Shown here: positions 1 to 64,000 of the stretch, one piece after another
How the letters are laid out: every line of letters begins with the position of its first letter
How positions within the stretch are numbered: the stretch's first letter is position 1
Assembly: GCA_019925095.2 (NCBI GenBank)
Contig: CM034405.1
Coordinates: 10,488,401-10,552,400, forward strand
DNA length: 64,000 nucleotides
Source of the DNA: Dendrolimus kikuchii
Lineage: Eukaryota > Arthropoda > Insecta > Lepidoptera > Lasiocampidae
Reading direction: 5' to 3'
Notes under the pieces: model-generated
What the model was told of the DNA's origin: nothing
What the model saw: only the letters and a program-made list of their open reading frames with translations
Database searches by the model: none
Made by a program: the position numbers and the translations under genes

Positions 1-1292
1 TCTATTAGTTTCATAATCTTTTATGATGTAATTAAAATCTCTATTGGGACTTTGATAAATCCACGTGATAAGGCTTAGAACGAATATTGGTAAAGCAACA
101 AGATTTTTCTTCATTGCAACTTTTGAAACTTTGTTGATACTTTACTAAGTATTGTAGAGTGAATTAATAATACATGCTATTTGCTAGTGCCACATTTAAC
201 ATTTCCTGTGATAGTAACATCTAAGGCTGTGATTATTATTATAACCTCGAATGTGCTTCCATCTAGTTGATATCCTTATTATAAACGAAATAAGTTAATT
301 GAAGATTTCCTATTTTTTTTAGTTTTTTCAGTCTGTGTGCGAAAAAAATGTTTATACATATATATACAATAAAATTTTAGCACACCTCCAGTGTGCTAAA
401 ATTTTATTGTATAATGTCAATTGTTTTTTAAGTGGATAGTTGTTGAATTTTATATAATTAGGATTTTTATAAATTTAGAATTATTCCTTTAAGGTTCCCC
501 TTAGACCTTCTGAAGAAAATAGAATCCTTATGAATCTGTCACTGCGTGGACTAATAAGAAGTTCCTTGATATTTTCACTTATTTTTAAATGATGTCTTCA
601 TTTATTAAAGTCGGAATATTATTAATAAAATCAGCAAGTCCATATAATTACTTCCCACTGCTTGGATCGAGCCTCCGTAATTTTATAGAGGCGGATGTCC
701 AGGTAGATTTCACATATGTGTTGTCTCGATTTGGAAGTTTCATCATAGCATTATCCTTTGCCGCCACCACGTTGTAATTGTAATATTGTGCACATTATGT
801 TAGAAATATTGCCTATGCGGTGCGTGATTTCTGGACAGTATTCCAACCCACTTTATGGAACGAGACGAAAATATTAAAAATATTATCATTAACTTATTTT
901 TAGAGTATTTTAATTAAATTGGTTCTGCTATGCTAAGAATAATGACTGCATAGGGATAAATACTTGCCTAGGCCGACCAATGCATTTGTTGCTCGTAATC
1001 CTTTAAATCTGATTTTGTTTTATTAATACTTAATTGCTTTCGTCTTAGGTAGATAATTGAGTTTAGCAGACTGACTAGCCCTGATGGGTCCTTCAGCTAA
1101 CAGATGCGACAGTGAACAAATTACATGTCAGTTTTATCATTAATAATGAGTTGTTATCATGTCCCGCCTACAAGTGCAGGGGCTCAGGAAGCTCAGTCGT
1201 GCGACCGCTGATTGCTGAGAGGGCAGCGCCGCGTGCGCAGCGCATTTCGAATACCACTATTGTTAATACGACAACCTAGAAATAATTCAAAA
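1..1292. other. Gene-free upstream stretch
   Basis: No recognisable coding sequence. It holds a perfect hairpin (363-413) and, near 780-870, a fragment resembling the body of the SINE at 6440-6716 (shared words such as CACATTA...CAGAAA and a GGTGC-GTG block). Any 5' untranslated exon of the ZIP gene should lie here or before the window, but I cannot define one. Confidence 0.5.
363..413. repeat. Perfect 23-bp-arm hairpin
   Basis: Bases 363-385 are the exact reverse complement of 391-413, separated by CTCCA. Not associated with a transposon end that I recognise. One of several such palindromes in the window. Confidence 0.85.
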
Positions 1293-1554
1293 ATGGAATC
1301 GACTTCCGACTCTGATGTTATGACTGCGAAAATAGTGACGATGGTATGCCTCTTTGGTATATCCATGATCGTCGGATGTCTACCGATGCTGATATCGTTG
1401 AAATTCAACTGGTTCACCGCCTCAAGTGATTCCAACTTGCGGTCTTCGAATCAGTTAGTCATGGGTCTATTAGCTTTTGGTGGGGGAGTTCTGTTTGCGA
1501 CGACATTCATGCACCTGCTGCCCGAAGTTGACGAAAACATTCATTTACTGCAAG
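1293..1554 (+). CDS. ZIP transporter coding exon 1
   Basis: ATG at 1293 has AAA before it. Encodes 87 residues (ending NIHLLQ) plus the first base of a GAT codon; donor is AAG|GTGAGA. Contains a [16 protein letters not shown] stretch, typical of helix 2 of ZIP1-like proteins. There are in-frame codons upstream of 1293 but no earlier ATG in that reading frame after its stop. Confidence 0.85.
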
Positions 1555-4500
1555 GTGAGAGTCACGTTCACTAATATTTGTTTAACAAATTGTTGCCCTG
1601 TTGACTTAAAATATAGCTTATGTAAATTAAAAAATATCATCTGTTGATATAAAATGACAATGAAACTAGAATACTTAATATACCTACTACATATTTACTT
1701 ATCAGTGTTTTTGAAAGGCAAAAAGTATTTTATTTTCATTATTCTAATTTGTGTTTAATTTTTGGGTCCCGCAGGCATATTGAATCCGGAATTCTAATAA
1801 ATCCGTTATGTCTGTCCGTTTAATATATGTTACAGCCATTTTGATCAAAAGTATCTATGATACTGTAAGCAAGTGTATCTATGATACTGAGTGTTTAAGA
1901 ATCAAAATTCAGCAGAAAAGTATAATGTTCTGTATCTATATATGCGGCCGAAATCGAAAAAATATAAATAATTATATTTGCCTTCCACAGAGGTAAGTGA
2001 GGCAGAAAAATCTGTATTCAGTAATACATTCGCTTTCTAAGTCGTAAAAAGTGCCTCCTTCTCATATTTTTAATAATGAAGTAAAACATCTGAAAAAAAT
2101 ATCAAAATTGTAAAGCTTAAATAATACTGCTAGGTGGGGTAGGGTATTTGATCGTCTGCATTGCAACCACCCCTGGTCTTGAGTATGCCGCCATAACAAC
2201 CGTGTTCTGTTCCGGCATTAGTTGCCAGGTTTCAGCCTCCCTTTAGAGAACGGCAGCACATTGGTAGTAGTACCTTTGCTGTTACAAATTTCCATGTGCG
2301 ATGGTAACCACTTTCCATCAAGAGGACCGTCTGTCTGTCTGCTGAACTCACGTAATAATAAAACTTCCAACCTAAATTAGTGTGGATAAGATAAATCGAA
2401 AAATATTTGAAGTTTTTGAATTTTCTTTTCGCTTTTCTAGTGCGTTTAGGGTTCTGTAGCCTGATGAAAAAAAATTAAGCGGTTCCAGTTTAAGACAACA
2501 TAGTGTACTTATAATTAAAGTAACATGTAACTAAATTCAAAAGTTTTAATTCAAACTAAATTCCACTGGAGAACCTTTTTTGTAGCTCATACCCTTTTAA
2601 GTCTACTTACTTTATATTCTTTGTAATAGGCACACGTATCCGATGTGTTTTTGACACTTACGCTATACATTGCTATACTACATACACTATTTGCTTACTT
2701 TAAAAGGTGGCCTACCTAACAAGATTTGTCCACAAAGATTATACGACACAACATTGTTTACAAATTTATTTATATACTAGGATATGCTCGCGACTTCGTC
2801 CACACTTGACTTGAAATTCCCGCGGGGTTCCCGGGATACAAAGTACGGCAGATTTTAAAAAATAATGTAAGCTATCGTTTTAGTGAAAACTGTGTTGGAA
2901 TAAGTTAATTTTGTTGCCCCCGAACAACTACAAACCGCTCCCGAGAAAAATCCCATAGGACTTTATTACTTAAAATTTGCTATCGATCAATTTAAAAACA
3001 TCATATTGGAATTCAATTATTTTAATCTAGCCATTTTAAATGATTCTCAGAATAAAAAGTAACGCAGATTTCAAGTCTAAGAATTTACTGTCGATCAGCG
3101 AAAACCGCATTGTAATCGTCCCAGTAGTTTTTACGTGAATCTCGAACAAAGAAGAGAAATCTAAAAAAATGATTTTTTTGGACTTGACTTTATGTTGTTG
3201 TTCTGAAGACCTCATAACTTTACTGGGGTTTTCGGGTCTTTCGCGAAGCAAAGGCGCTTGAGTCCGGGGTAAAAAAATGTATCGTGTTCTCCATCGTTTA
3301 TAGTGTTTTCCAGTTCCTTTTTTCAAATGGCTTAAATGTCGGTACATACCGGCATTTTTAGAATTTTATTATATTATAGATGTTGCAGTATGAAGATTTA
3401 GTATGTTGAGTCATTATTACGACTGTAATAATATTTTTCTTTCCTTTTATTATGTCGTTGTCTTATTGAGTATGCACTGTTTGCTGCAACTCCATTAATT
3501 CTTCGACTAGTAATTGTATAACTTACTTCTATATTTATTTATTTAAAAAAAAGATCCCGAGATATATAAATATGAAGATTTATGACTTCAAAAAATGTTC
3601 TCCAGTGGAATTTATTTTGAATAAAAACTTTTGAATTTTAAAAATAGGGGGAGGGGGAAAGTGGGCCATCGGAACTCACTCTTCCCATGAAACACGATTA
3701 GCACAAGGCTAATCGTACCAGCAAACTTAACGAAAAAACAAAACAAATTGTGTATTATGTAGATATAATGTCCTACACAATGTCATCATGTAACTGCGTT
3801 GCTCTAATATGTTAAATCCGCCTAGAAATATACACCGATCTGCTAAAATGGTTAGACGACACTGATTTGAAGGTTATTAGCATTTAGTTCACTATACCTA
3901 GGTAAGTAGGTATAGTGAACTAAATGCTCATATTAGTTTGTATTTTTTTTATGAATGTATAGGTTTGCGTTTGACCAGTGTCTCACCTGATGTTGAGTGA
4001 TGACGCAGTCCAGGATGGAGCACGCTTACCTAATACGCGTTACTTTAGTATCTCACAACGCCAACAATGCTCCGTATGCCGTTCCAAAAGGCGACCGCGG
4101 CCGTTATGATCGAGGCGAAAATGTGAGTCCCTTCTGGAGCGTAGCCCTAGAAGTTACCTATTCACTCGTGATTTGAAGACTTCAAGATTGTATTTATCAG
4201 TAAAACAGATTGGCAATATATTCCACTTTTTGGCAGTGCGCACCAGAACAGATGAAGCGAAACGCTTGGTTCTGACTGGTAGTGTTTCCACCATGTAACG
4301 GTGGCGCAAACCGGTGAGTTTAGTTGTCCGATGGTAAAATGGGAATAGAGGAACCAGCTTGTGCAATTTTAAGTATGTTTTGTACAATTCGTTTATTCAC
4401 GTTCAATTTTATGACTGCTTATAGTACCTATGTAACAAATACCTGCGCAATAGATGCATTTTTATATAAAAAGAAATATTGCGCTGCGTCTACTCTGGAG

Positions 4501-7500
4501 AGGCTATAAAGTTTTGTATCGGCGTATATTTCAGTTAACGGTGGGCAGTTTCCCTTACAACTTTTAGAAAAAAATATTTAACTGTCCTATTATGTATTTT
4601 ATACTAGCGTTTCATTATTACAAGATATGAATAAGGCGTATACATTAATATACAACGACATTATGGCCTACCACGAATCAGGTGATCTGTGCGGTCTGCG
4701 CATCTAGCTCACTGGAATACGGAGGTTCGAGGTTCGATTCCGTGCATGGTTCGTAATCGAGCTTAAATGAAAAATTGATTCAATCATTCAATCTTGATAA
4801 TCGATTCGAATGGAAATCAACGCGTTTCATCAACTTCAACGATACAAAAAACATTAGTTTACCGTTGAAATAACTAGGCCTTACATTTGTGAGTTTTGCT
4901 TGAGTAGGCCTCTAAGGCTATATGCCACGATTATCAATTCCGGACCCGTTCTTTACAGCTGAGTCCGGTATTGAACAATTTATCTATCGGTAAAGAAAAT
5001 AAGCCTGTGCCCCTTGCCCCCCCCTTTTCAGTAATAGAAAATAAAATTAGTAAAACGATATAGTTTATAAATAATAGGAGTTTTTATTTTTTTCAGTACT
5101 CGAATTAAGATGATGTTTATTTTGATGCTAGTCAGGCATGGTATAAAATCTCTAACTAGTTGGTGATGGTAAGACCGTATAGATATAAGTTGATGGACTT
5201 GTGTCCGCCGGGCCTCTGCGCCCGGCCTTCCACCAAAACAAGCTGCCTACGTCGATAACCAATTTGTACCATTATTTAAATTTCGATGGCGCATTAACTA
5301 TTAATGGTTTAATTTTGATAGTTTTGTATGGAGTTTATGTCAAATTTAAACCCACAGTAGGGTAAATGAACAGTCGGTAAAATATAGGAACCAGGCCTGA
5401 ATTGCCTAGATATGGTTATTACGTAAACTATAAAATATTTCTATAAATGCAATACCGGTTTTATAATCTTGGCTATATGTTGATAAATAGTAATCAATTT
5501 ATAATTTACTTAAATGCGTTGTGAAGTTATATAACTAAACTGGTTTTTATTTTTAAAATACGGCTACGTGCAATTCTTTAGTGGATACTGGATACGACTG
5601 GCCAGCAAGAAAAATATTCCATTATTGAGGAGCGAATACAGAAATCTTTGATTTTGAATAAAATGGTCAAATCCTTATTAGCGTTTTGGTCGGGTATTTA
5701 CTCTGTTCTGGGTATTTCCGGAGTGGATCCCAACCAAACTTACCCGTTATTTATCTTGATAAGGGAATCTGGAATGAAATTGGAAATGGGTTCACTTCAA
5801 AGGTACGTTTCTCTGTCTATTTATGTATAATAGTGTGATTATCGCGACTTAGCAATCACGGAATTTTTATAAGAAATAATCAAAGACATTGTTCGAATGG
5901 CTCACCCTGGCGCTGTGGCATCGCCGCACGCGACATCCTATAGAAAGAAAGATATTGAAGTACTAAGTAACTAACGGTTACGAAGTTGATGACTTCTTAT
6001 AATATATAATATTGTAGTAATGACAGTCCATAGACGTCCTACTGCTGGGCTAGGGCCTCCCATTTTTATAGGGGCACGGACAGTAGGTATGCCCGCCACA
6101 CTTATCTAAGGCGGATTGATGAGTTAGACATATCGGTGACCTCAAGCTCCAGGGGTGGAAGTGATAAATGGCATCATATCAGAAATAGCTTTGGTGAACT
6201 TGCAGCCCACCTCTCTACAACCCTTAGCCACTCACACCCATGTTGCCTCTGTCGAGTGGCGAGTCACCGTCTGCCCATTTTTCCGTGATCCATGAACATT
6301 GCGACGGGCAGACGCCATAGTCCCCATATTCCAGACCCTTAGTACCACTAGCAGTTCACCCGAATAGCCCGGTACTTTTTGTCCTCATTTCCCACAATAG
6401 TTCTGCACTGGCCGGGGCTTGTCCTTGGGTGCATAATCGCCTATATGGTGTAGACAGGGATAATCGCCGGTCAGTGTCACGCCACATTTACATTAAATTT
6501 GTCAAAGGGCCTCTACGTGTTGGCCTTTCCATGGCCCCACGCGAGCCCTCCAAATGTCATGACATACAAATAATTATAATAATATGCACATTAGGTCAGA
6601 AAACTTCCTAAGTGGTGCATGCTTTCCGCTCAGGATTCGAAACTGCGCCCTCGCCCTTTTATGTTTGAGACGCGTACGCTAGACACTAAGCTACCACGGC
6701 TTTCTCATAATAAATAAGTATTGAAGGAAATATTTTTTTGGATCTTGCATACAATAACAGTAAAATATTTAATGAAAAAAAATCACAACGGATTTTGTTA
6801 CAACCAAGTTTTGTCCATACATTAGATTCACTCGATCCTTTTTACAACTGGAAGTGAAAATTATCTCCCCATTTACCGACTTAAAATCATTCCTCAATTA
6901 CATGCATATAACATGCAAATTTGAATCCCTAAACAACCAGAAGTTTTTGAGATGTTAATAAATAAATGGTCGTCATATATTGAAGGGTTTCGTTTTTGCT
7001 ATTAGAAGTAACAATGTTTTCCATTCTAGAATCCATAGATGTTTTTCTTTTTGTCCATGGCATTTTATTCATCCTCTGGGTGCTGAACTTAGTAGTGTTT
7101 TCATTTCGCAATATTTTACTTTCGTATACGTAATTTCACTTTTTAACACAATCTATTTGTATAATAACCAAGTGCCTATAGGTACCTATAATATATTATG
7201 GTAATAATCTATTACTTTCTCTTTATACATTACGCGATTTTAACTCAAAGAATTGTGGCGGATTTTATCATTACTATAGCATCTTTAAAGTTTATTGTCA
7301 GGCTCATTAGATCAAAACTATAGATGAATAAACTTTTGTATCATTTGACATAATTGCACATCAAAGCAAAGCAAATGAGTTATTACTGTTTAAGGATAAG
7401 GTGGTGATTGGCTTAGACTAGGAATGACTTGCTCAGTAAAGATTGAAATCTGAAATAGCTTTTAAATTCTACATTTCGAGAAGGCATCACAAGTTATTCT

Positions 7501-10500
7501 TTTTTAATATAAAAAATACTGCTAAAATTACGAGTTAAATTATATTAGTAAAGATATTTTTTTAGAACCTTATTAATTTAACATCTGTGGATACGTGTTG
7601 ATTTATAGTTCTAATACTACTAGTGGTCGCCCAGTGGTCGTAAATCGACCATAATTATTAATTTAAATTATAAGGTTGAACATTATTAGGATTCTATTGT
7701 CAAAGACTATACTTCTATAATTACGGATTTCACCAAGGATACACTGTTAATTTAATTTGGCTTTATCAATAAATAAAAGAGTATATATGCGTGTGTGTGT
7801 CAAATACATGCTAGTGTGTGTAATGTTATTTTTATTGATTTAATGTATTTTATATGCGTAATTATAAAAAAATATTAGCATTCTGTACTCCCTCTCTATA
7901 TAAACTATAAATGTGCGAAATTTCATACTCCTCCGTCCGCGCAATTTTCGTAAAAAAATTTGTACCCCAAGTTTTTGCTTCACGTATTAATATAATGATG
8001 TACCTATAGGTAAAATTATAAAGTCGAAAGTAATTTTTAAGTAGGCAGTACTGTTTTGGTCTAAAAATATGTTTTAAATAATAAAATGTTCGTAGAATGT
8101 GGGTATTTTCTATATAAAAATGCAAGAGAAAATAGTTGTGGGAATATTAAAAAAGAGAGAAATTAGGGCTTTTTTCCAGTTCTTCTAGACAACTGCCATA
8201 CCTCCACGACAGTAACGTCGACAGGGAAAGCCCTATTTAGAAATTGTAATATTGAGAACTATCCAATATAGTCAATATATAGTACGCTCTTTCATCTTGT
8301 TACAGATGCCGGCGAAATTGCCGAAATGCCATTCTTCCTCGCCGGACTCATCATGTGTGGGGGTTTCTTCATGATGTACTTAATTGAAGAACTAGTCCAT
8401 CTTTACATAAATAGCAAAGAGACTAAGACCCCCGTCGATATCAGTTCTACAAGGTCGTTCAGCCATAGGCATAGCACAGCTGACGTCGAAGGATCGTCTG
8501 ATGAGCAAATGACAACAGCAGCAAAGACTAAAGAGTTAGAAAGCGTACAAAATAACGGCCATAGCCATTTGGTAGTTACTTCGAATGACGACTCTGTGGT
8601 ATCAGCGTTAAGAGGATTGTTAATTGTATTGGCTTTGTCTATACACGAATTATTTGAAGGACTAGCTGTTGGTTTGGAATCTTCTGTCGGCAACGTGTGG
8701 TAAGTGTGTTAGAATTGTAATGAAGTTCCCTATCGCACGTTACTCGGTTAATAAGATCTAATTTTTTTATTGCTGAAGCACAGCAGACAGGCTTACGGCC
8801 CAAATGTGGTGAAAAGTGGTTAAGATTACCGTCGCTTATGGGCATTATCAATACCAGAGGGGCTGCCATAGTCCTGCTGGCCTTGAAGGAGAAACTGCAA
8901 CCTGGCCACTGATGCAGGAACACAACTCAAGGTTGCTATGGCGGCATACTCTAGACCATGGGTGGTAGCCATCCAGTCGGGCAAATGCCTTACCACCTGG
9001 CGATGGGTTGTTTTGTCGCCTCTTACGACAGGCCGCCCGGTCGCAGGAATTGGTATTCTTTTACCGTTCCTGCACGCAAATAAATAATATCCATTGGTGT
9101 ATTAAACACTGTTTTGAAAATAGGCCTTGTAAACACTGTTGTTATTCGGCCGCAATTGGGCGCTGTCGCCGCTCATGTGTACATGTCTTTATATAATTTA
9201 ATATTTTTAACCGACTTGCAAAAGGAGGAGGTTCTCAAATCGAATGTATGTTTTTAACTTCGAGTAAACTTAACTTCGTGTTTTTAAAATATTATTAAGA
9301 ATTTGTAGGATGTAAATTCGAAATTGCCGTTGGAATTATCATAAAGTTTATTTGAAGTACAGACACGTAATTCACAGTTCTTACAAATCTAACCGAATAA
9401 AACAAAAGCAAACCGTTGCCGCCTACAAAAAATTACATCTCAAATGCGCGAAAACAACATTTGTTACTCCACACATTATGTCAGGGGCACTTCAAATGGT
9501 TATAAAATGTTGTATACGTATCACTCTCTTCGCTCTTGACGAGTACACAAGTTAAACGAACTCAAGCATTTTTATTTCAAAAATATCCTTATGTTATTCG
9601 TTAATCACATCAATCGCGCAAAGTCCGTCGTTATAAGATTCTCGCTCCAAAAGTACATTAGGTAAGTACGCTTCGATCGCAGTCGAAAGACGACTGACTC
9701 CTTGCTCAATTGTCCCTATCCCTTTGTACTAGACATGGCCTCGAAGCAATATGCCCCCACCATTCCTTTGAATTCTTATGGCTTCCATGAATCTCCTTGA
9801 AACACAAACAAGAGGAATTAGGTTTTTGAAAATAAATTAAAGAATATTAAGACTTTTTAGAAGACTTTTAGACTCATATTTTTATTTATTAAAGTAGTAA
9901 TTCGCTCGGAGATAATGTACGCGTGAGTTTAAATATCGATATTCCAACGTTGGATATCTGCAATTCCAAAACAAATAGCAAAATGTCAATGATTAATACT
10001 ATTTAGGGGGCCTCCATTAATTATGTGAGGCGATTTTTCGACCCTCCCTGGTGAGATATCGTGATATTGGTTCAACCCCCTCCCCATCCCCAAACTTTAC
10101 GTGAAATTTTTCAAAATGTCTAGTGTACCTGTATTGTATTTATTATAAAAAAAACAAAACATAATCTGCCTAATATTTTAAAGTAAGAAGTGCCATTATT
10201 TAATATTGCGTAGAACATAGGATAAAATTACATTGAGGTAGGTAATCTATAATATTATAAAATTGTAAATATGCCGTGTCTTTATATTGAAGGTATTTAA
10301 AAAAAAAAACTAAAATTGACTATATAAACGATGGAGAAGACGATGCAATTTTTTTAGATTTCTTGTCTGTTTCTCCGGGAGTCACGTAAAAACTACTGGG
10401 ATGATTTCGATGCGGTTTTTACTGATCATCATTGACAGCAAATTCTTAGACTTCAAATCTGTGCTTTTTTATCTCGGGAATACCGCAGGAATTTTTCTTG

Positions 10501-13500
10501 GTACGATTTAAAATTTGATTTTTTTTTCACTAAGCGATTGCAATTATGTAATAAAATGTATGTTTTTTATTCCGGGAATCTCGTGGGAGTTTTCCCAGAA
10601 GCGGTTTGTAGTTGTTCGGGTGCATAAAAATTCGCTTATTCCGTCACAGGTTTCACTAAAAGGATAACTTACATTATTTTTTAAATGCTGCGGTATTTTG
10701 TATCCAGGGAATCTCGTGGGAATTTCAGTCAAGCGTGGACGAAGTCGGGGGCATATCCTAGTTGAATAATAAAATGGTAACTACTAAATTTTATAAAATA
10801 ATATTTATTCCAGTTCAGTCTACGGAGACTTATGAACGGTTTCAAGAGTGATTGTTGGAAACATCATGTCCATGTCAATTGTAGTAAAATCATCTACTCC
10901 TTCAACCTCTGATTTAACCACTTTAAATCATTATGTCATATCATAGACAATCCGTAAGGACCGCGCTTTGCGCAATTTGCAAGCTTGTGTGTTATGCATA
11001 AAATTACGATTATTCCCCCTTTAAACATGTAATTTAATAATACATCTCATGTAATTTATGAACCTCTTATACTATGCCTAATCATTAAATTTTTATGCAA
11101 TTAAATCATTAAATTACATTATTAATTTAAATAATGTAATTTAATTATTTTAAAATTAAAAATTTAAATATTTTTTCGAATTTCTGTTAGTCTACCTAAA
11201 CTGTTACTCGTTCACGCTTCTACATTAGCGATCAATTTAAAGACATATTCATGCCAAATAAGTAAGCTTGAGTCTCTGTATAGTTTAAAAAATATCCATC
11301 CCATGGAAGAAAATCACTAGGAAAATCATTCGTCTGGAAAAGTATTCGTATAAGTAGAAATAGTAAAATTTTATAAATATCTAGGATTAACTTTCGACCA
11401 TAAACTCACCTGGGGTACACATATAGATAAGGTCTGCACCAAACTAAGAGCTATCTTAGCTAAAATGCGTATACTCAAAAATAAAATTCCATTTAAAATG
11501 AGGCTTCTACTATATACCGCCATGGTAGACTCCATAGTGTCATATGGGCTAAGCAGTTACGGAAGGACATTCAAAACATACATAAATAATATTTACACTC
11601 TTCAACTCCGTATACTAAAAGTCATCGTGTCATATAACATTAAGGTTCGATACCGGAACCAAGACAGTTTATTATTCCGACACTGTGGAGTCCTACCAAT
11701 ACAAACGAAAACAGAATATATGATACAGAATATAAGATCGATCTCAAAACAGACATTAACCATCCCACCCCACAATAACCACTATGGCAAGAACACTACA
11801 AACTACTTAATACCCAAATTAATTAATCAATTGCCCACTTCACTAAGAGAATCTTTAAATGACAAAAATATAAAACAGAAGTTAAAAAACTATTACTTAG
11901 AAATATTGCAGTGACAGCCTATTATCTGCACATACGATGTGACTAGCTAGTTACATGGGAAAATGGATGTACAAGTTTTTATTTTATTTTATTTATTTAT
12001 TATTTCCTAAAATTTGAAATTGCGAGGGTGTGTTGCATCACACGCAAACCTCATAGGTTTAAGTGGTGCCTTATTTGTATTTACGATGTAAATAAAAAAA
12101 AAACAGAATACAGAAGTAATGTTAGGCTTTGTTGTGTTGGATTTTCTTTATTTTATATATATTTCAATTATTGTAATTAATAGATTATAACAAACACTAG
12201 AAACTACGGTAACTACATGTATTGGTTATAACAAATTATAGTAATTAAGCTCTATTCCAATTTCTCACTATACGAGATAAGTGGCTTAAACTTTTCATAA
12301 AGATCTTTGTAATAATCGTCAAATTAGGTATCTACGTATAAAGATTTAGTGCTAATAACGAGTGATATTATTAGAGTTTTATCAACAAATATTATTTAGT
12401 AATATAATTTAAGGATTGGTTTTATAAAAAACAATGATAAGTATTACCCTTATCACATTCAATTGCCCAATTCGATGTACTTATTGGCAAGATAAATGTA
12501 AAATTATTAAGCTATCGACACGTAATCGGTCATTAGGTCTTTACCTATAAAATTGCCGTTTTTTATTAAATAGATTAACGTATTTTTTTTTCTATATTTT
12601 TATTTCTATTTAAAGTAATCACCTATGAAATCGATGCATCTTTGCCAACGCAGTGTCAGTTTATTGATACTCTTCTTGAAGAAATCAGCTGGACGAGAGG
12701 CAAAAAATTCTTCAAAGGCATTTTGTACTGCCTCTCTGGTATTTCATTTTATTTCCCGCCAAAAAGTTATCCAAATTGTGGAAAAACTACAAGTCTACAA
12801 GTGCAACGTCTGATGAGTACGTTGGATGACGAAGAGCTTCCAGTCCCAGCTCTTGTAACTTGGAGATCGCCTGCTGCTAGCAGTATGAGGTCGCACGTTG
12901 TCATGCGAGTGACCAAAGCTGGTCGGAGACGTGCGAGCTTTTCCATGAATGTGTTTAGTTCTTCATAGTACACATCTGCAGTAATGCTCATTCCGTTTGG
13001 TAAGAAGTTATGATGAATCACACCGGTACTAGACCACCATACAGTGACCATCACTTTTCTTGGTGTAAGTTTTCGTTTAGGGTATTGTTTAGGTGCTGAA
13101 CCAGGATCTAACCAACTTGCAGAGCACTTGCGATTGTCAAACAGAATCCATTTTTCGTCGTAGGTAACAATGCGGTTCAAAATTCCTTCGTTTATGTGCC
13201 TGTCGACTTGTCAGTGTAAGGCATATCCCAACGCGTACTTCACGCTGGCGATCATTGAATTCGTGGGGCACCCATTTGTCAAGATTTTTTACCTTGCCAA
13301 TTTGACCAATATTGTTTTGACGCTAACGTCGTAAGCTGCTTCTAGTTCAGCCGTAGATGGAGTATCATCAGCTTCCACAATCGCCTTTAATTCGTCATTG
13401 TCGATCAGTTTTCGGACGACCACGAGGTTAATTTTTCAGGTCAAAATTTCCAGAATGGAAGCGGGCACACCAATAATAGGTGGAGCGTTCGTTTGTAGTG

Positions 13501-16500
13501 TCCGCTCCGAAAACGTCATTAATGTTGCGTGCCGCTTATGCCGTGTTGCTGCCACGACGGTACTCATATTCCATAATTACTCGAATATTTAACGTATCTA
13601 TGATGACGAAATAGATTCAAATGCGATGAAAATATACCGCTAATCAATAAACAAATAACTAATTGTGAAAAAAAACATGTTTTTTAAAATAAAATTAATT
13701 TGAAATTCGAATTCTTTGCCAAACAATTTCAATTTGAATTGGCCAGAACTAAATTTAAGCCGTAATAATAATCGTTTTATTGAAATTTAATTCAACAGTA
13801 TCAAACATACAGCTTTTTAACCGTAACACATAACATACGCACGTTATTTTCTTTACAATACGTGTGCGTATTTATTATTCTGTAGGGAATATCTAGAATG
13901 GCTAGAATATGGATTTTTTGCATATCAATACAATCGAATATACTAGATTTGGTCTAGTGTCGTTAAGAATTATGTTAAGGTCTTACACATCTAAATTAAG
14001 AATAAAGAATATGGTGATTTCAGTTCTCTTATGGTTTAGCAATAAATTATTTACAGTAAACCATCTATAATTATAATGTAACAAGAATGGTGTTTTACAT
14101 CATTAAAATTCTATTGTTTGTATTTTTTTCTGTTAAATTAAAACATAGATGATGTGGCATCAGCAAGCAATATTATATTAGGCATATCATTAATAATTAT
14201 GGGAAGTAAAAAATTATAATAGACCTTAAGTGGAGCCTTGTAGCCCACCCATCGTAATATCATTGTCATCAGATTTGACGATGTTAATTTCCAGACTGCA
14301 GTCACGTGAATATATTAAGCGGGGAGTTCCCTAGCCAATTAATCATCATGATAATGATCGGCAAGGGCTTATGATGAAAGTATAGCTTTTTTAATAACAA
14401 CCTTATCTAAACAGCAATAAGTAATTAGAAAACGAAGTCAAAGCCGTTTATATTCTGATAAGATGTTTTGACTGGTGTCCCAAAAACAAATAATTGCGTA
14501 CAAAAATCAAGATCTAACACTTATATGCTTTTCCAGGTACATGTTTGCTGCGGTCTCAGCACACAAATACATAATAGCGTTCTGTATTGGTGTAGAACTA
14601 CTAGCTGCGGGCACGAAACGATGGCTGTCTCTAGTCTACATTTTTACATTTTCATTTATGTCAGCCCTTGGTATTGGGATTGGTATATTGTTGGTTGGCG
14701 GTGCAGGAGCGGCGGAGGCGGGGCTTTATTCTGTTATCTTACAGGTTGGTATTTATCCAAACGTTTCAGTTACTGTAAAGCCAAATATATCTACAATAGA
14801 AATGGCTTATTGACAAATTACAAAGACGTTAAACAATCAATCTGACTGTGTCCGCCTGTGTAAACATTACACTCATTAACGTCCACTCATCATCATCCTA
14901 GGGTTAATCCTAGTTGCGTTTCGAATATCCACTCGGGAGCCAGACGATTTTCCTTGTTCTCACGGCCTTTGGTATCTCTCATTATAAGACCAACTAGCAC
15001 GTTAAGTTTCTAATGTCTTAATTGTACTTCTCAAAGTATAAAGACTTTTGTCTCAAATAATTTACAACATGAAATTGTATAATTACACATATCTGTATGT
15101 ACAGGGCCTCGCATGTGGAACTCTAGTCTACGTAGTGTTCTTTGAAGTGTGGAAACGCAGTAGTGGGTTACTTCAGTTCGTCTGCTCGCTATTCGGCTTC
15201 GCTGTCATGTTCTCTCTTGAACTTATTGTGGATCTTGGTGAGTTTTGTATTGTAATCGATATATCTATAATATTATAACATTTTAAACATGCCGTGTCTG
15301 TACGTTGATGCAATTTAAAAAAAAAACAACTAGATTAGACTATATCGGGTTATAAGCTTGCCCTGTACTAAACCGAAAATATGTATAAGTACATATAATT
15401 CTGAATATCTTTTGTTCCTACAGTTTTCTAAAAAAAACCACTAGTTTTTGAGATATGGAGGTTCAAAGATTTCATTAAAAGATTGGTCGCGCAACCCTGG
15501 TAAACAGCTGTGAAGTTATTTGGGGTCACGAAAATAGTAGGCGAGTTAAGGTTCATAGAGTCATAACAATCGATAAAGTATGAATTGGATCAGGGGTCTA
15601 ATTCTACTATTTCAATTTCTTGGCGTTGTGAAGTTATTCAAAGCACGATTCCATTGCGATAAAGTTAAAAATTCGTATTCTTCTAAGTCCACAATATCTT
15701 CTCGGTATCGTTTCGCGCGGAACAATAGTAGAAAAAGTTGGTATTACCCTTAGCAGAAATGGCGTTAGCCGAAATGAATATTGAAAAGCTACCAAAACTT
15801 TAAACAATTATTTCGCTTAAAAATATTTATAAAGATAAGAGTGGCGTGTTACGAGTATGCCATCCACCAAAATCAGTAAAACTACGATTGGGAGGATAGT
15901 GTCCGGCGATTTTGACGACATAGTAATAGCAAAATTGGGCCCTAGATCTGATCCGCAACTAATGCAAAGGCTGATCGAGTGTAAATGTTTATCGATAACG
16001 ATGGACATTTGGTTGATATCGATAATCTGCTGGTCATAGCAATCAAACATTTTGAGCTCTTGGTAGCTACTACTATTCTAAATTTCCAAAGGCTACTTTA
16101 CTATTCTAAATTACCATAATAGGGAAGATTAAGATTATGCCGAATACTAAATAATAAAGTCGTAGTTTATTGGTTAATACATATTTTTCGCATATAGTTA
16201 CAATTACCATGTGATAACGTTGGAGGAAACATAGTAAGGAAACATTCACATCGAGGTTAGGCTCTCACTCGGCAATGCAAAGCTTATGGGGCTGTAATGA
16301 AGTAATAGATAAAATGTGGAACTTGTTCTGCGCGGTGTTGGATATAAACTGATTTTTGTTAACTTTTAACAACAGTCAATTTTCGGAACCACTAGCACAG
16401 AGCCTAAACTAATTCACTCAAGCAAAGTAGCATTTGACGAAACTAAACACATTTTAAAATGATTACTAATTGTCTGTCTCACATGCTTATTTATGTATAA

Positions 16501-16543
16501 TGTTTCATTACGTATTGGTTTTTATTTTCTTTCAGTTTTATAA
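1293..16543 (+). CDS. ZIP-family (SLC39, ZIP1/2/3-like) zinc/iron transporter, five coding exons
   Basis: Predicted membrane metal importer of about 334 residues. Spliced from 1293-1554, 8306-8699, 14537-14744, 15105-15237 and 16536-16543; all junctions are GT/AG and phases match (1, 2, 0, 1). Exon 1 gives membrane helices 1 and 2 (start ATG at 1293; a hydrophobic run begins near residue 14). Exon 2 gives helix 3, a cytosolic loop with a few histidines (SHRHS, NNGHSHL) and helix 4 with [12 protein letters not shown], the histidine/glutamate metal-binding signature of ZIP proteins. Exon 3 carries helix 5 with the [13 protein letters not shown] motif, the second half of the binuclear metal site, and a glycine-rich helix 6. 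Exon 4 gives helices 7-8. Family and fold are firm; the substrate (zinc versus iron) is family inference. The His loop is short compared with zinc-specialised ZIPs. The neighbour SNAP-25 is convergent and unrelated in function. The only weak part is the two-codon last exon. Confidence 0.88.
2139..2346 (-). repeat. Interspersed repeat family A
   Basis: Reverse-complement matches 8765-9060 and 58441-58725: shared blocks include the CTCTAGACCA-type segment (here CTTGAGTATGCCGCC on +), the GGAAAGTGGTTACCATCGC-like block and a CAGACAGACGG end. Dispersed, non-coding. Possibly a SINE or Helitron-like family; class not settled. Confidence 0.6.
2776..3170 (-). repeat. Interspersed repeat family C
   Basis: Same family as 10310-10770 in the opposite orientation: shared end CTAGGATATGC...CGACTTCGTCCAC, then GAAATTCCC, a GATACAAA block and ACAACTACAAACCGCT. 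The terminal GACTTCGTCC motif is typical of the 3' tails of insect non-LTR elements; that assignment is inferred. Confidence 0.6.
3635..3725 (+). repeat. Family B repeat fragment
   Basis: The block AAAGTGGGCCATCGGA followed by ACGATTAGCACAAGGCTAAT matches 52640-52710 and, in part, 46090-46140. Only the 3' part of the family is present. Confidence 0.55.
3879..3928. repeat. Perfect 22-bp-arm hairpin
   Basis: 3879-3900 is the exact reverse complement of 3907-3928; the loop is GGTAAG. Confidence 0.85.
3970..4387 (-). pseudogene. LINE reverse-transcriptase C-terminal fragment
   Basis: On the - strand, 4387 to 4154 reads through a segment with [20 protein letters not shown] and VRTAKKWN, then [13 protein letters not shown], the C-terminal tail that I recognise from jockey-type insect LINEs. 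GC-rich 3' sequence continues to about 3970. The 5' part is absent, as expected for a truncated LINE insertion. No intact enzyme. Confidence 0.65.
4682..4760 (+). repeat. tRNA-derived SINE head fragment
   Basis: TAGCTCACTGG (A-box-like, 4706) and GGTTCGATTCC (B box, about 4733) lie in order, but closer together than in a real tRNA, and no acceptor stem can be formed. It is a SINE remnant and not a tRNA gene. Confidence 0.5.
5320..5400 (+). repeat. Small interspersed repeat, pair of 37170-37245
   Basis: A TATGTCAAATTT block followed about 20 bases on by AAATGAACAGTCGGT and ATATAGGAACC is shared in reverse complement with 37170-37245. Class unknown. Confidence 0.5.
6010..6420. repeat. Lepidopteran-type interspersed repeat
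   Basis: The block AGACGTCCTACTGCTGGGCT followed by AGGGCCTCCC is a motif that I know as very common in lepidopteran genomic sequence. The following 350 bases are GC-richer than the surroundings and non-coding, and are probably the same element. Confidence 0.5.
6440..6716 (-). repeat. tRNA-derived SINE
   Basis: Read on - from 6716: TAGCTTAGTGT (A box) then GTTTCGAATCC (B box), followed by an unrelated body that runs to about 6440. The order fits a tRNA-headed SINE with decayed promoter boxes. Confidence 0.55.
7862..8010 (-). repeat. Interspersed repeat (LINE-tail type)
   Basis: On - it reads CTTGGGGTACAAA...CGCGGACGGAGGAG...TATAGAGAGGGAGT, a segment that I recognise as recurrent in lepidopteran intergenic DNA. 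No coding capacity of its own. Confidence 0.4.
8306..8699 (+). CDS. ZIP transporter coding exon 2
   Basis: Acceptor TTACAG|AT completes GAT (Asp); 130 full codons; donor TG|GTAAGTG leaves phase 2. Encodes helix 3, the His-containing loop and helix 4 with the H-x-x-x-E metal site ([11 protein letters not shown]). Confidence 0.88.
8765..9070 (+). repeat. Interspersed repeat family A, fuller copy
   Basis: Contains GCATACTCTAGACCATGGG, TGGTAGCCATC and GGGCAAATGCCTTACCACC, matching 58610-58680 almost base for base. Runs from a CAGCAGACAGG end to a GCCCGGTCGCAGG end. Confidence 0.65.
9995..10100. repeat. Repeat remnant with pyrimidine-rich blocks
   Basis: GGGGGCCTCCATTAATTA ... CGACCCTCCCTGG ... 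CCCCCTCCCCATCC resembles a dispersed motif (CCATTAATTACGT then CCCTCCCCC) that I associate with insect repeats. Class unknown. Confidence 0.35.
10310..10770 (+). repeat. Interspersed repeat family C
   Basis: Same family as 2776-3170, opposite orientation, ending GACGAAGTCGGGGGCATATCC. A short segment just before it (10250-10320, TATAATATTATAA...GCCGTGTCT) recurs at 15270-15340. Confidence 0.6.
11357..12103 (+). pseudogene. Truncated LINE, reverse-transcriptase C-terminal part
   Basis: In one frame to 11914: [17 protein letters not shown], then [18 protein letters not shown] and SYGLSSYG, the post-catalytic end of jockey/CR1-type LINE reverse transcriptases (the YLG-W-H-I signature). A 3' UTR with TTTATT repeats follows and ends in an A-run near 12091-12103. 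5'-truncated; frame open over about 185 residues, so insertion is not very old. Confidence 0.75.
12615..13565 (-). pseudogene. Decayed mariner transposase
   Basis: On - from 13565: an N-terminal part with FDLKNQPRGRPK-like remnants, [17 protein letters not shown] (paired-type helix-turn-helix) and KWVPHEL, then [18 protein letters not shown] with the first catalytic Asp, KVMVTVWW, then after frameshifts HDNVRPHT (second Asp) and a C-terminal [14 protein letters not shown] part near 12640-12720. Many frameshifts and stops. The [12 protein letters not shown] region suggests the cecropia/Hsmar1-like branch; that is recall, not alignment. Confidence 0.75.
14537..14744 (+). CDS. ZIP transporter coding exon 3
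   Basis: Acceptor TTCCAG|G completes TGG (Trp) and 69 codons follow; donor TTACAG|GTTGGT, phase 0. Carries [17 protein letters not shown] (helix 5, second half of the metal site) and a glycine-rich [18 protein letters not shown] (helix 6). Confidence 0.88.
14745..15104. other. ZIP intron 3
   Basis: 360 bases; no gene. Nothing beyond a possible repeat-like segment near 14880-14980. Confidence 0.5.
15105..15237 (+). CDS. ZIP transporter coding exon 4
   Basis: Acceptor TGTACAG|GGC; 44 codons ending ELIVDL plus one base; donor CTTG|GTGAGT. Encodes helix 7 ([12 protein letters not shown]) and helix 8. Read-through of the donor would add 13 codons before a stop at 15276, a possible retained-intron end. 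Confidence 0.85.
15238..16535. other. ZIP intron 4
   Basis: 1.3 kb, no recognised gene. A 60-codon ATG frame at 15857-16039 has no family that I recognise and is probably chance. A small repeat shared with 10250-10320 lies at 15270-15340. Confidence 0.5.
16536..16543 (+). CDS. Candidate ZIP terminal coding exon (two codons and stop)
   Basis: TTTTCTTTCAG|TTTTATAA: after the phase-1 donor of exon 4, G|TT TTA TAA gives Val-Leu-stop. A strong pyrimidine tract supports the acceptor, but eight coding bases are too few to identify by content, and no clear polyadenylation signal follows. Confidence 0.45.
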
Positions 16544-16849
16544 GACAACGGAAATCCAGTGAAATTGACTCGACTGAAAATAGTAAACTACGATTTGGAT
16601 AGGGAGGTTAGTCAAAACAACTAAAAGATATTTAAAATCTAGATACTCTTTAGTCCTATTTTTATTTTGTACAAAAGTAACAATTTTGTTTTGTAATATT
16701 GATTATTGGGTGCGAATCGTAAAAAAAATAGACTTATAGCCAGAGTCTTGAAAGTACAATTTATATAGAAGTTGAATATATATTATTAAGAAATGCTAAG
16801 CAATATTATTAAAATGTAAGAAGTTTGTAATTGTAATGTATATATATAT

Positions 16850-17146
16850 AACCTAAATTCCTTTTGTCCTTTTAAACCATTCCCTTTCCATAAACTCGGC
16901 AAACACAAAAAAAAACTAAAAGAGGAAACCCCGAAGATGTCAAGAGATGGCGCCATCTGTATGCGCGGTCGACTGCAAAACGTCAAGGCTGTCAAGTTAA
17001 ATTCTCTCTCTCTCAACCGACACGTACGTGCGCAAAAAACCGAAAAATATTTCAAAACTATAAAAACTGTGCGGGGTCCAGGTGCGAGGATCAAAGCCGG
17101 GTAAGTCCCTTTTCCTTCCTTGCCCTCACATATCACACAATAAAAT
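16850..17146 (+). repeat. 5' LTR of the BEL/Pao element
   Basis: 297 bp matching the 3' LTR except one C/A difference near 16895. Includes a CTCTCTCTCTC tract and GGGTAAGTCC. Lacks the TGT start seen at the 3' LTR. Confidence 0.9.
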
Positions 17147-17390
17147 ATTTACCATATTTTGTGGTTACTTCGAGCGCGAATGTCTTATGGGTTTTTTGGG
17201 TTCAATTTCATAAGAAAACTCCAATATACAGTTTCATTTCATTGCACACATTTTCTAAAATCAATATTCAATCATAGTTTAACGTTTTCCAAGTGTAAAT
17301 TACTTGTATTTCATCAATCTATGCTTAAAGAAAAAATTTCATATCTACCTACTTAAATTTTAGTACTAATCGTTTTATATTACAATTACA

Positions 17391-20300
17391 ATGGCTCCAA
17401 ACGAGAACTCGCAATTATTACTTCTTACTACGCGAAAAGAATACATATTTCGTGAAATACAAATATTATACGATTTATCGAATGATATTTTAATAAAAAA
17501 TAAAACTGGTATAGGAACATTTAAAAGTAGATACAAACGTATTGAATCTATTCGTTTAGAATTCATAGAGGTAGTGAACGAAATTAATCAGTTAATCCTA
17601 AAAATGGATCCAGAACAAACAATTGACTACAAATGTGTAGAATCTTTCGATACATTGTACTATGCCGTTCATGCCGCAGCGCACGAATTATTGCCGTCCG
17701 CGTCGCCCGTGGATCGAAGTGGCGGCACCGGCGCGCTAGCCTCCGCCAGCGCGGGAACAGATGCAAAGTTAAAACCTAGCGCTCAAGCAAGGCTACCTAA
17801 AATTGAATTGCCCAAATTTGATGGAAACATAGAATTATGGCAAACATTTTATGATACATTCTTATCACTTATACACGATAACATAAACTTGTCTGCTATC
17901 GAAAAATTCCATTACCTATTGTCTAGCCTTTCAGGATCAGCCTTGTCGGTGGCCAAGGGGGTGCCAGTAACAGCAAACAATTATAGCATAGTTTTTGATG
18001 CTCTTATTAACCGTTTTCAAAATAAACGTATATTGGCAACTAATTATTTAAATAAAATTTGTAATTATCCAACAATGAAATTTTGTAACTTAAATGAATT
18101 GAGAAACATGACTAGTGTACTATATGAATCAGCTAATGCTCTCAAGGCTATTGGTATCCCAGACTTAGGTGAATTCATTTTATTTTATTTAGCTTCATGC
18201 AACCTGGATAATGATACCCGTAAACGTTTTGAATCTCAAAACTTTGAACAACTTCCCACTTTTGAGAATTTACTAAGTTTTTTACAAAGCTATGTCAAGA
18301 TATTGGAGGCAAGTGAACCTAGTGTTACACGAACACAACACATGATCAATCCGCAAAGGATTCAGCAGCGAACACCTAACTATAGAAATGCAGACACTCG
18401 TACCAGGACTTACAATCAAGAAAAACGTTCTGTGTCTTTGCCAGTTAATGCAGATACGTATTCAGATTCGAACACAATTAATGTGGATTCACATACATAC
18501 CCAGGGCCGTACTTGGATTGTATGACACCTGAAAACACAGGGCCGTACTTGGATTCCATGTCATATTCTAATACAGGTCCGTACTTCGACTCCATATTAT
18601 GTAACACTACAGGGCCGCACTCTGATTTTGAACCATACCAAGAAGCAAACCCAAATTATAATTTGACAGGTGAGTGCCCACCTACGGGGACGTACTCAGC
18701 TGCAGTTTCATATAATATCAATAAATTTCCTGACTGTGTTTGTTGTGGTTTTTCTCATCATGGTATTTATAAATGCCCATTATTTTATGCTTACAATTTA
18801 ATGGGTCGGAAAAAACTTGTTGCGGCAAAACAACTTTGCACTAACTGTCTACGTCCAAACCACAGTGTTGATAAGTGCCAGTCAAAATCTAATTGTACTA
18901 AGTGTAATGCACGCCACCATTCTTTGTTGCATGAATCCCATCCAGTGATTGCCGCAACTAGTAAGTCCAGTAGTGAATCAGAACCCTCTTCTCTGCCATT
19001 AAACTCCGCGGTTACTATGAACTCCATGAGCACTAGTGCATACGTCGGCGATAGTCTGGCAATGGTAATTCTCGGTACATGTAGAGTACGCGTGCGTGGT
19101 CCGGGCGGGACCCTGAAAATTCGTGCCCTTATTGATAGCGGGGCGCAAGACTGCTTTATGACAACCGCTTGCGCAAGGCGTCTCGGTTTACCCATTCGAC
19201 GATGTAATATTACCGTGGCTGGCTTAGGTCAAAACGCCGTGCATAAAATTCAGGGAATAACATCATGTTCAGTACAGCCACAAGATGTTGATAATCCAAG
19301 TTTTCATATTAACCCAATCATTATGGATACAATAACTAATAAGATGCCGTCTATAGAAATAACTCCTGATGTTCGAAAATCATGTAAGCATTTGGTATTT
19401 GCTGACGAAGAATTTGATAAACCGAACGATATTGATCTTCTTCTGGGTGCGGAATTATTTCACGAATTCTACGATGGGCGTCGTCTGGAATTGGGTCCTG
19501 GTCTCCCAGTTGCATTACATAGTGTGTTTGGCTGGGTGATCACTGGTAAATTGGAGTCAAGTCATCGACCGCCACATAATACAACCTCTTCGCTTTTAAC
19601 CACACTTGCCCTTGACCAGACAATAAAGCGATTTTGGGAAATTGAAGAACCACCGGTGGCAGAAATTAAAAACCCGGATGATGAAAAATGTGAGCAGTTG
19701 TATTCCAAGTTAGTGACTCGGAATCCAGATGGTAGATACGTAGTTCCGATATTGCTTAAGGAACCTACTGACGTCTTAGGAAACTCGTATACTTCATCCT
19801 TAAAACGTCTATTCAATCTTGAGAGACGGTTCGTGCATAATAGAGAGTTGAAAGAAAATTATATTAACTTTATGCGGGAATATTCTAATTTAGACCACAT
19901 GAAACTCGTCGAGCGACCCATGCGTACCTCAAACATCATACCTCATCATTGTGTCGTGAGACCAGATAGTTCTACTACAAAGCTCAGAGTTGTATTTGAT
20001 GGTAGCGCGAAGACTTCAAATGGCAAAGCACTAAATGATCTCGTTTATATTGGCCCAAAACTTCAAAATGACATAGTGGATATAGTCACAAAGTTTAGAA
20101 TTCCAAAAGTTGTGTTTACAGCGGATATTTCAAAAATGTACCGAAATATTCAACTAAGACCTGAAGATCGAATCTATCAGCATATCCTATGGCGTGATTC
20201 CTCAAATGATCCTGTTAGTGAATTCGAACTTACCACGGTTACATATGGCGTGAGTAGTTCGCCTTATTTAGCCATTCGCACTTTACATCAACTAGCGGAT

Positions 20301-22922
20301 GACCATGGAGCGCAATGGCCTCAAGCGGCTGCCATTCTTAAACACGATACATTCATGGATGATATTACTGCTGGAGCGCCTTCTTTGGAAGAAGCTGTTA
20401 AATTAAAAACAGAACTGGTTGACTTACTAGATTGTGGAAAGTTTGAGCTAAGAAAATGGAGTAGCAATTCACTAGAATTTTTATCTGAATTACCAATAGA
20501 CCACTGCCAAATACCGAAGCCCTTTTGTGATGAAAGCAATCAACATACCCTTAAAATACTTGGCATCCAGTGGGATCCCTGCCAAGATCGGTTTACTTAT
20601 ACAATGTCAGAATTGGACAAGAAATGTACGAAACGCATAATTTTGTCCAACATCGCTCGTATTTATGACCCTCTTGGTTGGTTGACACCAGTAGTACTTA
20701 TAGCAAAGTTGTTAATGCAACAACTCTGGCGACTTCAGTTGCAATGGGATGAGCCTGTTCCTAATGAAATTCAACTACAGTGGCTAAATTTTTGTTCCGA
20801 ATTACAAAATCTACATAAAGTTCAGATCCCTCGTAGAATTATTACTTCCACTACAACCAGCTTCGAACTTATTGGCTTTAGCGATGGCTCCATGAAGGCT
20901 TATGGGTGCTGTATTTATTTGCGCTCATCAGATTCCATCAGAACGCTCTCTCACTTGCTTATCGCCAAGTCTAGAGTCGCACCGTTGAAGTTACTAACCG
21001 TTAACCGCTTGGAACTTCTTGGCGCAGTATTGTTAGCTCGTGTCTTGAAACATATGTTTCAGTTGCTTCACCCACTAATTGCAATTTCTAAAGTGACCGC
21101 GTTCACAGACAGTAGTACTGTGTTAAGTTGGCTACATATTCCTCCATATAAGCTGAAGACGTTTGTTTCGCATCGTGTCATTAAGGTTGTTGACAATATA
21201 GGAATAGAAAACTGGCAACATGTTTCTTCGCATGACAATCCTGCAGATTTGTGTAGCCGAGGTTCGAGCTGCTCAGAAATCGTATCGTCTTCAACCTGGT
21301 GGAATGGGCCGAAATGGCTAATCAATGATGTTGAGAGTTGGCCAGTTCAAAAACAATATATATCAATGGATAACATACCAGAACTCAAGAAACCATCTAA
21401 TACATCGCTTGTCCTTGTCAATTCAGAAGAGACTACCTTCATTTCAAATATGCTAGACAGAAGTTCATCGTTTTCACGTACAAAGCGCGTTATAGCTTGG
21501 TGTCTACGCTTTATTAACAACGCAAAATGCAATAAATTAGCGCGCATTACTTCTGGATTGACTACTGATGAACTAGAAGTGGCACTTCGGATACTAGTAA
21601 AAACAGAACAAACCAAAGGGTTTTCTGAAGAAATTAATTACATCAAGAGGCAGGCAAACTGTAGCCGTGCTATACAGAAACTTAATCCTTATATCGATGA
21701 AATGGGTCTTCTACGAGTAGGTGGGCGACTTAAAAACTCTTGTTTACCACAAACTGCGATTAATCCTTTGCTATTACCTAAATCGTCTCGTCTGTCTTTA
21801 TTGTTGATTGACTATTTTCATCGACTTTATTTACATTGTGGACCCCGTACTTTACAATCCCTGATACTGAGGAAATTTTGGATATTGGGTATCCGCAATT
21901 TGATTCGCTCGCGTTTGTCGAAATGTGTAACATGTTTCAAGGTCAATCCAAAAATTAATCATCCTTTGATGGGAGACTTACCACCTTCTAGAGTTCAACC
22001 TTCAAGATGCTTTCAAAATATCGGAATCGATTTTGCAGGACCATTTTATGTTAAGGAAAGTCGTAGACGAAACGCTCGTATTAACAAAGCATATATCTGT
22101 GTGATAGTATGTTTGGCAGTTAAGGCCATACACATAGAGGTCGTTTCGGATTTGTCGACCCCTGCCTTCATCGCAGCTCTAGATCGATTCGTGTCCCGTC
22201 GTGGCCTCTGCAATCAGATCGTATCAGATTGTGGTACGAACTTTGTAGGAGCTCAGCGGTACTTGAGTGAAGTTAATCATTTTTTAGTAAATTCTCAAGA
22301 AGAAATCTGTGAGAATTTGGCAAAACGTCAAATCATTTGGAATTTTAATCCTCCCACGGGGAGTCACTTTGGTGGAATATTTGAAAGTGGTGTAAAATCA
22401 ATAAAATATCACTTAAAACGTGTAGTGGGTTTACAGGTACTTACCTTCGAAGAATTGAGTACAGTAGTTACAAAAATTGAAGCTGTCCTAAATTCACGTC
22501 CACTTTGTGTGATATCTTCGGATCCTAATGAAGTTGATGTTCTGACACCTGGTCATTTTCTGACTGGAGGTCCGTTAGTGGCTCTACCTGAACCTCCATT
22601 GGAAAAAAAACACATATCTGCTCGTGAGCGATGGCAAATGGTACAAAAAATTACTCAATGTTTTTGGCGTATTTGGCAACGGGATTACCTTCATACCCTC
22701 CAGCAAAGATTAAAATGGTTCCATGATCAGGAAAATTTAAAAATTGGAGATGTAGTAGCGATTGTGGATCAAAATATTTCTCCGCTAGAATGGCGTCTAG
22801 GAAAAGTAGTTGCTATTCATCCTGGTTCGGACGGTATAGTACGTGTTGTTACACTACGCACTGAAAAGGGCATTTTAAAACGACCGGTTGTAAAAGTATG
22901 TCCCTTGCCTCTATCCGATTAA
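17391..22922 (+). CDS. BEL/Pao Gag-Pol polyprotein, intact
   Basis: 1843 codons without a stop. Order seen: Gag-like region with KIELPKFDGNIELWQTFYD at about residue 136; four 12-residue repeats near 371-418; three CCHC-type zinc knuckles near 449, 483 and 502; aspartic protease ALIDSGAQDC near 578; reverse transcriptase with RVVFDGSAKTSNG (about 866), FTADISKMYRNIQL (907) and the catalytic FMDDI (987); RNase H with FSDGS (1163) and FTDSS (1238); integrase with an HHCC finger (about 1470-1515), GIDFAGPF (1545), VSDCGTNF (1610) and GSHFGGIFE with the catalytic Glu (1660); a C-terminal domain to the stop. All catalytic residues are present, and this together with near-identical LTRs suggests recent or continuing activity. 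ATG at 17391 is the first in the frame. Confidence 0.95.
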   Translation: MAPNENSQLLLLTTRKEYIFREIQILYDLSNDILIKNKTGIGTFKSRYKRIESIRLEFIEVVNEINQLILKMDPEQTIDYKCVESFDTLYYAVHAAAHELLPSASPVDRSGGTGALASASAGTDAKLKPSAQARLPKIELPKFDGNIELWQTFYDTFLSLIHDNINLSAIEKFHYLLSSLSGSALSVAKGVPVTANNYSIVFDALINRFQNKRILATNYLNKICNYPTMKFCNLNELRNMTSVLYESANALKAIGIPDLGEFILFYLASCNLDNDTRKRFESQNFEQLPTFENLLSFLQSYVKILEASEPSVTRTQHMINPQRIQQRTPNYRNADTRTRTYNQEKRSVSLPVNADTYSDSNTINVDSHTYPGPYLDCMTPENTGPYLDSMSYSNTGPYFDSILCNTTGPHSDFEPYQEANPNYNLTGECPPTGTYSAAVSYNINKFPDCVCCGFSHHGIYKCPLFYAYNLMGRKKLVAAKQLCTNCLRPNHSVDKCQSKSNCTKCNARHHSLLHESHPVIAATSKSSSESEPSSLPLNSAVTMNSMSTSAYVGDSLAMVILGTCRVRVRGPGGTLKIRALIDSGAQDCFMTTACARRLGLPIRRCNITVAGLGQNAVHKIQGITSCSVQPQDVDNPSFHINPIIMDTITNKMPSIEITPDVRKSCKHLVFADEEFDKPNDIDLLLGAELFHEFYDGRRLELGPGLPVALHSVFGWVITGKLESSHRPPHNTTSSLLTTLALDQTIKRFWEIEEPPVAEIKNPDDEKCEQLYSKLVTRNPDGRYVVPILLKEPTDVLGNSYTSSLKRLFNLERRFVHNRELKENYINFMREYSNLDHMKLVERPMRTSNIIPHHCVVRPDSSTTKLRVVFDGSAKTSNGKALNDLVYIGPKLQNDIVDIVTKFRIPKVVFTADISKMYRNIQLRPEDRIYQHILWRDSSNDPVSEFELTTVTYGVSSSPYLAIRTLHQLADDHGAQWPQAAAILKHDTFMDDITAGAPSLEEAVKLKTELVDLLDCGKFELRKWSSNSLEFLSELPIDHCQIPKPFCDESNQHTLKILGIQWDPCQDRFTYTMSELDKKCTKRIILSNIARIYDPLGWLTPVVLIAKLLMQQLWRLQLQWDEPVPNEIQLQWLNFCSELQNLHKVQIPRRIITSTTTSFELIGFSDGSMKAYGCCIYLRSSDSIRTLSHLLIAKSRVAPLKLLTVNRLELLGAVLLARVLKHMFQLLHPLIAISKVTAFTDSSTVLSWLHIPPYKLKTFVSHRVIKVVDNIGIENWQHVSSHDNPADLCSRGSSCSEIVSSSTWWNGPKWLINDVESWPVQKQYISMDNIPELKKPSNTSLVLVNSEETTFISNMLDRSSSFSRTKRVIAWCLRFINNAKCNKLARITSGLTTDELEVALRILVKTEQTKGFSEEINYIKRQANCSRAIQKLNPYIDEMGLLRVGGRLKNSCLPQTAINPLLLPKSSRLSLLLIDYFHRLYLHCGPRTLQSLILRKFWILGIRNLIRSRLSKCVTCFKVNPKINHPLMGDLPPSRVQPSRCFQNIGIDFAGPFYVKESRRRNARINKAYICVIVCLAVKAIHIEVVSDLSTPAFIAALDRFVSRRGLCNQIVSDCGTNFVGAQRYLSEVNHFLVNSQEEICENLAKRQIIWNFNPPTGSHFGGIFESGVKSIKYHLKRVVGLQVLTFEELSTVVTKIEAVLNSRPLCVISSDPNEVDVLTPGHFLTGGPLVALPEPPLEKKHISARERWQMVQKITQCFWRIWQRDYLHTLQQRLKWFHDQENLKIGDVVAIVDQNISPLEWRLGKVVAIHPGSDGIVRVVTLRTEKGILKRPVVKVCPLPLSD
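18502..18645 (+). repeat. Four 36-bp tandem repeats inside Gag
   Basis: CAGGGCCGTACTTGGATT-type units start at 18502, 18538, 18574 and 18610, exactly 36 bp apart; protein units read TGPYLDSMSYSN and variants. The fourth unit is more diverged. Confidence 0.85.
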
Positions 22923-23183
22923 AAAATAATAATAATTTTAAAAAAAGAAAATTGTTTACATAATAAGTTAAGTTTAGTTTTAAAAGTATAGTATAAATAA
23001 TACCATTTTTTCCTTTAAGCACTAGATAGATAGATATTCTCAGTTATAATTCATATATTTTAATTTTTGTGTCCATCATTATTATTTTTTGGTAGATTTT
23101 TTCAGTGATATCCATTTAAATGGTATCATATCTGGCGTAATGCTAATTTCATATTATTATTAGAAATCCCTAAAGGTATTTCT

Positions 23184-23195
23184 AGAGGGGGGACA
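23184..23195 (+). other. Polypurine tract of the BEL/Pao element
   Basis: AGAGGGGGGA directly before the TGTGTCGACC start of the 3' LTR, the position of the plus-strand primer in LTR elements. Confidence 0.6.
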
Positions 23196-23507
23196 TGTGT
23201 CGACCTAAATAACCTAAATTCCTTTTGTCCTTTTAAACCATTCCCTTTCCATAAACTCGGCAAAAACAAAAAAAAACTAAAAGAGGAAACCCCGAAGATG
23301 TCAAGAGATGGCGCCATCTGTATGCGCGGTCGACTGCAAAACGTCAAGGCTGTCAAGTTAAATTCTCTCTCTCTCAACCGACACGTACGTGCGCAAAAAA
23401 CCGAAAAATATTTCAAAACTATAAAAACTGTGCGGGGTCCAGGTGCGAGGATCAAAGCCGGGTAAGTCCCTTTTCCTTCCTTGCCCTCACATATCACACA
23501 ATAAAAT
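23196..23507 (+). repeat. 3' LTR of the BEL/Pao element
   Basis: Begins TGTGTCGACC (a BEL-like start) and from 23211 matches 16850-17146. The shared sequence ends at ACACAATAAAAT; beyond that the copies diverge. Confidence 0.88.
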
Positions 23508-24203
23508 TGATAATTATTTGAGTAGCTGATACAAAAACAATACTACCGAGACCGAGAGCGTAAAATCAATTTTTCCTACAAATCTTTGCCGTTTGTTTAC
23601 TTTAAATACTTGAGCGTGCCCAAAATGATTTTACGTTCACAACCCCTGTACAAGACGACACTGTTCAAATATCTCATATAATAAAATATTTTATACTTTA
23701 GACATTTTTTATCCTTAGAAACTAATATGATTGAGAGAAAAAGACATAGAGAAATTTTCGACAAAACTCTTATGACTATCTGGTACATATTATAATAATT
23801 TAATGTTTTTTTTTTTCAAGTCAAGCCTCTGCCTTTAACATTCCTACGCATTACTTCTAAGGCCGGTACATTTTATTCTTCATACTTACAATACAACAAT
23901 ACATTTTAAATATTTAATAAAGTTTTTAAATATTCAACTATTTGATATAGTTTTTGATAAACTATTGCCATATACATTACATATTAATCATGTATGATCT
24001 TCATCTCTAGATTTGGACTATGAATGTTCTTATGTAGGTTATAGTTATAAAATATTTGAAAAGCCTTTTTCTTGAACTGCATAGTGCATATACGTACACG
24101 TTTGGTTATTGCAGATACAGAAAGCCGTACAATAACTGTATTTTGTTTTTTTCCAAAAATCTATTCCGCAACTTTTTACTGCTAAAGCGGTCTTAAAGTA
24201 GAT

Positions 24204-24942
24204 TAAAGGATGAATTATGCTAGATCGTGGCGGGCGCGACCCGTGTCCGAGCCCCGTAAAGCTACATGTTCATATTATACCGAGTGTGGGCCGAGTCATT
24301 ATACCGCCGCTGTAACTCGGTTACGGGCGTAGTGTTGTGATTTATTATTGATTTAACACAAGTATTAATAAATGATGGACTTCTTGTTATCGGAGATGGC
24401 AGCTATTGCCATTGCCATTGATGAAGAGGAATCAATAGCACGAAGAAATCTAAGAAAATGGGGCGTGCACCCTATTTAGAGAAAGCTTCGTTAGAGATAG
24501 CAGATAATGAAGACAAATTCTTTGGATATTTTAGAATGTCTAAGGATAACTTTCAAATTTTACTACATAAGTTAACGCTTGCTCTTAAAAGACAGAAGAC
24601 AAAATTTCAGGCACCAATAACACCTAAAGAAAGATTAGCAGTATATCTCATGTAAGAAAATAATTTTTCATCGTCCATTCTGACTCAAAAATACGGGGTT
24701 CCTCCCTAAACTTTCGTTGCTCACTGCTCGGACACGCCACGGCCGTTCATGTTGCGACGAGTCGAGAAGGGCGCGAAGCGGAACCGTGCGTCGTCAGAGC
24801 ACGTCCGGGCCTCGTCCGGGATGCGGACGCCACACGGTAATAGCATAAACTGCATCATATAAAATCTTCGTGAAGTTTTGAATCCGTGCCTCGTACCGGG
24901 CACGGCTCGCGCTCGCTACGGTCTAGCATAATTCATCCTTTA
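24204..24942 (+). mobile_element. Internally deleted PIF/Harbinger-type element
   Basis: Inverted ends: 24204-24232 begins TAAAGGATGAATTATGCT and 24914-24942 is its reverse complement with two mismatches in 29. Between them is the start of a Harbinger transposase and then a GC-rich 3' part; the catalytic DDE domain is missing. The palindromic edge (TAAA/TTTA) prevents me from defining the target duplication. Confidence 0.7.
24372..24655 (+). pseudogene. PIF/Harbinger (HARBI1-like) transposase N-terminal fragment
   Basis: ATG at 24372 opens EEESIARRNLRKWGVHP; a one-base frameshift near 24465 then moves the frame to PYLEKASLEIADNEDKFF and GYFRMSKDNFQILLHKL ... PITPKERLAVYLM, the conserved N-terminal region of HARBI1-type nucleases. 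It stops at 24655, before the catalytic core. Confidence 0.75.
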
Positions 24943-26358
24943 AACCAAAAAATTTGTTTGGAAAATCGTTTAAAAATTATATGCAGTTTCCAAAAAGTGC
25001 AAATCACAATTAATGCAAAAGATTGAACTTTATTCATAGTCCAAATATTAATCTTTAATAAATATAATATATATTTATATACATTGAGAACAATATTTAT
25101 GTTACGATAATATCATGGGCTTTTATTTTTATTTAACAACCGTTTAAAAGCTTTTAAATCTCATCGGTTTATATTGTATATCCATTTAATCAAAAGCTTT
25201 ATTATAAATATCATAAACTGTAACTTATCATTTACTAAATGCGATATGTGATATATTTTAATAACTGAACAAAATTATTTTTTAATTATTAGGCACCTTT
25301 ATCTTACTCTAAAAAATCAATAAAAGTAAGCCATGTTCCATATCTTCAGCGTTGATGTTTAAAGTAATTTTAATTTAATCTCAACAAACATTTATTCTAT
25401 TTAATATATTAAATCTCACTAATTTCAACACGAAAACTTGGTCATTATGCACCGTCAAATACAAGATGATAATTTTGACAACTCACCCTAGGGATGGGGT
25501 AGTATATAATCATTAGTGAACATATTCGATAATTGATTATTATTCTCATAGAACTTGGAATCGATATGTGATAGTTGCATGTCAGTATGGTCAGATTATA
25601 AGACGAAAGGTTTTTTAAAATATGCATTTACAAGAAACAATATACTTACATAAATGTATTTTTTTATTTTAGTAGTGCTATAATCAATATAACAAAAATA
25701 AACTGTTGTTCAGTTTAGAGTAATTTTACATATTTTTAGACCATAAAACTGCATAGTACAACGTCCCCTTTAAGTTCCCGCCAAACTTCGATTTATTTAA
25801 TTTCAAAATCGGTTTTCGATAATCTGGTTATGCGTGCCACTTTACTAAGTAGGTGGTACCCATTAATGAAGTACGACATTGAAGGTAGTATATTTACTGG
25901 AGAAAATATGAAACCTCATTGGCGTAAGCTGATAAAATTATCATCCTAAATTAATCAAACCATAGATAGATTTTCATTATACAAGTCAGATGAAATAATA
26001 CAATAATTTCAACTCAAAGATCTGCTGTTTAAGCTAGAACTAGCTTTGAATTCATTTAGTTGGTTCCATAATTTGCTGATATAGGTAATATCTTGATATA
26101 ACGATCTTGCATATAAGCCTTTGCAATTTTCTGTTACAAAAGCAATACAGTATATTTGAATTCTATATAGTAACCGCAATTGCCTTCAATTAATATTCTC
26201 TCTCTTCTCCTAATTTAAGTTCAATTAAATTACAAAACATTTTCACAGTGAAAGAGACGCAGTTATTTGTGCTTTAATGCTTGGAAGAGAATTAATCAAC
26301 ACGACAACACTATTTATTTGGTTTTAAGATATAAACTTTAAGACCATCTTCACAAAAC

Positions 26359-26390
26359 CTTACGCAAAGGTTTAATAACCTTTGCGTAAG
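26359..26390. repeat. 14-bp perfect hairpin
   Basis: 26359-26372 and 26377-26390 are exact inverted copies, loop TAAT. Confidence 0.75.
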
Positions 26391-27240
26391 CCTTAATAGG
26401 CTTAATACGAATCTTACTTAATTAGTCATTTACCATGGGCCTTATATATTCTGCTTTCTCATGAGTTGGAGACTCGATTCCTTAGAATAATTGAACTCAG
26501 TATAATTTTTGACACAGTTTATTAGCATTTTTTGATATATGTTTTTTTTAAACGCTGTTGTCGTGTCCTTTAAAAGAGCTGTGATAAGTGAAGCTTTGGC
26601 ACATCGTTAAATTAAATCCTAACTTGCAAATGAGAGAATTACACACGTCTTGTGTTATAAAGAGAATTAGCAAAGTTATTATTCATCTCTTAATTCAATT
26701 TAGCAATATGATAAATTCTGAATTTATTGAATTTAATGCTATATAACGAACTGAATGAGATATATACGTTAGTCAGATTAATTCAGCATAATTTAATTAA
26801 AACATTCAAGAAACACAAGGAATTATAGAGAAGGTAATTAAAATAATTAGTATGAAGGAATTTCAAATGGTAAGTACAGTTCATAGTATAATAAAATAAT
26901 CTTCCGGTGATTTTATTCATAAAATTTGCATATTATTCAAGATATTCAATGGTGAGACAGAGATTTTTATAAACACTGAGGCCTAGTTGAGAACAGAGCC
27001 TACTTGCGCCGTTCGATAGCCATTTTCATGTCTATTTTGTGTTTCGGTCATGATGCAAGAAAATAACGTACTAAGCTTTATATGTATCTGTCTCGCTTAC
27101 ACTCGATGGTCGCGCTCGCTCGTAGCCACATTGCGTATTGGATATGGAGTGTACGTGTACCTATATATGAATACAATATGTGTATATAAAGACAGAAAAT
27201 TTATGTATACGATACGTATATATATAAATAAGTACGTAAG

Positions 27241-27268
27241 AAACTGATAAATATTGTTTTATCAGTTT
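27241..27268. repeat. 11-bp hairpin
   Basis: AAACTGATAAA and TTTATCAGTTT flank a six-base loop, 23 bases before the next hairpin. Confidence 0.6.
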
Positions 27269-27291
27269 TTTACGTAGGTTTTTTGACCTGC

Positions 27292-27346
27292 TGTATGCTC
27301 TCGGATTGGCTATATGTAGGGCATATAGCCAATCCGAGAGCATACA
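27292..27346. repeat. Perfect 25-bp-arm hairpin
   Basis: 27292-27316 is the exact reverse complement of 27322-27346; loop TAGGG. Confidence 0.88.
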
Positions 27347-27764
27347 TTACATAATATTTAATTATATGCAAATTTACTGAATTATCGTTTTTGGAGAGTG
27401 CTGACTAGAAAAATATAAGATAGGTAAATTGCCCGCGAGAACCCCACATAAGTCAACGACATAGATAAATAGATTATTGCATTTCTTTATTATTTACTAT
27501 ACACGAATACAACTGTACTTACCGATAGGTAGGTACGTATAATTCTTAGAGATAAAAATGACGCTTACCAATTATTTTGCAAGGAATAAAGTTGTATTTA
27601 TTTTGAATATAGTGTTATTATATTGTCTGTTATTCGTTAAATCTTTAAACTACATAAAAGTTGGCCAAAGAGTTACACGACTTCAATCAAGCAATAGTTT
27701 CTTAATCATCCAATATAATCTAAAAAGTAATATATTTTTTTATTGTTAATAGCAGGCAATAATG

Positions 27765-27850
27765 TATACAGCCCACTTGGCGGAAAGTGGTTACTGTCGC
27801 CTATGGACGTATGCAACACGTGGGACTTTACGCACGCATTGCCAGTCTCA
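27765..27850 (+). repeat. Family A/B repeat head fragment
   Basis: GGAAAGTGGTTACTGTCGCC then TATGGACGTATGCAACAC matches the head of the copies at 45930, 52500 and 58500. Confidence 0.5.
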
Positions 27851-28077
27851 ATATAAATTTTGTGAAACCATTCTGGAATAACCCTATATCGTAACGAGTT
27901 AAAGCCTAGGAGGTAATTTCCATGCAAGTCGTAATCGTTTCCGGAATAAATTTACTAGAGCACTATTGCGCAGTTATTCTACACGTGGTAGAGGTATCTT
28001 CTATCATTATGTTGATTAAAATTCTCTGGGCGGGCTCGTTTGGTGTGATATCACATTCTTAGAGAATGTCAGAGTGC

Positions 28078-28290
28078 AACGTTTAACCTTCAGGAATCAG
28101 GTTCCACTTTGCCCCCCCCCCATCCCGTTCCTCTATCCCATCCTTTCAATCTCATCACACGTATACCACGCTATACGCTAACAATGCATAGGCATCACCC
28201 CTGACGTTGTAAACGTCCAAATGTGGCGGTATCTACTTTCCTTTACTTGGGCGGTCTCTCTGTTTGCCGGGTTCAAACAATCATCAAGAA
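28078..28290 (-). repeat. Family B repeat fragment
   Basis: Reverse complement shows the CAAACAGAGAG...GGATGGGA progression and purine-rich GGGATGGGGG block seen in the copies at 45900 and 52450. Includes a C-run at 28102-28111 on +. Confidence 0.4.
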
Positions 28291-28535
28291 AATGAGGATG
28301 AACATTCCGCATAGATAACGCGGCGCCGTTGTGGAATTGATGCTTTGTCATCGGATCAGATAGCTCCCCAGAACACTCCCCCTTTATACAGAAAGTAAAA
28401 CACTTAAGAGACAGTTTCTACGTAGCGTAGGCCTGTTATGTGCGTTTAACAACTCGCCCGAAATGGCGTTGAAATACGTATCCATGTTTAACAAATCATT
28501 TAAGTAACCAAGCGTGATCAATTACAGCACTTCTC

Positions 28536-28541
28536 TTTATT
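28536..28541 (-). promoter_or_regulatory. Candidate polyadenylation signal for the distal SNAP-25 end
   Basis: AATAAA on the - strand, about 120 nt beyond the stop codon of the distal last exon. Confidence 0.5.
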
Positions 28542-28657
28542 GAAACTGAAGTACTGTAACTCTAAGGCCAATAATAGAAGAAAACTCACAATAATGTAAT
28601 GACTTTTAAAACAGTACGGAAGCGTCATTTCAGGAACAAAACATTAGCGCTTCGTGT

Positions 28658-28723
28658 TTAGGATTTGAGGAGTTTGTTCGCTCGCTGGTTAGCCACTGCT
28701 ATGCGGGTCTCGTTGCTCTCACC
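28658..28723 (-). CDS. Snap25: SNAP-25 distal last exon
   Basis: Acceptor TTTTACAG|GGT, then [15 protein letters not shown], five more residues (NKLLK), Ser and TAA. Starts in phase 0 as required after AAG at 40714. Pyrimidine-containing acceptor and a downstream AATAAA support normal use. Covers layers +3 to +8 of the second SNARE helix. Confidence 0.92.
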   Translation of the reverse strand, partial: GESNETRIAVANQRANKLLKS

Positions 28724-31700
28724 CTGTAAAATATTGAAATAGATCAGTAAATTGTTTTATAAATCAATATAATTACCATTAATTATAGTGAACTGCCGAG
28801 TATAGGTGACATAGGTACCTATAATTACAGTGAATTGTCGAGCTTGGGTGACCTGTTGTAATATTAAAATACCAGAATAGTTTGCATCTGTGATAGAGTT
28901 AGTATATTCAGTGTTAAATCTTTAATGTCGTATTTCTGTATGTGCATTGCAAGCGTCGTTACACCTTTTGTTATTGTGCACTATCTTTTAGTTCATTAAA
29001 GCCTTTACTTGGTTGCAGTTATTGTGTGTACATACAATATACAATGAAAGTAGCTTACAAAATATAGTTTAACACACCTCAAGTCATAAATAACATAGTT
29101 TTTGAATGTACTTAGGATTTAGTACCTCTGTTAATTTGATAATTTGTTTAAATTCTAAAGCTAGTACATTAGTTGCAGAAAATCTTTCAGTTGTCTGATA
29201 ATTCCGCATCTGAAGATATGCAGGCCTTCTTTAATTAATAAAGTCGGTTTTGCACATTTCACAGCAGTTTCAATAATGTAATAGATGTGTATTTTACCAT
29301 CAAGCACGGGAAAATATAGCACTGTTGACACCACCCTCAATAGTCGGCACCCTGTTGATTTATTCAAAACATCAATAAGTCTTAATATTTTTTGGTAGCC
29401 TTACAATACTATTATTGTATGGCTGCAAAGTAAAAAATATTACGATTTTAATGTTTTGAATAGATTAATAGGGTGTCAATCATTGAGCAGCCGATAATGG
29501 TACAGTTCAATTTTAATAGCTGCATCAACATCCATCTATACTTGGGAATATCATATGTTCCCTATTAGCAACTACTCTCGTTATTATCGTGGCGTCAATA
29601 CTAATTTAATGTAGGAAACGTAAGTAGGTATTTATTTTCTTTTCTGTATTTTTACCTAATATCGTGACATGCAAAACTGGCTTTATCGTAATAATTCTAA
29701 TTCACATAAGTCATAAGCCTTTTATTGTGGCAGTTTTAAGCAGTGCCATGATACTGTGTATTTTATTTTATACGTCATGTAAAATGTTAAACACAGAAGC
29801 TAGCTGTGATTTTTGCAGCTTAGCGTTTTATTTGCGCATTAGATAGAATTCACATTTTTTAATAATAATATATATTGTAGCATATTGATATTTCTTAGTT
29901 ATACGAAAAAAATACTGATAATTTTATTGCTTCTTTTTAGTATTTAGAATTTTGATATTTTCATTCTAATCCGCGTAAACATCTAATTTGAGGACTGAAA
30001 CGCCATTTATTGTATCATAACATAACTATAATAAGTATCTTTATTATTTTAAAAAGAGATAAACAGTTTAGAATTAGATAATTACTAGAGCCTCACTATT
30101 GCAACCACATGATACTAACCATGTAAATAAAGTAAGGCTCGTATCAGCAAAACTCTATTTATCAAAAATGTGAATTCTATTTTGAAAATATAATCAAATG
30201 ATTTTAAAAGTGCTCTTACTTATTAAGACTGTGCGTTAAGATAAGAAATAAATATACTCACGGTTATCATCGACTTGTCGAGTGTTTTGTATGTGTATAG
30301 TACAGATTTGCTAGTCTCGTGGTGTTAAGGATTTCGTGAGGAAGTATATATTTCTTGAAAAGCGACAACCAACACTACAATATTTATACATTTAATAATT
30401 CGACGTATATATTCTTATTTACATATTATTATCATTATGTATTTATATTCAGTTTTAATTCTTCCTAGTCGTATTTATGTAATACCATGGTAGAAACAAC
30501 TACGAATGACAACGGCCCAGTAAAAATAGCAACTTTATAGGTCACTGTTGGCATCCCACCCAATAAATTTACCCAAGATAATATATAATAATATTACTAC
30601 CACAATATTGCTACAAAACTAAACATATTGAGATTTATTAACGTTTCCAATAAATACGTATGATGCCAATGCCGATCACTGCCATCAATGATATATATTC
30701 CGCTATATCCCAACATCGTATATTTCTACTATAAGCTAGAGGATATAAGAAATCTTTCTTCTCTAACTTTTTGGGAAAGAAAAACTCCACATAAACTTTC
30801 AAACAATTTCTTAGTTCTTTTTTCATTTTCGTAACTAATTTAGGTTTAAAAAATATGATTGAAATATTCGGATGTTGCTGAAGTTTTTTATTTGAGATTT
30901 CTACAAAAACGGACCAGTGGCGTCAACTGTGATTGCAGTATCTTAAGAGTTAGGTTTTTATTGGACGATTGTCTTTCTTTAAGCCAATATTAGACGATTC
31001 ATTTGTATTTTTCAATTTGATTGAAACAATCAAAGCGACCCATATAAACACAAATTTGACTTATTCAATAATAAATAATCGGCAGACAAACACATATATT
31101 GTATATCCCCAAATTAAACAAGTTACGCTTGTGTTATAGGTAATAATATACAACGGACTTCTCTGGGGCCGATCTCAGACACCTAGACCATAGTAAATAA
31201 CGGAGGAAATTCGTTCCCGAAATTTACCATACCAGGAATCGAAACTGGAGCCTCTGCGTTGCAGTGAGGCAGGCCGGCAAAGGCTTAGCCCGCTCAACCA
31301 CAGAAGCATTCAAGAATAACATTGAGTAACGTCGCATTCTTTCTAATCTGTGACTGTCAATCAAACTGATTCAACTTGGTTGATGCGTGTAATATCAGTA
31401 TTATTACTTTTCTTCCATGGTAATAGATTTTACGTGTTGGTTATCAACAAATTGTTAACACATTAGTCTACGCCTCGTCCAAAGCATTTAATTTGCTATA
31501 ACTTTCTATTACGTAATGTTTAAATGTTTCAAACTAAATCCAATAAATTCAATTAATATTGAAAAAAGAAAAACTATTAAAATGAATGGAAAATACATAG
31601 AAGTCTAAATAAAACTATTATAAATATGTTGTGTTCTGAGTATGTTAACTTGATTGCCAAAAGTATAGTCGGAGACAAACTTTACGGCCACTAGAGATTA

Positions 31701-34700
31701 GGCGCCTAAGACTGCGAAATACATGATGTAGTATGAAGTAGCGTAGTAATATTGCGCAGTCATATACTGCTAACGAAATTAGTCATAAAGTTTGGCACTA
31801 ACGATATAATTTCTATTACTAAAATAAGTTTATACTGTGTATGTAGTTTAGAAAGATATTTTTGAAAAATCAAATGAAAATAAATAAACATTTTAATGTA
31901 AATAATTTTATTTATCTATAAAAAAAAGAAAATAAATTATGAAATGTAAAAAATATATCACCGATTAAATGATAGGCATACTTACACATAACACTAAATA
32001 TATTATATTTATCAGCTGCTAATAACTACATATTTCATAGAAGCAGATATGTATATAATTGGATATGTGCAAAACCTATATAACATGTACTTTCTTCACT
32101 ATAATTATAGATTATATATTATTTTAATTAAAACCGGTTTTATGTATATGTAGTTAAAGCTTGAATGCCTGTAAGATAATTTAAAAAATAATGAATCTTG
32201 CGGGTTTATTTTAACAAAACTACTATGCCAAGCCATTAAGAATAGGATCGCACTTGGTGACAATTTCAGTTTGACCATGTGTCTTGTACTGTCAGCAGAA
32301 AAATATTTTGCATGCGTACAAGATTTTCTTATTTGTCGTAGTTTGACGGTTCACACCCCTTTACAAGAAAATTAAAAAAAATAGTCCTTACAAGGTACCC
32401 TATGGATTGGTATAATAAATAATACAGTATGTGTTTTATATTTTTCAAAATCAGCGGATATGATTCTTGAATTTTGCAATCAAAACAAATTTATTTGTTT
32501 AAAATATGTCATAAAGTTGGTATTTATATGCTGTTCAATGTTCCAAAATCTTTCATTCAAAATCGGCCTCGACAGTATTTTGAGTGTTTTTCGATATTTA
32601 TTATAGTTTAGGGTTTGGCCTATTGAGAAATTCACCCGTATAAAGTGGTAACTCTTTATAAATGTATAATAGGTTTCAGTCAAAGCAATGTATATATATT
32701 TTAAAAATGAATAAGTACTTGGAGTATGCGACCGCTAAGCGGCAAAACCCTCTCTAAATAAAGAGAGGAAAATACGTACTTACTCATGTATTATATTATT
32801 GTACAGGAACAATAAAAAAAATGTAAGTAAAAATGAGTTTGTCTTGTTTTTGCACATCCTACTCATAAATTTTTAAGTGACGATGACAAAAATATAAAAC
32901 AAACGGCGTCTTCGCAATCCTATTCTTACTTGATGCGAACAAGATAAATCAGTTTTAAAATAGTTATAATTAACAACGTAACAATGGCAGACATAAATGC
33001 TCCTATGAAAATAGTGTACTAAGCCCATTATTTCATGTCTTTATCACACACTGTATATTTTCTGTTAATACTTGTATGGCTTGACTCAAAAACATTTAAT
33101 GAACACAAAACATTACTAGTAAATATTACTACTATTGCGAAAAAACTCACAGAACTGGATATATGTTTATACATAGTGTAAAAAGAGGATCAATTTATTG
33201 AATCTATTGTATTTTTTTTAATTAAATTGATAGATTGTTGTTGTAGTGTAATCACTACACTCATGTAATGAGTATGAGCCCAAAAAATAGTAATATTAAA
33301 ATGTTTAATATTAATCACATTACCAAAATATTTACTGTAATCATCTATTCTAATAGATTAACTTTGGGTTAAATATACATGCATTATCCATATTTAAATG
33401 TGGTTAAAGCAATTGATATTTTTGTAACAGTAACACCATAATTACTATTATTATATAAACACTGGATAAATGCATATTCACAAAATAATAATTTTGAATT
33501 CACCTAACACATATATTTCTTTGTCTTTATGGCATCAATGTAACGACTACGTATAGTTAAATATAATATCTTTGCAACATGTTCTACTGCACAAAATGAG
33601 CACCAAATACTAAAAGAACAACATGTATTTTATTTAAAACATGTGAAGCGGTTTACTTGGAATTATTCAAACACTTATTATCAATAGGTGTAACAAAAAA
33701 GTAAATTTAAAAAATCTCATTATAGCACTTACCTACGTATAAAATGTAAATCAACTGATAGTATAATAAAAAGAAAGCTTTAAAGAAACACTCAAATCAA
33801 TTGAGAGACTTTTTATCATTTTTATAACACATTGCATTTATTCTCATTCTATACGAGTGTTGTGTTGTATGATGTTATAGTATTATCAAATTAAAAATCA
33901 TAATAATAGTGGCTTGAATGGTAATTGAAATTATTTTTATCATGAATTTCAAAATTAAGATATTTTAGCTCTTTCATACACACAGGTTATGAATTTATTA
34001 TAAAATTTAGAATCAATTATTATAAACCATTGATATCCATGTTAACTCAATGTCATTAGATCTAAATCAATAAAATAGTTGAATGGTTTCACTTTTGAAT
34101 TCCCTCAGAACTCAGAAACTCCTTAATCATACACACACAAGTTAAAACTAATAGCTGTAGTCAGAATGGCATATTTATTTGATGAATTTATAGTTTTCAT
34201 AAAAATACATGTCATTCATTATAAAGTACTTCAACAACATATTTTATTAATTTAAATATACAATTTAAGAGTTGAGCGTTTAATAGACTTTTAAAAAGAA
34301 TGAAGAAAAGAGTGCTCTAGTTACTGTGTCCACTTAATACAGTAGCATGCTATAAATTTACAATAAGATAGTCTTAACTTAATATTAAAAATAAGCGAAT
34401 ATGTAGAGCTTTAATAAATAATACCCGAACTGCAGACAAAAATTAAGGGGGAAATCAGTCTACAAATTCCAGTACTTTAAAGCATGATTAGAAAAAAAAA
34501 CTCAAAGAAAATATTTTATCTTAGTTTCATAAGAAGAAAGTATAAAAGAAATTTTTCTGCAGCCGGGTTATATACCCATTCAGAACTTACTTATCACAAT
34601 AAGATATGTATTGTGAGTACTGGAGCTTACAGCAGTCGTTGAAACGGTACATCGGTTTAGACTACTTTAGACAGTATTAAATATTTTTTTTTTTTTAAAT

Positions 34701-37700
34701 CTCTTTAAACAATCCTTTAATAAATAACTATACATATGACTAATGTCGTGATTCTATATTTGAGTAAATATTCATTTACCTTACTACTGTTTAAAATTTG
34801 ACATAAATTGCAAGTAATGTCAATTTTCTGCCAACGAGAAAGTAAAAGAATGGATATTAAGGTTCAGAAACCTAAAATAAGCCAAAGCAAAGAACTAAAA
34901 TATTTGTTAATGTTATGCTATAATGTTAAGTAGGTAATATTGTTTGAAATGTATTAAAATATAAAAATTAACTAAAATAATTAAATAAGTTAATTATGTG
35001 GTAGATCACTGCCAGCGGGGAGCGTGCCCGGATAGCTGGCTGCATTGCTACGCTGTATGGTAATGCTCATTTGTTTGGCAAAATGTGAGCCAACCTTCTG
35101 ATCACGAGTAGTATTAAAGAGTTTCTCACAGATGTCTTTAAAGACACGTTTTGCCGATGAACCCAACAAACACAATGTTTCAACCCCAAACACAGGCACA
35201 AATATGTAACCTTTTCCTAGGGCTTCGTATTTGCACCGTTTGACGTCTTCAGCTGAAGCGGCGGCATTGCAAGCCCTTGACTCGGTCGTTGGAAGATATG
35301 GACATAACATAAGATACTAATTTGAAAAAAAAAAACATTCAAAAGGACTAAACAATTCGTTATCTTAATTGATGATAAGAAAGATCCATTTGATTTTATA
35401 ACAACACTAAAAAGAAGGGAATCTATACTTCTCTTAGCACTCCAGTACAATGATTGGCATCCTATTAAATTATTAAAAATTATTGTTCAATGTATTAGTC
35501 TTAACTTTTTTTTTTTTGTAGCCATACAATGGTAAAAAATAATAATATTATGGCTACAAAATAAAAAAAAATATTAAGATTTTTTATATATTGAATTGAC
35601 TGGATGCCAATCATTGGGTGGAGTGCCAACAATGGCATAAGTTTAGCCTAAATAATAAAAACAACAGGTCGTGAGAAGTATTTTCAATACTATGATAAGC
35701 AGTTCTTTGAGTTAGTCCTGATTTCAATTTAGATTAGGTAAGAAGTGAGTTGACTTGTGAAATTGACGATTTAAGTCCTTATCATCGTTTGGACAGGAAT
35801 TTGCCAGTCCAGTAGATATCTGTCCAAACGATGATAAGGGCTCAACTCTCTAGTTTCGCAAGTTAAATCACTCTTTTAACATTGAAATTGGAAATCAAGC
35901 CGAAGGGTGTGTCGTAATTTGGCGTATTGCCTGCGCGGGCGGCGGCGGCGGGTGGCGACCACGAGACTGCATAAATGTAGGTGTGTCGGGTAAGTATTGT
36001 GAGTGCCGCCGTCGTTTACTTGAGGAGCTCGTGCGCGCGCTGGTTCGCCAGCGTTATCCTCGTTTGGTTCGATTCACCCTATGATATAGAACACGCGTTT
36101 TGTTTTCTCTTTTATTTAATTCCATTCACAGCGACTGTATTTTCAACATATTGTACTCGAGTCGTATTTTTTTGTTATATTTCTACCAGGGCCGTCTTCA
36201 CCGTTGTGCGCCGCGGTGTGAAAATCAACCCCCTTCCCCAACAAAAATATAAAATAGCATATAATTTTTATGTTGCATTTTTAATGATCCCTTGCTGTTT
36301 AGCACGAACGGAACTGTTCTGCATTCGACATGTCAGTCCGCGTTTATCGTCACTGTAACTATTGGATTTATATGGATGAAAGACAGGATGATGAAATCTG
36401 TGTCCCTACACATTGATATAGTATATTAGTGTCGTTAGTTAGATCTTGAAAAATTATTATGCTCTTTAACAAGTTTTTTACTGAACTCAATTGGATTGCA
36501 CCCCTTGCCCTCTGAGTAAAGACGGCCCTGTTTCTACCATTTAATACGGTAAAATCGAATATTATTCATTAAAGATGCAACGCGTGTTAATTCGAACCCG
36601 TTAAGCGTGTTGTAATTAGCTTAATATTAAATTTCCTCTTAAATTTATGTTAAAATGATAATTAATGCTAAGTAATGTTAAGTCACGCGTTACACCCATG
36701 CCAAAAAATTACTACTTACAGTCGCTGTCGTTCGTAAGACAGTCAAATGTAACATTAACTCGGGCGAATGAGTGTTAGTGATGATTTCTAAGTTTTAGGC
36801 ATATGTTATCAGTCATGGATGTGAACTAGTTGACATTGGGTTGAACACTGATGGTTTAGCATATGGATTGGTACCGGTTTGAGTTGAAGCTTCACAAAAT
36901 CAAAGCACAGGTAATAGAACTAACACCAACTAGAAATTTGAAGAAATTCAACATCAGATTTTATATTTATACTTATATAAATGTTAAGTTTAAATAAAAA
37001 ATACATGAATGTTTGCTGTAAATTGTTAAGTTAGCAATAAATTATTATTGAGTTCGTAGGAGGTTCGCTTTATGTGAACAATTAATGTTAAGACCTTATA
37101 TAATATAGCTCCATTAATTAAACTGTTTACTTACTTATCTCTATATGAGTAACTATACAGTGTTATGGAGGGTTCCTATATCTCACCGACTGTTCATTTT
37201 CCTTATAATCGGCTAAAATTTGACATAAGCTTCATACAAATAACGCCACAATTCATCCGATGGTAAGGCAAGAGAAAGAATAGCAAGATGTAGGTACCAG
37301 CCATCAAAAGAAAGAGCCATATTTTGTAAAGTTTGTTTCCTCTGTGATGTCAAATTGTTTTCACACCTTAGAGAATTAAACAAATTGTTTAGAATTATTT
37401 AATGTTATTACATATTTCCTTTAGTAATGTTTAGTGAAGCTTCGAATTTGTTGGTCAATAAACCATATAGTGTCAGGTCTGATGTTCTGGAGTGTATGTA
37501 ATGTTATGAAAAGGTAATTCTAGCAGGATATTTAGAATTTCACAACAACCAATCATTATCAACGGCTTACACTACTGAGTTTTTAGGACACATGCTTCGA
37601 AGGATATTGGGAATTAGACACAAAGATAGAGATATCGCTAAAATTTGTTTGGAAGCGAGTAGATTTTTAATATATACAAATGACCCCTTACCAATAACCG

Positions 37701-40700
37701 CTGATAATTAAGTATTGTTGAAACGCTCATATATTCAAATGAAAGCAACAATCTTGGAAACCAAATTAGGAACCAAAGAAATGTACCATTATTTACAATT
37801 CCAAATTAAAAGTGTGATAAACAAATCAAATTTGTAGTAGTCTGTCTAAAAATGTACTGAAGATTGTGAAACTTAAATATTTAAAATGTAATTGATTATT
37901 AAATGTCCGCGTATAAGCTGAACAAAACTCCTCACCCGTACAACATGGGGTTAAATTAACGTCACAGCAAACTGTATGAAGTTATATAATTCACTAAAGA
38001 GTAATTACTTTTTTATATATACTTATAACCATGAAACTAGTAAATAGAATGAAAAATATGAAAAGTGAACTACAACAATTAAATTTCGGCTACCGAGAGA
38101 ATTAAAATCACTAGGTAAATTTTTATTTTTATTTTAAAAGTTTTTCGGTGAAATATATCCCACCTTGTACGCGAAGGTAACCCTTCGCGTACAAGGTGGG
38201 ATATATTTCATTCTCATAAATGAAAAAAAAACCGAAGATTAATTTAATTGGTCAAACTCTCAGCGATGAATTAGTAAGGAGTATTTGAAATGCCACTATT
38301 TTTGTACCACGTAATCACCTCGTCGCTAACGAAGATAAAATTCTTATTTATCTATAGAAGCGAATGACTAATTCAGTATGCCGACAAGCTGGAAAATCTA
38401 AAATACACACAGGATAAGGTCTAGACACACCTCAATTTTAATGAGATAAGGCGAAAAACACTTAGGTGAAAACGAAATGAGCAACACACGGCAAAACTTA
38501 TTATAATTATGATAAATGTTGCCGCGTCACAACATCAACGTAATTATTTGTAAAAAATATATAATAATTATCTATTATTTATCCCGTATCGATATCCGGT
38601 ATCCATTTTGAGTGACGCACTTCCGTTTCCTGCTTTATTTCACTTTCGCCGGATGTCTCTCCGATAGAAAGTGGCGCTCCCTATAGTGCTGTTATAGTTT
38701 AGGGTACGGGAGCACCTGTGACCGTTTAGAGTTTTGTGTCGACATTATAGCCCTCAAGACGAACCAGGTAGACCTTACCAGGATTTCTGATATCTCAGGA
38801 AAAATAATAGATAACTTTTATTAGGTATTAAATCTCTCTATTTAATATAACAGATGAGAACACTTCAAAAGGGAAATTATATATTATAAAGCTTGCAAGT
38901 TCGTTTTTCGTATGGGAAATTTAGTCGAAATAGGGTTTGATACTAGCGGACAACACTAAACAATAGCCATCTTGTTTATTGGATCACAAAGGTCCCGGTT
39001 TCAAATCAACTTTCTATTATACAGGATGTTTCAGCGAACGGAACACCTGCTTGAAACCGTTATAGTATACCGGGAATATATCTTAATTAAGATGCATTAT
39101 AATTTTATTATTTAATAATAACAAAGATACAGGAAGAAAAAATAATAATATTGGTTGTGCTTCTTCTTAACATTGTACAATAAGAATGATTGAACTTTGC
39201 ATAAAACATTTGGTAAGTTGCCCTCTAATAATGCCGCCAAACACAAACACGCCGACAAAGCAACCGCGCATCCGACTTACCGATAGTCGGCGTTTGTATA
39301 AAGTTCAGCTGAAAGTTCGTGATCTCAACGATTTGTAAACATTGTTAACGGGGATCCTATTAAAAGTACATCGCTGCTGAAGTTAGTTTTCATGCGTTTT
39401 TTCAATACCGGATGAATAAATTTGAAAAGAAAAAAATATGTTCGATTTAAAATCTTTTACTGTACATGTTCCATCCACCTGGTTTTATGCGACATTATGG
39501 TGATAAGAAGTGAAAGTTTAAACGGTCATAACTCTAAAACTAAATGTTTAAGAATTTTTCCTTTCTGTAACTGTACGCTAGTGTTATGCCCTTTCACCCA
39601 TTTAAGTGTAGGTGTTCCGTTTGCTGAAACACCCTGTATACGCTGTTCTGTTTTGTAATTGAGTCTAATATGGTAACTATAATATAATAAATAATTTAAT
39701 CGAATTTTTCTCTAAATATTGACCACTCTCCAGTAGTCGTGTCCATAGAATGATTTAGATGTCAGACACGATTATCAATACTTTCAAAGTCAGTCACGCG
39801 ATGTCGAATTTTCTAGCTTGCTGTCATGTGACGTCGCGTTGCGAATTTATATATTAGAAAAGCAGTTTAAAAAATTATTTAACTAAAATCCCTTATTTTG
39901 GCTTTGGCGATTAATGTATTGTTGCGGACAGAATCATCCCCCTGACCTCTCCCCCCGAAAACCCGTAGCCCCACGCCCCGCTTACCGCGGATATGTAGCT
40001 CGCTCCGTTAGCTGCTAAGCGTCTGCATTTTTGTAGTACCTTAGTAAGCACGGGGCGAATCTCCGGCATCGTTTGGTTGAATATATACACACATTGGAAA
40101 GTACATACACACAAGGAAGCGTATTTAAATCTGATAAAGCGAAGTTTTAGTTAAGTGTAACAGTCGTAAAATCCTAATGCCTCTGCTTTAGTGATTTAAC
40201 TAAGGCACTAATAAAGACATAACGCAGGTACAACCAAGGGTTTAATGCGTTATTTAAGATGCAACATTATTAAACATTGACAGAGATATCTCATGTATAT
40301 ACCTTAACTAGCTGCGCCCGCGGCTTCACCCGTGTGGTGATGGAAAATCGTTATATTTTGGATAATTCACACTATATCTTTATAAATTACAGCCTGTGTT
40401 ATTCTGATGTGTAAGCTATATAACTGTAAAGTTTCATCAATATCCATTCAGTAGTTTTTGCGTGAAAAATCCATAGATACGTTCTTACAAACTTTCGCGA
40501 TTATAATATTTATAGGATTATGGGATGTATCTAATAGATAATGTTTTATTTTTTAATGCCATACATAACACACATTTGAACACAGTCACTAAGATATACA
40601 CAGTACTTAAGAGTACGAAAATTGGAATTACAAAATTTACGGACGACGAAATTGCAAGCTTGTGAACCCCGAAGCTGTAAACAACACCTTATAAAGCATA

Positions 40701-43700
40701 TACGATTCAATACCTTGCGGTTGACGCGATCGATCTGGCGGTTCTGGTTTTCCAGCTCAGAGCCCATATCGAGTGCCATGTTGCGCAGGTTCCCGATCAT
40801 GGTGTTCACTTGGCCCATGTTCTCTTCCATCTCATCCTCGCGGGCGTCGTTTGTTATCCTGAAATAAATCAACAATTTAGATCATACTATTGTACAAGTA
40901 ATAATCAATCAATCCAAAGAGAAAGCGAGAGACAGACGAAGGGCGATGGAATGAGGTAGTATTGTTACTTTCTATTATTGTTTTTTGTAAATAATAATAT
41001 TTACTAGACTAGAAAACTTAAGAAAATACTAAAGGGATATATAGATAAATTTGAACACTTGATATAAAGCAAGCTTTGAGTGCTTTATATTGTTGCAAGG
41101 CGATACTAATCCTTTACAGGTGTCTTATTACCCCTTTAAATTTGAGTGATCTATTGTTCGCGCTAGTCTCTTTGTTTACGCCGCCATAAAAACTTCTTTC
41201 CTCTGTTGTTATTTCATGCGGGTTCTTGGAATCCATTAAGCTGACCATTTAACAATTTCAAAAACCAGTGGGCGGCATGTATAATTTACAAATGGATGAG
41301 ATTCGGTCAGCCGGGAAAGGCGTTAGTCGTGATCGACTGCGAACGAGTCGTTACTTAGTGCACTTTTGGAGCGAGTATCTTATAACGAGGAACTTTGCGC
41401 GATTTATGTGATAACGATTTTCTGCCTTACGGTTTGGTTTTTTTAGTTGTATTCGGCTATACTTGTAAGAACTGAATTACGTGTGTCTGTACTTCTAATA
41501 AACTTTGTGATAATTCTAACGGCATTTCCGAATTTACATACTACAAATCCCCTAATCCTAAATCCTACAAATTCGTAACAATATGAAAAGGATAGCGTCT
41601 GATGAAACAATAGCAAACACCCTATTAAGTATCTTATATAACTTTTTAGTGGGGCCTGTCGCACTCAGCGCCTTGTCTACCAGCGGCCAAATGGCGCTAG
41701 TCAAAGAGGCACAAAAATAAAACAACAGCAGCCTGTCCAGTGATAATAACAGAGGTCAGTGCCTATTCTCTATTTTTAATACACAACTCAAAAAGGAAGA
41801 TGTTTTAAGCACGGTATGGAAACCAGAAAAAAGTCGACTCAGTCTAAGGATGTATTATCCCCGCAAATTGCTAATGCACTGAAACCTTGTCAAATTAACA
41901 TTCACGTGACGTCAGCCGCAACTAAAAAGTACAGCTAACAAAAAATATCTGACAATAAGTACAAGGTGAGGTTTATGAGCGTAGATAGAAGCATTTATGA
42001 TAATTGTAATTATCTTTAAAATAAAACCAAATAAGTATTTGAATAATTTTCAACGTGTATTACATTTTTAAAATCTAACCTAATTCTTCAACTCCACTCA
42101 TATAATCTAAATCCGATTCAGAATCGGTTTCAATCATTAGCAGTGATTGAGTGCAAAGCCTCCAAAGTTAAAGACTCTATGTTACTCTCCAACTGGTCTA
42201 CATTTTTGTCAGAAACTCTTTGTTTCACGAGATGCCAGATGTACTCAATGGGATTGAGGTCGCAATTATAAGGTGGCAGTTTTACTACTTCATGGCCATG
42301 GTCAGTCAATAATTTATCTACGATATAGTTTTTTGGCGGTTTGTGGCTTTTTATTAATAAAAATAATTCTGGTTTCGTGTAGCGTTCGGGAAACTCAATG
42401 TTACGTGCTTGGAGCCACTCAACCATCACTTGTTTTTTTGAACTCATATTAAGAGTTTTATCTGCCTCTTTACTGTGGTTAGGGGCATTGTCCATTACAA
42501 TGATACTATTAGGCGGTATATTAGCTATGAGTTTTTCGTTTAACCATTTTGTAAAATTTTCTGAATTCATTTGGTCATGATAATTGCCGATTATTGTCTG
42601 CTTTAAACACTAAAAGTGCGTTATCCACAAATCCTAATTCACTCCCAGCGTGAACGGTTATCCAGCGGCGACCAGGGCTATCGTTCTTTCTCACTCCAAC
42701 ATTCATAATAGACTGCCAACACTTTTTCACGGTGTAGTGGGCGTGAATCCAGGTCTCATCTATATAAAACACTTGTTTTTTGTCAGCGCCAAGCGCATCA
42801 TTTTGCCTCATGCGGCGTAAATATTTAGCCCTCCAAGCTTGAATATTAGGTCTTTCAATCAAAACTAATCTTTTCTGGTGACAGTTTATGAATTTATACC
42901 CTAAACAGTTTTTCATTATGTTACGTAATGTGGTTTCACTTCCTTTATAATCTAAATCTTGTTTAGCGGCAGCCATAATTTTACGCATGGTTGGTACTTC
43001 CTTGCGGACCGTGTAGATTGAACTAATAATGTTTCTTAATGCTGATAACGCAAATCCATCCAAAAAATCCTTTTTGCCCCTCTTTTTTTTAATTGGCGTT
43101 TTAATTTTACTACCACCAGACGTAGATATTTGTTTTTCGCGCCTTAATTTTGTTATTGTATTTTTTGCTATACCTGTAGCGCTCAATACTCGCTGTGTGA
43201 CCTTGGTCGTATTTTGTAGGAGTTCTAAAATTTCGTTTAAAGTTTGCTTCGAAATAACTACGTCCTCACTAGTATCAGATGCATTTTTCAGCGAATGAGT
43301 TACAGTTTGACGTAGTCTATTAGTGTCCTCCTTCTCTTTTTCAAAATAATCGTCCACTTTAATGATTGTTTCACGAGCACGACTGTGAAGTATTTTTCTG
43401 CTCATTTTAACAACAACAATAACAGAAAGAAAAAACTTAACAACAATATCAGCAAACAAAACAAAATAACCATTTTAAATTACGAACAAAACAAAATAAC
43501 GACAAAATTAAAATTAAGTGACAAGGTACTCGATATGTATGCGTACTCGCCAGCCAGTGATGCTAACGGTACTGAGTGTTCGAATACGGTTACGTCACCA
43601 AAATGGCGGCCAGGCGCATTAGCAATTTGCGGAGATAATACGGTTCAACGTACAACATTTTGCTGACGCTGCGGCCTACTTTAATATTATAATATTACTC

Positions 43701-46700
43701 TATGCTCACAAATACTTTGTGATTGACTTGCTATCGAGTTGCTATCAAGTGGCTACGAGTTTCTATTAGTCGTAACATACGACTTCAACAACCACTAAGT
43801 TAAACCCAAGGATCAGCCTCCAAGCCCAACTACTACGAGAATAAATCCCTGTAAGCAACAAGGTGTATTTTCTTCACCCTACTACAAGAATACACCAGCA
43901 CTCCACCAACAACTGTCAGCATCCACCACTACAAGCAAGAGCAAGTGTACAAACTGTACAAAGGACAAGTAAGCTTTTTTTTTTGGTTTTGTTCTAACAT
44001 TAACCTCAACTAAAGTTTTTAGTTACAAAAGGTCGTTGAATAGGTTTTGCTGAATAAATCAGTTCCGAACGGTTTAGGTAGGTTTAGTTTAGTACAGCAA
44101 GTTTTCAGTTGCTCACACTTCTCTTCTTACATATAAAAATGATTCGTAGAAATGTATGTAAGCACATAACTTGAGAACGACTTTACCGATTTTGATTAAA
44201 CTTTTTGTGTGTGTTTAAGTGGGTCCCCGGATGGTTTAGATTCACAATTGGAACCGGTAGGTGGCACTAGAATCAGGGCCTAGATTTTAATTTTTTCAGG
44301 GCAGGACAACGTCTGCCGGGGCAGCTAGTTTATATTAGAAATAGTTTTCATATAGAGAAAGTAATCTCGCGGAATAAACCGGTTAATGCAGGTTTACATG
44401 ACACTCTAACATTTACAATCAGAACGAAATACTTGACTAAAATCGATTAAAAGTAGTTAACTTTAAACCTGATCCAAGTCTTGGTTATAAGTTCAACGTG
44501 TGTATCAGTGGCATCATAGCTCCCATACAAATGAACCGATTTTGATTTGTTATTTTTTTTGTATATCCCTTGCAAGGGTTGGTTATAAGAGTACGCTCTT
44601 ACGCACCTTCCTATGTAACCGGCTTGTGGTCCTACACCGTTGCGTTCGTCCATCACCCTCTGAGGTTGGTTGTTCACAACTTTGCCGTCGTCGTTCCCCT
44701 TCCATGTGCCGTCGTCTTCTTTGAAGGATGCTCCCCTGTAACATTCAACGGATGACGGTATAATAAAATTTGCCAGCATAATGATATTACCATGTCTGAA
44801 AATATTCTCTCCCAAGTGAATTCGTTACTTCCTAGGATTGTGATATTGAAGGCAGTGAATAACTGCTTTCCTCCACCAAGATCGGTTTTGAGCACAGTGG
44901 AGGGCTGAATTTATTGACATGTCCAGCTGGTGAGTGTGGGCATACAAATTTGTTCAACCTCGCATTTTTTCCAAATGCATTTTTTTTAAAAGGCCAGGAA
45001 TTTAGCCACATAATAATTAAAAAATAAAGACATTTTGCTGGGAACTTTGTTGCGCTTCTTCATTGACAGGAACTAAAATTGCTTTGGAAGTGGTGGTAGT
45101 CACATGATTTTTAATAAGTAATGTGTAAAAATCCATTTTTAAATAAATACATAAATTTTATTTCCAGCAACTTGGTCAATCTACTGCAAGGTCTCTTGCC
45201 TTCATCATACCCAGTGACTACAAGTCTCTGTATTGTCTAGCTTCTTCGGGCTATATACGTTGTCGGTATGCTGCTCATAATACTATTAATATCTAATTAA
45301 CATATTGCTCATGAACTCAAATATTAGGTCATAACAGTTTTTTATGGATATGTAGTCATTTTAGCAAAAACGGAAGCCTTATTTATGTCTTAGTTATGTT
45401 CATCACTGTATGTCAGTTATATTTCTTGGAAACTACTAAATCTATCCAGATGAAGTTTGTAACAGGATGGTGCAGACTGTAAAGCGATACAAAATTATGA
45501 ATGACCTTTATTCACGACCTTTGTGAATAATCCTACAGGTTCTTTATTTTGAATTTTGTCCTTAACCCTCTAAGACGGAATCACCACAATTTTGTGGTCG
45601 AACTGTCACACAGGCTAATTGGGAAACACCACAAATTTGTGGTCAAATACAGATAATTGAAACGAATGTTGAACCCATGCTTTCTACCTCTAACTACATA
45701 GAATTTGTATTAGAATAAAAGAGACGATATAATTCTCTTGGTTTTGGCGAGGCAATTTTGATGGCAGCCGGCAGCTTGTGGACAAAAATAATATTAAATT
45801 TGACCTCTCAAAGGGGTTAAGATTGAGACATTAGGATGTAAAAAGACCATTATGCTTTTTCTACCTCCGATATGAATCAAATTTGAATGTTTGTTATACA
45901 ACGTTTATTTTTTTTTCATTGCCAAGATGGCCCAGCTAAAGAAAAGTGGTTGCCGTCGCCTATGGGACGTTTGCAACACCAGGAGCGAAGCCAACATATT
46001 GCCAGCCTGTCGGATGTGATAGACAGATCAGATACGATGATGGGATGGGGTGAGGATAGAGGAATCTGATAGGGAGAGAGGGAAGTGGGCGATAGGAGCT
46101 CTCACTCATCGTACGAAACGCTAAAGGCTAAGCTTTCCACCCCAATATTCTGTGAGAGCGTATCATCACGCCCATAGAGCTAACCCTTTTTTTTGTCAAC
46201 ATTAAGGGAATGCCTTTGCACATATCCTCAGGCCCCAGGGGAAGCCACCAAGGGGTAATCGGGAATCCCGGCTGCCGGTGTTGCACATAAGCTTCACATT
46301 AGAGCTTGCAGGCACCGACCGCCAGACTACCCACTAAACCTTCCAGCGTCACGGAACCGTAACCATGGGTATGACTGCCGTGACACCTCGATGCAAGCTG
46401 ACAAGGAGGGGTGTCCCTGGAACTAGAATACCCCACGGCACTGGGTGTGGCTCGCCGGGAGGGTCAAGAGCAAGTAATCAAGATAGATTCCAGCATGGCT
46501 CTACTACGTCATTTTTTTAGCATTGTTTAGCTTTAGTTTTTATTCTAATAGTGCGGCTTCATCTGAGTTAAAGTTATAGGTATAGGCCATTTCACGCAGA
46601 TGTGGCGATGAATGCGCAATTTGAGTGAGACATTGTTAATAACGTTAAATATTGACAGATAACACATGGCGTTAGTTTTTAACGCTTTAAATAGGACGCA

Positions 46701-49700
46701 TTCGACCACAGACTAATCTTTAAGATTAACGCAGATGAAGAGCCAGCGTAAGGGAAATATACGCACTTATTGCATGGCAATACGCAGATGCCGCAACACT
46801 TCTCCATTCCGGATAAATTTTTCTCAGCCTCGCGCATATCCGCGTTGATCTGGTCCATTCCCTCCTCAATCCTGTCCAATTGCTCTGTTCACACAAACCA
46901 ATCGCATGCTTTAGAAGTGCCCTTTAAAAAACCCTTTCGAAAATGTGTTTGAAGCTCCTAAACTTTCCAATTTATAATCGCGATTTTAATTTTCTTCTCA
47001 ATGATTTCATTTTTATGTAAATTCTCAACGCTCTCGACAATAACCAGAGCTAAGTGTAAGACATTAATATGTTCATGGTTACAATGTTTTTAACGAACTA
47101 GTTATATCCATGCAAGCTTTTTAATCATCGACTACAGCAAATCTATTTCAGTACTATATATTTAAAGCAACTATTACTTTGTTATATTTGTCGCTGTGTA
47201 TTTCTGTGTATGTCTTACACTTGATCCGGTCAAATCTAAAATTTGCTCTTTAATTTTCATTAAAATGATGTATGTGCTTGATACTAAGTTATTACATTAC
47301 CGTACTCGTAGTTACTAACATCTAGAATAGTATTAAATTTTTATTAAATACTAAAAAATCATGCAATCAACAGCAAGATTGAAGAAATCGTGCATAGCTA
47401 GATGCGTGAGGAAAATTAAAGAAAATAATTACTATTCAACTAATCAGAATCTCATTGTCCCGTATCTCGATCAAAATGCGGGAACGTAGAGAAAAATCAA
47501 TGCAGTTTATTAAATATTCTTATTTATTCAATGATCATGACAGTTTTACCTTATTTTTAATCCGTTAGAAACATATTGTTAGCACTCAATTGATATATAT
47601 TTTAATTTCAAATTCACCATTCAACAATGTCGAATATAAATTATCTGAACTGGCATTTCAGACAGAAGCTTTACTAAATTATGAGTGATGCAAAATATTA
47701 GGTACTACTGGATGCTTACCGCCCTGTTCATCCAGCATGACCAGGGTTTTCATGCCCACCTCGTGACTCTACAACACAATAATGATGTCACTATAGCTCG
47801 CCAAACGAATGCGGTGAGGAGTCGGGAGCGGCGCGCGCGCAGCCGACGCGCAGCGAGCGCGGCGGAGCGCGGACGCCGCGCGGGACAACTCTTACCAACA
47901 CAACTCAAACTGATAACTGAACATAAATAAAAAGAACGCGTCGACATGGAGGCGGCGGGTCGCGCCGGCCACCCCCGCGTCGCCGCGGTACAAAACAAAT
48001 CAACTTAGCAAATGAGCGTTTCCATTAAGCCATTCCTAAATGATACGTGAATGTAGCAAAGTATTAATTTAGTCGAAGAAGATAAATGAACAAACTAATA
48101 TAAATATGTAGTGTGGCGAGGAGCGAGCGGCGAGCGGCGCGCGGAAGCGGCGCCGCCTGCCTCGCTGGGACACAAATATCGCATCGAGCTAACAGTTGCA
48201 GACCTACAGTCTAACATTAACAGTACGCTGCTAGCCATGGAGATGAAGGCGTATACCATATACTCTATACGTCGAACAGACATCGGTAGACGCGCATTCA
48301 TATCAGTACCGCAGTATAAAATTACGAGAAGAGATAGTAGATTCGGAAAGATAAATAAATGATACCTAGAAAAAGCGTTCCGGTCGATATATATCAACGG
48401 AAGAACTAAACAGATTGCGCAGCTCATTCAAATTAAATCTTCAGCAAAAGATAGAGTACAGTCTTTTGCGACAATTAGCAACGAACGGCCATTGGGCTTA
48501 TCTATTTACACTATGTTTTTAAAAGTCATCCCCATCGAAACATAGATACACACGCAACATCGATCGAGAAGTCGTTATTCAAGAGAAACGTCAAAGAAAA
48601 ACAAAGAGATTATATATATTTATTTAACTGCACATTCAAACACAGACGTTCTCACGGCTCGACTACCCATGTGTCAGTTTTAACTCTTACCGCCCTGGTG
48701 ACTCAACATATGAAGCGCTTGCCCCCCGGCGTCCTCGCTCTATACATAAAATACAAATCAAAATAATATATCGTAGGAGATAGTATCGGGGTGTGTGGGT
48801 GGGTCGTGGTGCGGTGCGCCGGTAGGGTACGGCACGCACGAGATGCGCGCGAGTGCGGTGCGGCAGCTGGGCGGCGGCGTGACGCGGACGCGCTACGGGC
48901 GACGGGCGGCTGGCGGCGTGCGGCGCGGCGGCGTGCGGCCGGCGAGCGCCGCGGGCGGCTTCGCCCCTGCGCGCGCCGCCCGCGACCTCCGCCGCTAACA
49001 CACACTACTCGATCCACAACGACATGCATGCAGTGAAGCTTGCAAGTAAAACCAGATTCAGTTTCATCTGTGCTTAGTTTCATATGAATCATGATATTTC
49101 TGTGTGTTGTTAGAGTCGTGCGTTGAGGAGAAGCGTTTCGAATTTACTTTGCTCGATTATTTAGATTCGTTTTATGTGATTTAGGTAAAGTTGGTATTTA
49201 AGAGTCGAGTACGAACATCTGAAATGCAGAATGTATAAGTATCGCCCCAACCGAATATACAGTTTGTATCATGTCAACTCGTTGGTCTTGCCTGACGTCG
49301 TAGAAGAAAGAGCTCATTGTTAAGTTGTGCAAAGTGGTGTATAAAATATCTACATAATGAATAGATGTCATACAAAGATGTGGGTTCCGTGATAGTCGCG
49401 TTGATAACTGTGTCAGTATTAAAGGCTAATCGAAGGTTTATCGAAGGATGCCCGCACCTTTGCATTGAAGTTATAGCAGTGACGTAATTTTAAATAAATA
49501 ATATTAATGGGATACCCCCTCAATCTCTTCTAGCCCGGTGAGCCCTGCTTCGGGTCGGCTGAAAACCCTACGATGCTCAACAAAGTTAGCGAAAAAGGTA
49601 AAATAGATAAAATTGTAAATAATGTAGTGTTGCAAATTTTGCAGATCACTCACCTCCCTGGTCGTCTAGAGCGACCAGAGTACGAATGCCGGCCTCCTTG

Positions 49701-52700
49701 CTCTACGCCGCAGAAACAAAAAGTCACAGAGCATGTTAGTTGTGAGGGGTACAGTGGAATGAGTGGATGGTGGCGGAGCTCGCGCTCGTGCGCCGTGGCG
49801 GTGCTCGTTGAACACATGTGCCTCGAGTACATCTTCCACCCATTGTTAGTAACCATACAGTGTCCCAACAGGGAGAATATCCTTGACGTGCTAAACTACA
49901 TTATTTATTCGTTACGAGGATTGCAAGTCAAGTGCATATTCTCCCAAGTTTGTTCTGTGATGTTTGTGAGTATGAAGAGTATGTAATGTGTTATATCACC
50001 GTTGAATGTATTTATTTTCTTACAGACAAACCCATATACCATATTTAATATGATAAAAAAGTATGATTAGGATTATAATGATGTTGTGTATAAGTATTGG
50101 CATTGAAAATTATAATTATTTATTGTAAGTATATCTACAAATAAATATATGGGAACTGAAATAAAGGTAATGTGGTTACTGTTAAAAATTGGTCTGTATT
50201 TTGTGTGAGAGTTTTAATTAGGTGTAGCTCGATATATTTGTTGGAGTTCAGTGGCAGGTACGAGAGTGTGTACACGCCCATATTGACAGTATTGTGAATG
50301 TTCGAGAAGGCATGAAAATCATACAACATAATAGATTTACAGTCAACAACAGAGCAGCCACTACACAGAGACCTACGATACAGATTCAACTAAAACAGGA
50401 AAAAACGAACATCAACATACACTGATCGAGATATTAGCACATAAAGTTAACGACCACTTCATAGATCAGTTAGTGTTGGCATGTTTCAATAAAGAGGCAT
50501 TGAAGAGGAAACGAATAAACGTAGAATTTTAGATAGAAAATAAGGAAGTAGTAGATGGTGCGTTTGAAAGACGTGAGCCTCGGTGGCTGAGGTGGATTCG
50601 GTAAAGAACTTTAAGTGTTATAAGGGTATCATTTCGAAAGCAAGCCCAAGCACAACGGTCAGACTATAAAAGATTGAAAAGCGCACGAAATCAAGTCATA
50701 TCACGTACTAAAGGGATTACTAAAGTCAGAGAAGTATCGATTCTAAATATGGGCTTGGACTATCTCTATCATGGTCGATGGTGGACTTCATGCTTTGGAA
50801 CCTAATAACAGCGAACGGGCGACATTCCTTGGGAGCTGACGGTTAAGATTTTACTTTTCGTTCAAAAATTTGCCTCTGTTAAATTATTACAAAATTAATG
50901 ATGTTACATTGTGATTTTATAAATAACTGTCAGCACCAAGCCGAGAGCCGGGCGGGAGGGCCCAAAATGGTTAAATAATTATCACAAAAATGTACAGTTC
51001 ACTACCAACAACACAAAGGGCTATAGAGGTCTAACATTTTCGGACACAGTAAGGCACGGATCATGCAACACCCATATATGGTATGGTTATAATAATATAT
51101 TTAATATGTGGAAATGAAACAAAAATGATACAAAAAAGGATTTAATGACTGGAGAGCTAAGATAGATATACACATATACAATAAATAATAGATAAAATAA
51201 AAATATTTAGCGACATCGAAACACAACAGCCAGGGTTAGCAGAGGCTGCGCCCTAGGGGGTACATTGGGACGGGCGTCGGAGACCAACCGAGCTTGGGGC
51301 TATCCAGGACACATCCGCTATACCCCTCACTCCCTCGAATCGAGAACACCTCTCTCACAGATGATTAACATAACCAACCAAATAATTCAACATAATTAAA
51401 CTTTCAGGGGAAACTGAACGTAACTGAAACGCGTCTGCATATAAGAGACCGCACAGTTCTATCATCTAAATATTATCTAATTTGAATCTCTCAAGGGGAA
51501 CTTCCAGTATTCTCGTACGCTTGGAAAATTAATACAGTTTAATACAAATCATCATTATATATTCAATCTTAATAAATAACAGTTATAATCTATTTTATTT
51601 GTAGAAGATGATATAAAAACAACTGTGTCCAGAATTTCAAATTCAATTATATTACAAGTTTCCATATCAACTTCTTAAAAAAGGGGACAAGGGACTATAA
51701 TTGATCAGAAACACAATTTTCAATGAAAATGGTTACGGTTATTTTTTTTCTATTTTTGGATTATTGAACTGTGATGAAACACATAAAGCACCAAGTCAAA
51801 ATACATTTGTAAGTATCATTGGATATATGATTATATTCATTATTTTATACTAAATTATTAATATAATTTTAAATTATTAATAAATAATTATCATAAAATT
51901 TGCATTTACGCAAACTCACCTCTTCACATAGGTTCATCATACGTCGCGTGGCCTCGAGCGACTGAAATTTCATAAATTAAAGCATTAATAAAATTTACAC
52001 ATTACACCTAAAAAAATCCAGTGTCCGTAACATTCTTAGGGCAAATTTAATCAATATTTACTGAAAAATTAAATAACTAACTAACTACTAATAAATTAGC
52101 TAACTTCTAAACCCGACTATAAAATCAGAGTTATGTATAAGTATATTATAATATCTTGTGTAGATTTTATGTCTGCACATTTCATACATTTTAATGGTTC
52201 CTTAAACAGATTGGCAAAAACGGCACCCTTATGAAATTGTAATGTTCCTCCGTCCACGGATCTATGCATGACAGTAATCCATAGCCATTTTTCTCAAACA
52301 TTACTGGATCTAAATCACTAAATTAATGAAATTGGACGGGAAAGTGTAGTTATATGATCGACCTATGCACATAGGCATCTGGTGTACAGGTTTTGCTTAC
52401 TTTTCTTTGACTCACAGTGGGGGATGTCGAATCGGATGGAAAGCGAATCCCATTTGTTTATTATTGAGAAGCGAGCAAACAGGCAGACGGCTCATTTAAT
52501 CGCCTATAGACGTCTGCAACACCGGGCACGGAGCCAATGCGTTGCTAGCTTTAGGATGGGAAAGACGGATTTGAGAATAAAAATGGGATAAAAGGGATCG
52601 GATAGGTGAATGGTATAGAGGGATGGGCAACGAGTAAAGTGGGCCATCGGAGCTCTTACTCACACTCATACGAAGCGCGATTAGCTCAAGGCTAGGCCGC

Positions 52701-53112
52701 TGTAAGAGCGTGGTATCGAACCGGCTTTAAAAGCTGTAATCAAGATAATGATTCAGCTCACTACTATAAAGTTTCTGCCACTTCAAGTTTCGATGTACAG
52801 GACATAGCGAGTATTCGACGCTTGAATACTTCTCCAGTAATGAATCAGAAGAGTTTTATTTTTTGAAATACTTTAGATTATAACGCTTGACCTTGATTAA
52901 ACCTGCAATTTTGTGTATTAACACAAAGGATATTCTCAGCTAATTATTATCTTATCGCAGTAAACATGTTGCTCGTACAATGATAAAGATGCAGAGATGA
53001 TGACTAATATTGGTATGCTGACCTCATCAGTGACCTGTCCAGCTCGCATTTGTAACTGCTCCAACTCGCTGCGAGGCGCGCCATTTTCGGCGGGGGGCAC
53101 TGCTGCCGGCAT
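28658..53112 (-). CDS. Snap25: SNAP-25, neuronal Qbc-SNARE, with alternative exons
   Basis: Presynaptic membrane protein that pairs with syntaxin and synaptobrevin in vesicle fusion. Coding exons in transcript order: 53112-53023, 51961-51920, one of three 49-nt exons (49702-49654, 48739-48691, 47768-47720), 46884-46767, 44735-44607, 40858-40714, then one of two last exons (36078-36016 or 28723-28658). All borders are GT/AG and every phase fits, giving 211 or 212 residues, the usual family length. First SNARE helix: [10 protein letters not shown]... to AEKNL; cysteine motif [13 protein letters not shown] (palmitoylation site for membrane anchoring); linker; second SNARE helix from [13 protein letters not shown] with ionic-layer Gln in NQNRQIDR. 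The first ionic-layer Gln lies in each 49-nt exon. Introns contain many transposon remains. 5' untranslated exons must lie above 53113 but were not identified. Identity is very secure; use of the alternative exons is inferred from sequence. Confidence 0.95.
30638..30826 (-). CDS. Possible small membrane protein (62 aa), unrecognised
   Basis: ATG at 30826 with AAA before it; ends TAA TAA. Lysine/aromatic-rich first half ([17 protein letters not shown]), then a hydrophobic run [17 protein letters not shown] that could be one membrane helix, and a basic end. It would be nested in the SNAP-25 gene on the same strand. I recognise no family; a chance frame is quite possible. Confidence 0.25.
   Translation of the reverse strand: MKKELRNCLKVYVEFFFPKKLEKKDFLYPLAYSRNIRCWDIAEYISLMAVIGIGIIRIYWKR
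31135..31312 (-). repeat. tRNA-derived SINE
   Basis: On -: TGGTTGAGCGGG (A box) and GTTTCGATTCC (B box) about 45 bases apart, then a unique body to about 31135. Right spacing for a tRNA-headed SINE; no tRNA acceptor stem. Confidence 0.6.
34990..35300 (-). pseudogene. R2-type element fragment, copy 2
   Basis: - strand reads [45 protein letters not shown], colinear with the C-terminal end of the element at 55093-57957 (about 57690-57945). 5'-truncated and ending close to the same stop position. Confidence 0.85.
35741..35875. repeat. Long imperfect hairpin near the proximal SNAP-25 last exon
   Basis: 35741-35796 and 35820-35875 are inverted copies aligned without gaps: 44 of 56 match, with a perfect 20-bp core next to the 23-base spacer. 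Nine of the twelve differences are transitions. Weaker pairing seems to continue outward to about 35714/35905. Lies 141 nt past the stop of the proximal last exon. Confidence 0.8.
35930..35962. other. GC-rich patch beside the proximal last exon
   Basis: CTGCGCGGGCGGCGGCGGCG followed by GGTGGCGACC, within AT-rich DNA; about 55-85 nt past the stop codon at 36016. Confidence 0.7.
36016..36078 (-). CDS. Snap25: SNAP-25 proximal alternative last exon
   Basis: Acceptor ATCATAG|GGT in the required phase 0, then [20 protein letters not shown] and TAA. 15 of the first 20 residues equal the distal exon, while many codons differ synonymously, including Ser AGC versus TCG and Arg CGC versus AGG at matching sites. 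That pattern means an old duplication kept under protein-level selection. The acceptor has a poor pyrimidine tract, which fits regulated use. No AATAAA seen in the 550 nt downstream. Confidence 0.85.
   Translation of the reverse strand, partial: GESNQTRITLANQRAHELLK
36188..36530. mobile_element. hAT-type non-autonomous element
   Basis: Ends CAGGGCCGTCTT (sharing its first C with the flank) and AAGACGGCCCTG are inverted; TTTCTACC occurs on both sides (36180-36187 and 36531-36538), an 8-bp target duplication as hAT elements make. About 343 bp, non-coding. It lies about 110 bp upstream (in transcript sense) of the proximal last exon acceptor. Confidence 0.75.
37170..37245 (-). repeat. Small interspersed repeat, pair of 5320-5400
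   Basis: Reverse complement contains TATGTCAAATTTTAGC...AAATGAACAGTCGGT...ATATAGGAACC. Confidence 0.5.
38149..38210. repeat. Perfect 29-bp-arm hairpin
   Basis: 38149-38177 is the exact reverse complement of 38182-38210; loop TAAC. The longest perfect palindrome found here. Confidence 0.9.
39018..39640. mobile_element. Non-autonomous DNA element with 30-bp inverted ends
   Basis: 39018-39047 starts TATACAGGATGTTTCAGC; 39611-39640 is its reverse complement with two mismatches in 30. TA at each edge could be the target duplication. No transposase inside; superfamily not assigned. Confidence 0.7.
40311..40515 (+). repeat. LINE 3'-tail repeat
   Basis: CTAGCTGCGCCCGCGGCTTC, then AAGCTATATAACTGTAAAGT and CAGTAGTTTTTGCGTGA, a segment typical of RTE-type LINE 3' ends in Lepidoptera; ends near ATAGGAT. 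Classification by recall. Confidence 0.55.
40714..40858 (-). CDS. Snap25: SNAP-25 exon 6: second SNARE helix
   Basis: Acceptor TTTCAG|G completes AGG (Arg); 48 codons from [13 protein letters not shown] to RQIDRVNRK; donor AAG|GTATTG, phase 0. Contains the ionic-layer Gln (NQNRQ). Joins to either last exon. Confidence 0.95.
41855..43638 (-). mobile_element. Tc1/mariner-like transposon with long D-to-E spacing
   Basis: 1784 bp. Left end TTATCCCCGCAAATTGCT and right end (reverse complement) TTATCTCCGCAAATTGCT are 23-bp inverted repeats (41855-41877, 43616-43638) with one mismatch, flanked by TA on both sides (41853-41854, 43639-43640). One transposase gene on - fills it. Very well preserved. 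Confidence 0.9.
42130..43405 (-). pseudogene. Transposase of the Tc1/mariner-like element, one frameshift
   Basis: ATG at 43405 ([10 protein letters not shown]). About 275 residues run to 42575, then a one-base shift near 42585-42595 moves into the second frame, which continues to 42130 (about 420 residues in all). Helix-turn-helix region with [10 protein letters not shown] and [11 protein letters not shown]; basic KKKRGKKD; catalytic Asp in [11 protein letters not shown]; second Asp in VMDNAPNHS; Glu in LNPIEYIW. 81 residues separate second Asp and Glu, against 34 in classical mariner/Tc1. I recall a 'DD82E' (Sailor) lineage of similar spacing; membership is inferred. The shift may be a real mutation or an assembly error. 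Confidence 0.85.
44115..44335 (+). repeat. LINE 3'-tail repeat
   Basis: ACTTGAGAACGACTTTACCG, GATTTTGATTAAACTTTTTG, then GGACAACGTCTGCCGGGGCA and GCTAGTTTA, typical of RTE-type tails in Lepidoptera (recall, not alignment). Confidence 0.55.
44607..44735 (-). CDS. Snap25: SNAP-25 exon 5: inter-helix linker
   Basis: Acceptor GTTACAG|G completes AAG (Lys); 42 codons: [20 protein letters not shown], then [15 protein letters not shown] and PQAGYIG, plus AG; donor AAG|GTGCGT. Connects the cysteine motif to the second SNARE helix. Confidence 0.95.
45566..45816. mobile_element. piggyBac-type MITE (candidate)
   Basis: TTAA at 45562-45565 and 45817-45820 flank 251 bp whose ends are CCCTCTAAGACGG and (reverse complement) CCCCTTTGAGAGG. 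TTAA duplication plus CCC ends is the piggyBac pattern. Contains two internal palindromes, CCACAATTTTGTGG and CCACAAATTTGTGG. Confidence 0.5.
45896..46195 (+). repeat. Family B interspersed repeat
   Basis: GTGGTTGCCGTCGCCTATGG, TTTGCAACACCAGGAGCG, a purine-rich middle, GGAGCTCTCACTCATCGTAC; matches 52455-52730. Confidence 0.6.
46195..46480. repeat. GC-richer unknown repeat
   Basis: From TTGTCAACATTAAGGGAATG to GCTCGCCGGGAGGGTC; composition unlike the intron around it and no open frame. Looks like a LINE 3' region but I cannot name it. Confidence 0.35.
46767..46884 (-). CDS. Snap25: SNAP-25 exon 4: end of first SNARE helix and cysteine motif
   Basis: 118 nt. Acceptor GAACAG|AG completes GAG (Glu) with the last G of any 49-nt exon; 38 codons [20 protein letters not shown], then [18 protein letters not shown], plus AA; donor AA|GTGCGT. 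Four cysteines for palmitoylation. It is the positional equivalent of vertebrate exon 5, which exists there as 5a/5b; only one copy is visible here. Confidence 0.95.
46885..47719. other. Intron between exon copy 3 and exon 4
   Basis: 835 nt of AT-rich intron. No further exon copy or transposon seen. Confidence 0.6.
47720..47768 (-). CDS. Snap25: SNAP-25 alternative exon 3, copy 3
   Basis: 49 nt between TTGTAG| and |[22 protein letters not shown] plus G. Layer residues (counted back from the ionic-layer Gln): Ser -4, Val -3, Thr -2, Met -1, Gln 0. 10 of 16 residues and 32 of 49 bases match copy 1. Confidence 0.9.
47815..47890. other. GC-rich intronic patch P1
   Basis: Almost pure G/C with many CpG; lies 47-122 nt upstream of exon copy 3 in transcript sense. 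Shares GAGCGGCGCGCG with P2. Confidence 0.75.
48108..48165. other. GC-rich intronic patch P2
   Basis: GAGCGAGCGGCGAGCGGCGC and on to CTGCCTCGCTGGG; the segment 48134-48143 is the exact complement of 48970-48979 in patch P3. Confidence 0.75.
48691..48739 (-). CDS. Snap25: SNAP-25 alternative exon 3, copy 2 (divergent)
   Basis: 49 nt between TGTATAG| and |[23 protein letters not shown] plus G. Seven of 16 residues match copies 1 and 3. Layer positions stay small or hydrophobic (Ser, Ala, Ala, Met) and the ionic-layer Gln is kept, but the acidic pair before it is Ser-His and a Gly-Gly occurs mid-helix. Either a specialised alternative or a decaying copy. Confidence 0.65.
48740..49653. other. 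Intron between exon copies 1 and 2
   Basis: 914 nt, nearly the same length as the next intron (922). Carries the largest GC-rich patch (48790-49000); the remainder is ordinary AT-rich intron. Confidence 0.6.
48790..49000. other. GC-rich intronic patch P3 with hairpin
   Basis: About 200 bp of CpG-rich sequence ending 52 nt upstream of exon copy 2 in transcript sense. 48950-48959 (CGCGGGCGGC) and 48975-48984 (GCCGCCCGCG) form a 10-bp all-GC stem. Open frames across it are a composition effect: none has family features. Confidence 0.75.
49654..49702 (-). CDS. Snap25: SNAP-25 alternative exon 3, copy 1 (canonical)
   Basis: 49 nt between CGGCGTAG| and |[23 protein letters not shown] plus G, closest to the standard SNAP-25 sequence. 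Layers: Ser -4, Ala -3, Thr -2, Ala -1, Gln 0. Confidence 0.93.
49703..51919. other. SNAP-25 intron 2
   Basis: 2.2 kb. GC-richer just upstream of copy 1 (49760-49810). A segment at 51215-51355 (GCAGAGGCTGCGCCCTAGGG and onward) looks like a repeat, class unknown. No exon or transposase seen. Confidence 0.5.
51920..51961 (-). CDS. Snap25: SNAP-25 exon 2
   Basis: 42 nt: acceptor [23 protein letters not shown]; donor GAG|GTGAGT, phase 0. Part of the first SNARE helix, directly before the triplicated exon. Confidence 0.94.
51962..53022. other. SNAP-25 intron 1
   Basis: About 1.06 kb; holds a family B repeat (52455-52730) and otherwise nothing recognised. Confidence 0.55.
52455..52730 (+). repeat. 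Family B interspersed repeat
   Basis: CAGACGGCTCATTTAATCGC, TATAGACGTCTGCAACACCG, GTGGGCCATCGGAGCTCTTA and AGCGCGATTAGCTCAAGGCT; matches 45896-46195 and 3635-3725. Confidence 0.6.
53023..53112 (-). CDS. Snap25: SNAP-25 coding exon 1
   Basis: ATG at 53112-53110 one base after an acceptor (TTTTCAG|G), so the 5' UTR continues in an upstream exon. 30 codons: [20 protein letters not shown] and [10 protein letters not shown]; donor GAG|GTCAGC, phase 0. Confidence 0.94.
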
Positions 53113-53734
53113 CCTGAAAAACACCATCAAGATTTATACATAAGTTCGTAAAGATGAACATAGGATCACTAGTTATTGAAATGTTATAAGCGTGTAAAGT
53201 TGATAGACATTTTGAGACACATGTATATCAGTGAGTTTTCTCCCTTATCCTACACTACCGAAGAATTCTATATTTTACTACGACGATTTCGATTTAATTT
53301 GATATTAGTAAATGTACACAACTTTAGAAAGAAACCTCGCTCTACTACAAAGAGACAGAAATCTTAATTAATTTTGAGTAAATTAAAATACATATAAACC
53401 CATTAGAGAGAAAAATGACGACAAAAGGAATTAATTTGTAACAGTTAAATTGATTACATTTTATGGGGATTACTTTTTTAATTAAAGAATGGTGGGAATA
53501 AGTTAGTTTGTAAGACCTTGAGGCAACCTTCCTAGTGACCTTACATTTGCGAGTAATTGACGTGCGGAAGAAACACTAACAGTGTGTATATGTATATCAG
53601 TAAATTAATGTATAATATGAAATGTTACATTGTAAATTGTTTTTGTAACAAATTTCTCAATGGGCTGTCCGCCAGGCTACTTAAACTGCCATATTTGAAA
53701 AAGTTACTCATGGTATTAACAATTATCTTGAAAT

Positions 53735-53870
53735 GCAGCATTACCATGCTGTATGGCAATGTTGATTAGCTGTGCGAAATATGAACTACCGTTATTATAG
53801 GTATAGGAAGAATATCTTTGCCGACTGACCCCACAGAGCTCATGTTTGAACTCCAGACAGTAAAAATATG
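53735..53870 (-). pseudogene. R2-type element fragment, copy 3
   Basis: ATGCTGTATGGCAATG, TGCGAAATATGAAC and CTTTGCCGACTGACCCCAC correspond in reverse complement to 57755-57910 of the full element. Heavily diverged. Confidence 0.65.
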
Positions 53871-54641
53871 TATTTTCATTTCTATCTAATTTCATATAAT
53901 ACTTTGTAGAACAATTCCCGTTTGAAAAATTATACTATGCCAAAATTGCTTTCACGACAAAAAATGGTTTCTAAAACAGTTTTTTCAAACATTTATCTGC
54001 AAGAGTTTACGCTGGTGCGGCATGTATATGAGCATATAAAAAAAAGCAAAATTTATAGAAACCAATTTAAACTCCACAAGAATATCAATGCGTGAAAATC
54101 CATTCCAACTTTCATCATGTTTTATACAGAATATTAAGGTTAGACGAAATATTTGGATCACACGGAGTTCGCCGGCCGCATTAATAATGCCCTGACTGCG
54201 TAGACTTGCTGAGAGTAATCCTTCGGGGCTTGCCTTTAGGGATAATATAAAGAGCTTTATTTGAAGCCAGGGCGGAGGATTCTTGTAGTAAAAAATTAAT
54301 AAGGTACTATGAAATGAAATCCACGTCGTTAATCTGTTTCCAGCGACCTTGCACAAATATAATCCTTCTGGTCGGATGTCGTTTTACACTACGTTTCCCA
54401 AAACACAGTTGCCAACTTCCAGGATTCGTCTGCTGCTGAGGCTATCGATCAGTTCCCTGGCAAAAGACCAATTGTCACTTTGCATATTTTGCGGGCTTTG
54501 TCAGTTTCGTAGGTTTTCTTACTTCGGTTTTATACTTATGTAAAAATGTCTTTTTTGGGGTATTTATTTTCTGTCTTCACAGCATAGAATATGTACGGTT
54601 TATTAAGAAAGGTATAAATGTATTTTTAATACAAATTTAAA

Positions 54642-54767
54642 GGTAGACCAAAAAAAAGTTGGATGACTTGTGTGAAGGATGATATGATGATATGCGGTGT
54701 GACAGAAGAGGTATGTCAGAATAGAAGAGTATGGAAGGAAAAGACATATTGTGCCGACCCCAAGTAA
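54642..54767 (+). pseudogene. RTE-type LINE C-terminal fragment
   Basis: 41 codons and stop: GRPKKSWMTCVKDDMMICGV, then TEEVCQNRRVWKEKTYCADP. This is the C-terminal tail that I recognise from insect endonuclease-reverse-transcriptase (RTE) LINEs. Nothing upstream is preserved. Confidence 0.7.
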
Positions 54768-55092
54768 TTGGGATATGGTGAAAGAAAAGAGAAATGTATT
54801 TTTAATAGCAGAGATCAACACAGTATATTTTATATCCCTAAAAATAGGCCAATTTCCATTTGATGAAGATCAAAACTTTATCCAAGCGAAGCTGCGTGGA
54901 GAACCCTAGTTAATTTATATGCTATAAACTGTTTTGAAAACATAAAGACAGAACAAAAATAAATAGAATCTGTCTAGTCAATTTTGTAAGCTCATAGTTA
55001 TATTATTAGTTTTTATTAGTCTTTTAAACGAATGTATTTTTATACAATTTTTCTTGTTTTAAGTAAAGGACTGGTACCATCAGGCAACTCAA

Positions 55093-57957
55093 ATGAGTTC
55101 TCCGTCTGCAGGGAATGGGCCTACTGCATCACAAGTCGACGTCCAATGCCCCCACTGCTCCCAGTCACGCTTTTTTAAAGGACATCGAGGCCTCAAAATT
55201 CACTGTAGTAAAAAATACAAAATCGTATACACTAACTCGGCTCCCGTGGCCTTACAACCAAACACAAGTACTCCACCAAATCCTCAAGTTAATAAAGAAC
55301 CTCTGTGGAAACTACTACCAAAATTAAAGAAAAATAATCCAGTATTAAAAAGAATCCCTCGTGGTGCAAGAATTTCGGCGTGCCATACCGTATCAAAATT
55401 AATTCAAACCGTTTTGGCCCAAAATTCCGTAAGCTGGGAGCAACTTTTAATGTTTCCTTATCTGATATTCCATATAAATAAAGATCAAGATAAAAAAATA
55501 TCATTAACACAAAAAATTACAAATAATTATTCTATTTTGGATAATAACTCCCAAATTTTCTGTGTAAATAACCCTCAAAGCTGCTCCCCAAATCGTCTCC
55601 GTAACAATTTGGCTATATTCCATATTGTAGAAAATAAACTTAATGACGGGGACATTAGAGGAGCAGCTCGCTTATTATTTTTACTGATGCAGTAGCACCA
55701 AACTCTGCAGATACGCTAACTGCCCTACGTGACAAACATCCACCTTCATCGCCGGAAACTGTATTCCCGGCTCCACCAGACTCACAGAGCGCACTGGTTG
55801 TTACTATTGTTCCAAAGTGGCTCTGCCGGGGGCCTTGACGGTCTGACGCCCCAACACCTCAAGGACTTAATAGGATTAGGATGCGGGGAGGCCCGTGAGT
55901 TACTTTTGAGGAATCTGACGGCATTGGTTAATTTTATGCTATCAGGGAAGGTTGTAAATGAAATTACTGACATCCTTTATGGTACCAAACTGTGCGCTCT
56001 GAAGAAAAAGGATGGGGGAATAAGACCGATCGCAGTAGACACGGTGTACCGCCGCCTCGCAGCTAAGTGTTGTTGTAAGAAAAAAGCTGAATACTTAAAA
56101 TTATACTTTCAGCCCAACCAGCTGGGTTTTGGTTCGCGGGGGGGCTACGAGGCGGCTGTCCACGCTTTACGCAAATTCCTCCAACAAAATGGTGGAGATT
56201 TAGTACTGAAGGTGGATGTTAAGGACGCCTTCAATTCAGTTGATCGATCTGCCTTGCTCTCACAAATTAAAGACCAAATTCCAGATTGTTACCATTTTCT
56301 TTGGCAATGCTATAGTCAAAATTCAAAATTAATATTTCAAGACAACGTACTTTATTCAAAAACTGGATGCCAGCAAGGCGATCCGTTAGGACCGGCCATT
56401 TTTAGTTTAGCAATTCATCCCATCATTACACGTTTGAAATCCAAATTTATTGTATGGTATCTAGATGATGGCACTTTAGGAGGTGAAGTAGATGACGTTT
56501 TAGAAGATTTTACCATTCTAAAAAAAGAACCTAAAACCATAGGACTTGAAATAAATTTAAACAAATGCGAATATTATATCAGCAACACAGAATGTAAAAC
56601 TGAAATAATCTCTAGACTAAATACAATAGCACCGGGAATTAAATTAGTAAACAACTCCTCACTTCATCTCCTAGGTGCCCCAATCTTCGACGAGTCAATA
56701 CCTAACTACGTCAAAGAAAATATTAAAAATTTACGTGAAAGTTCAGATCGTTTACTCCAAATTAATACAAATATGGCCTACACTATTATCCGATACTGCC
56801 TTTTCGTGCCCAAATTTACATACGCCCTCCGATGTTGCCAACTCTGGAAACAAACCTCTCTTTTACAGACATTGGACAACATCGTGAGGGATACCCTCAT
56901 ATGCATCATAAATTTAGAAATGGACGACCGTGCATGGTCACAGCGTTCTCTCCCGGTAATACTGGGTGGCCTCGGCGTCCGCAAACTCTCCAGTGTCGCT
57001 CTGCCAGCTTTTCTGTCATCGGCTTACAGTACGCGTGATTTAGTATTCAAAATTTTACAAAAGATCAATTTTCAGTTCGAAATTCCCTATTTAACCGATG
57101 CCCGAAGAGTTTGGTCAATGGCTTGCCCTAACGTCAATTTACCTACTGTCCTTACTTCACAGCATGCCTGGGATGGGCCGCTCTGCGAACTTACGCGGGA
57201 TAATCTTCTACAAACGTGTACCAGTTCAGCAGAGCGCGCCCGCCTCTTAGCCGTCGCTAATTGGGAGTCTGGACAGTGGTTAGAAGCACACGCATCATTT
57301 TATAATAATACACTTCTGGACAACACTACATTCCGATTAGCCGCGAGCTTACGCCTGGGGGCACCATGTTGCGTACCACATCACTGTCAATGTGGAGTTA
57401 TGGTAGACCGATTTGGACACCACAGGTTGTCATGTTTAAAAACCGCAGGAAGAAGATCTCGTCATGCCAGCCTCAATGACATCATTTGCCGAGCTCTTGT
57501 CAGCGTCGGCGTCCCGGCCATTCTGGAACCGAATGGCCTGGTGCGTGACGATGGCAAGAGACCGGACGGAATGTCACTCGTCCCTTGGAAGATGGGGCGG
57601 TCGCTAGTGTGGGATGCGACCTGTGTTGACACACTGGCCCCGTCACATCTTCCAATGACCGAGTCAGGGGCTGGCAACCCTGCCGCTTTAGCTGAGGACG
57701 TCAAACGGCGCAAATATGGAGCCTTAGGAAGGGGTTACATATTTGTGCCGTTTGGGGTTGAAACATTAGACCCGTGGGGTCCGTCGGCAAAGAGTTTCTT
57801 TAAAGACATATGTAAGAAACTCTTTGACACTACCCGTGATCAGAAGGTTGGCTCATATTTTGCACAACACATAAGTATTGCCATACAGCGTGGCAATGCA
57901 GCCAGCCTTCTGGGCACGCTCCCCGTTGGCAGTGATCTGCTACATAATGTATTTTAG
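55093..57957 (+). pseudogene. R2-superfamily (restriction-like endonuclease) non-LTR retrotransposon, nearly complete
   Basis: From ATG at 55093: N-terminal C2H2-like finger (QCPHCSQSRFFKGHRGLKIHC, split here as QCPHCSQSRFF and KGHRGLKIHC), a conserved region to about 55680, then reverse transcriptase (GLDGLTPQHLKDL at 55830; KVDVKDAFNSVD at 56213; QQGDPLGPAIFS at 56373; catalytic YLDDG at 56458), a cysteine/histidine knuckle (HCQCGVMVDRFGHHRLSC near 57383) and a PD-(D/E)xK-type endonuclease (RPDG...WDATCVD at 57559-57630), ending at TAG 57957. A single-frame protein of about 950 residues is expected, but about 130 bases (55680-55815) are out of frame between two shifts, so it is inactive. 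The domain order is that of the R2/R4/NeSL group; which clade is not settled. Confidence 0.8.
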
Positions 57958-60653
57958 TTTCAATGTGTTTGGTTTTTTTTAAGGTTTTAATTTATAAATA
58001 GAATCTCATTCTTGTTATTTCGTTAACAAATGTTTCGTAAAAACTTATATTTTCAAGGACAATATCTTTTTGAACCTTGAACCGTAATGAATCTCTGCGA
58101 ATTTTTTATTTAGAAAATTTACTGGATCGTAAATATGTAGTGGATAACGTGTTTTCGTCATTTTTGTATGAGTAAGAATGATTCGAAGGACGAATGCTTA
58201 TGTTAGGTGTCAGTTTTTAGATTAAGTAAGAAAAATAATTGATACAGCTGCTCTTTCAGCGAAGAAATATATTTATTGTGACTGACTATATTTAAACAAT
58301 ATAGGATGTGTGAGATGGTACCGAATAAAGTAGAATGTACCAAGAACCTTTTGTGCAAGAGACATAATTTACGCGACGGAGATAATCGAGAGTCATTAAG
58401 AATGAAAGATATTCCTATGAACGCGGCCTTGGTTTTTTAAAACGTATTTTAATTGCATGAGTTTAGCAGACAGGCAGACGGCCCATCTAATGGCGGTTAG
58501 CACCGCCTATGGATATTTACAACACGAAAGGTGTTACAAATTCGCTGCTGCTCTCTTAAGAGAGTCTGGAACTTGGCCAGTAATGCCGGAACACTAGTTA
58601 AGGTTGTTATGGCAGCATACTCTAGACCAGGGGTGGTAGCCATCAAGACGGGCAAATGCCTTACCACCTGGCTGTAGGTTGTTTTGTCCACTTTTACGAC
58701 AGCCCGCCCGGCCGCAGGAAATTGACAGATAGATAACACTTTATTGCTCACCAAATATACATACATAACTTCACACCAGTTCCCTTGCGGGGTAGGCACT
58801 CACAACAGAGCGCCATTCAGGCTTATTCTTACACACCTCACTTGCTTCTTTGACATTCATAACTCTTGTCATGCACGCTCGTCTGTTCTTAAGGCTCCTG
58901 ACATCACGCATCTGCTAGTACACGATCAATTTGATCATGGACCAAATATACAATTTCAAAAATGCACAATTACATACAATATTGTAATGGTAGAAACAAT
59001 AGGCGGCCTTATCGCTTAAAGCAATCTATTCCATGCAACCTAATTTAAGGAATAAATCTACTATTATTCCTTATTAATAATATTCTTATTATAAAATATT
59101 CTTTGTTCTTTCATGCACGGTACAAAATGATGATATGATAACGAAAGGAATATCGCAGTTAATTAAGTGTGTATGTGTAGTCGGCCTAAGGTTAAAATTA
59201 CTGTATTGTCTGTCCCGAGGAATAGGATATGATTAAATAATTAATAATTATATAACATAGAAAGTAGCAACCCTTTCCTGAGATATCTAATAAAGTAAGA
59301 ATGTGCGTCGTTACATCGCGCACGTGATTGCTCATACGGCAGAGATTTACTAAGGCCCTTGCAATCCTAATCCAATATTGACTCCTCGTCTCGTTTTATT
59401 AGCTGTTGTAAAATGTCATTCTGCTCCAACTTGCCTCTCTGGCTTTCGAGTATCAGGTATGAATAAATAAAGCCTAAAGTTGTTTTAGATTGGTTAACCA
59501 ATATCCTTACACGTTACATACAGGTATACAGGCTGATTTTTTTAAGTGGGCCCTCAGGGCCAAATTCTATACGAAATGTAGTAATACTCGGCAAGCACTC
59601 TATCGAATTGTATTCGAATAGATGATTCGATACAAGTCGTTACACGAGTATTTATTTTAATTTTTGAAGTAACAAAGTATTTTATTGTTAGTTTTATTAA
59701 AAATTAATTATTTGTTTTACAAATTAAATATTACATAAGTAGAATTAGTTTTATGAATTATTATCATTTTTTTTGGCCATACGCCTAAAGGAAGGTTTGC
59801 ACTGAAAATTAGCGTTGTGTCGTATATAATTCCGGAACAGCAATATGCTGAGTGCAAACCTTATTTGCTGAAAATGCGGCGTACAAATTCTCAAATTATG
59901 CTCTGTGTATAGTAATGTATAAAGAATGTAATTACGTCACTATTTCTTCAAAAAAAGGTTTTCTTCCTTTTCATTCTTTCGAAATAGTGAAATATACTCA
60001 AAGGAGTCTTAGAGGACCGATTTTGATGAAAGCTAAAGTGGAATCTTTAGATTTTCGAAAAAATGTGTATACACATCTTGTATACACTATTATACCAAAT
60101 CATAATGTAGGTAGTTAGTAAGGGATCTATTTCTGTGAAGGAAAGTCGAACGGCCAACTAAGCGAAAGGGTTGTTTTTGATCAAAATGTTCTATTGTCTA
60201 TACATTAATTAAACCTCACCTCATTTTATTCAATATGGAAATGATAAAAATTATTCCACTTTTAATAGGCATCTGTAAATTAATACTCGAAACGCACGGT
60301 ATTTTACCCCAATCAATCAAACAAAATAAGTGAATTCATTGGGTCAAATGATCGGGGCAATTTGATGTTTAATTAATGTATAGAAAATAGAACTTTTTTT
60401 TAAACCAGCCCTTTCCCTTTGTTTGCCTCTACAAGCTACACTACGATTTAGTACATTAATACAGGTGTGTTTATTTTTTTCAAAGTCAGTTGATTTGAGT
60501 AGGTTGAATAGGGTAATTGTTTTTTCTATAATATAATGTTAACTCTTTAGTTATCATCAAAATCGGCAACGAGAATCCTTTAGTGTTTTTCGCTATTTCT
60601 TATAGTTTAAGATTTGGTCTTACAGTCACTTGAAAAATTCATTTTATATAATA
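57958..60653. other. Intergenic stretch between the R2-type element and mariner
   Basis: Contains family A repeat (58441-58725). A non-ATG frame at 59852-60118 is unrecognised. A 12-bp inverted pair (59792-59803/59851-59862) is too weak to interpret. Otherwise AT-rich with nothing recognised. Confidence 0.5.
58441..58725 (+). repeat. Interspersed repeat family A
   Basis: Begins CAGACAGGCAGACGGCCCAT, carries GCATACTCTAGACCAGGGG and CTTACCACCTGG, ends GCCCGCCCGGCCGCAGG. Best preserved copy, matches 8765-9060. Confidence 0.65.
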
Positions 60654-61888
60654 GGTTGGGGAAAAAGTCTTTTCGCATATAGTATGTATGAACTTGTAAT
60701 AAGATCTCTTTGGCTATACCATTTGTATCTGGCTGGTTTTGGTATCATTAAAAAGTTTTAATTTTAAAGAAGACAATTCCAAATTCAAATTCGGAAAATG
60801 TGTGATTTTCATTTGTTTTTCTTATTGTTAAAATGAGATACATTTTAAAATTTTACTACAAAAAAGGTAAAAATGCAACACAAGCCGCGAAAAAAAATTG
60901 TGATGTTTATGGACCTAATGCAGTATCTGTGAGAGTAGCGCAAATTTGGTTTAAGCGTTTTCAATACGGAAATTTTGATATCAAAGATGCACGTCGCTCT
61001 GGTCGCCTTGTTACGGACAAAATTGATGCCATTTTTTAAAAAGTGGAGCAAGATTGGCATATTAGTAGTTACGATGTAGCTGAAGAACTGGGAATTGACC
61101 ACAAAACGGTTTTGGCGCATTTGAAAAAAGCTGGGTACACAAAAAAGCTCGATATTTGGGTGCCTCATGAGCTCACGGAAAGAAACCTAATGAACCGTGT
61201 ACTCATTTGTGATTCTTTATTACGAAGTAATGAAACCGAACCGTTTTTGAAGAAGCTGATAACTGGTGATGAAAAGTGGATCACGTACGACAAGAACGTG
61301 CGAAAAAGATCGTGGTCAAAGGCCGGTCAGGCTTCATAGACTGTGGCGAAACCTGGGTTAACTCGCAACAAGGTGATGCTGTGTGTATGGTGGGATTGGA
61401 AAGGCATTATTCATTATGAGCTGTTACCGCCACGCAGGATCATCGATTCTGAACAGTACTGCGAGCAACTGATGAGATTAAAGCAAAAACTTGAGAGAAA
61501 GCGGCCGGAATTAATCAACAGAAGGGGTGTGGTTTTTCACAATGATAACGCTAGACCTCACACATCTTTAGCCACTCAGCAAAAATTACGAGAGTTTGGC
61601 TGGGAGGTGTTAATGTATCCGCCGTATAGTCCTGACCTTGCACCTTCAGATTTTCACCTGTTTCGGTCTCTGCAGAATTCCTTAGGCAGTGTCAGGTTAA
61701 CATCACGAGAGGACTGCCAAAACCACTTGTCGCAGTTTTTTGATCAGAAGCCCCAAAATTTTTATAGCAATGGGATCACGTCCCTACCTACAAGATGGCA
61801 CCTACATACTTTAGTCAAATGTAAATAAACTTTATAAAAAAGCCTTTTGAATTTTTATATAAAATGCGAAGAAACTTTTTCCCCAACC
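60654..61888 (+). mobile_element. Full-length mariner element
   Basis: 1235 bp. Left end GGTTGGGGAAAAAGTCTTTT and right end (reverse complement) GGTTGGGGAAAAAGTTTCTT are imperfect inverted repeats; TA flanks both (60652-60653, 61889-61890). Contains one transposase gene. Confidence 0.92.
60833..61828 (+). pseudogene. mariner (DD34D) transposase with two nonsense codons
   Basis: One continuous frame from ATG 60833 to 61828 apart from TAA at 61037-61039 and TAG at 61337-61339. Paired-type DNA-binding part (QIWFKRFQYGNFDIKDARRS; ELGIDHKTVLAHLKKAGYTK), WVPHELTERN linker, catalytic Asp in TGDEKWITYD, second Asp in FHNDNARPHTS and third Asp in PPYSPDLAPSDF, exactly 34 residues apart as in classical mariner. 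The C terminus is altered after SLPTRW, probably by a small deletion. Inactive, but young: no frameshifts in the main body. Confidence 0.92.
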
Positions 61889-61890
61889 TA

Positions 61891-62849
61891 ATATATCGAG
61901 GGCTTCATAACAAATGGGCGTATAAGTAAAAATGCCTTTTTTTAATACGCTTTTATTTGCTTCATACGTATGTTAGTATGTAACGGAATCTTTCAAGTTA
62001 AAATTGATAGACTTCCCGGTTTCCGATTGAGCTGAAATTTTGCACGTATGTGTATATCGCGTGACAATGCAATAATATGGTACCATGGAGCTGATCTGAT
62101 GATGGAGTCGGAAGGTGACCATAGGAACTTCTGTACTAAATAAGATAGACCCGTCGTGTTTGGGCTCGTTTTACTTGTCTTGGCTTGCACTCTGCTGCTA
62201 CATGATATGCAGGTACTCAAAAGCTTGTATTTAAAAAACTTTTTAAAAAAGCTTGTTTTTACATAACGTTCCATTTTATCATAAGAGTGTATTTAATTCT
62301 TTTTTCAGTTTCCACGGAGAAGGGAATTAAATCACTAAATAATCACTAAAAAATGAAAAATAAATAATAGTTAAAAAAAAACTGAAAAAATACGCTTTTA
62401 TAGAAAATCCAACTAAAAAATAGAAAATATATTTAAATTAAAAATAGTGTAAGAAAAAATGATTTTATTGTAAAAAAAGCGTGGGGTGCATTGTATCAAT
62501 AGTTATAAATATTTTAGGAACAGATATGAGTAGAAGGGTTATTTTGATAATATCCTGAAAAGCACCCCAAGTTTTTTTTAAATAAAATAATTTTTTCTTA
62601 CACTATTTTTATTTCAAATTTATTAAAATTTATTTTCTATTTTTTAGTTGGATGTTTTGTTGTTTACCAAAAACTATACATGTTACAATTTAGAAAGTCT
62701 TACCAGTATGCAAGTGTACCTAAATAGATGGGTATTCCAAATTTCAGCCTCATACAATCAACTAGTTTTGTTTTATTCACAATTTTGTCCCTTGTGTAAA
62801 ACTGCACTTTTGTCTGTACGCCCATTTTCTATGAAGCCCTCGATATATA
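61891..62849. mobile_element. Element bounded by 30-bp inverted ends
   Basis: 61891-61920 starts ATATATCGAGGGCTTCATA; 62818-62849 is its reverse complement with few mismatches, and weaker pairing continues inward. Its left end abuts the mariner TA. Contains a LINE-tail-like segment (about 61980-62250) and the MITE at 62407-62653. Class not assigned. Confidence 0.55.
62407..62653. mobile_element. MITE with about 80-bp inverted arms
   Basis: Ends ATCCAACTAAAAAATAG and CTATTTTTTAGTTGGAT; arms continue as AAAAATAGTGTAAGAAAAAA and its complement, to a GGGGTGC/GCACCCC pair around a 60-base centre. Non-coding, nested in 61891-62849. Confidence 0.75.
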
Positions 62850-63400
62850 TGTATACGTATATACAAAGAACGTATATTTTGTTATGTCTTATTTGTCATG
62901 TTTTCTAGCCTTTTGAGCGTATACGGAATCGTTATAAAATAGTAATATCGTCCGTCTATGTCAGACGGTCTATATCTTGAAGGAAAAAAAAAATATCTTT
63001 CAGCTATTTCATTTCAATGGTGGTTTTTTTCTGTTTTTGTTTTATAAATCCAGTCTTATAAATCTCTACCACTCCCCAAACTCTTGTGAACACTTTAACC
63101 AAAATTGTTACGTTTAAGATCCGTTAAGTAATGTTTAATAAAATGGGGGCAAATTCCTATTGAATGCTTGTTTTTAAATTCATTAGTCTAATGAGATAAT
63201 GGATATTCGTTTACTCTTCAGAACCCTTCATAACTCCTGATCTCAAATTTATAAACATATACACCGGCTATCTAATAAATAGCATGTCATGTAAAACAGG
63301 TGTAGGTATAATAAACTATACATACTCTCTGCGAATCATTTACGTTGTAATTTTAGGTAACAACATTTTTAGAATTTTTAAGGTTGGTAACTATTCAACG
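62850..63400. other. AT-rich stretch
   Basis: No gene, transposon end or repeat that I can support. Confidence 0.5.
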
Positions 63401-63997
63401 TTAGGCCCCTAGCACACGGTGTATTTAAAACGCGCAGACAACGCGTGTTTCAGGAACGCGCGTCGACTGCGCCGTAGGTGCCGATTTTTGCGTTTGTATA
63501 GATATAAACACGCGAAAAACGCGATACAAACGTGCGTATGAAGCGCGTTTGCTACTCGTTTGAAGCACGTACGAAGCGTATGAAGTGTGCTGATATACAT
63601 GATCTTATTACTGTATTTTGACGAGTTAACTTCGGTTTTAGTATAAAAAGAAGTTCTTGGAATGACGAATACGACATTCGATAACATTTAGAAAAAAATT
63701 CCTATCTTCTATGTTTTACCGACTTTGTAAATGTGGTGTTGTAATGACCACACAATCTTCTTTCACTCGTAAATGGGTCTATCCAATAGATTGGATTATT
63801 TTTAAGTTTTTTTCTTTTTAAAAGTAGTGCTAAAGCTAGCGTAAGCAGTGTAGTCTCAACCGACGCCATTGTACAACTGAACTGATCTGATCAAAACGTA
63901 GAAGCTACGAGCGACTACAACGCGTCTGTATCGTTGTATCTGCGCGTATACGCGCAGTAGACGCGTGTTTCACGATCGCCGCGTGTGCTTAGGGTTA
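63401..63997. mobile_element. Candidate MITE with CpG-rich arms
   Basis: Left TTAGGCCCCTAGCACACGG and right (reverse complement) GTAACCCTAAGCACACGCGG are similar inverted ends; the adjoining 100-130 bases on both sides are full of ACGCG/CGCGT words. Non-coding. Ends at the window edge, so the right boundary may be incomplete. Confidence 0.45.
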
Positions 63998-64000
63998 CAA

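Follow-up and report, generated by a model that had tools for sequence, protein, structure and literature searches.

The SNAP-25 gene of the lepidopteran Dendrolimus kikuchii harbors three tandem, frame-locked versions of a single 49-nt exon, one of which would be taken into each working mRNA; we put the probability of this reading at roughly three in four. Its likeliest consequence would be a tuning of the coupling between the SNARE complex and C2-domain partners. SNAP-25, which is central to neurotransmission, is a core component of the machinery for fusion of secretory vesicles to the cell membrane. The cluster was first recognized in a preliminary description of the window (the whole 64,000-nt stretch of DNA analyzed here), and its central claim, that these are alternative versions of one SNAP-25 exon, is supported by the evidence below, so that a functional mRNA should hold one of them.

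Gene organization and the exon 3 cluster

The coding exons extend over 17 to 24 kb (Table 1), and an acceptor AG one base 5' of the exon 1 ATG implies a noncoding exon further 5'. The predicted protein aligns to solved SNAP-25 over positions 8 to 210 and contains the CCGICVLPC linker as well as both helices; it has the two SNARE motifs, zero-layer glutamines, and cysteine linker of a Qbc SNARE of the SNAP-25 type. PF00835 matched the three isoforms scanned, and a profile search of the genome with PF00835, in which two candidates were scored, returned this locus only (a Snap24-like paralogue may yet exist). Exon 4 is single copy within the window and, by content, is the counterpart of the duplicated exon 5 of vertebrates. 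Two alternative last exons, 7a and 7b, were absent from the preliminary description; combined with the three exon 3 copies, they give six possible proteins, all in frame and 211 or 212 amino acids long. The 7b C terminus is identical in 15 of 252 public proteins, and that of 7a had no exact match among the 252, with a form differing by one residue in P0001, P0003, P0004, and P0210. The first poly(A) signal lies 1294 nt past 7a and 116 nt past 7b, which we judged uninformative.

Table 1. Features of the SNAP-25 locus, in positions of the window
Feature	Positions	Strand	Remarks
Coding exon 1	53023..53112	-	30 codons from ATG; tblastn, boundary check
Exon 2	51920..51961	-	42 nt, phase 0 to 0
Alternative exon 3a (copy 1)	49654..49702	-	49 nt; peptide in 28/252 proteins directly before the exon 4 anchor
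Alternative exon 3b (copy 2)	48691..48739	-	49 nt; peptide identical in P0001, P0002, P0003, P0004
Alternative exon 3c (copy 3)	47720..47768	-	49 nt; peptide in 21/252 proteins directly before the exon 4 anchor
Complementary 19-nt G+C-rich stretches, 48987-48969 and 47838-47820	47820..48987	-	Would bracket exon 3b; lead only
Exon 4	46767..46884	-	118 nt; SN1 end and cysteine linker
Exon 5	44607..44735	-	129 nt; PF00835
Exon 6	40714..40858	-	145 nt; bulk of SN2
Alternative last exon 7a	36016..36078	-	Ends in stop
Alternative last exon 7b	28658..28723	-	Ends in stop

All three copies sit between exons 2 and 4 at the positions originally reported. Each has an AG directly before it and a GT directly after it (donors GTGAGT, GTAAGA, and GTAAGC for 3a, 3b, and 3c, respectively), runs from phase 0 to phase 1, and encodes 16 residues plus one base. 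The introns separating them are 914 and 922 nt, also as reported, and these lengths rule out exclusion through introns too short to splice. Any single copy joined to exon 2 (end 51920) and exon 4 (start 46884) gave a full-length open frame. The earlier claim that zero or two copies break the frame was borne out by joining tests, in which skipping all copies and all four multiple inclusions tested, of two or three copies, shifted the frame. Because skipped or doubled products are out of frame, the copies are functionally mutually exclusive. The same frameshifts might suit extra copies that chiefly reduce SNAP-25 output by sending mRNA to nonsense-mediated decay, but an exon that acted purely as poison would have no need to conserve its peptide, whereas these copies are conserved as protein with their layers kept, and most database proteins bearing the exon have a single copy; we regard such a use as very improbable.

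Identity is highest between copies 1 and 3 (32/49 nt and 10/16 amino acids, with codon positions 1, 2, and 3 agreeing in 13, 13, and 5 of 16) and lower between copies 1 and 2 (25/49 nt and 7/16 amino acids; 8, 11, and 5) and between copies 2 and 3 (28/49 nt and 7/16 amino acids; 8, 12, and 7). Third codon positions are the least alike in all three pairs, the pattern expected of coding sequence. These are neighboring homologous exons that agree in length and phase and have similar peptides; each copy has splice sites and by itself keeps the frame, as in a tandem-duplicated exon cluster. The small share of residues common to 3b and 3a (7/16) might suggest that exon duplication in this lineage left 3b and 3c behind as nonfunctional relics, but open frames, intact AG/GT sites, and third-position-biased divergence all speak against it, as do a 3b identical in four lepidopteran species and a 3c identical in several insect orders, and we give this idea almost no credence. 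When all AG-N49-GT frames of the window on both strands (n = 339) were scored on seven core positions, the three copies scored 7, 6, and 7 of 7, the remaining 336 frames scored at most 3, and the best score across 20 Markov-1 random windows was 4. A chance motif was thus ruled out by the scan and its random controls, and pseudo-exons were ruled out by conservation.

Distribution of exon types and use of single copies

The preliminary description had proposed comparison with other Lepidoptera, and at the protein level the outcome was positive: the 3b peptide is identical at 16/16 residues in Papilio, two Cydia species, and Choristoneura, one of these four proteins being a genome model that also contains 3c. 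The 3c peptide is identical across several insect orders; b-type exons also occur in other insects, Daphnia, decapods, and barnacles; and all three types are present in the mayfly Cloeon, the wasp Copidosoma, and the stick insect Bacillus rossius. More than one exon 3 peptide was found in 22 of 103 hand-typed name labels. Judged from these sequences, the three-exon arrangement is not a single-species oddity and reaches beyond Lepidoptera. Among the matches listed, 18 of 120 were full-length b-type frames of 197 to 231 amino acids, all M-initiated, on lgn/jgi contigs of 935 to 2519 bases, many of these entries carrying no species name. Contigs of 0.9 to 2.5 kb are probably spliced mRNA, since the coding exons here span a far longer stretch.

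The preliminary description knew of no account of such isoforms. Our searches of an open-access library likewise turned up no paper on alternative exon 3 SNAP-25 isoforms (the text of the Kassiopeia paper, PMC3923563, lacks SNAP, syntaxin, and synap-), but public gene predictions already carry them as numbered entries (X1, X2, and so on).

By one search pattern that restricted layer positions, 231 of the 252 public proteins contain one copy, 5 contain two, and 16 contain none. The two-copy proteins (P0002, P0020, P0028, P0121, and P0122) derive from genome annotation and not from transcripts, and in each of them additional residues, LS or more in P0122, separate one copy from the other. For D. 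kikuchii itself, we infer the choice of one copy per mRNA and its tissue use. Of the six intron pairs scanned, the best was the one with the complementary stretches in Table 1, whose pairing score of 43.0 was matched or surpassed by 1/60 local-shuffle controls, uncorrected; the second-best pair was reached in 5/60 such controls and the remaining four in 39 to 58/60.

Residues exchanged by exon choice

The cluster would go back to tandem duplication, long ago, of a single 49-nt exon, and a swap between exons 2 and 4 would exchange residues 39 to 54 of the first SNARE helix. We take layers -4 to 0 to be S39, G43, T46, L50, and Q53 (rat numbering). The proposal that the copies build different cores is not supported in that form: these residues are identical in all three copies except for A in place of T46 (layer -2) in 3b, and it is the outward face that changes. 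Exons 3a and 3c keep the acidic pair at 51-52; in 3b that pair is S-H, residue 40 is E, and residue 48 is H. At the level of sequence, then, variation among the copies is mainly on the outward face, residues 40, 51, and 52 included, and the inward layers are preserved, so all versions should zip into the SNARE bundle.

The outer face of SNAP-25 is a docking site for the calcium sensor in mammals. K40, D51, and E52 are named as belonging to the primary interface with synaptotagmin-1 (PMC8967716), and the D51A/E52A/E55A mutant assembles normally but binds C2B less well (PMC4878868). According to PMC9258623, the interface residues are conserved across species. E55 is encoded in the common exon, outside the swapped segment.

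For a recount, we took the open 16-mer before exon 4 and set classes on residues 40, 41, 42, 44, and 45 only; the anchor was present in 234 of 252 proteins and absent in 18, and 4 of the 234 were unclassed, 3 of them not exon 3 peptides. The 68 distinct b-type peptides keep the layers (S39 in 61, G43 in 64, T46 in 64, L50 in 64, and Q53 in 66), with a basic residue at 40 in none, V/I/L at 48 in 9, and an acid at 51 in 21, at 52 in 8, and at both in 1, frequencies that are biased because the b-types were gathered for their resemblance to 3b of the window, with a small residue 44 as their mark. Both acids occur in 9/9 c-type, 4/4 a-type, and 15/20 other I/V44 peptides, and decapod b-types retain E52. 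The b-types are not alone in lacking K40, as 0/9 c-type and 9/20 outgroup-like peptides have a basic residue there. Position 49, not a named interface residue, varies too (2.2 bits).

Exon choice would be a means of tuning the coupling of the SNARE complex to synaptotagmin-1 or a different partner with C2 domains; 3b would couple weakly and serve in other cells or in other modes of release. An effect on sensor binding, taken as a step by itself, is tentative and in our estimate falls somewhat short of even odds. It is also quite possible, if not the outcome we would bet on, that the copies are true alternative exons and that 3b acts not by uncoupling from synaptotagmin-1 but through another partner (e.g., Doc2, rabphilin, Munc18/Munc13, or alpha-SNAP) or by a change in the stability of the core (T46A, G44). 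In PMC9522249, D51/E52/E55 are linked to Doc2 as well as to Syt1, and a rabphilin structure contacts E38/D41/R45 and D51/E55/R59, so that the same SNAP-25 surface serves several proteins; against rabphilin, that paper also reports binding of the full-length protein unchanged by mid-SN1 mutants. Core stability gains some plausibility from the A at layer -2 in the window's 3b, but retention of T46 in most b-types makes this core change peculiar to a few lineages. A bolder form of the coupling proposal, a very old pancrustacean switch between sensor-coupled (3a, 3c) and synaptotagmin-1-uncoupled (3b) SNAP-25 with the same SNARE core, seems to us rather unlikely.

A genome-encoded, conserved SNAP-25 variant without part of the synaptotagmin interface would be a natural experiment, and taking a single 49-nt exon out of an insect genome would probe the role of the interface in vivo with the SNARE core untouched. 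If the switch reading is true, one gene with two last exons would cover the roles of vertebrate SNAP-25a, SNAP-25b, and SNAP-23.

Comparison with known alternative forms

Vertebrate SNAP-25a and SNAP-25b arise from mutually exclusive tandem exons (5a/5b) in SN1 of the same gene, an arrangement like the one proposed here, and differ at 9/206 residues; the same source gives the exon 5 duplication as absent from Drosophila (PMC2581893). Vertebrates duplicate the exon for the SN1 end and cysteine linker, whereas here that exon is single (46884-46767, with no 5a/5b-type duplicate in the window) and it is the 49-nt exon before it that has three copies. The insect cluster would also show one gene acquiring alternative exons at adjacent places in separate animal lineages.

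The vertebrate paralogues SNAP-23 and SNAP-25 differ on the same outward face (K40Q, L47I, and V48T in the excerpts of PMC8967716 and PMC9258623), but SNAP-23 is a separate gene and not an exon, and by the published list of differences, as excerpted, it keeps both acids at 51-52. SNAP-23 has Q40 and yet functions with Syt2 (PMC9258623), a caveat for uncoupling from the sensor. In molluscs (Mercenaria, Haliotis rufescens, and Patella), each species has two SNAP-25 forms of this 16-residue segment that share a single product name, and unlike 3b, both retain D51 and E52. Among other insect clusters, those of Dscam and srp consist of tandem homologous exons of equal length from which one is chosen (PMC6071210); toward a docking/selector RNA structure, the SNAP-25 cluster offers weak pairing leads only.

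Position and frame of the exon 3 cluster

Three 49-nt versions of exon 3 (3a, 3b, and 3c), each preceded by AG and followed by GT and each starting in phase 0 and ending in phase 1, lie between exons 2 and 4 of a SNAP-25 gene, where the preliminary description had placed them. The introns separating exon 2, 3a, 3b, 3c, and exon 4 measure 2,217, 914, 922, and 835 nt. The same description had proposed a frame lock, and this held: skipping exon 3 and the four multiple inclusions tried all gave frameshifts, and all six combinations of 3a, 3b, or 3c with the two last exons gave open frames of 211 or 212 aa. Scored on 7 core positions, the three copies reach 7, 6, and 7; none of the other 336 among the 339 AG-N49-GT frames in the window exceeds 3, and the best score among 20 Markov-1 random windows was 4. 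This locus is the sole PF00835 match in the 705-Mb assembly (2 candidates scored). Two alternative last exons, 7a and 7b, were absent from the preliminary description; the choice between them changes how the second SNARE helix ends.

Features of the window (positions in the window)
Feature	Position	Strand	Remark
SNAP-25 E1	53112-53023	-	coding
SNAP-25 E2	51961-51920	-	coding
SNAP-25 3a	49702-49654	-	alternative exon 3
SNAP-25 3b	48739-48691	-	alternative exon 3
SNAP-25 3c	47768-47720	-	alternative exon 3
SNAP-25 E4	46884-46767	-	coding, 118 nt
SNAP-25 E5	44735-44607	-	coding
SNAP-25 E6	40858-40714	-	coding
SNAP-25 7a	36078-36016	-	alternative last exon
SNAP-25 7b	28723-28658	-	alternative last exon
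Top intronic pairing	48987-48969 with 47838-47820		flanks 3b
Second intronic pairing	50681-50660 with 49537-49516		flanks 3a
G+C-rich island	about 49000-48830	-	upstream of 3b
G+C-rich island	about 48160-47820	-	upstream of 3c
ZIP zinc transporter gene	1212-1574, 8326-8703	+	two exons
BEL/Pao-like retroelement	17391-22922	+	long open frame (Pao peptidase, reverse transcriptase, integrase zinc-binding), downstream of SNAP-25 on the opposite strand
Reverse-transcriptase frame	55729-57957	+	
Mariner-type transposase fragment	61343-61828	+	

Six intron pairs in this window alone were scanned for long complementary stretches against local shuffles (n = 60). Without correction for the six pairs, the top pairing was reached by 1 of 60 controls and the second by 5 of 60, and the remaining four pairs showed no unusual complementarity (39 to 58 of 60 controls as good); we regard the two pairings as leads only to splicing control. 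The islands upstream of 3b and 3c reach 88% G+C in 50-nt bins, the window being otherwise 36% G+C. In a Choristoneura model (P0002) that reads through the corresponding intron, the residues there are Ala/Pro/Gly/Arg-rich, pointing to a similar G+C-rich stretch.

Conservation and probable expression across arthropods

Proteins were searched with three 42-residue regions, around 3b (171 hits from 190 candidates), around 3c (489 from 509), and at the 7b end (320 from 348), and the best 120 of each set were pooled. The resulting 252 different proteins each represent a 90%-identity cluster, which makes the counts lower bounds and uninformative on absence. The comparison with other Lepidoptera supported the cluster at protein level: the 16-residue peptide of 3b is letter-identical in Papilio xuthus (P0001), Choristoneura fumiferana (P0002), Cydia pomonella (P0003), and Cydia fagiglandana (P0004). 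By our class assignment, type b relatives occur in mayflies, stick insects, a katydid, a cockroach, bugs, thrips, beetles, wasps, bees, an ant, flies, and a caddisfly, and among crustaceans in Daphnia, a crab, crayfish, and barnacles. Species of Lepidoptera, Hymenoptera, Coleoptera, Orthoptera, and stick insects share the exact type c peptide, of which flies, aphids, and thrips have variants; the exact type a peptide recurs in many insects and in Daphnia magna, Cherax, and Panulirus. All three types are seen in Cloeon, Copidosoma, and Bacillus rossius. Read-through genome models keep the window's copy order, with a before b in Cotesia congregata and Cloeon, b before c in Choristoneura, and a before c in Aphis and Exocentrus. 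The sample thus assigns types a and b to Pancrustacea, and divergence dates would then put their age above 400 million years. A single ancestral-like peptide came from each of two horseshoe crabs and from the centipede Strigamia, in a sample uninformative on absence.

More than one exon 3 peptide was found under 22 of 103 hand-typed name labels (one of the 103 being "?"), the 22 including Photinus, with two near-identical b peptides rather than two types, and three molluscs. The two Photinus pyralis peptides (P0045 and P0048) differ at residue 51 alone (N or K), reflecting an allele, a copy, or an error. In the molluscs, each named product has two versions of the segment (P0139/P0208, Mercenaria; P0172/P0207, Haliotis rufescens; P0164/P0176, Patella); the exon may therefore have undergone more than one duplication.

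The 7b peptide forms the C terminus of 15 of the 252 pooled proteins, including those of beetles (Tribolium, Photinus), and Parnassius and Brenthis models place it after a 7a-like tail. The exact 7a peptide matched none of the 252; a tail differing by one residue occurs in Papilio, both Cydia, and Brenthis, and a more diverged one in several flies. These matches across insects indicate that the alternative last exon is also old. The window's 3b peptide and 7a-like tail, both matched in lepidopteran proteins, point to Lepidoptera as its source.

Among the best 120 of 171 matches to the 3b region, 18 are b-type frames of 197 to 231 aa, all beginning with M (one, P0050, with V at 44), on lgn/jgi contigs of 935 to 2,519 bases. 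The listing gives no source for these contigs, but they are probably cDNA assemblies, because the coding exons of the window's gene extend over 17 kb with 7a or 24 kb with 7b and could not fit there unspliced.

Same core, different outward face

Exon 3 aligns without gaps to the rat-type SNAP-25 of solved structures and therefore encodes residues 39 to 54. We counted distinct peptides from an open 16-mer and classed them by residues 40, 41, 42, 44, and 45. The 68 b-type peptides, collected through likeness to the window's 3b, mostly keep the layer residues (S39 in 61, G43, T46, and L50 in 64 each, Q53 in 66). None has a basic residue 40, 9 have V/I/L at 48, and an acid occurs at 51 in 21, at 52 in 8, and at both in 1. 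Acids at both 51 and 52 occur in 9/9 c-type, 4/4 a-type, and 15/20 other I/V44 peptides, and a basic residue 40 in 0/9, 4/4, and 9/20, respectively. At the layers, entropy among b-types is 0.2 to 0.6 bits; it rises to 3.5, 3.0, and 2.5 bits at 48, 51, and 52, and position 49, not among the named contacts, reaches 2.2 bits as well.

K40, D51, E52, E55, Q56, and D166 are named as the residues that SNAP-25 contributes to the primary interface with synaptotagmin-1, with L47 and V48 at or near it (PMC8967716). D51A/E52A/E55A impaired C2B binding and reduced SDS resistance, with normal SNARE assembly (PMC4878868), and an EPR test reported the Syt1 C2AB-SNARE interaction lost (PMC7859215). With the layers kept and interface residues varied, the "different cores" of the preliminary description fit less well than the same core with a different outward face.

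Judged from sequence, b-type SNAP-25 may bind synaptotagmin-1 more weakly. However, E55 is encoded by a common exon, decapod b-types retain E52, SNAP-23 with Q40 works with Syt2 (PMC9258623), and selection by likeness to 3b may itself shape the b-type pattern.

Among the titles and abstract openings listed by searches of an open-access library, none concerned alternative exons of arthropod SNAP-25. Isoforms that NCBI labels X1, X2, and upward already contain the exon 3 versions. A three-way exon choice at so functionally loaded a site is unusual.
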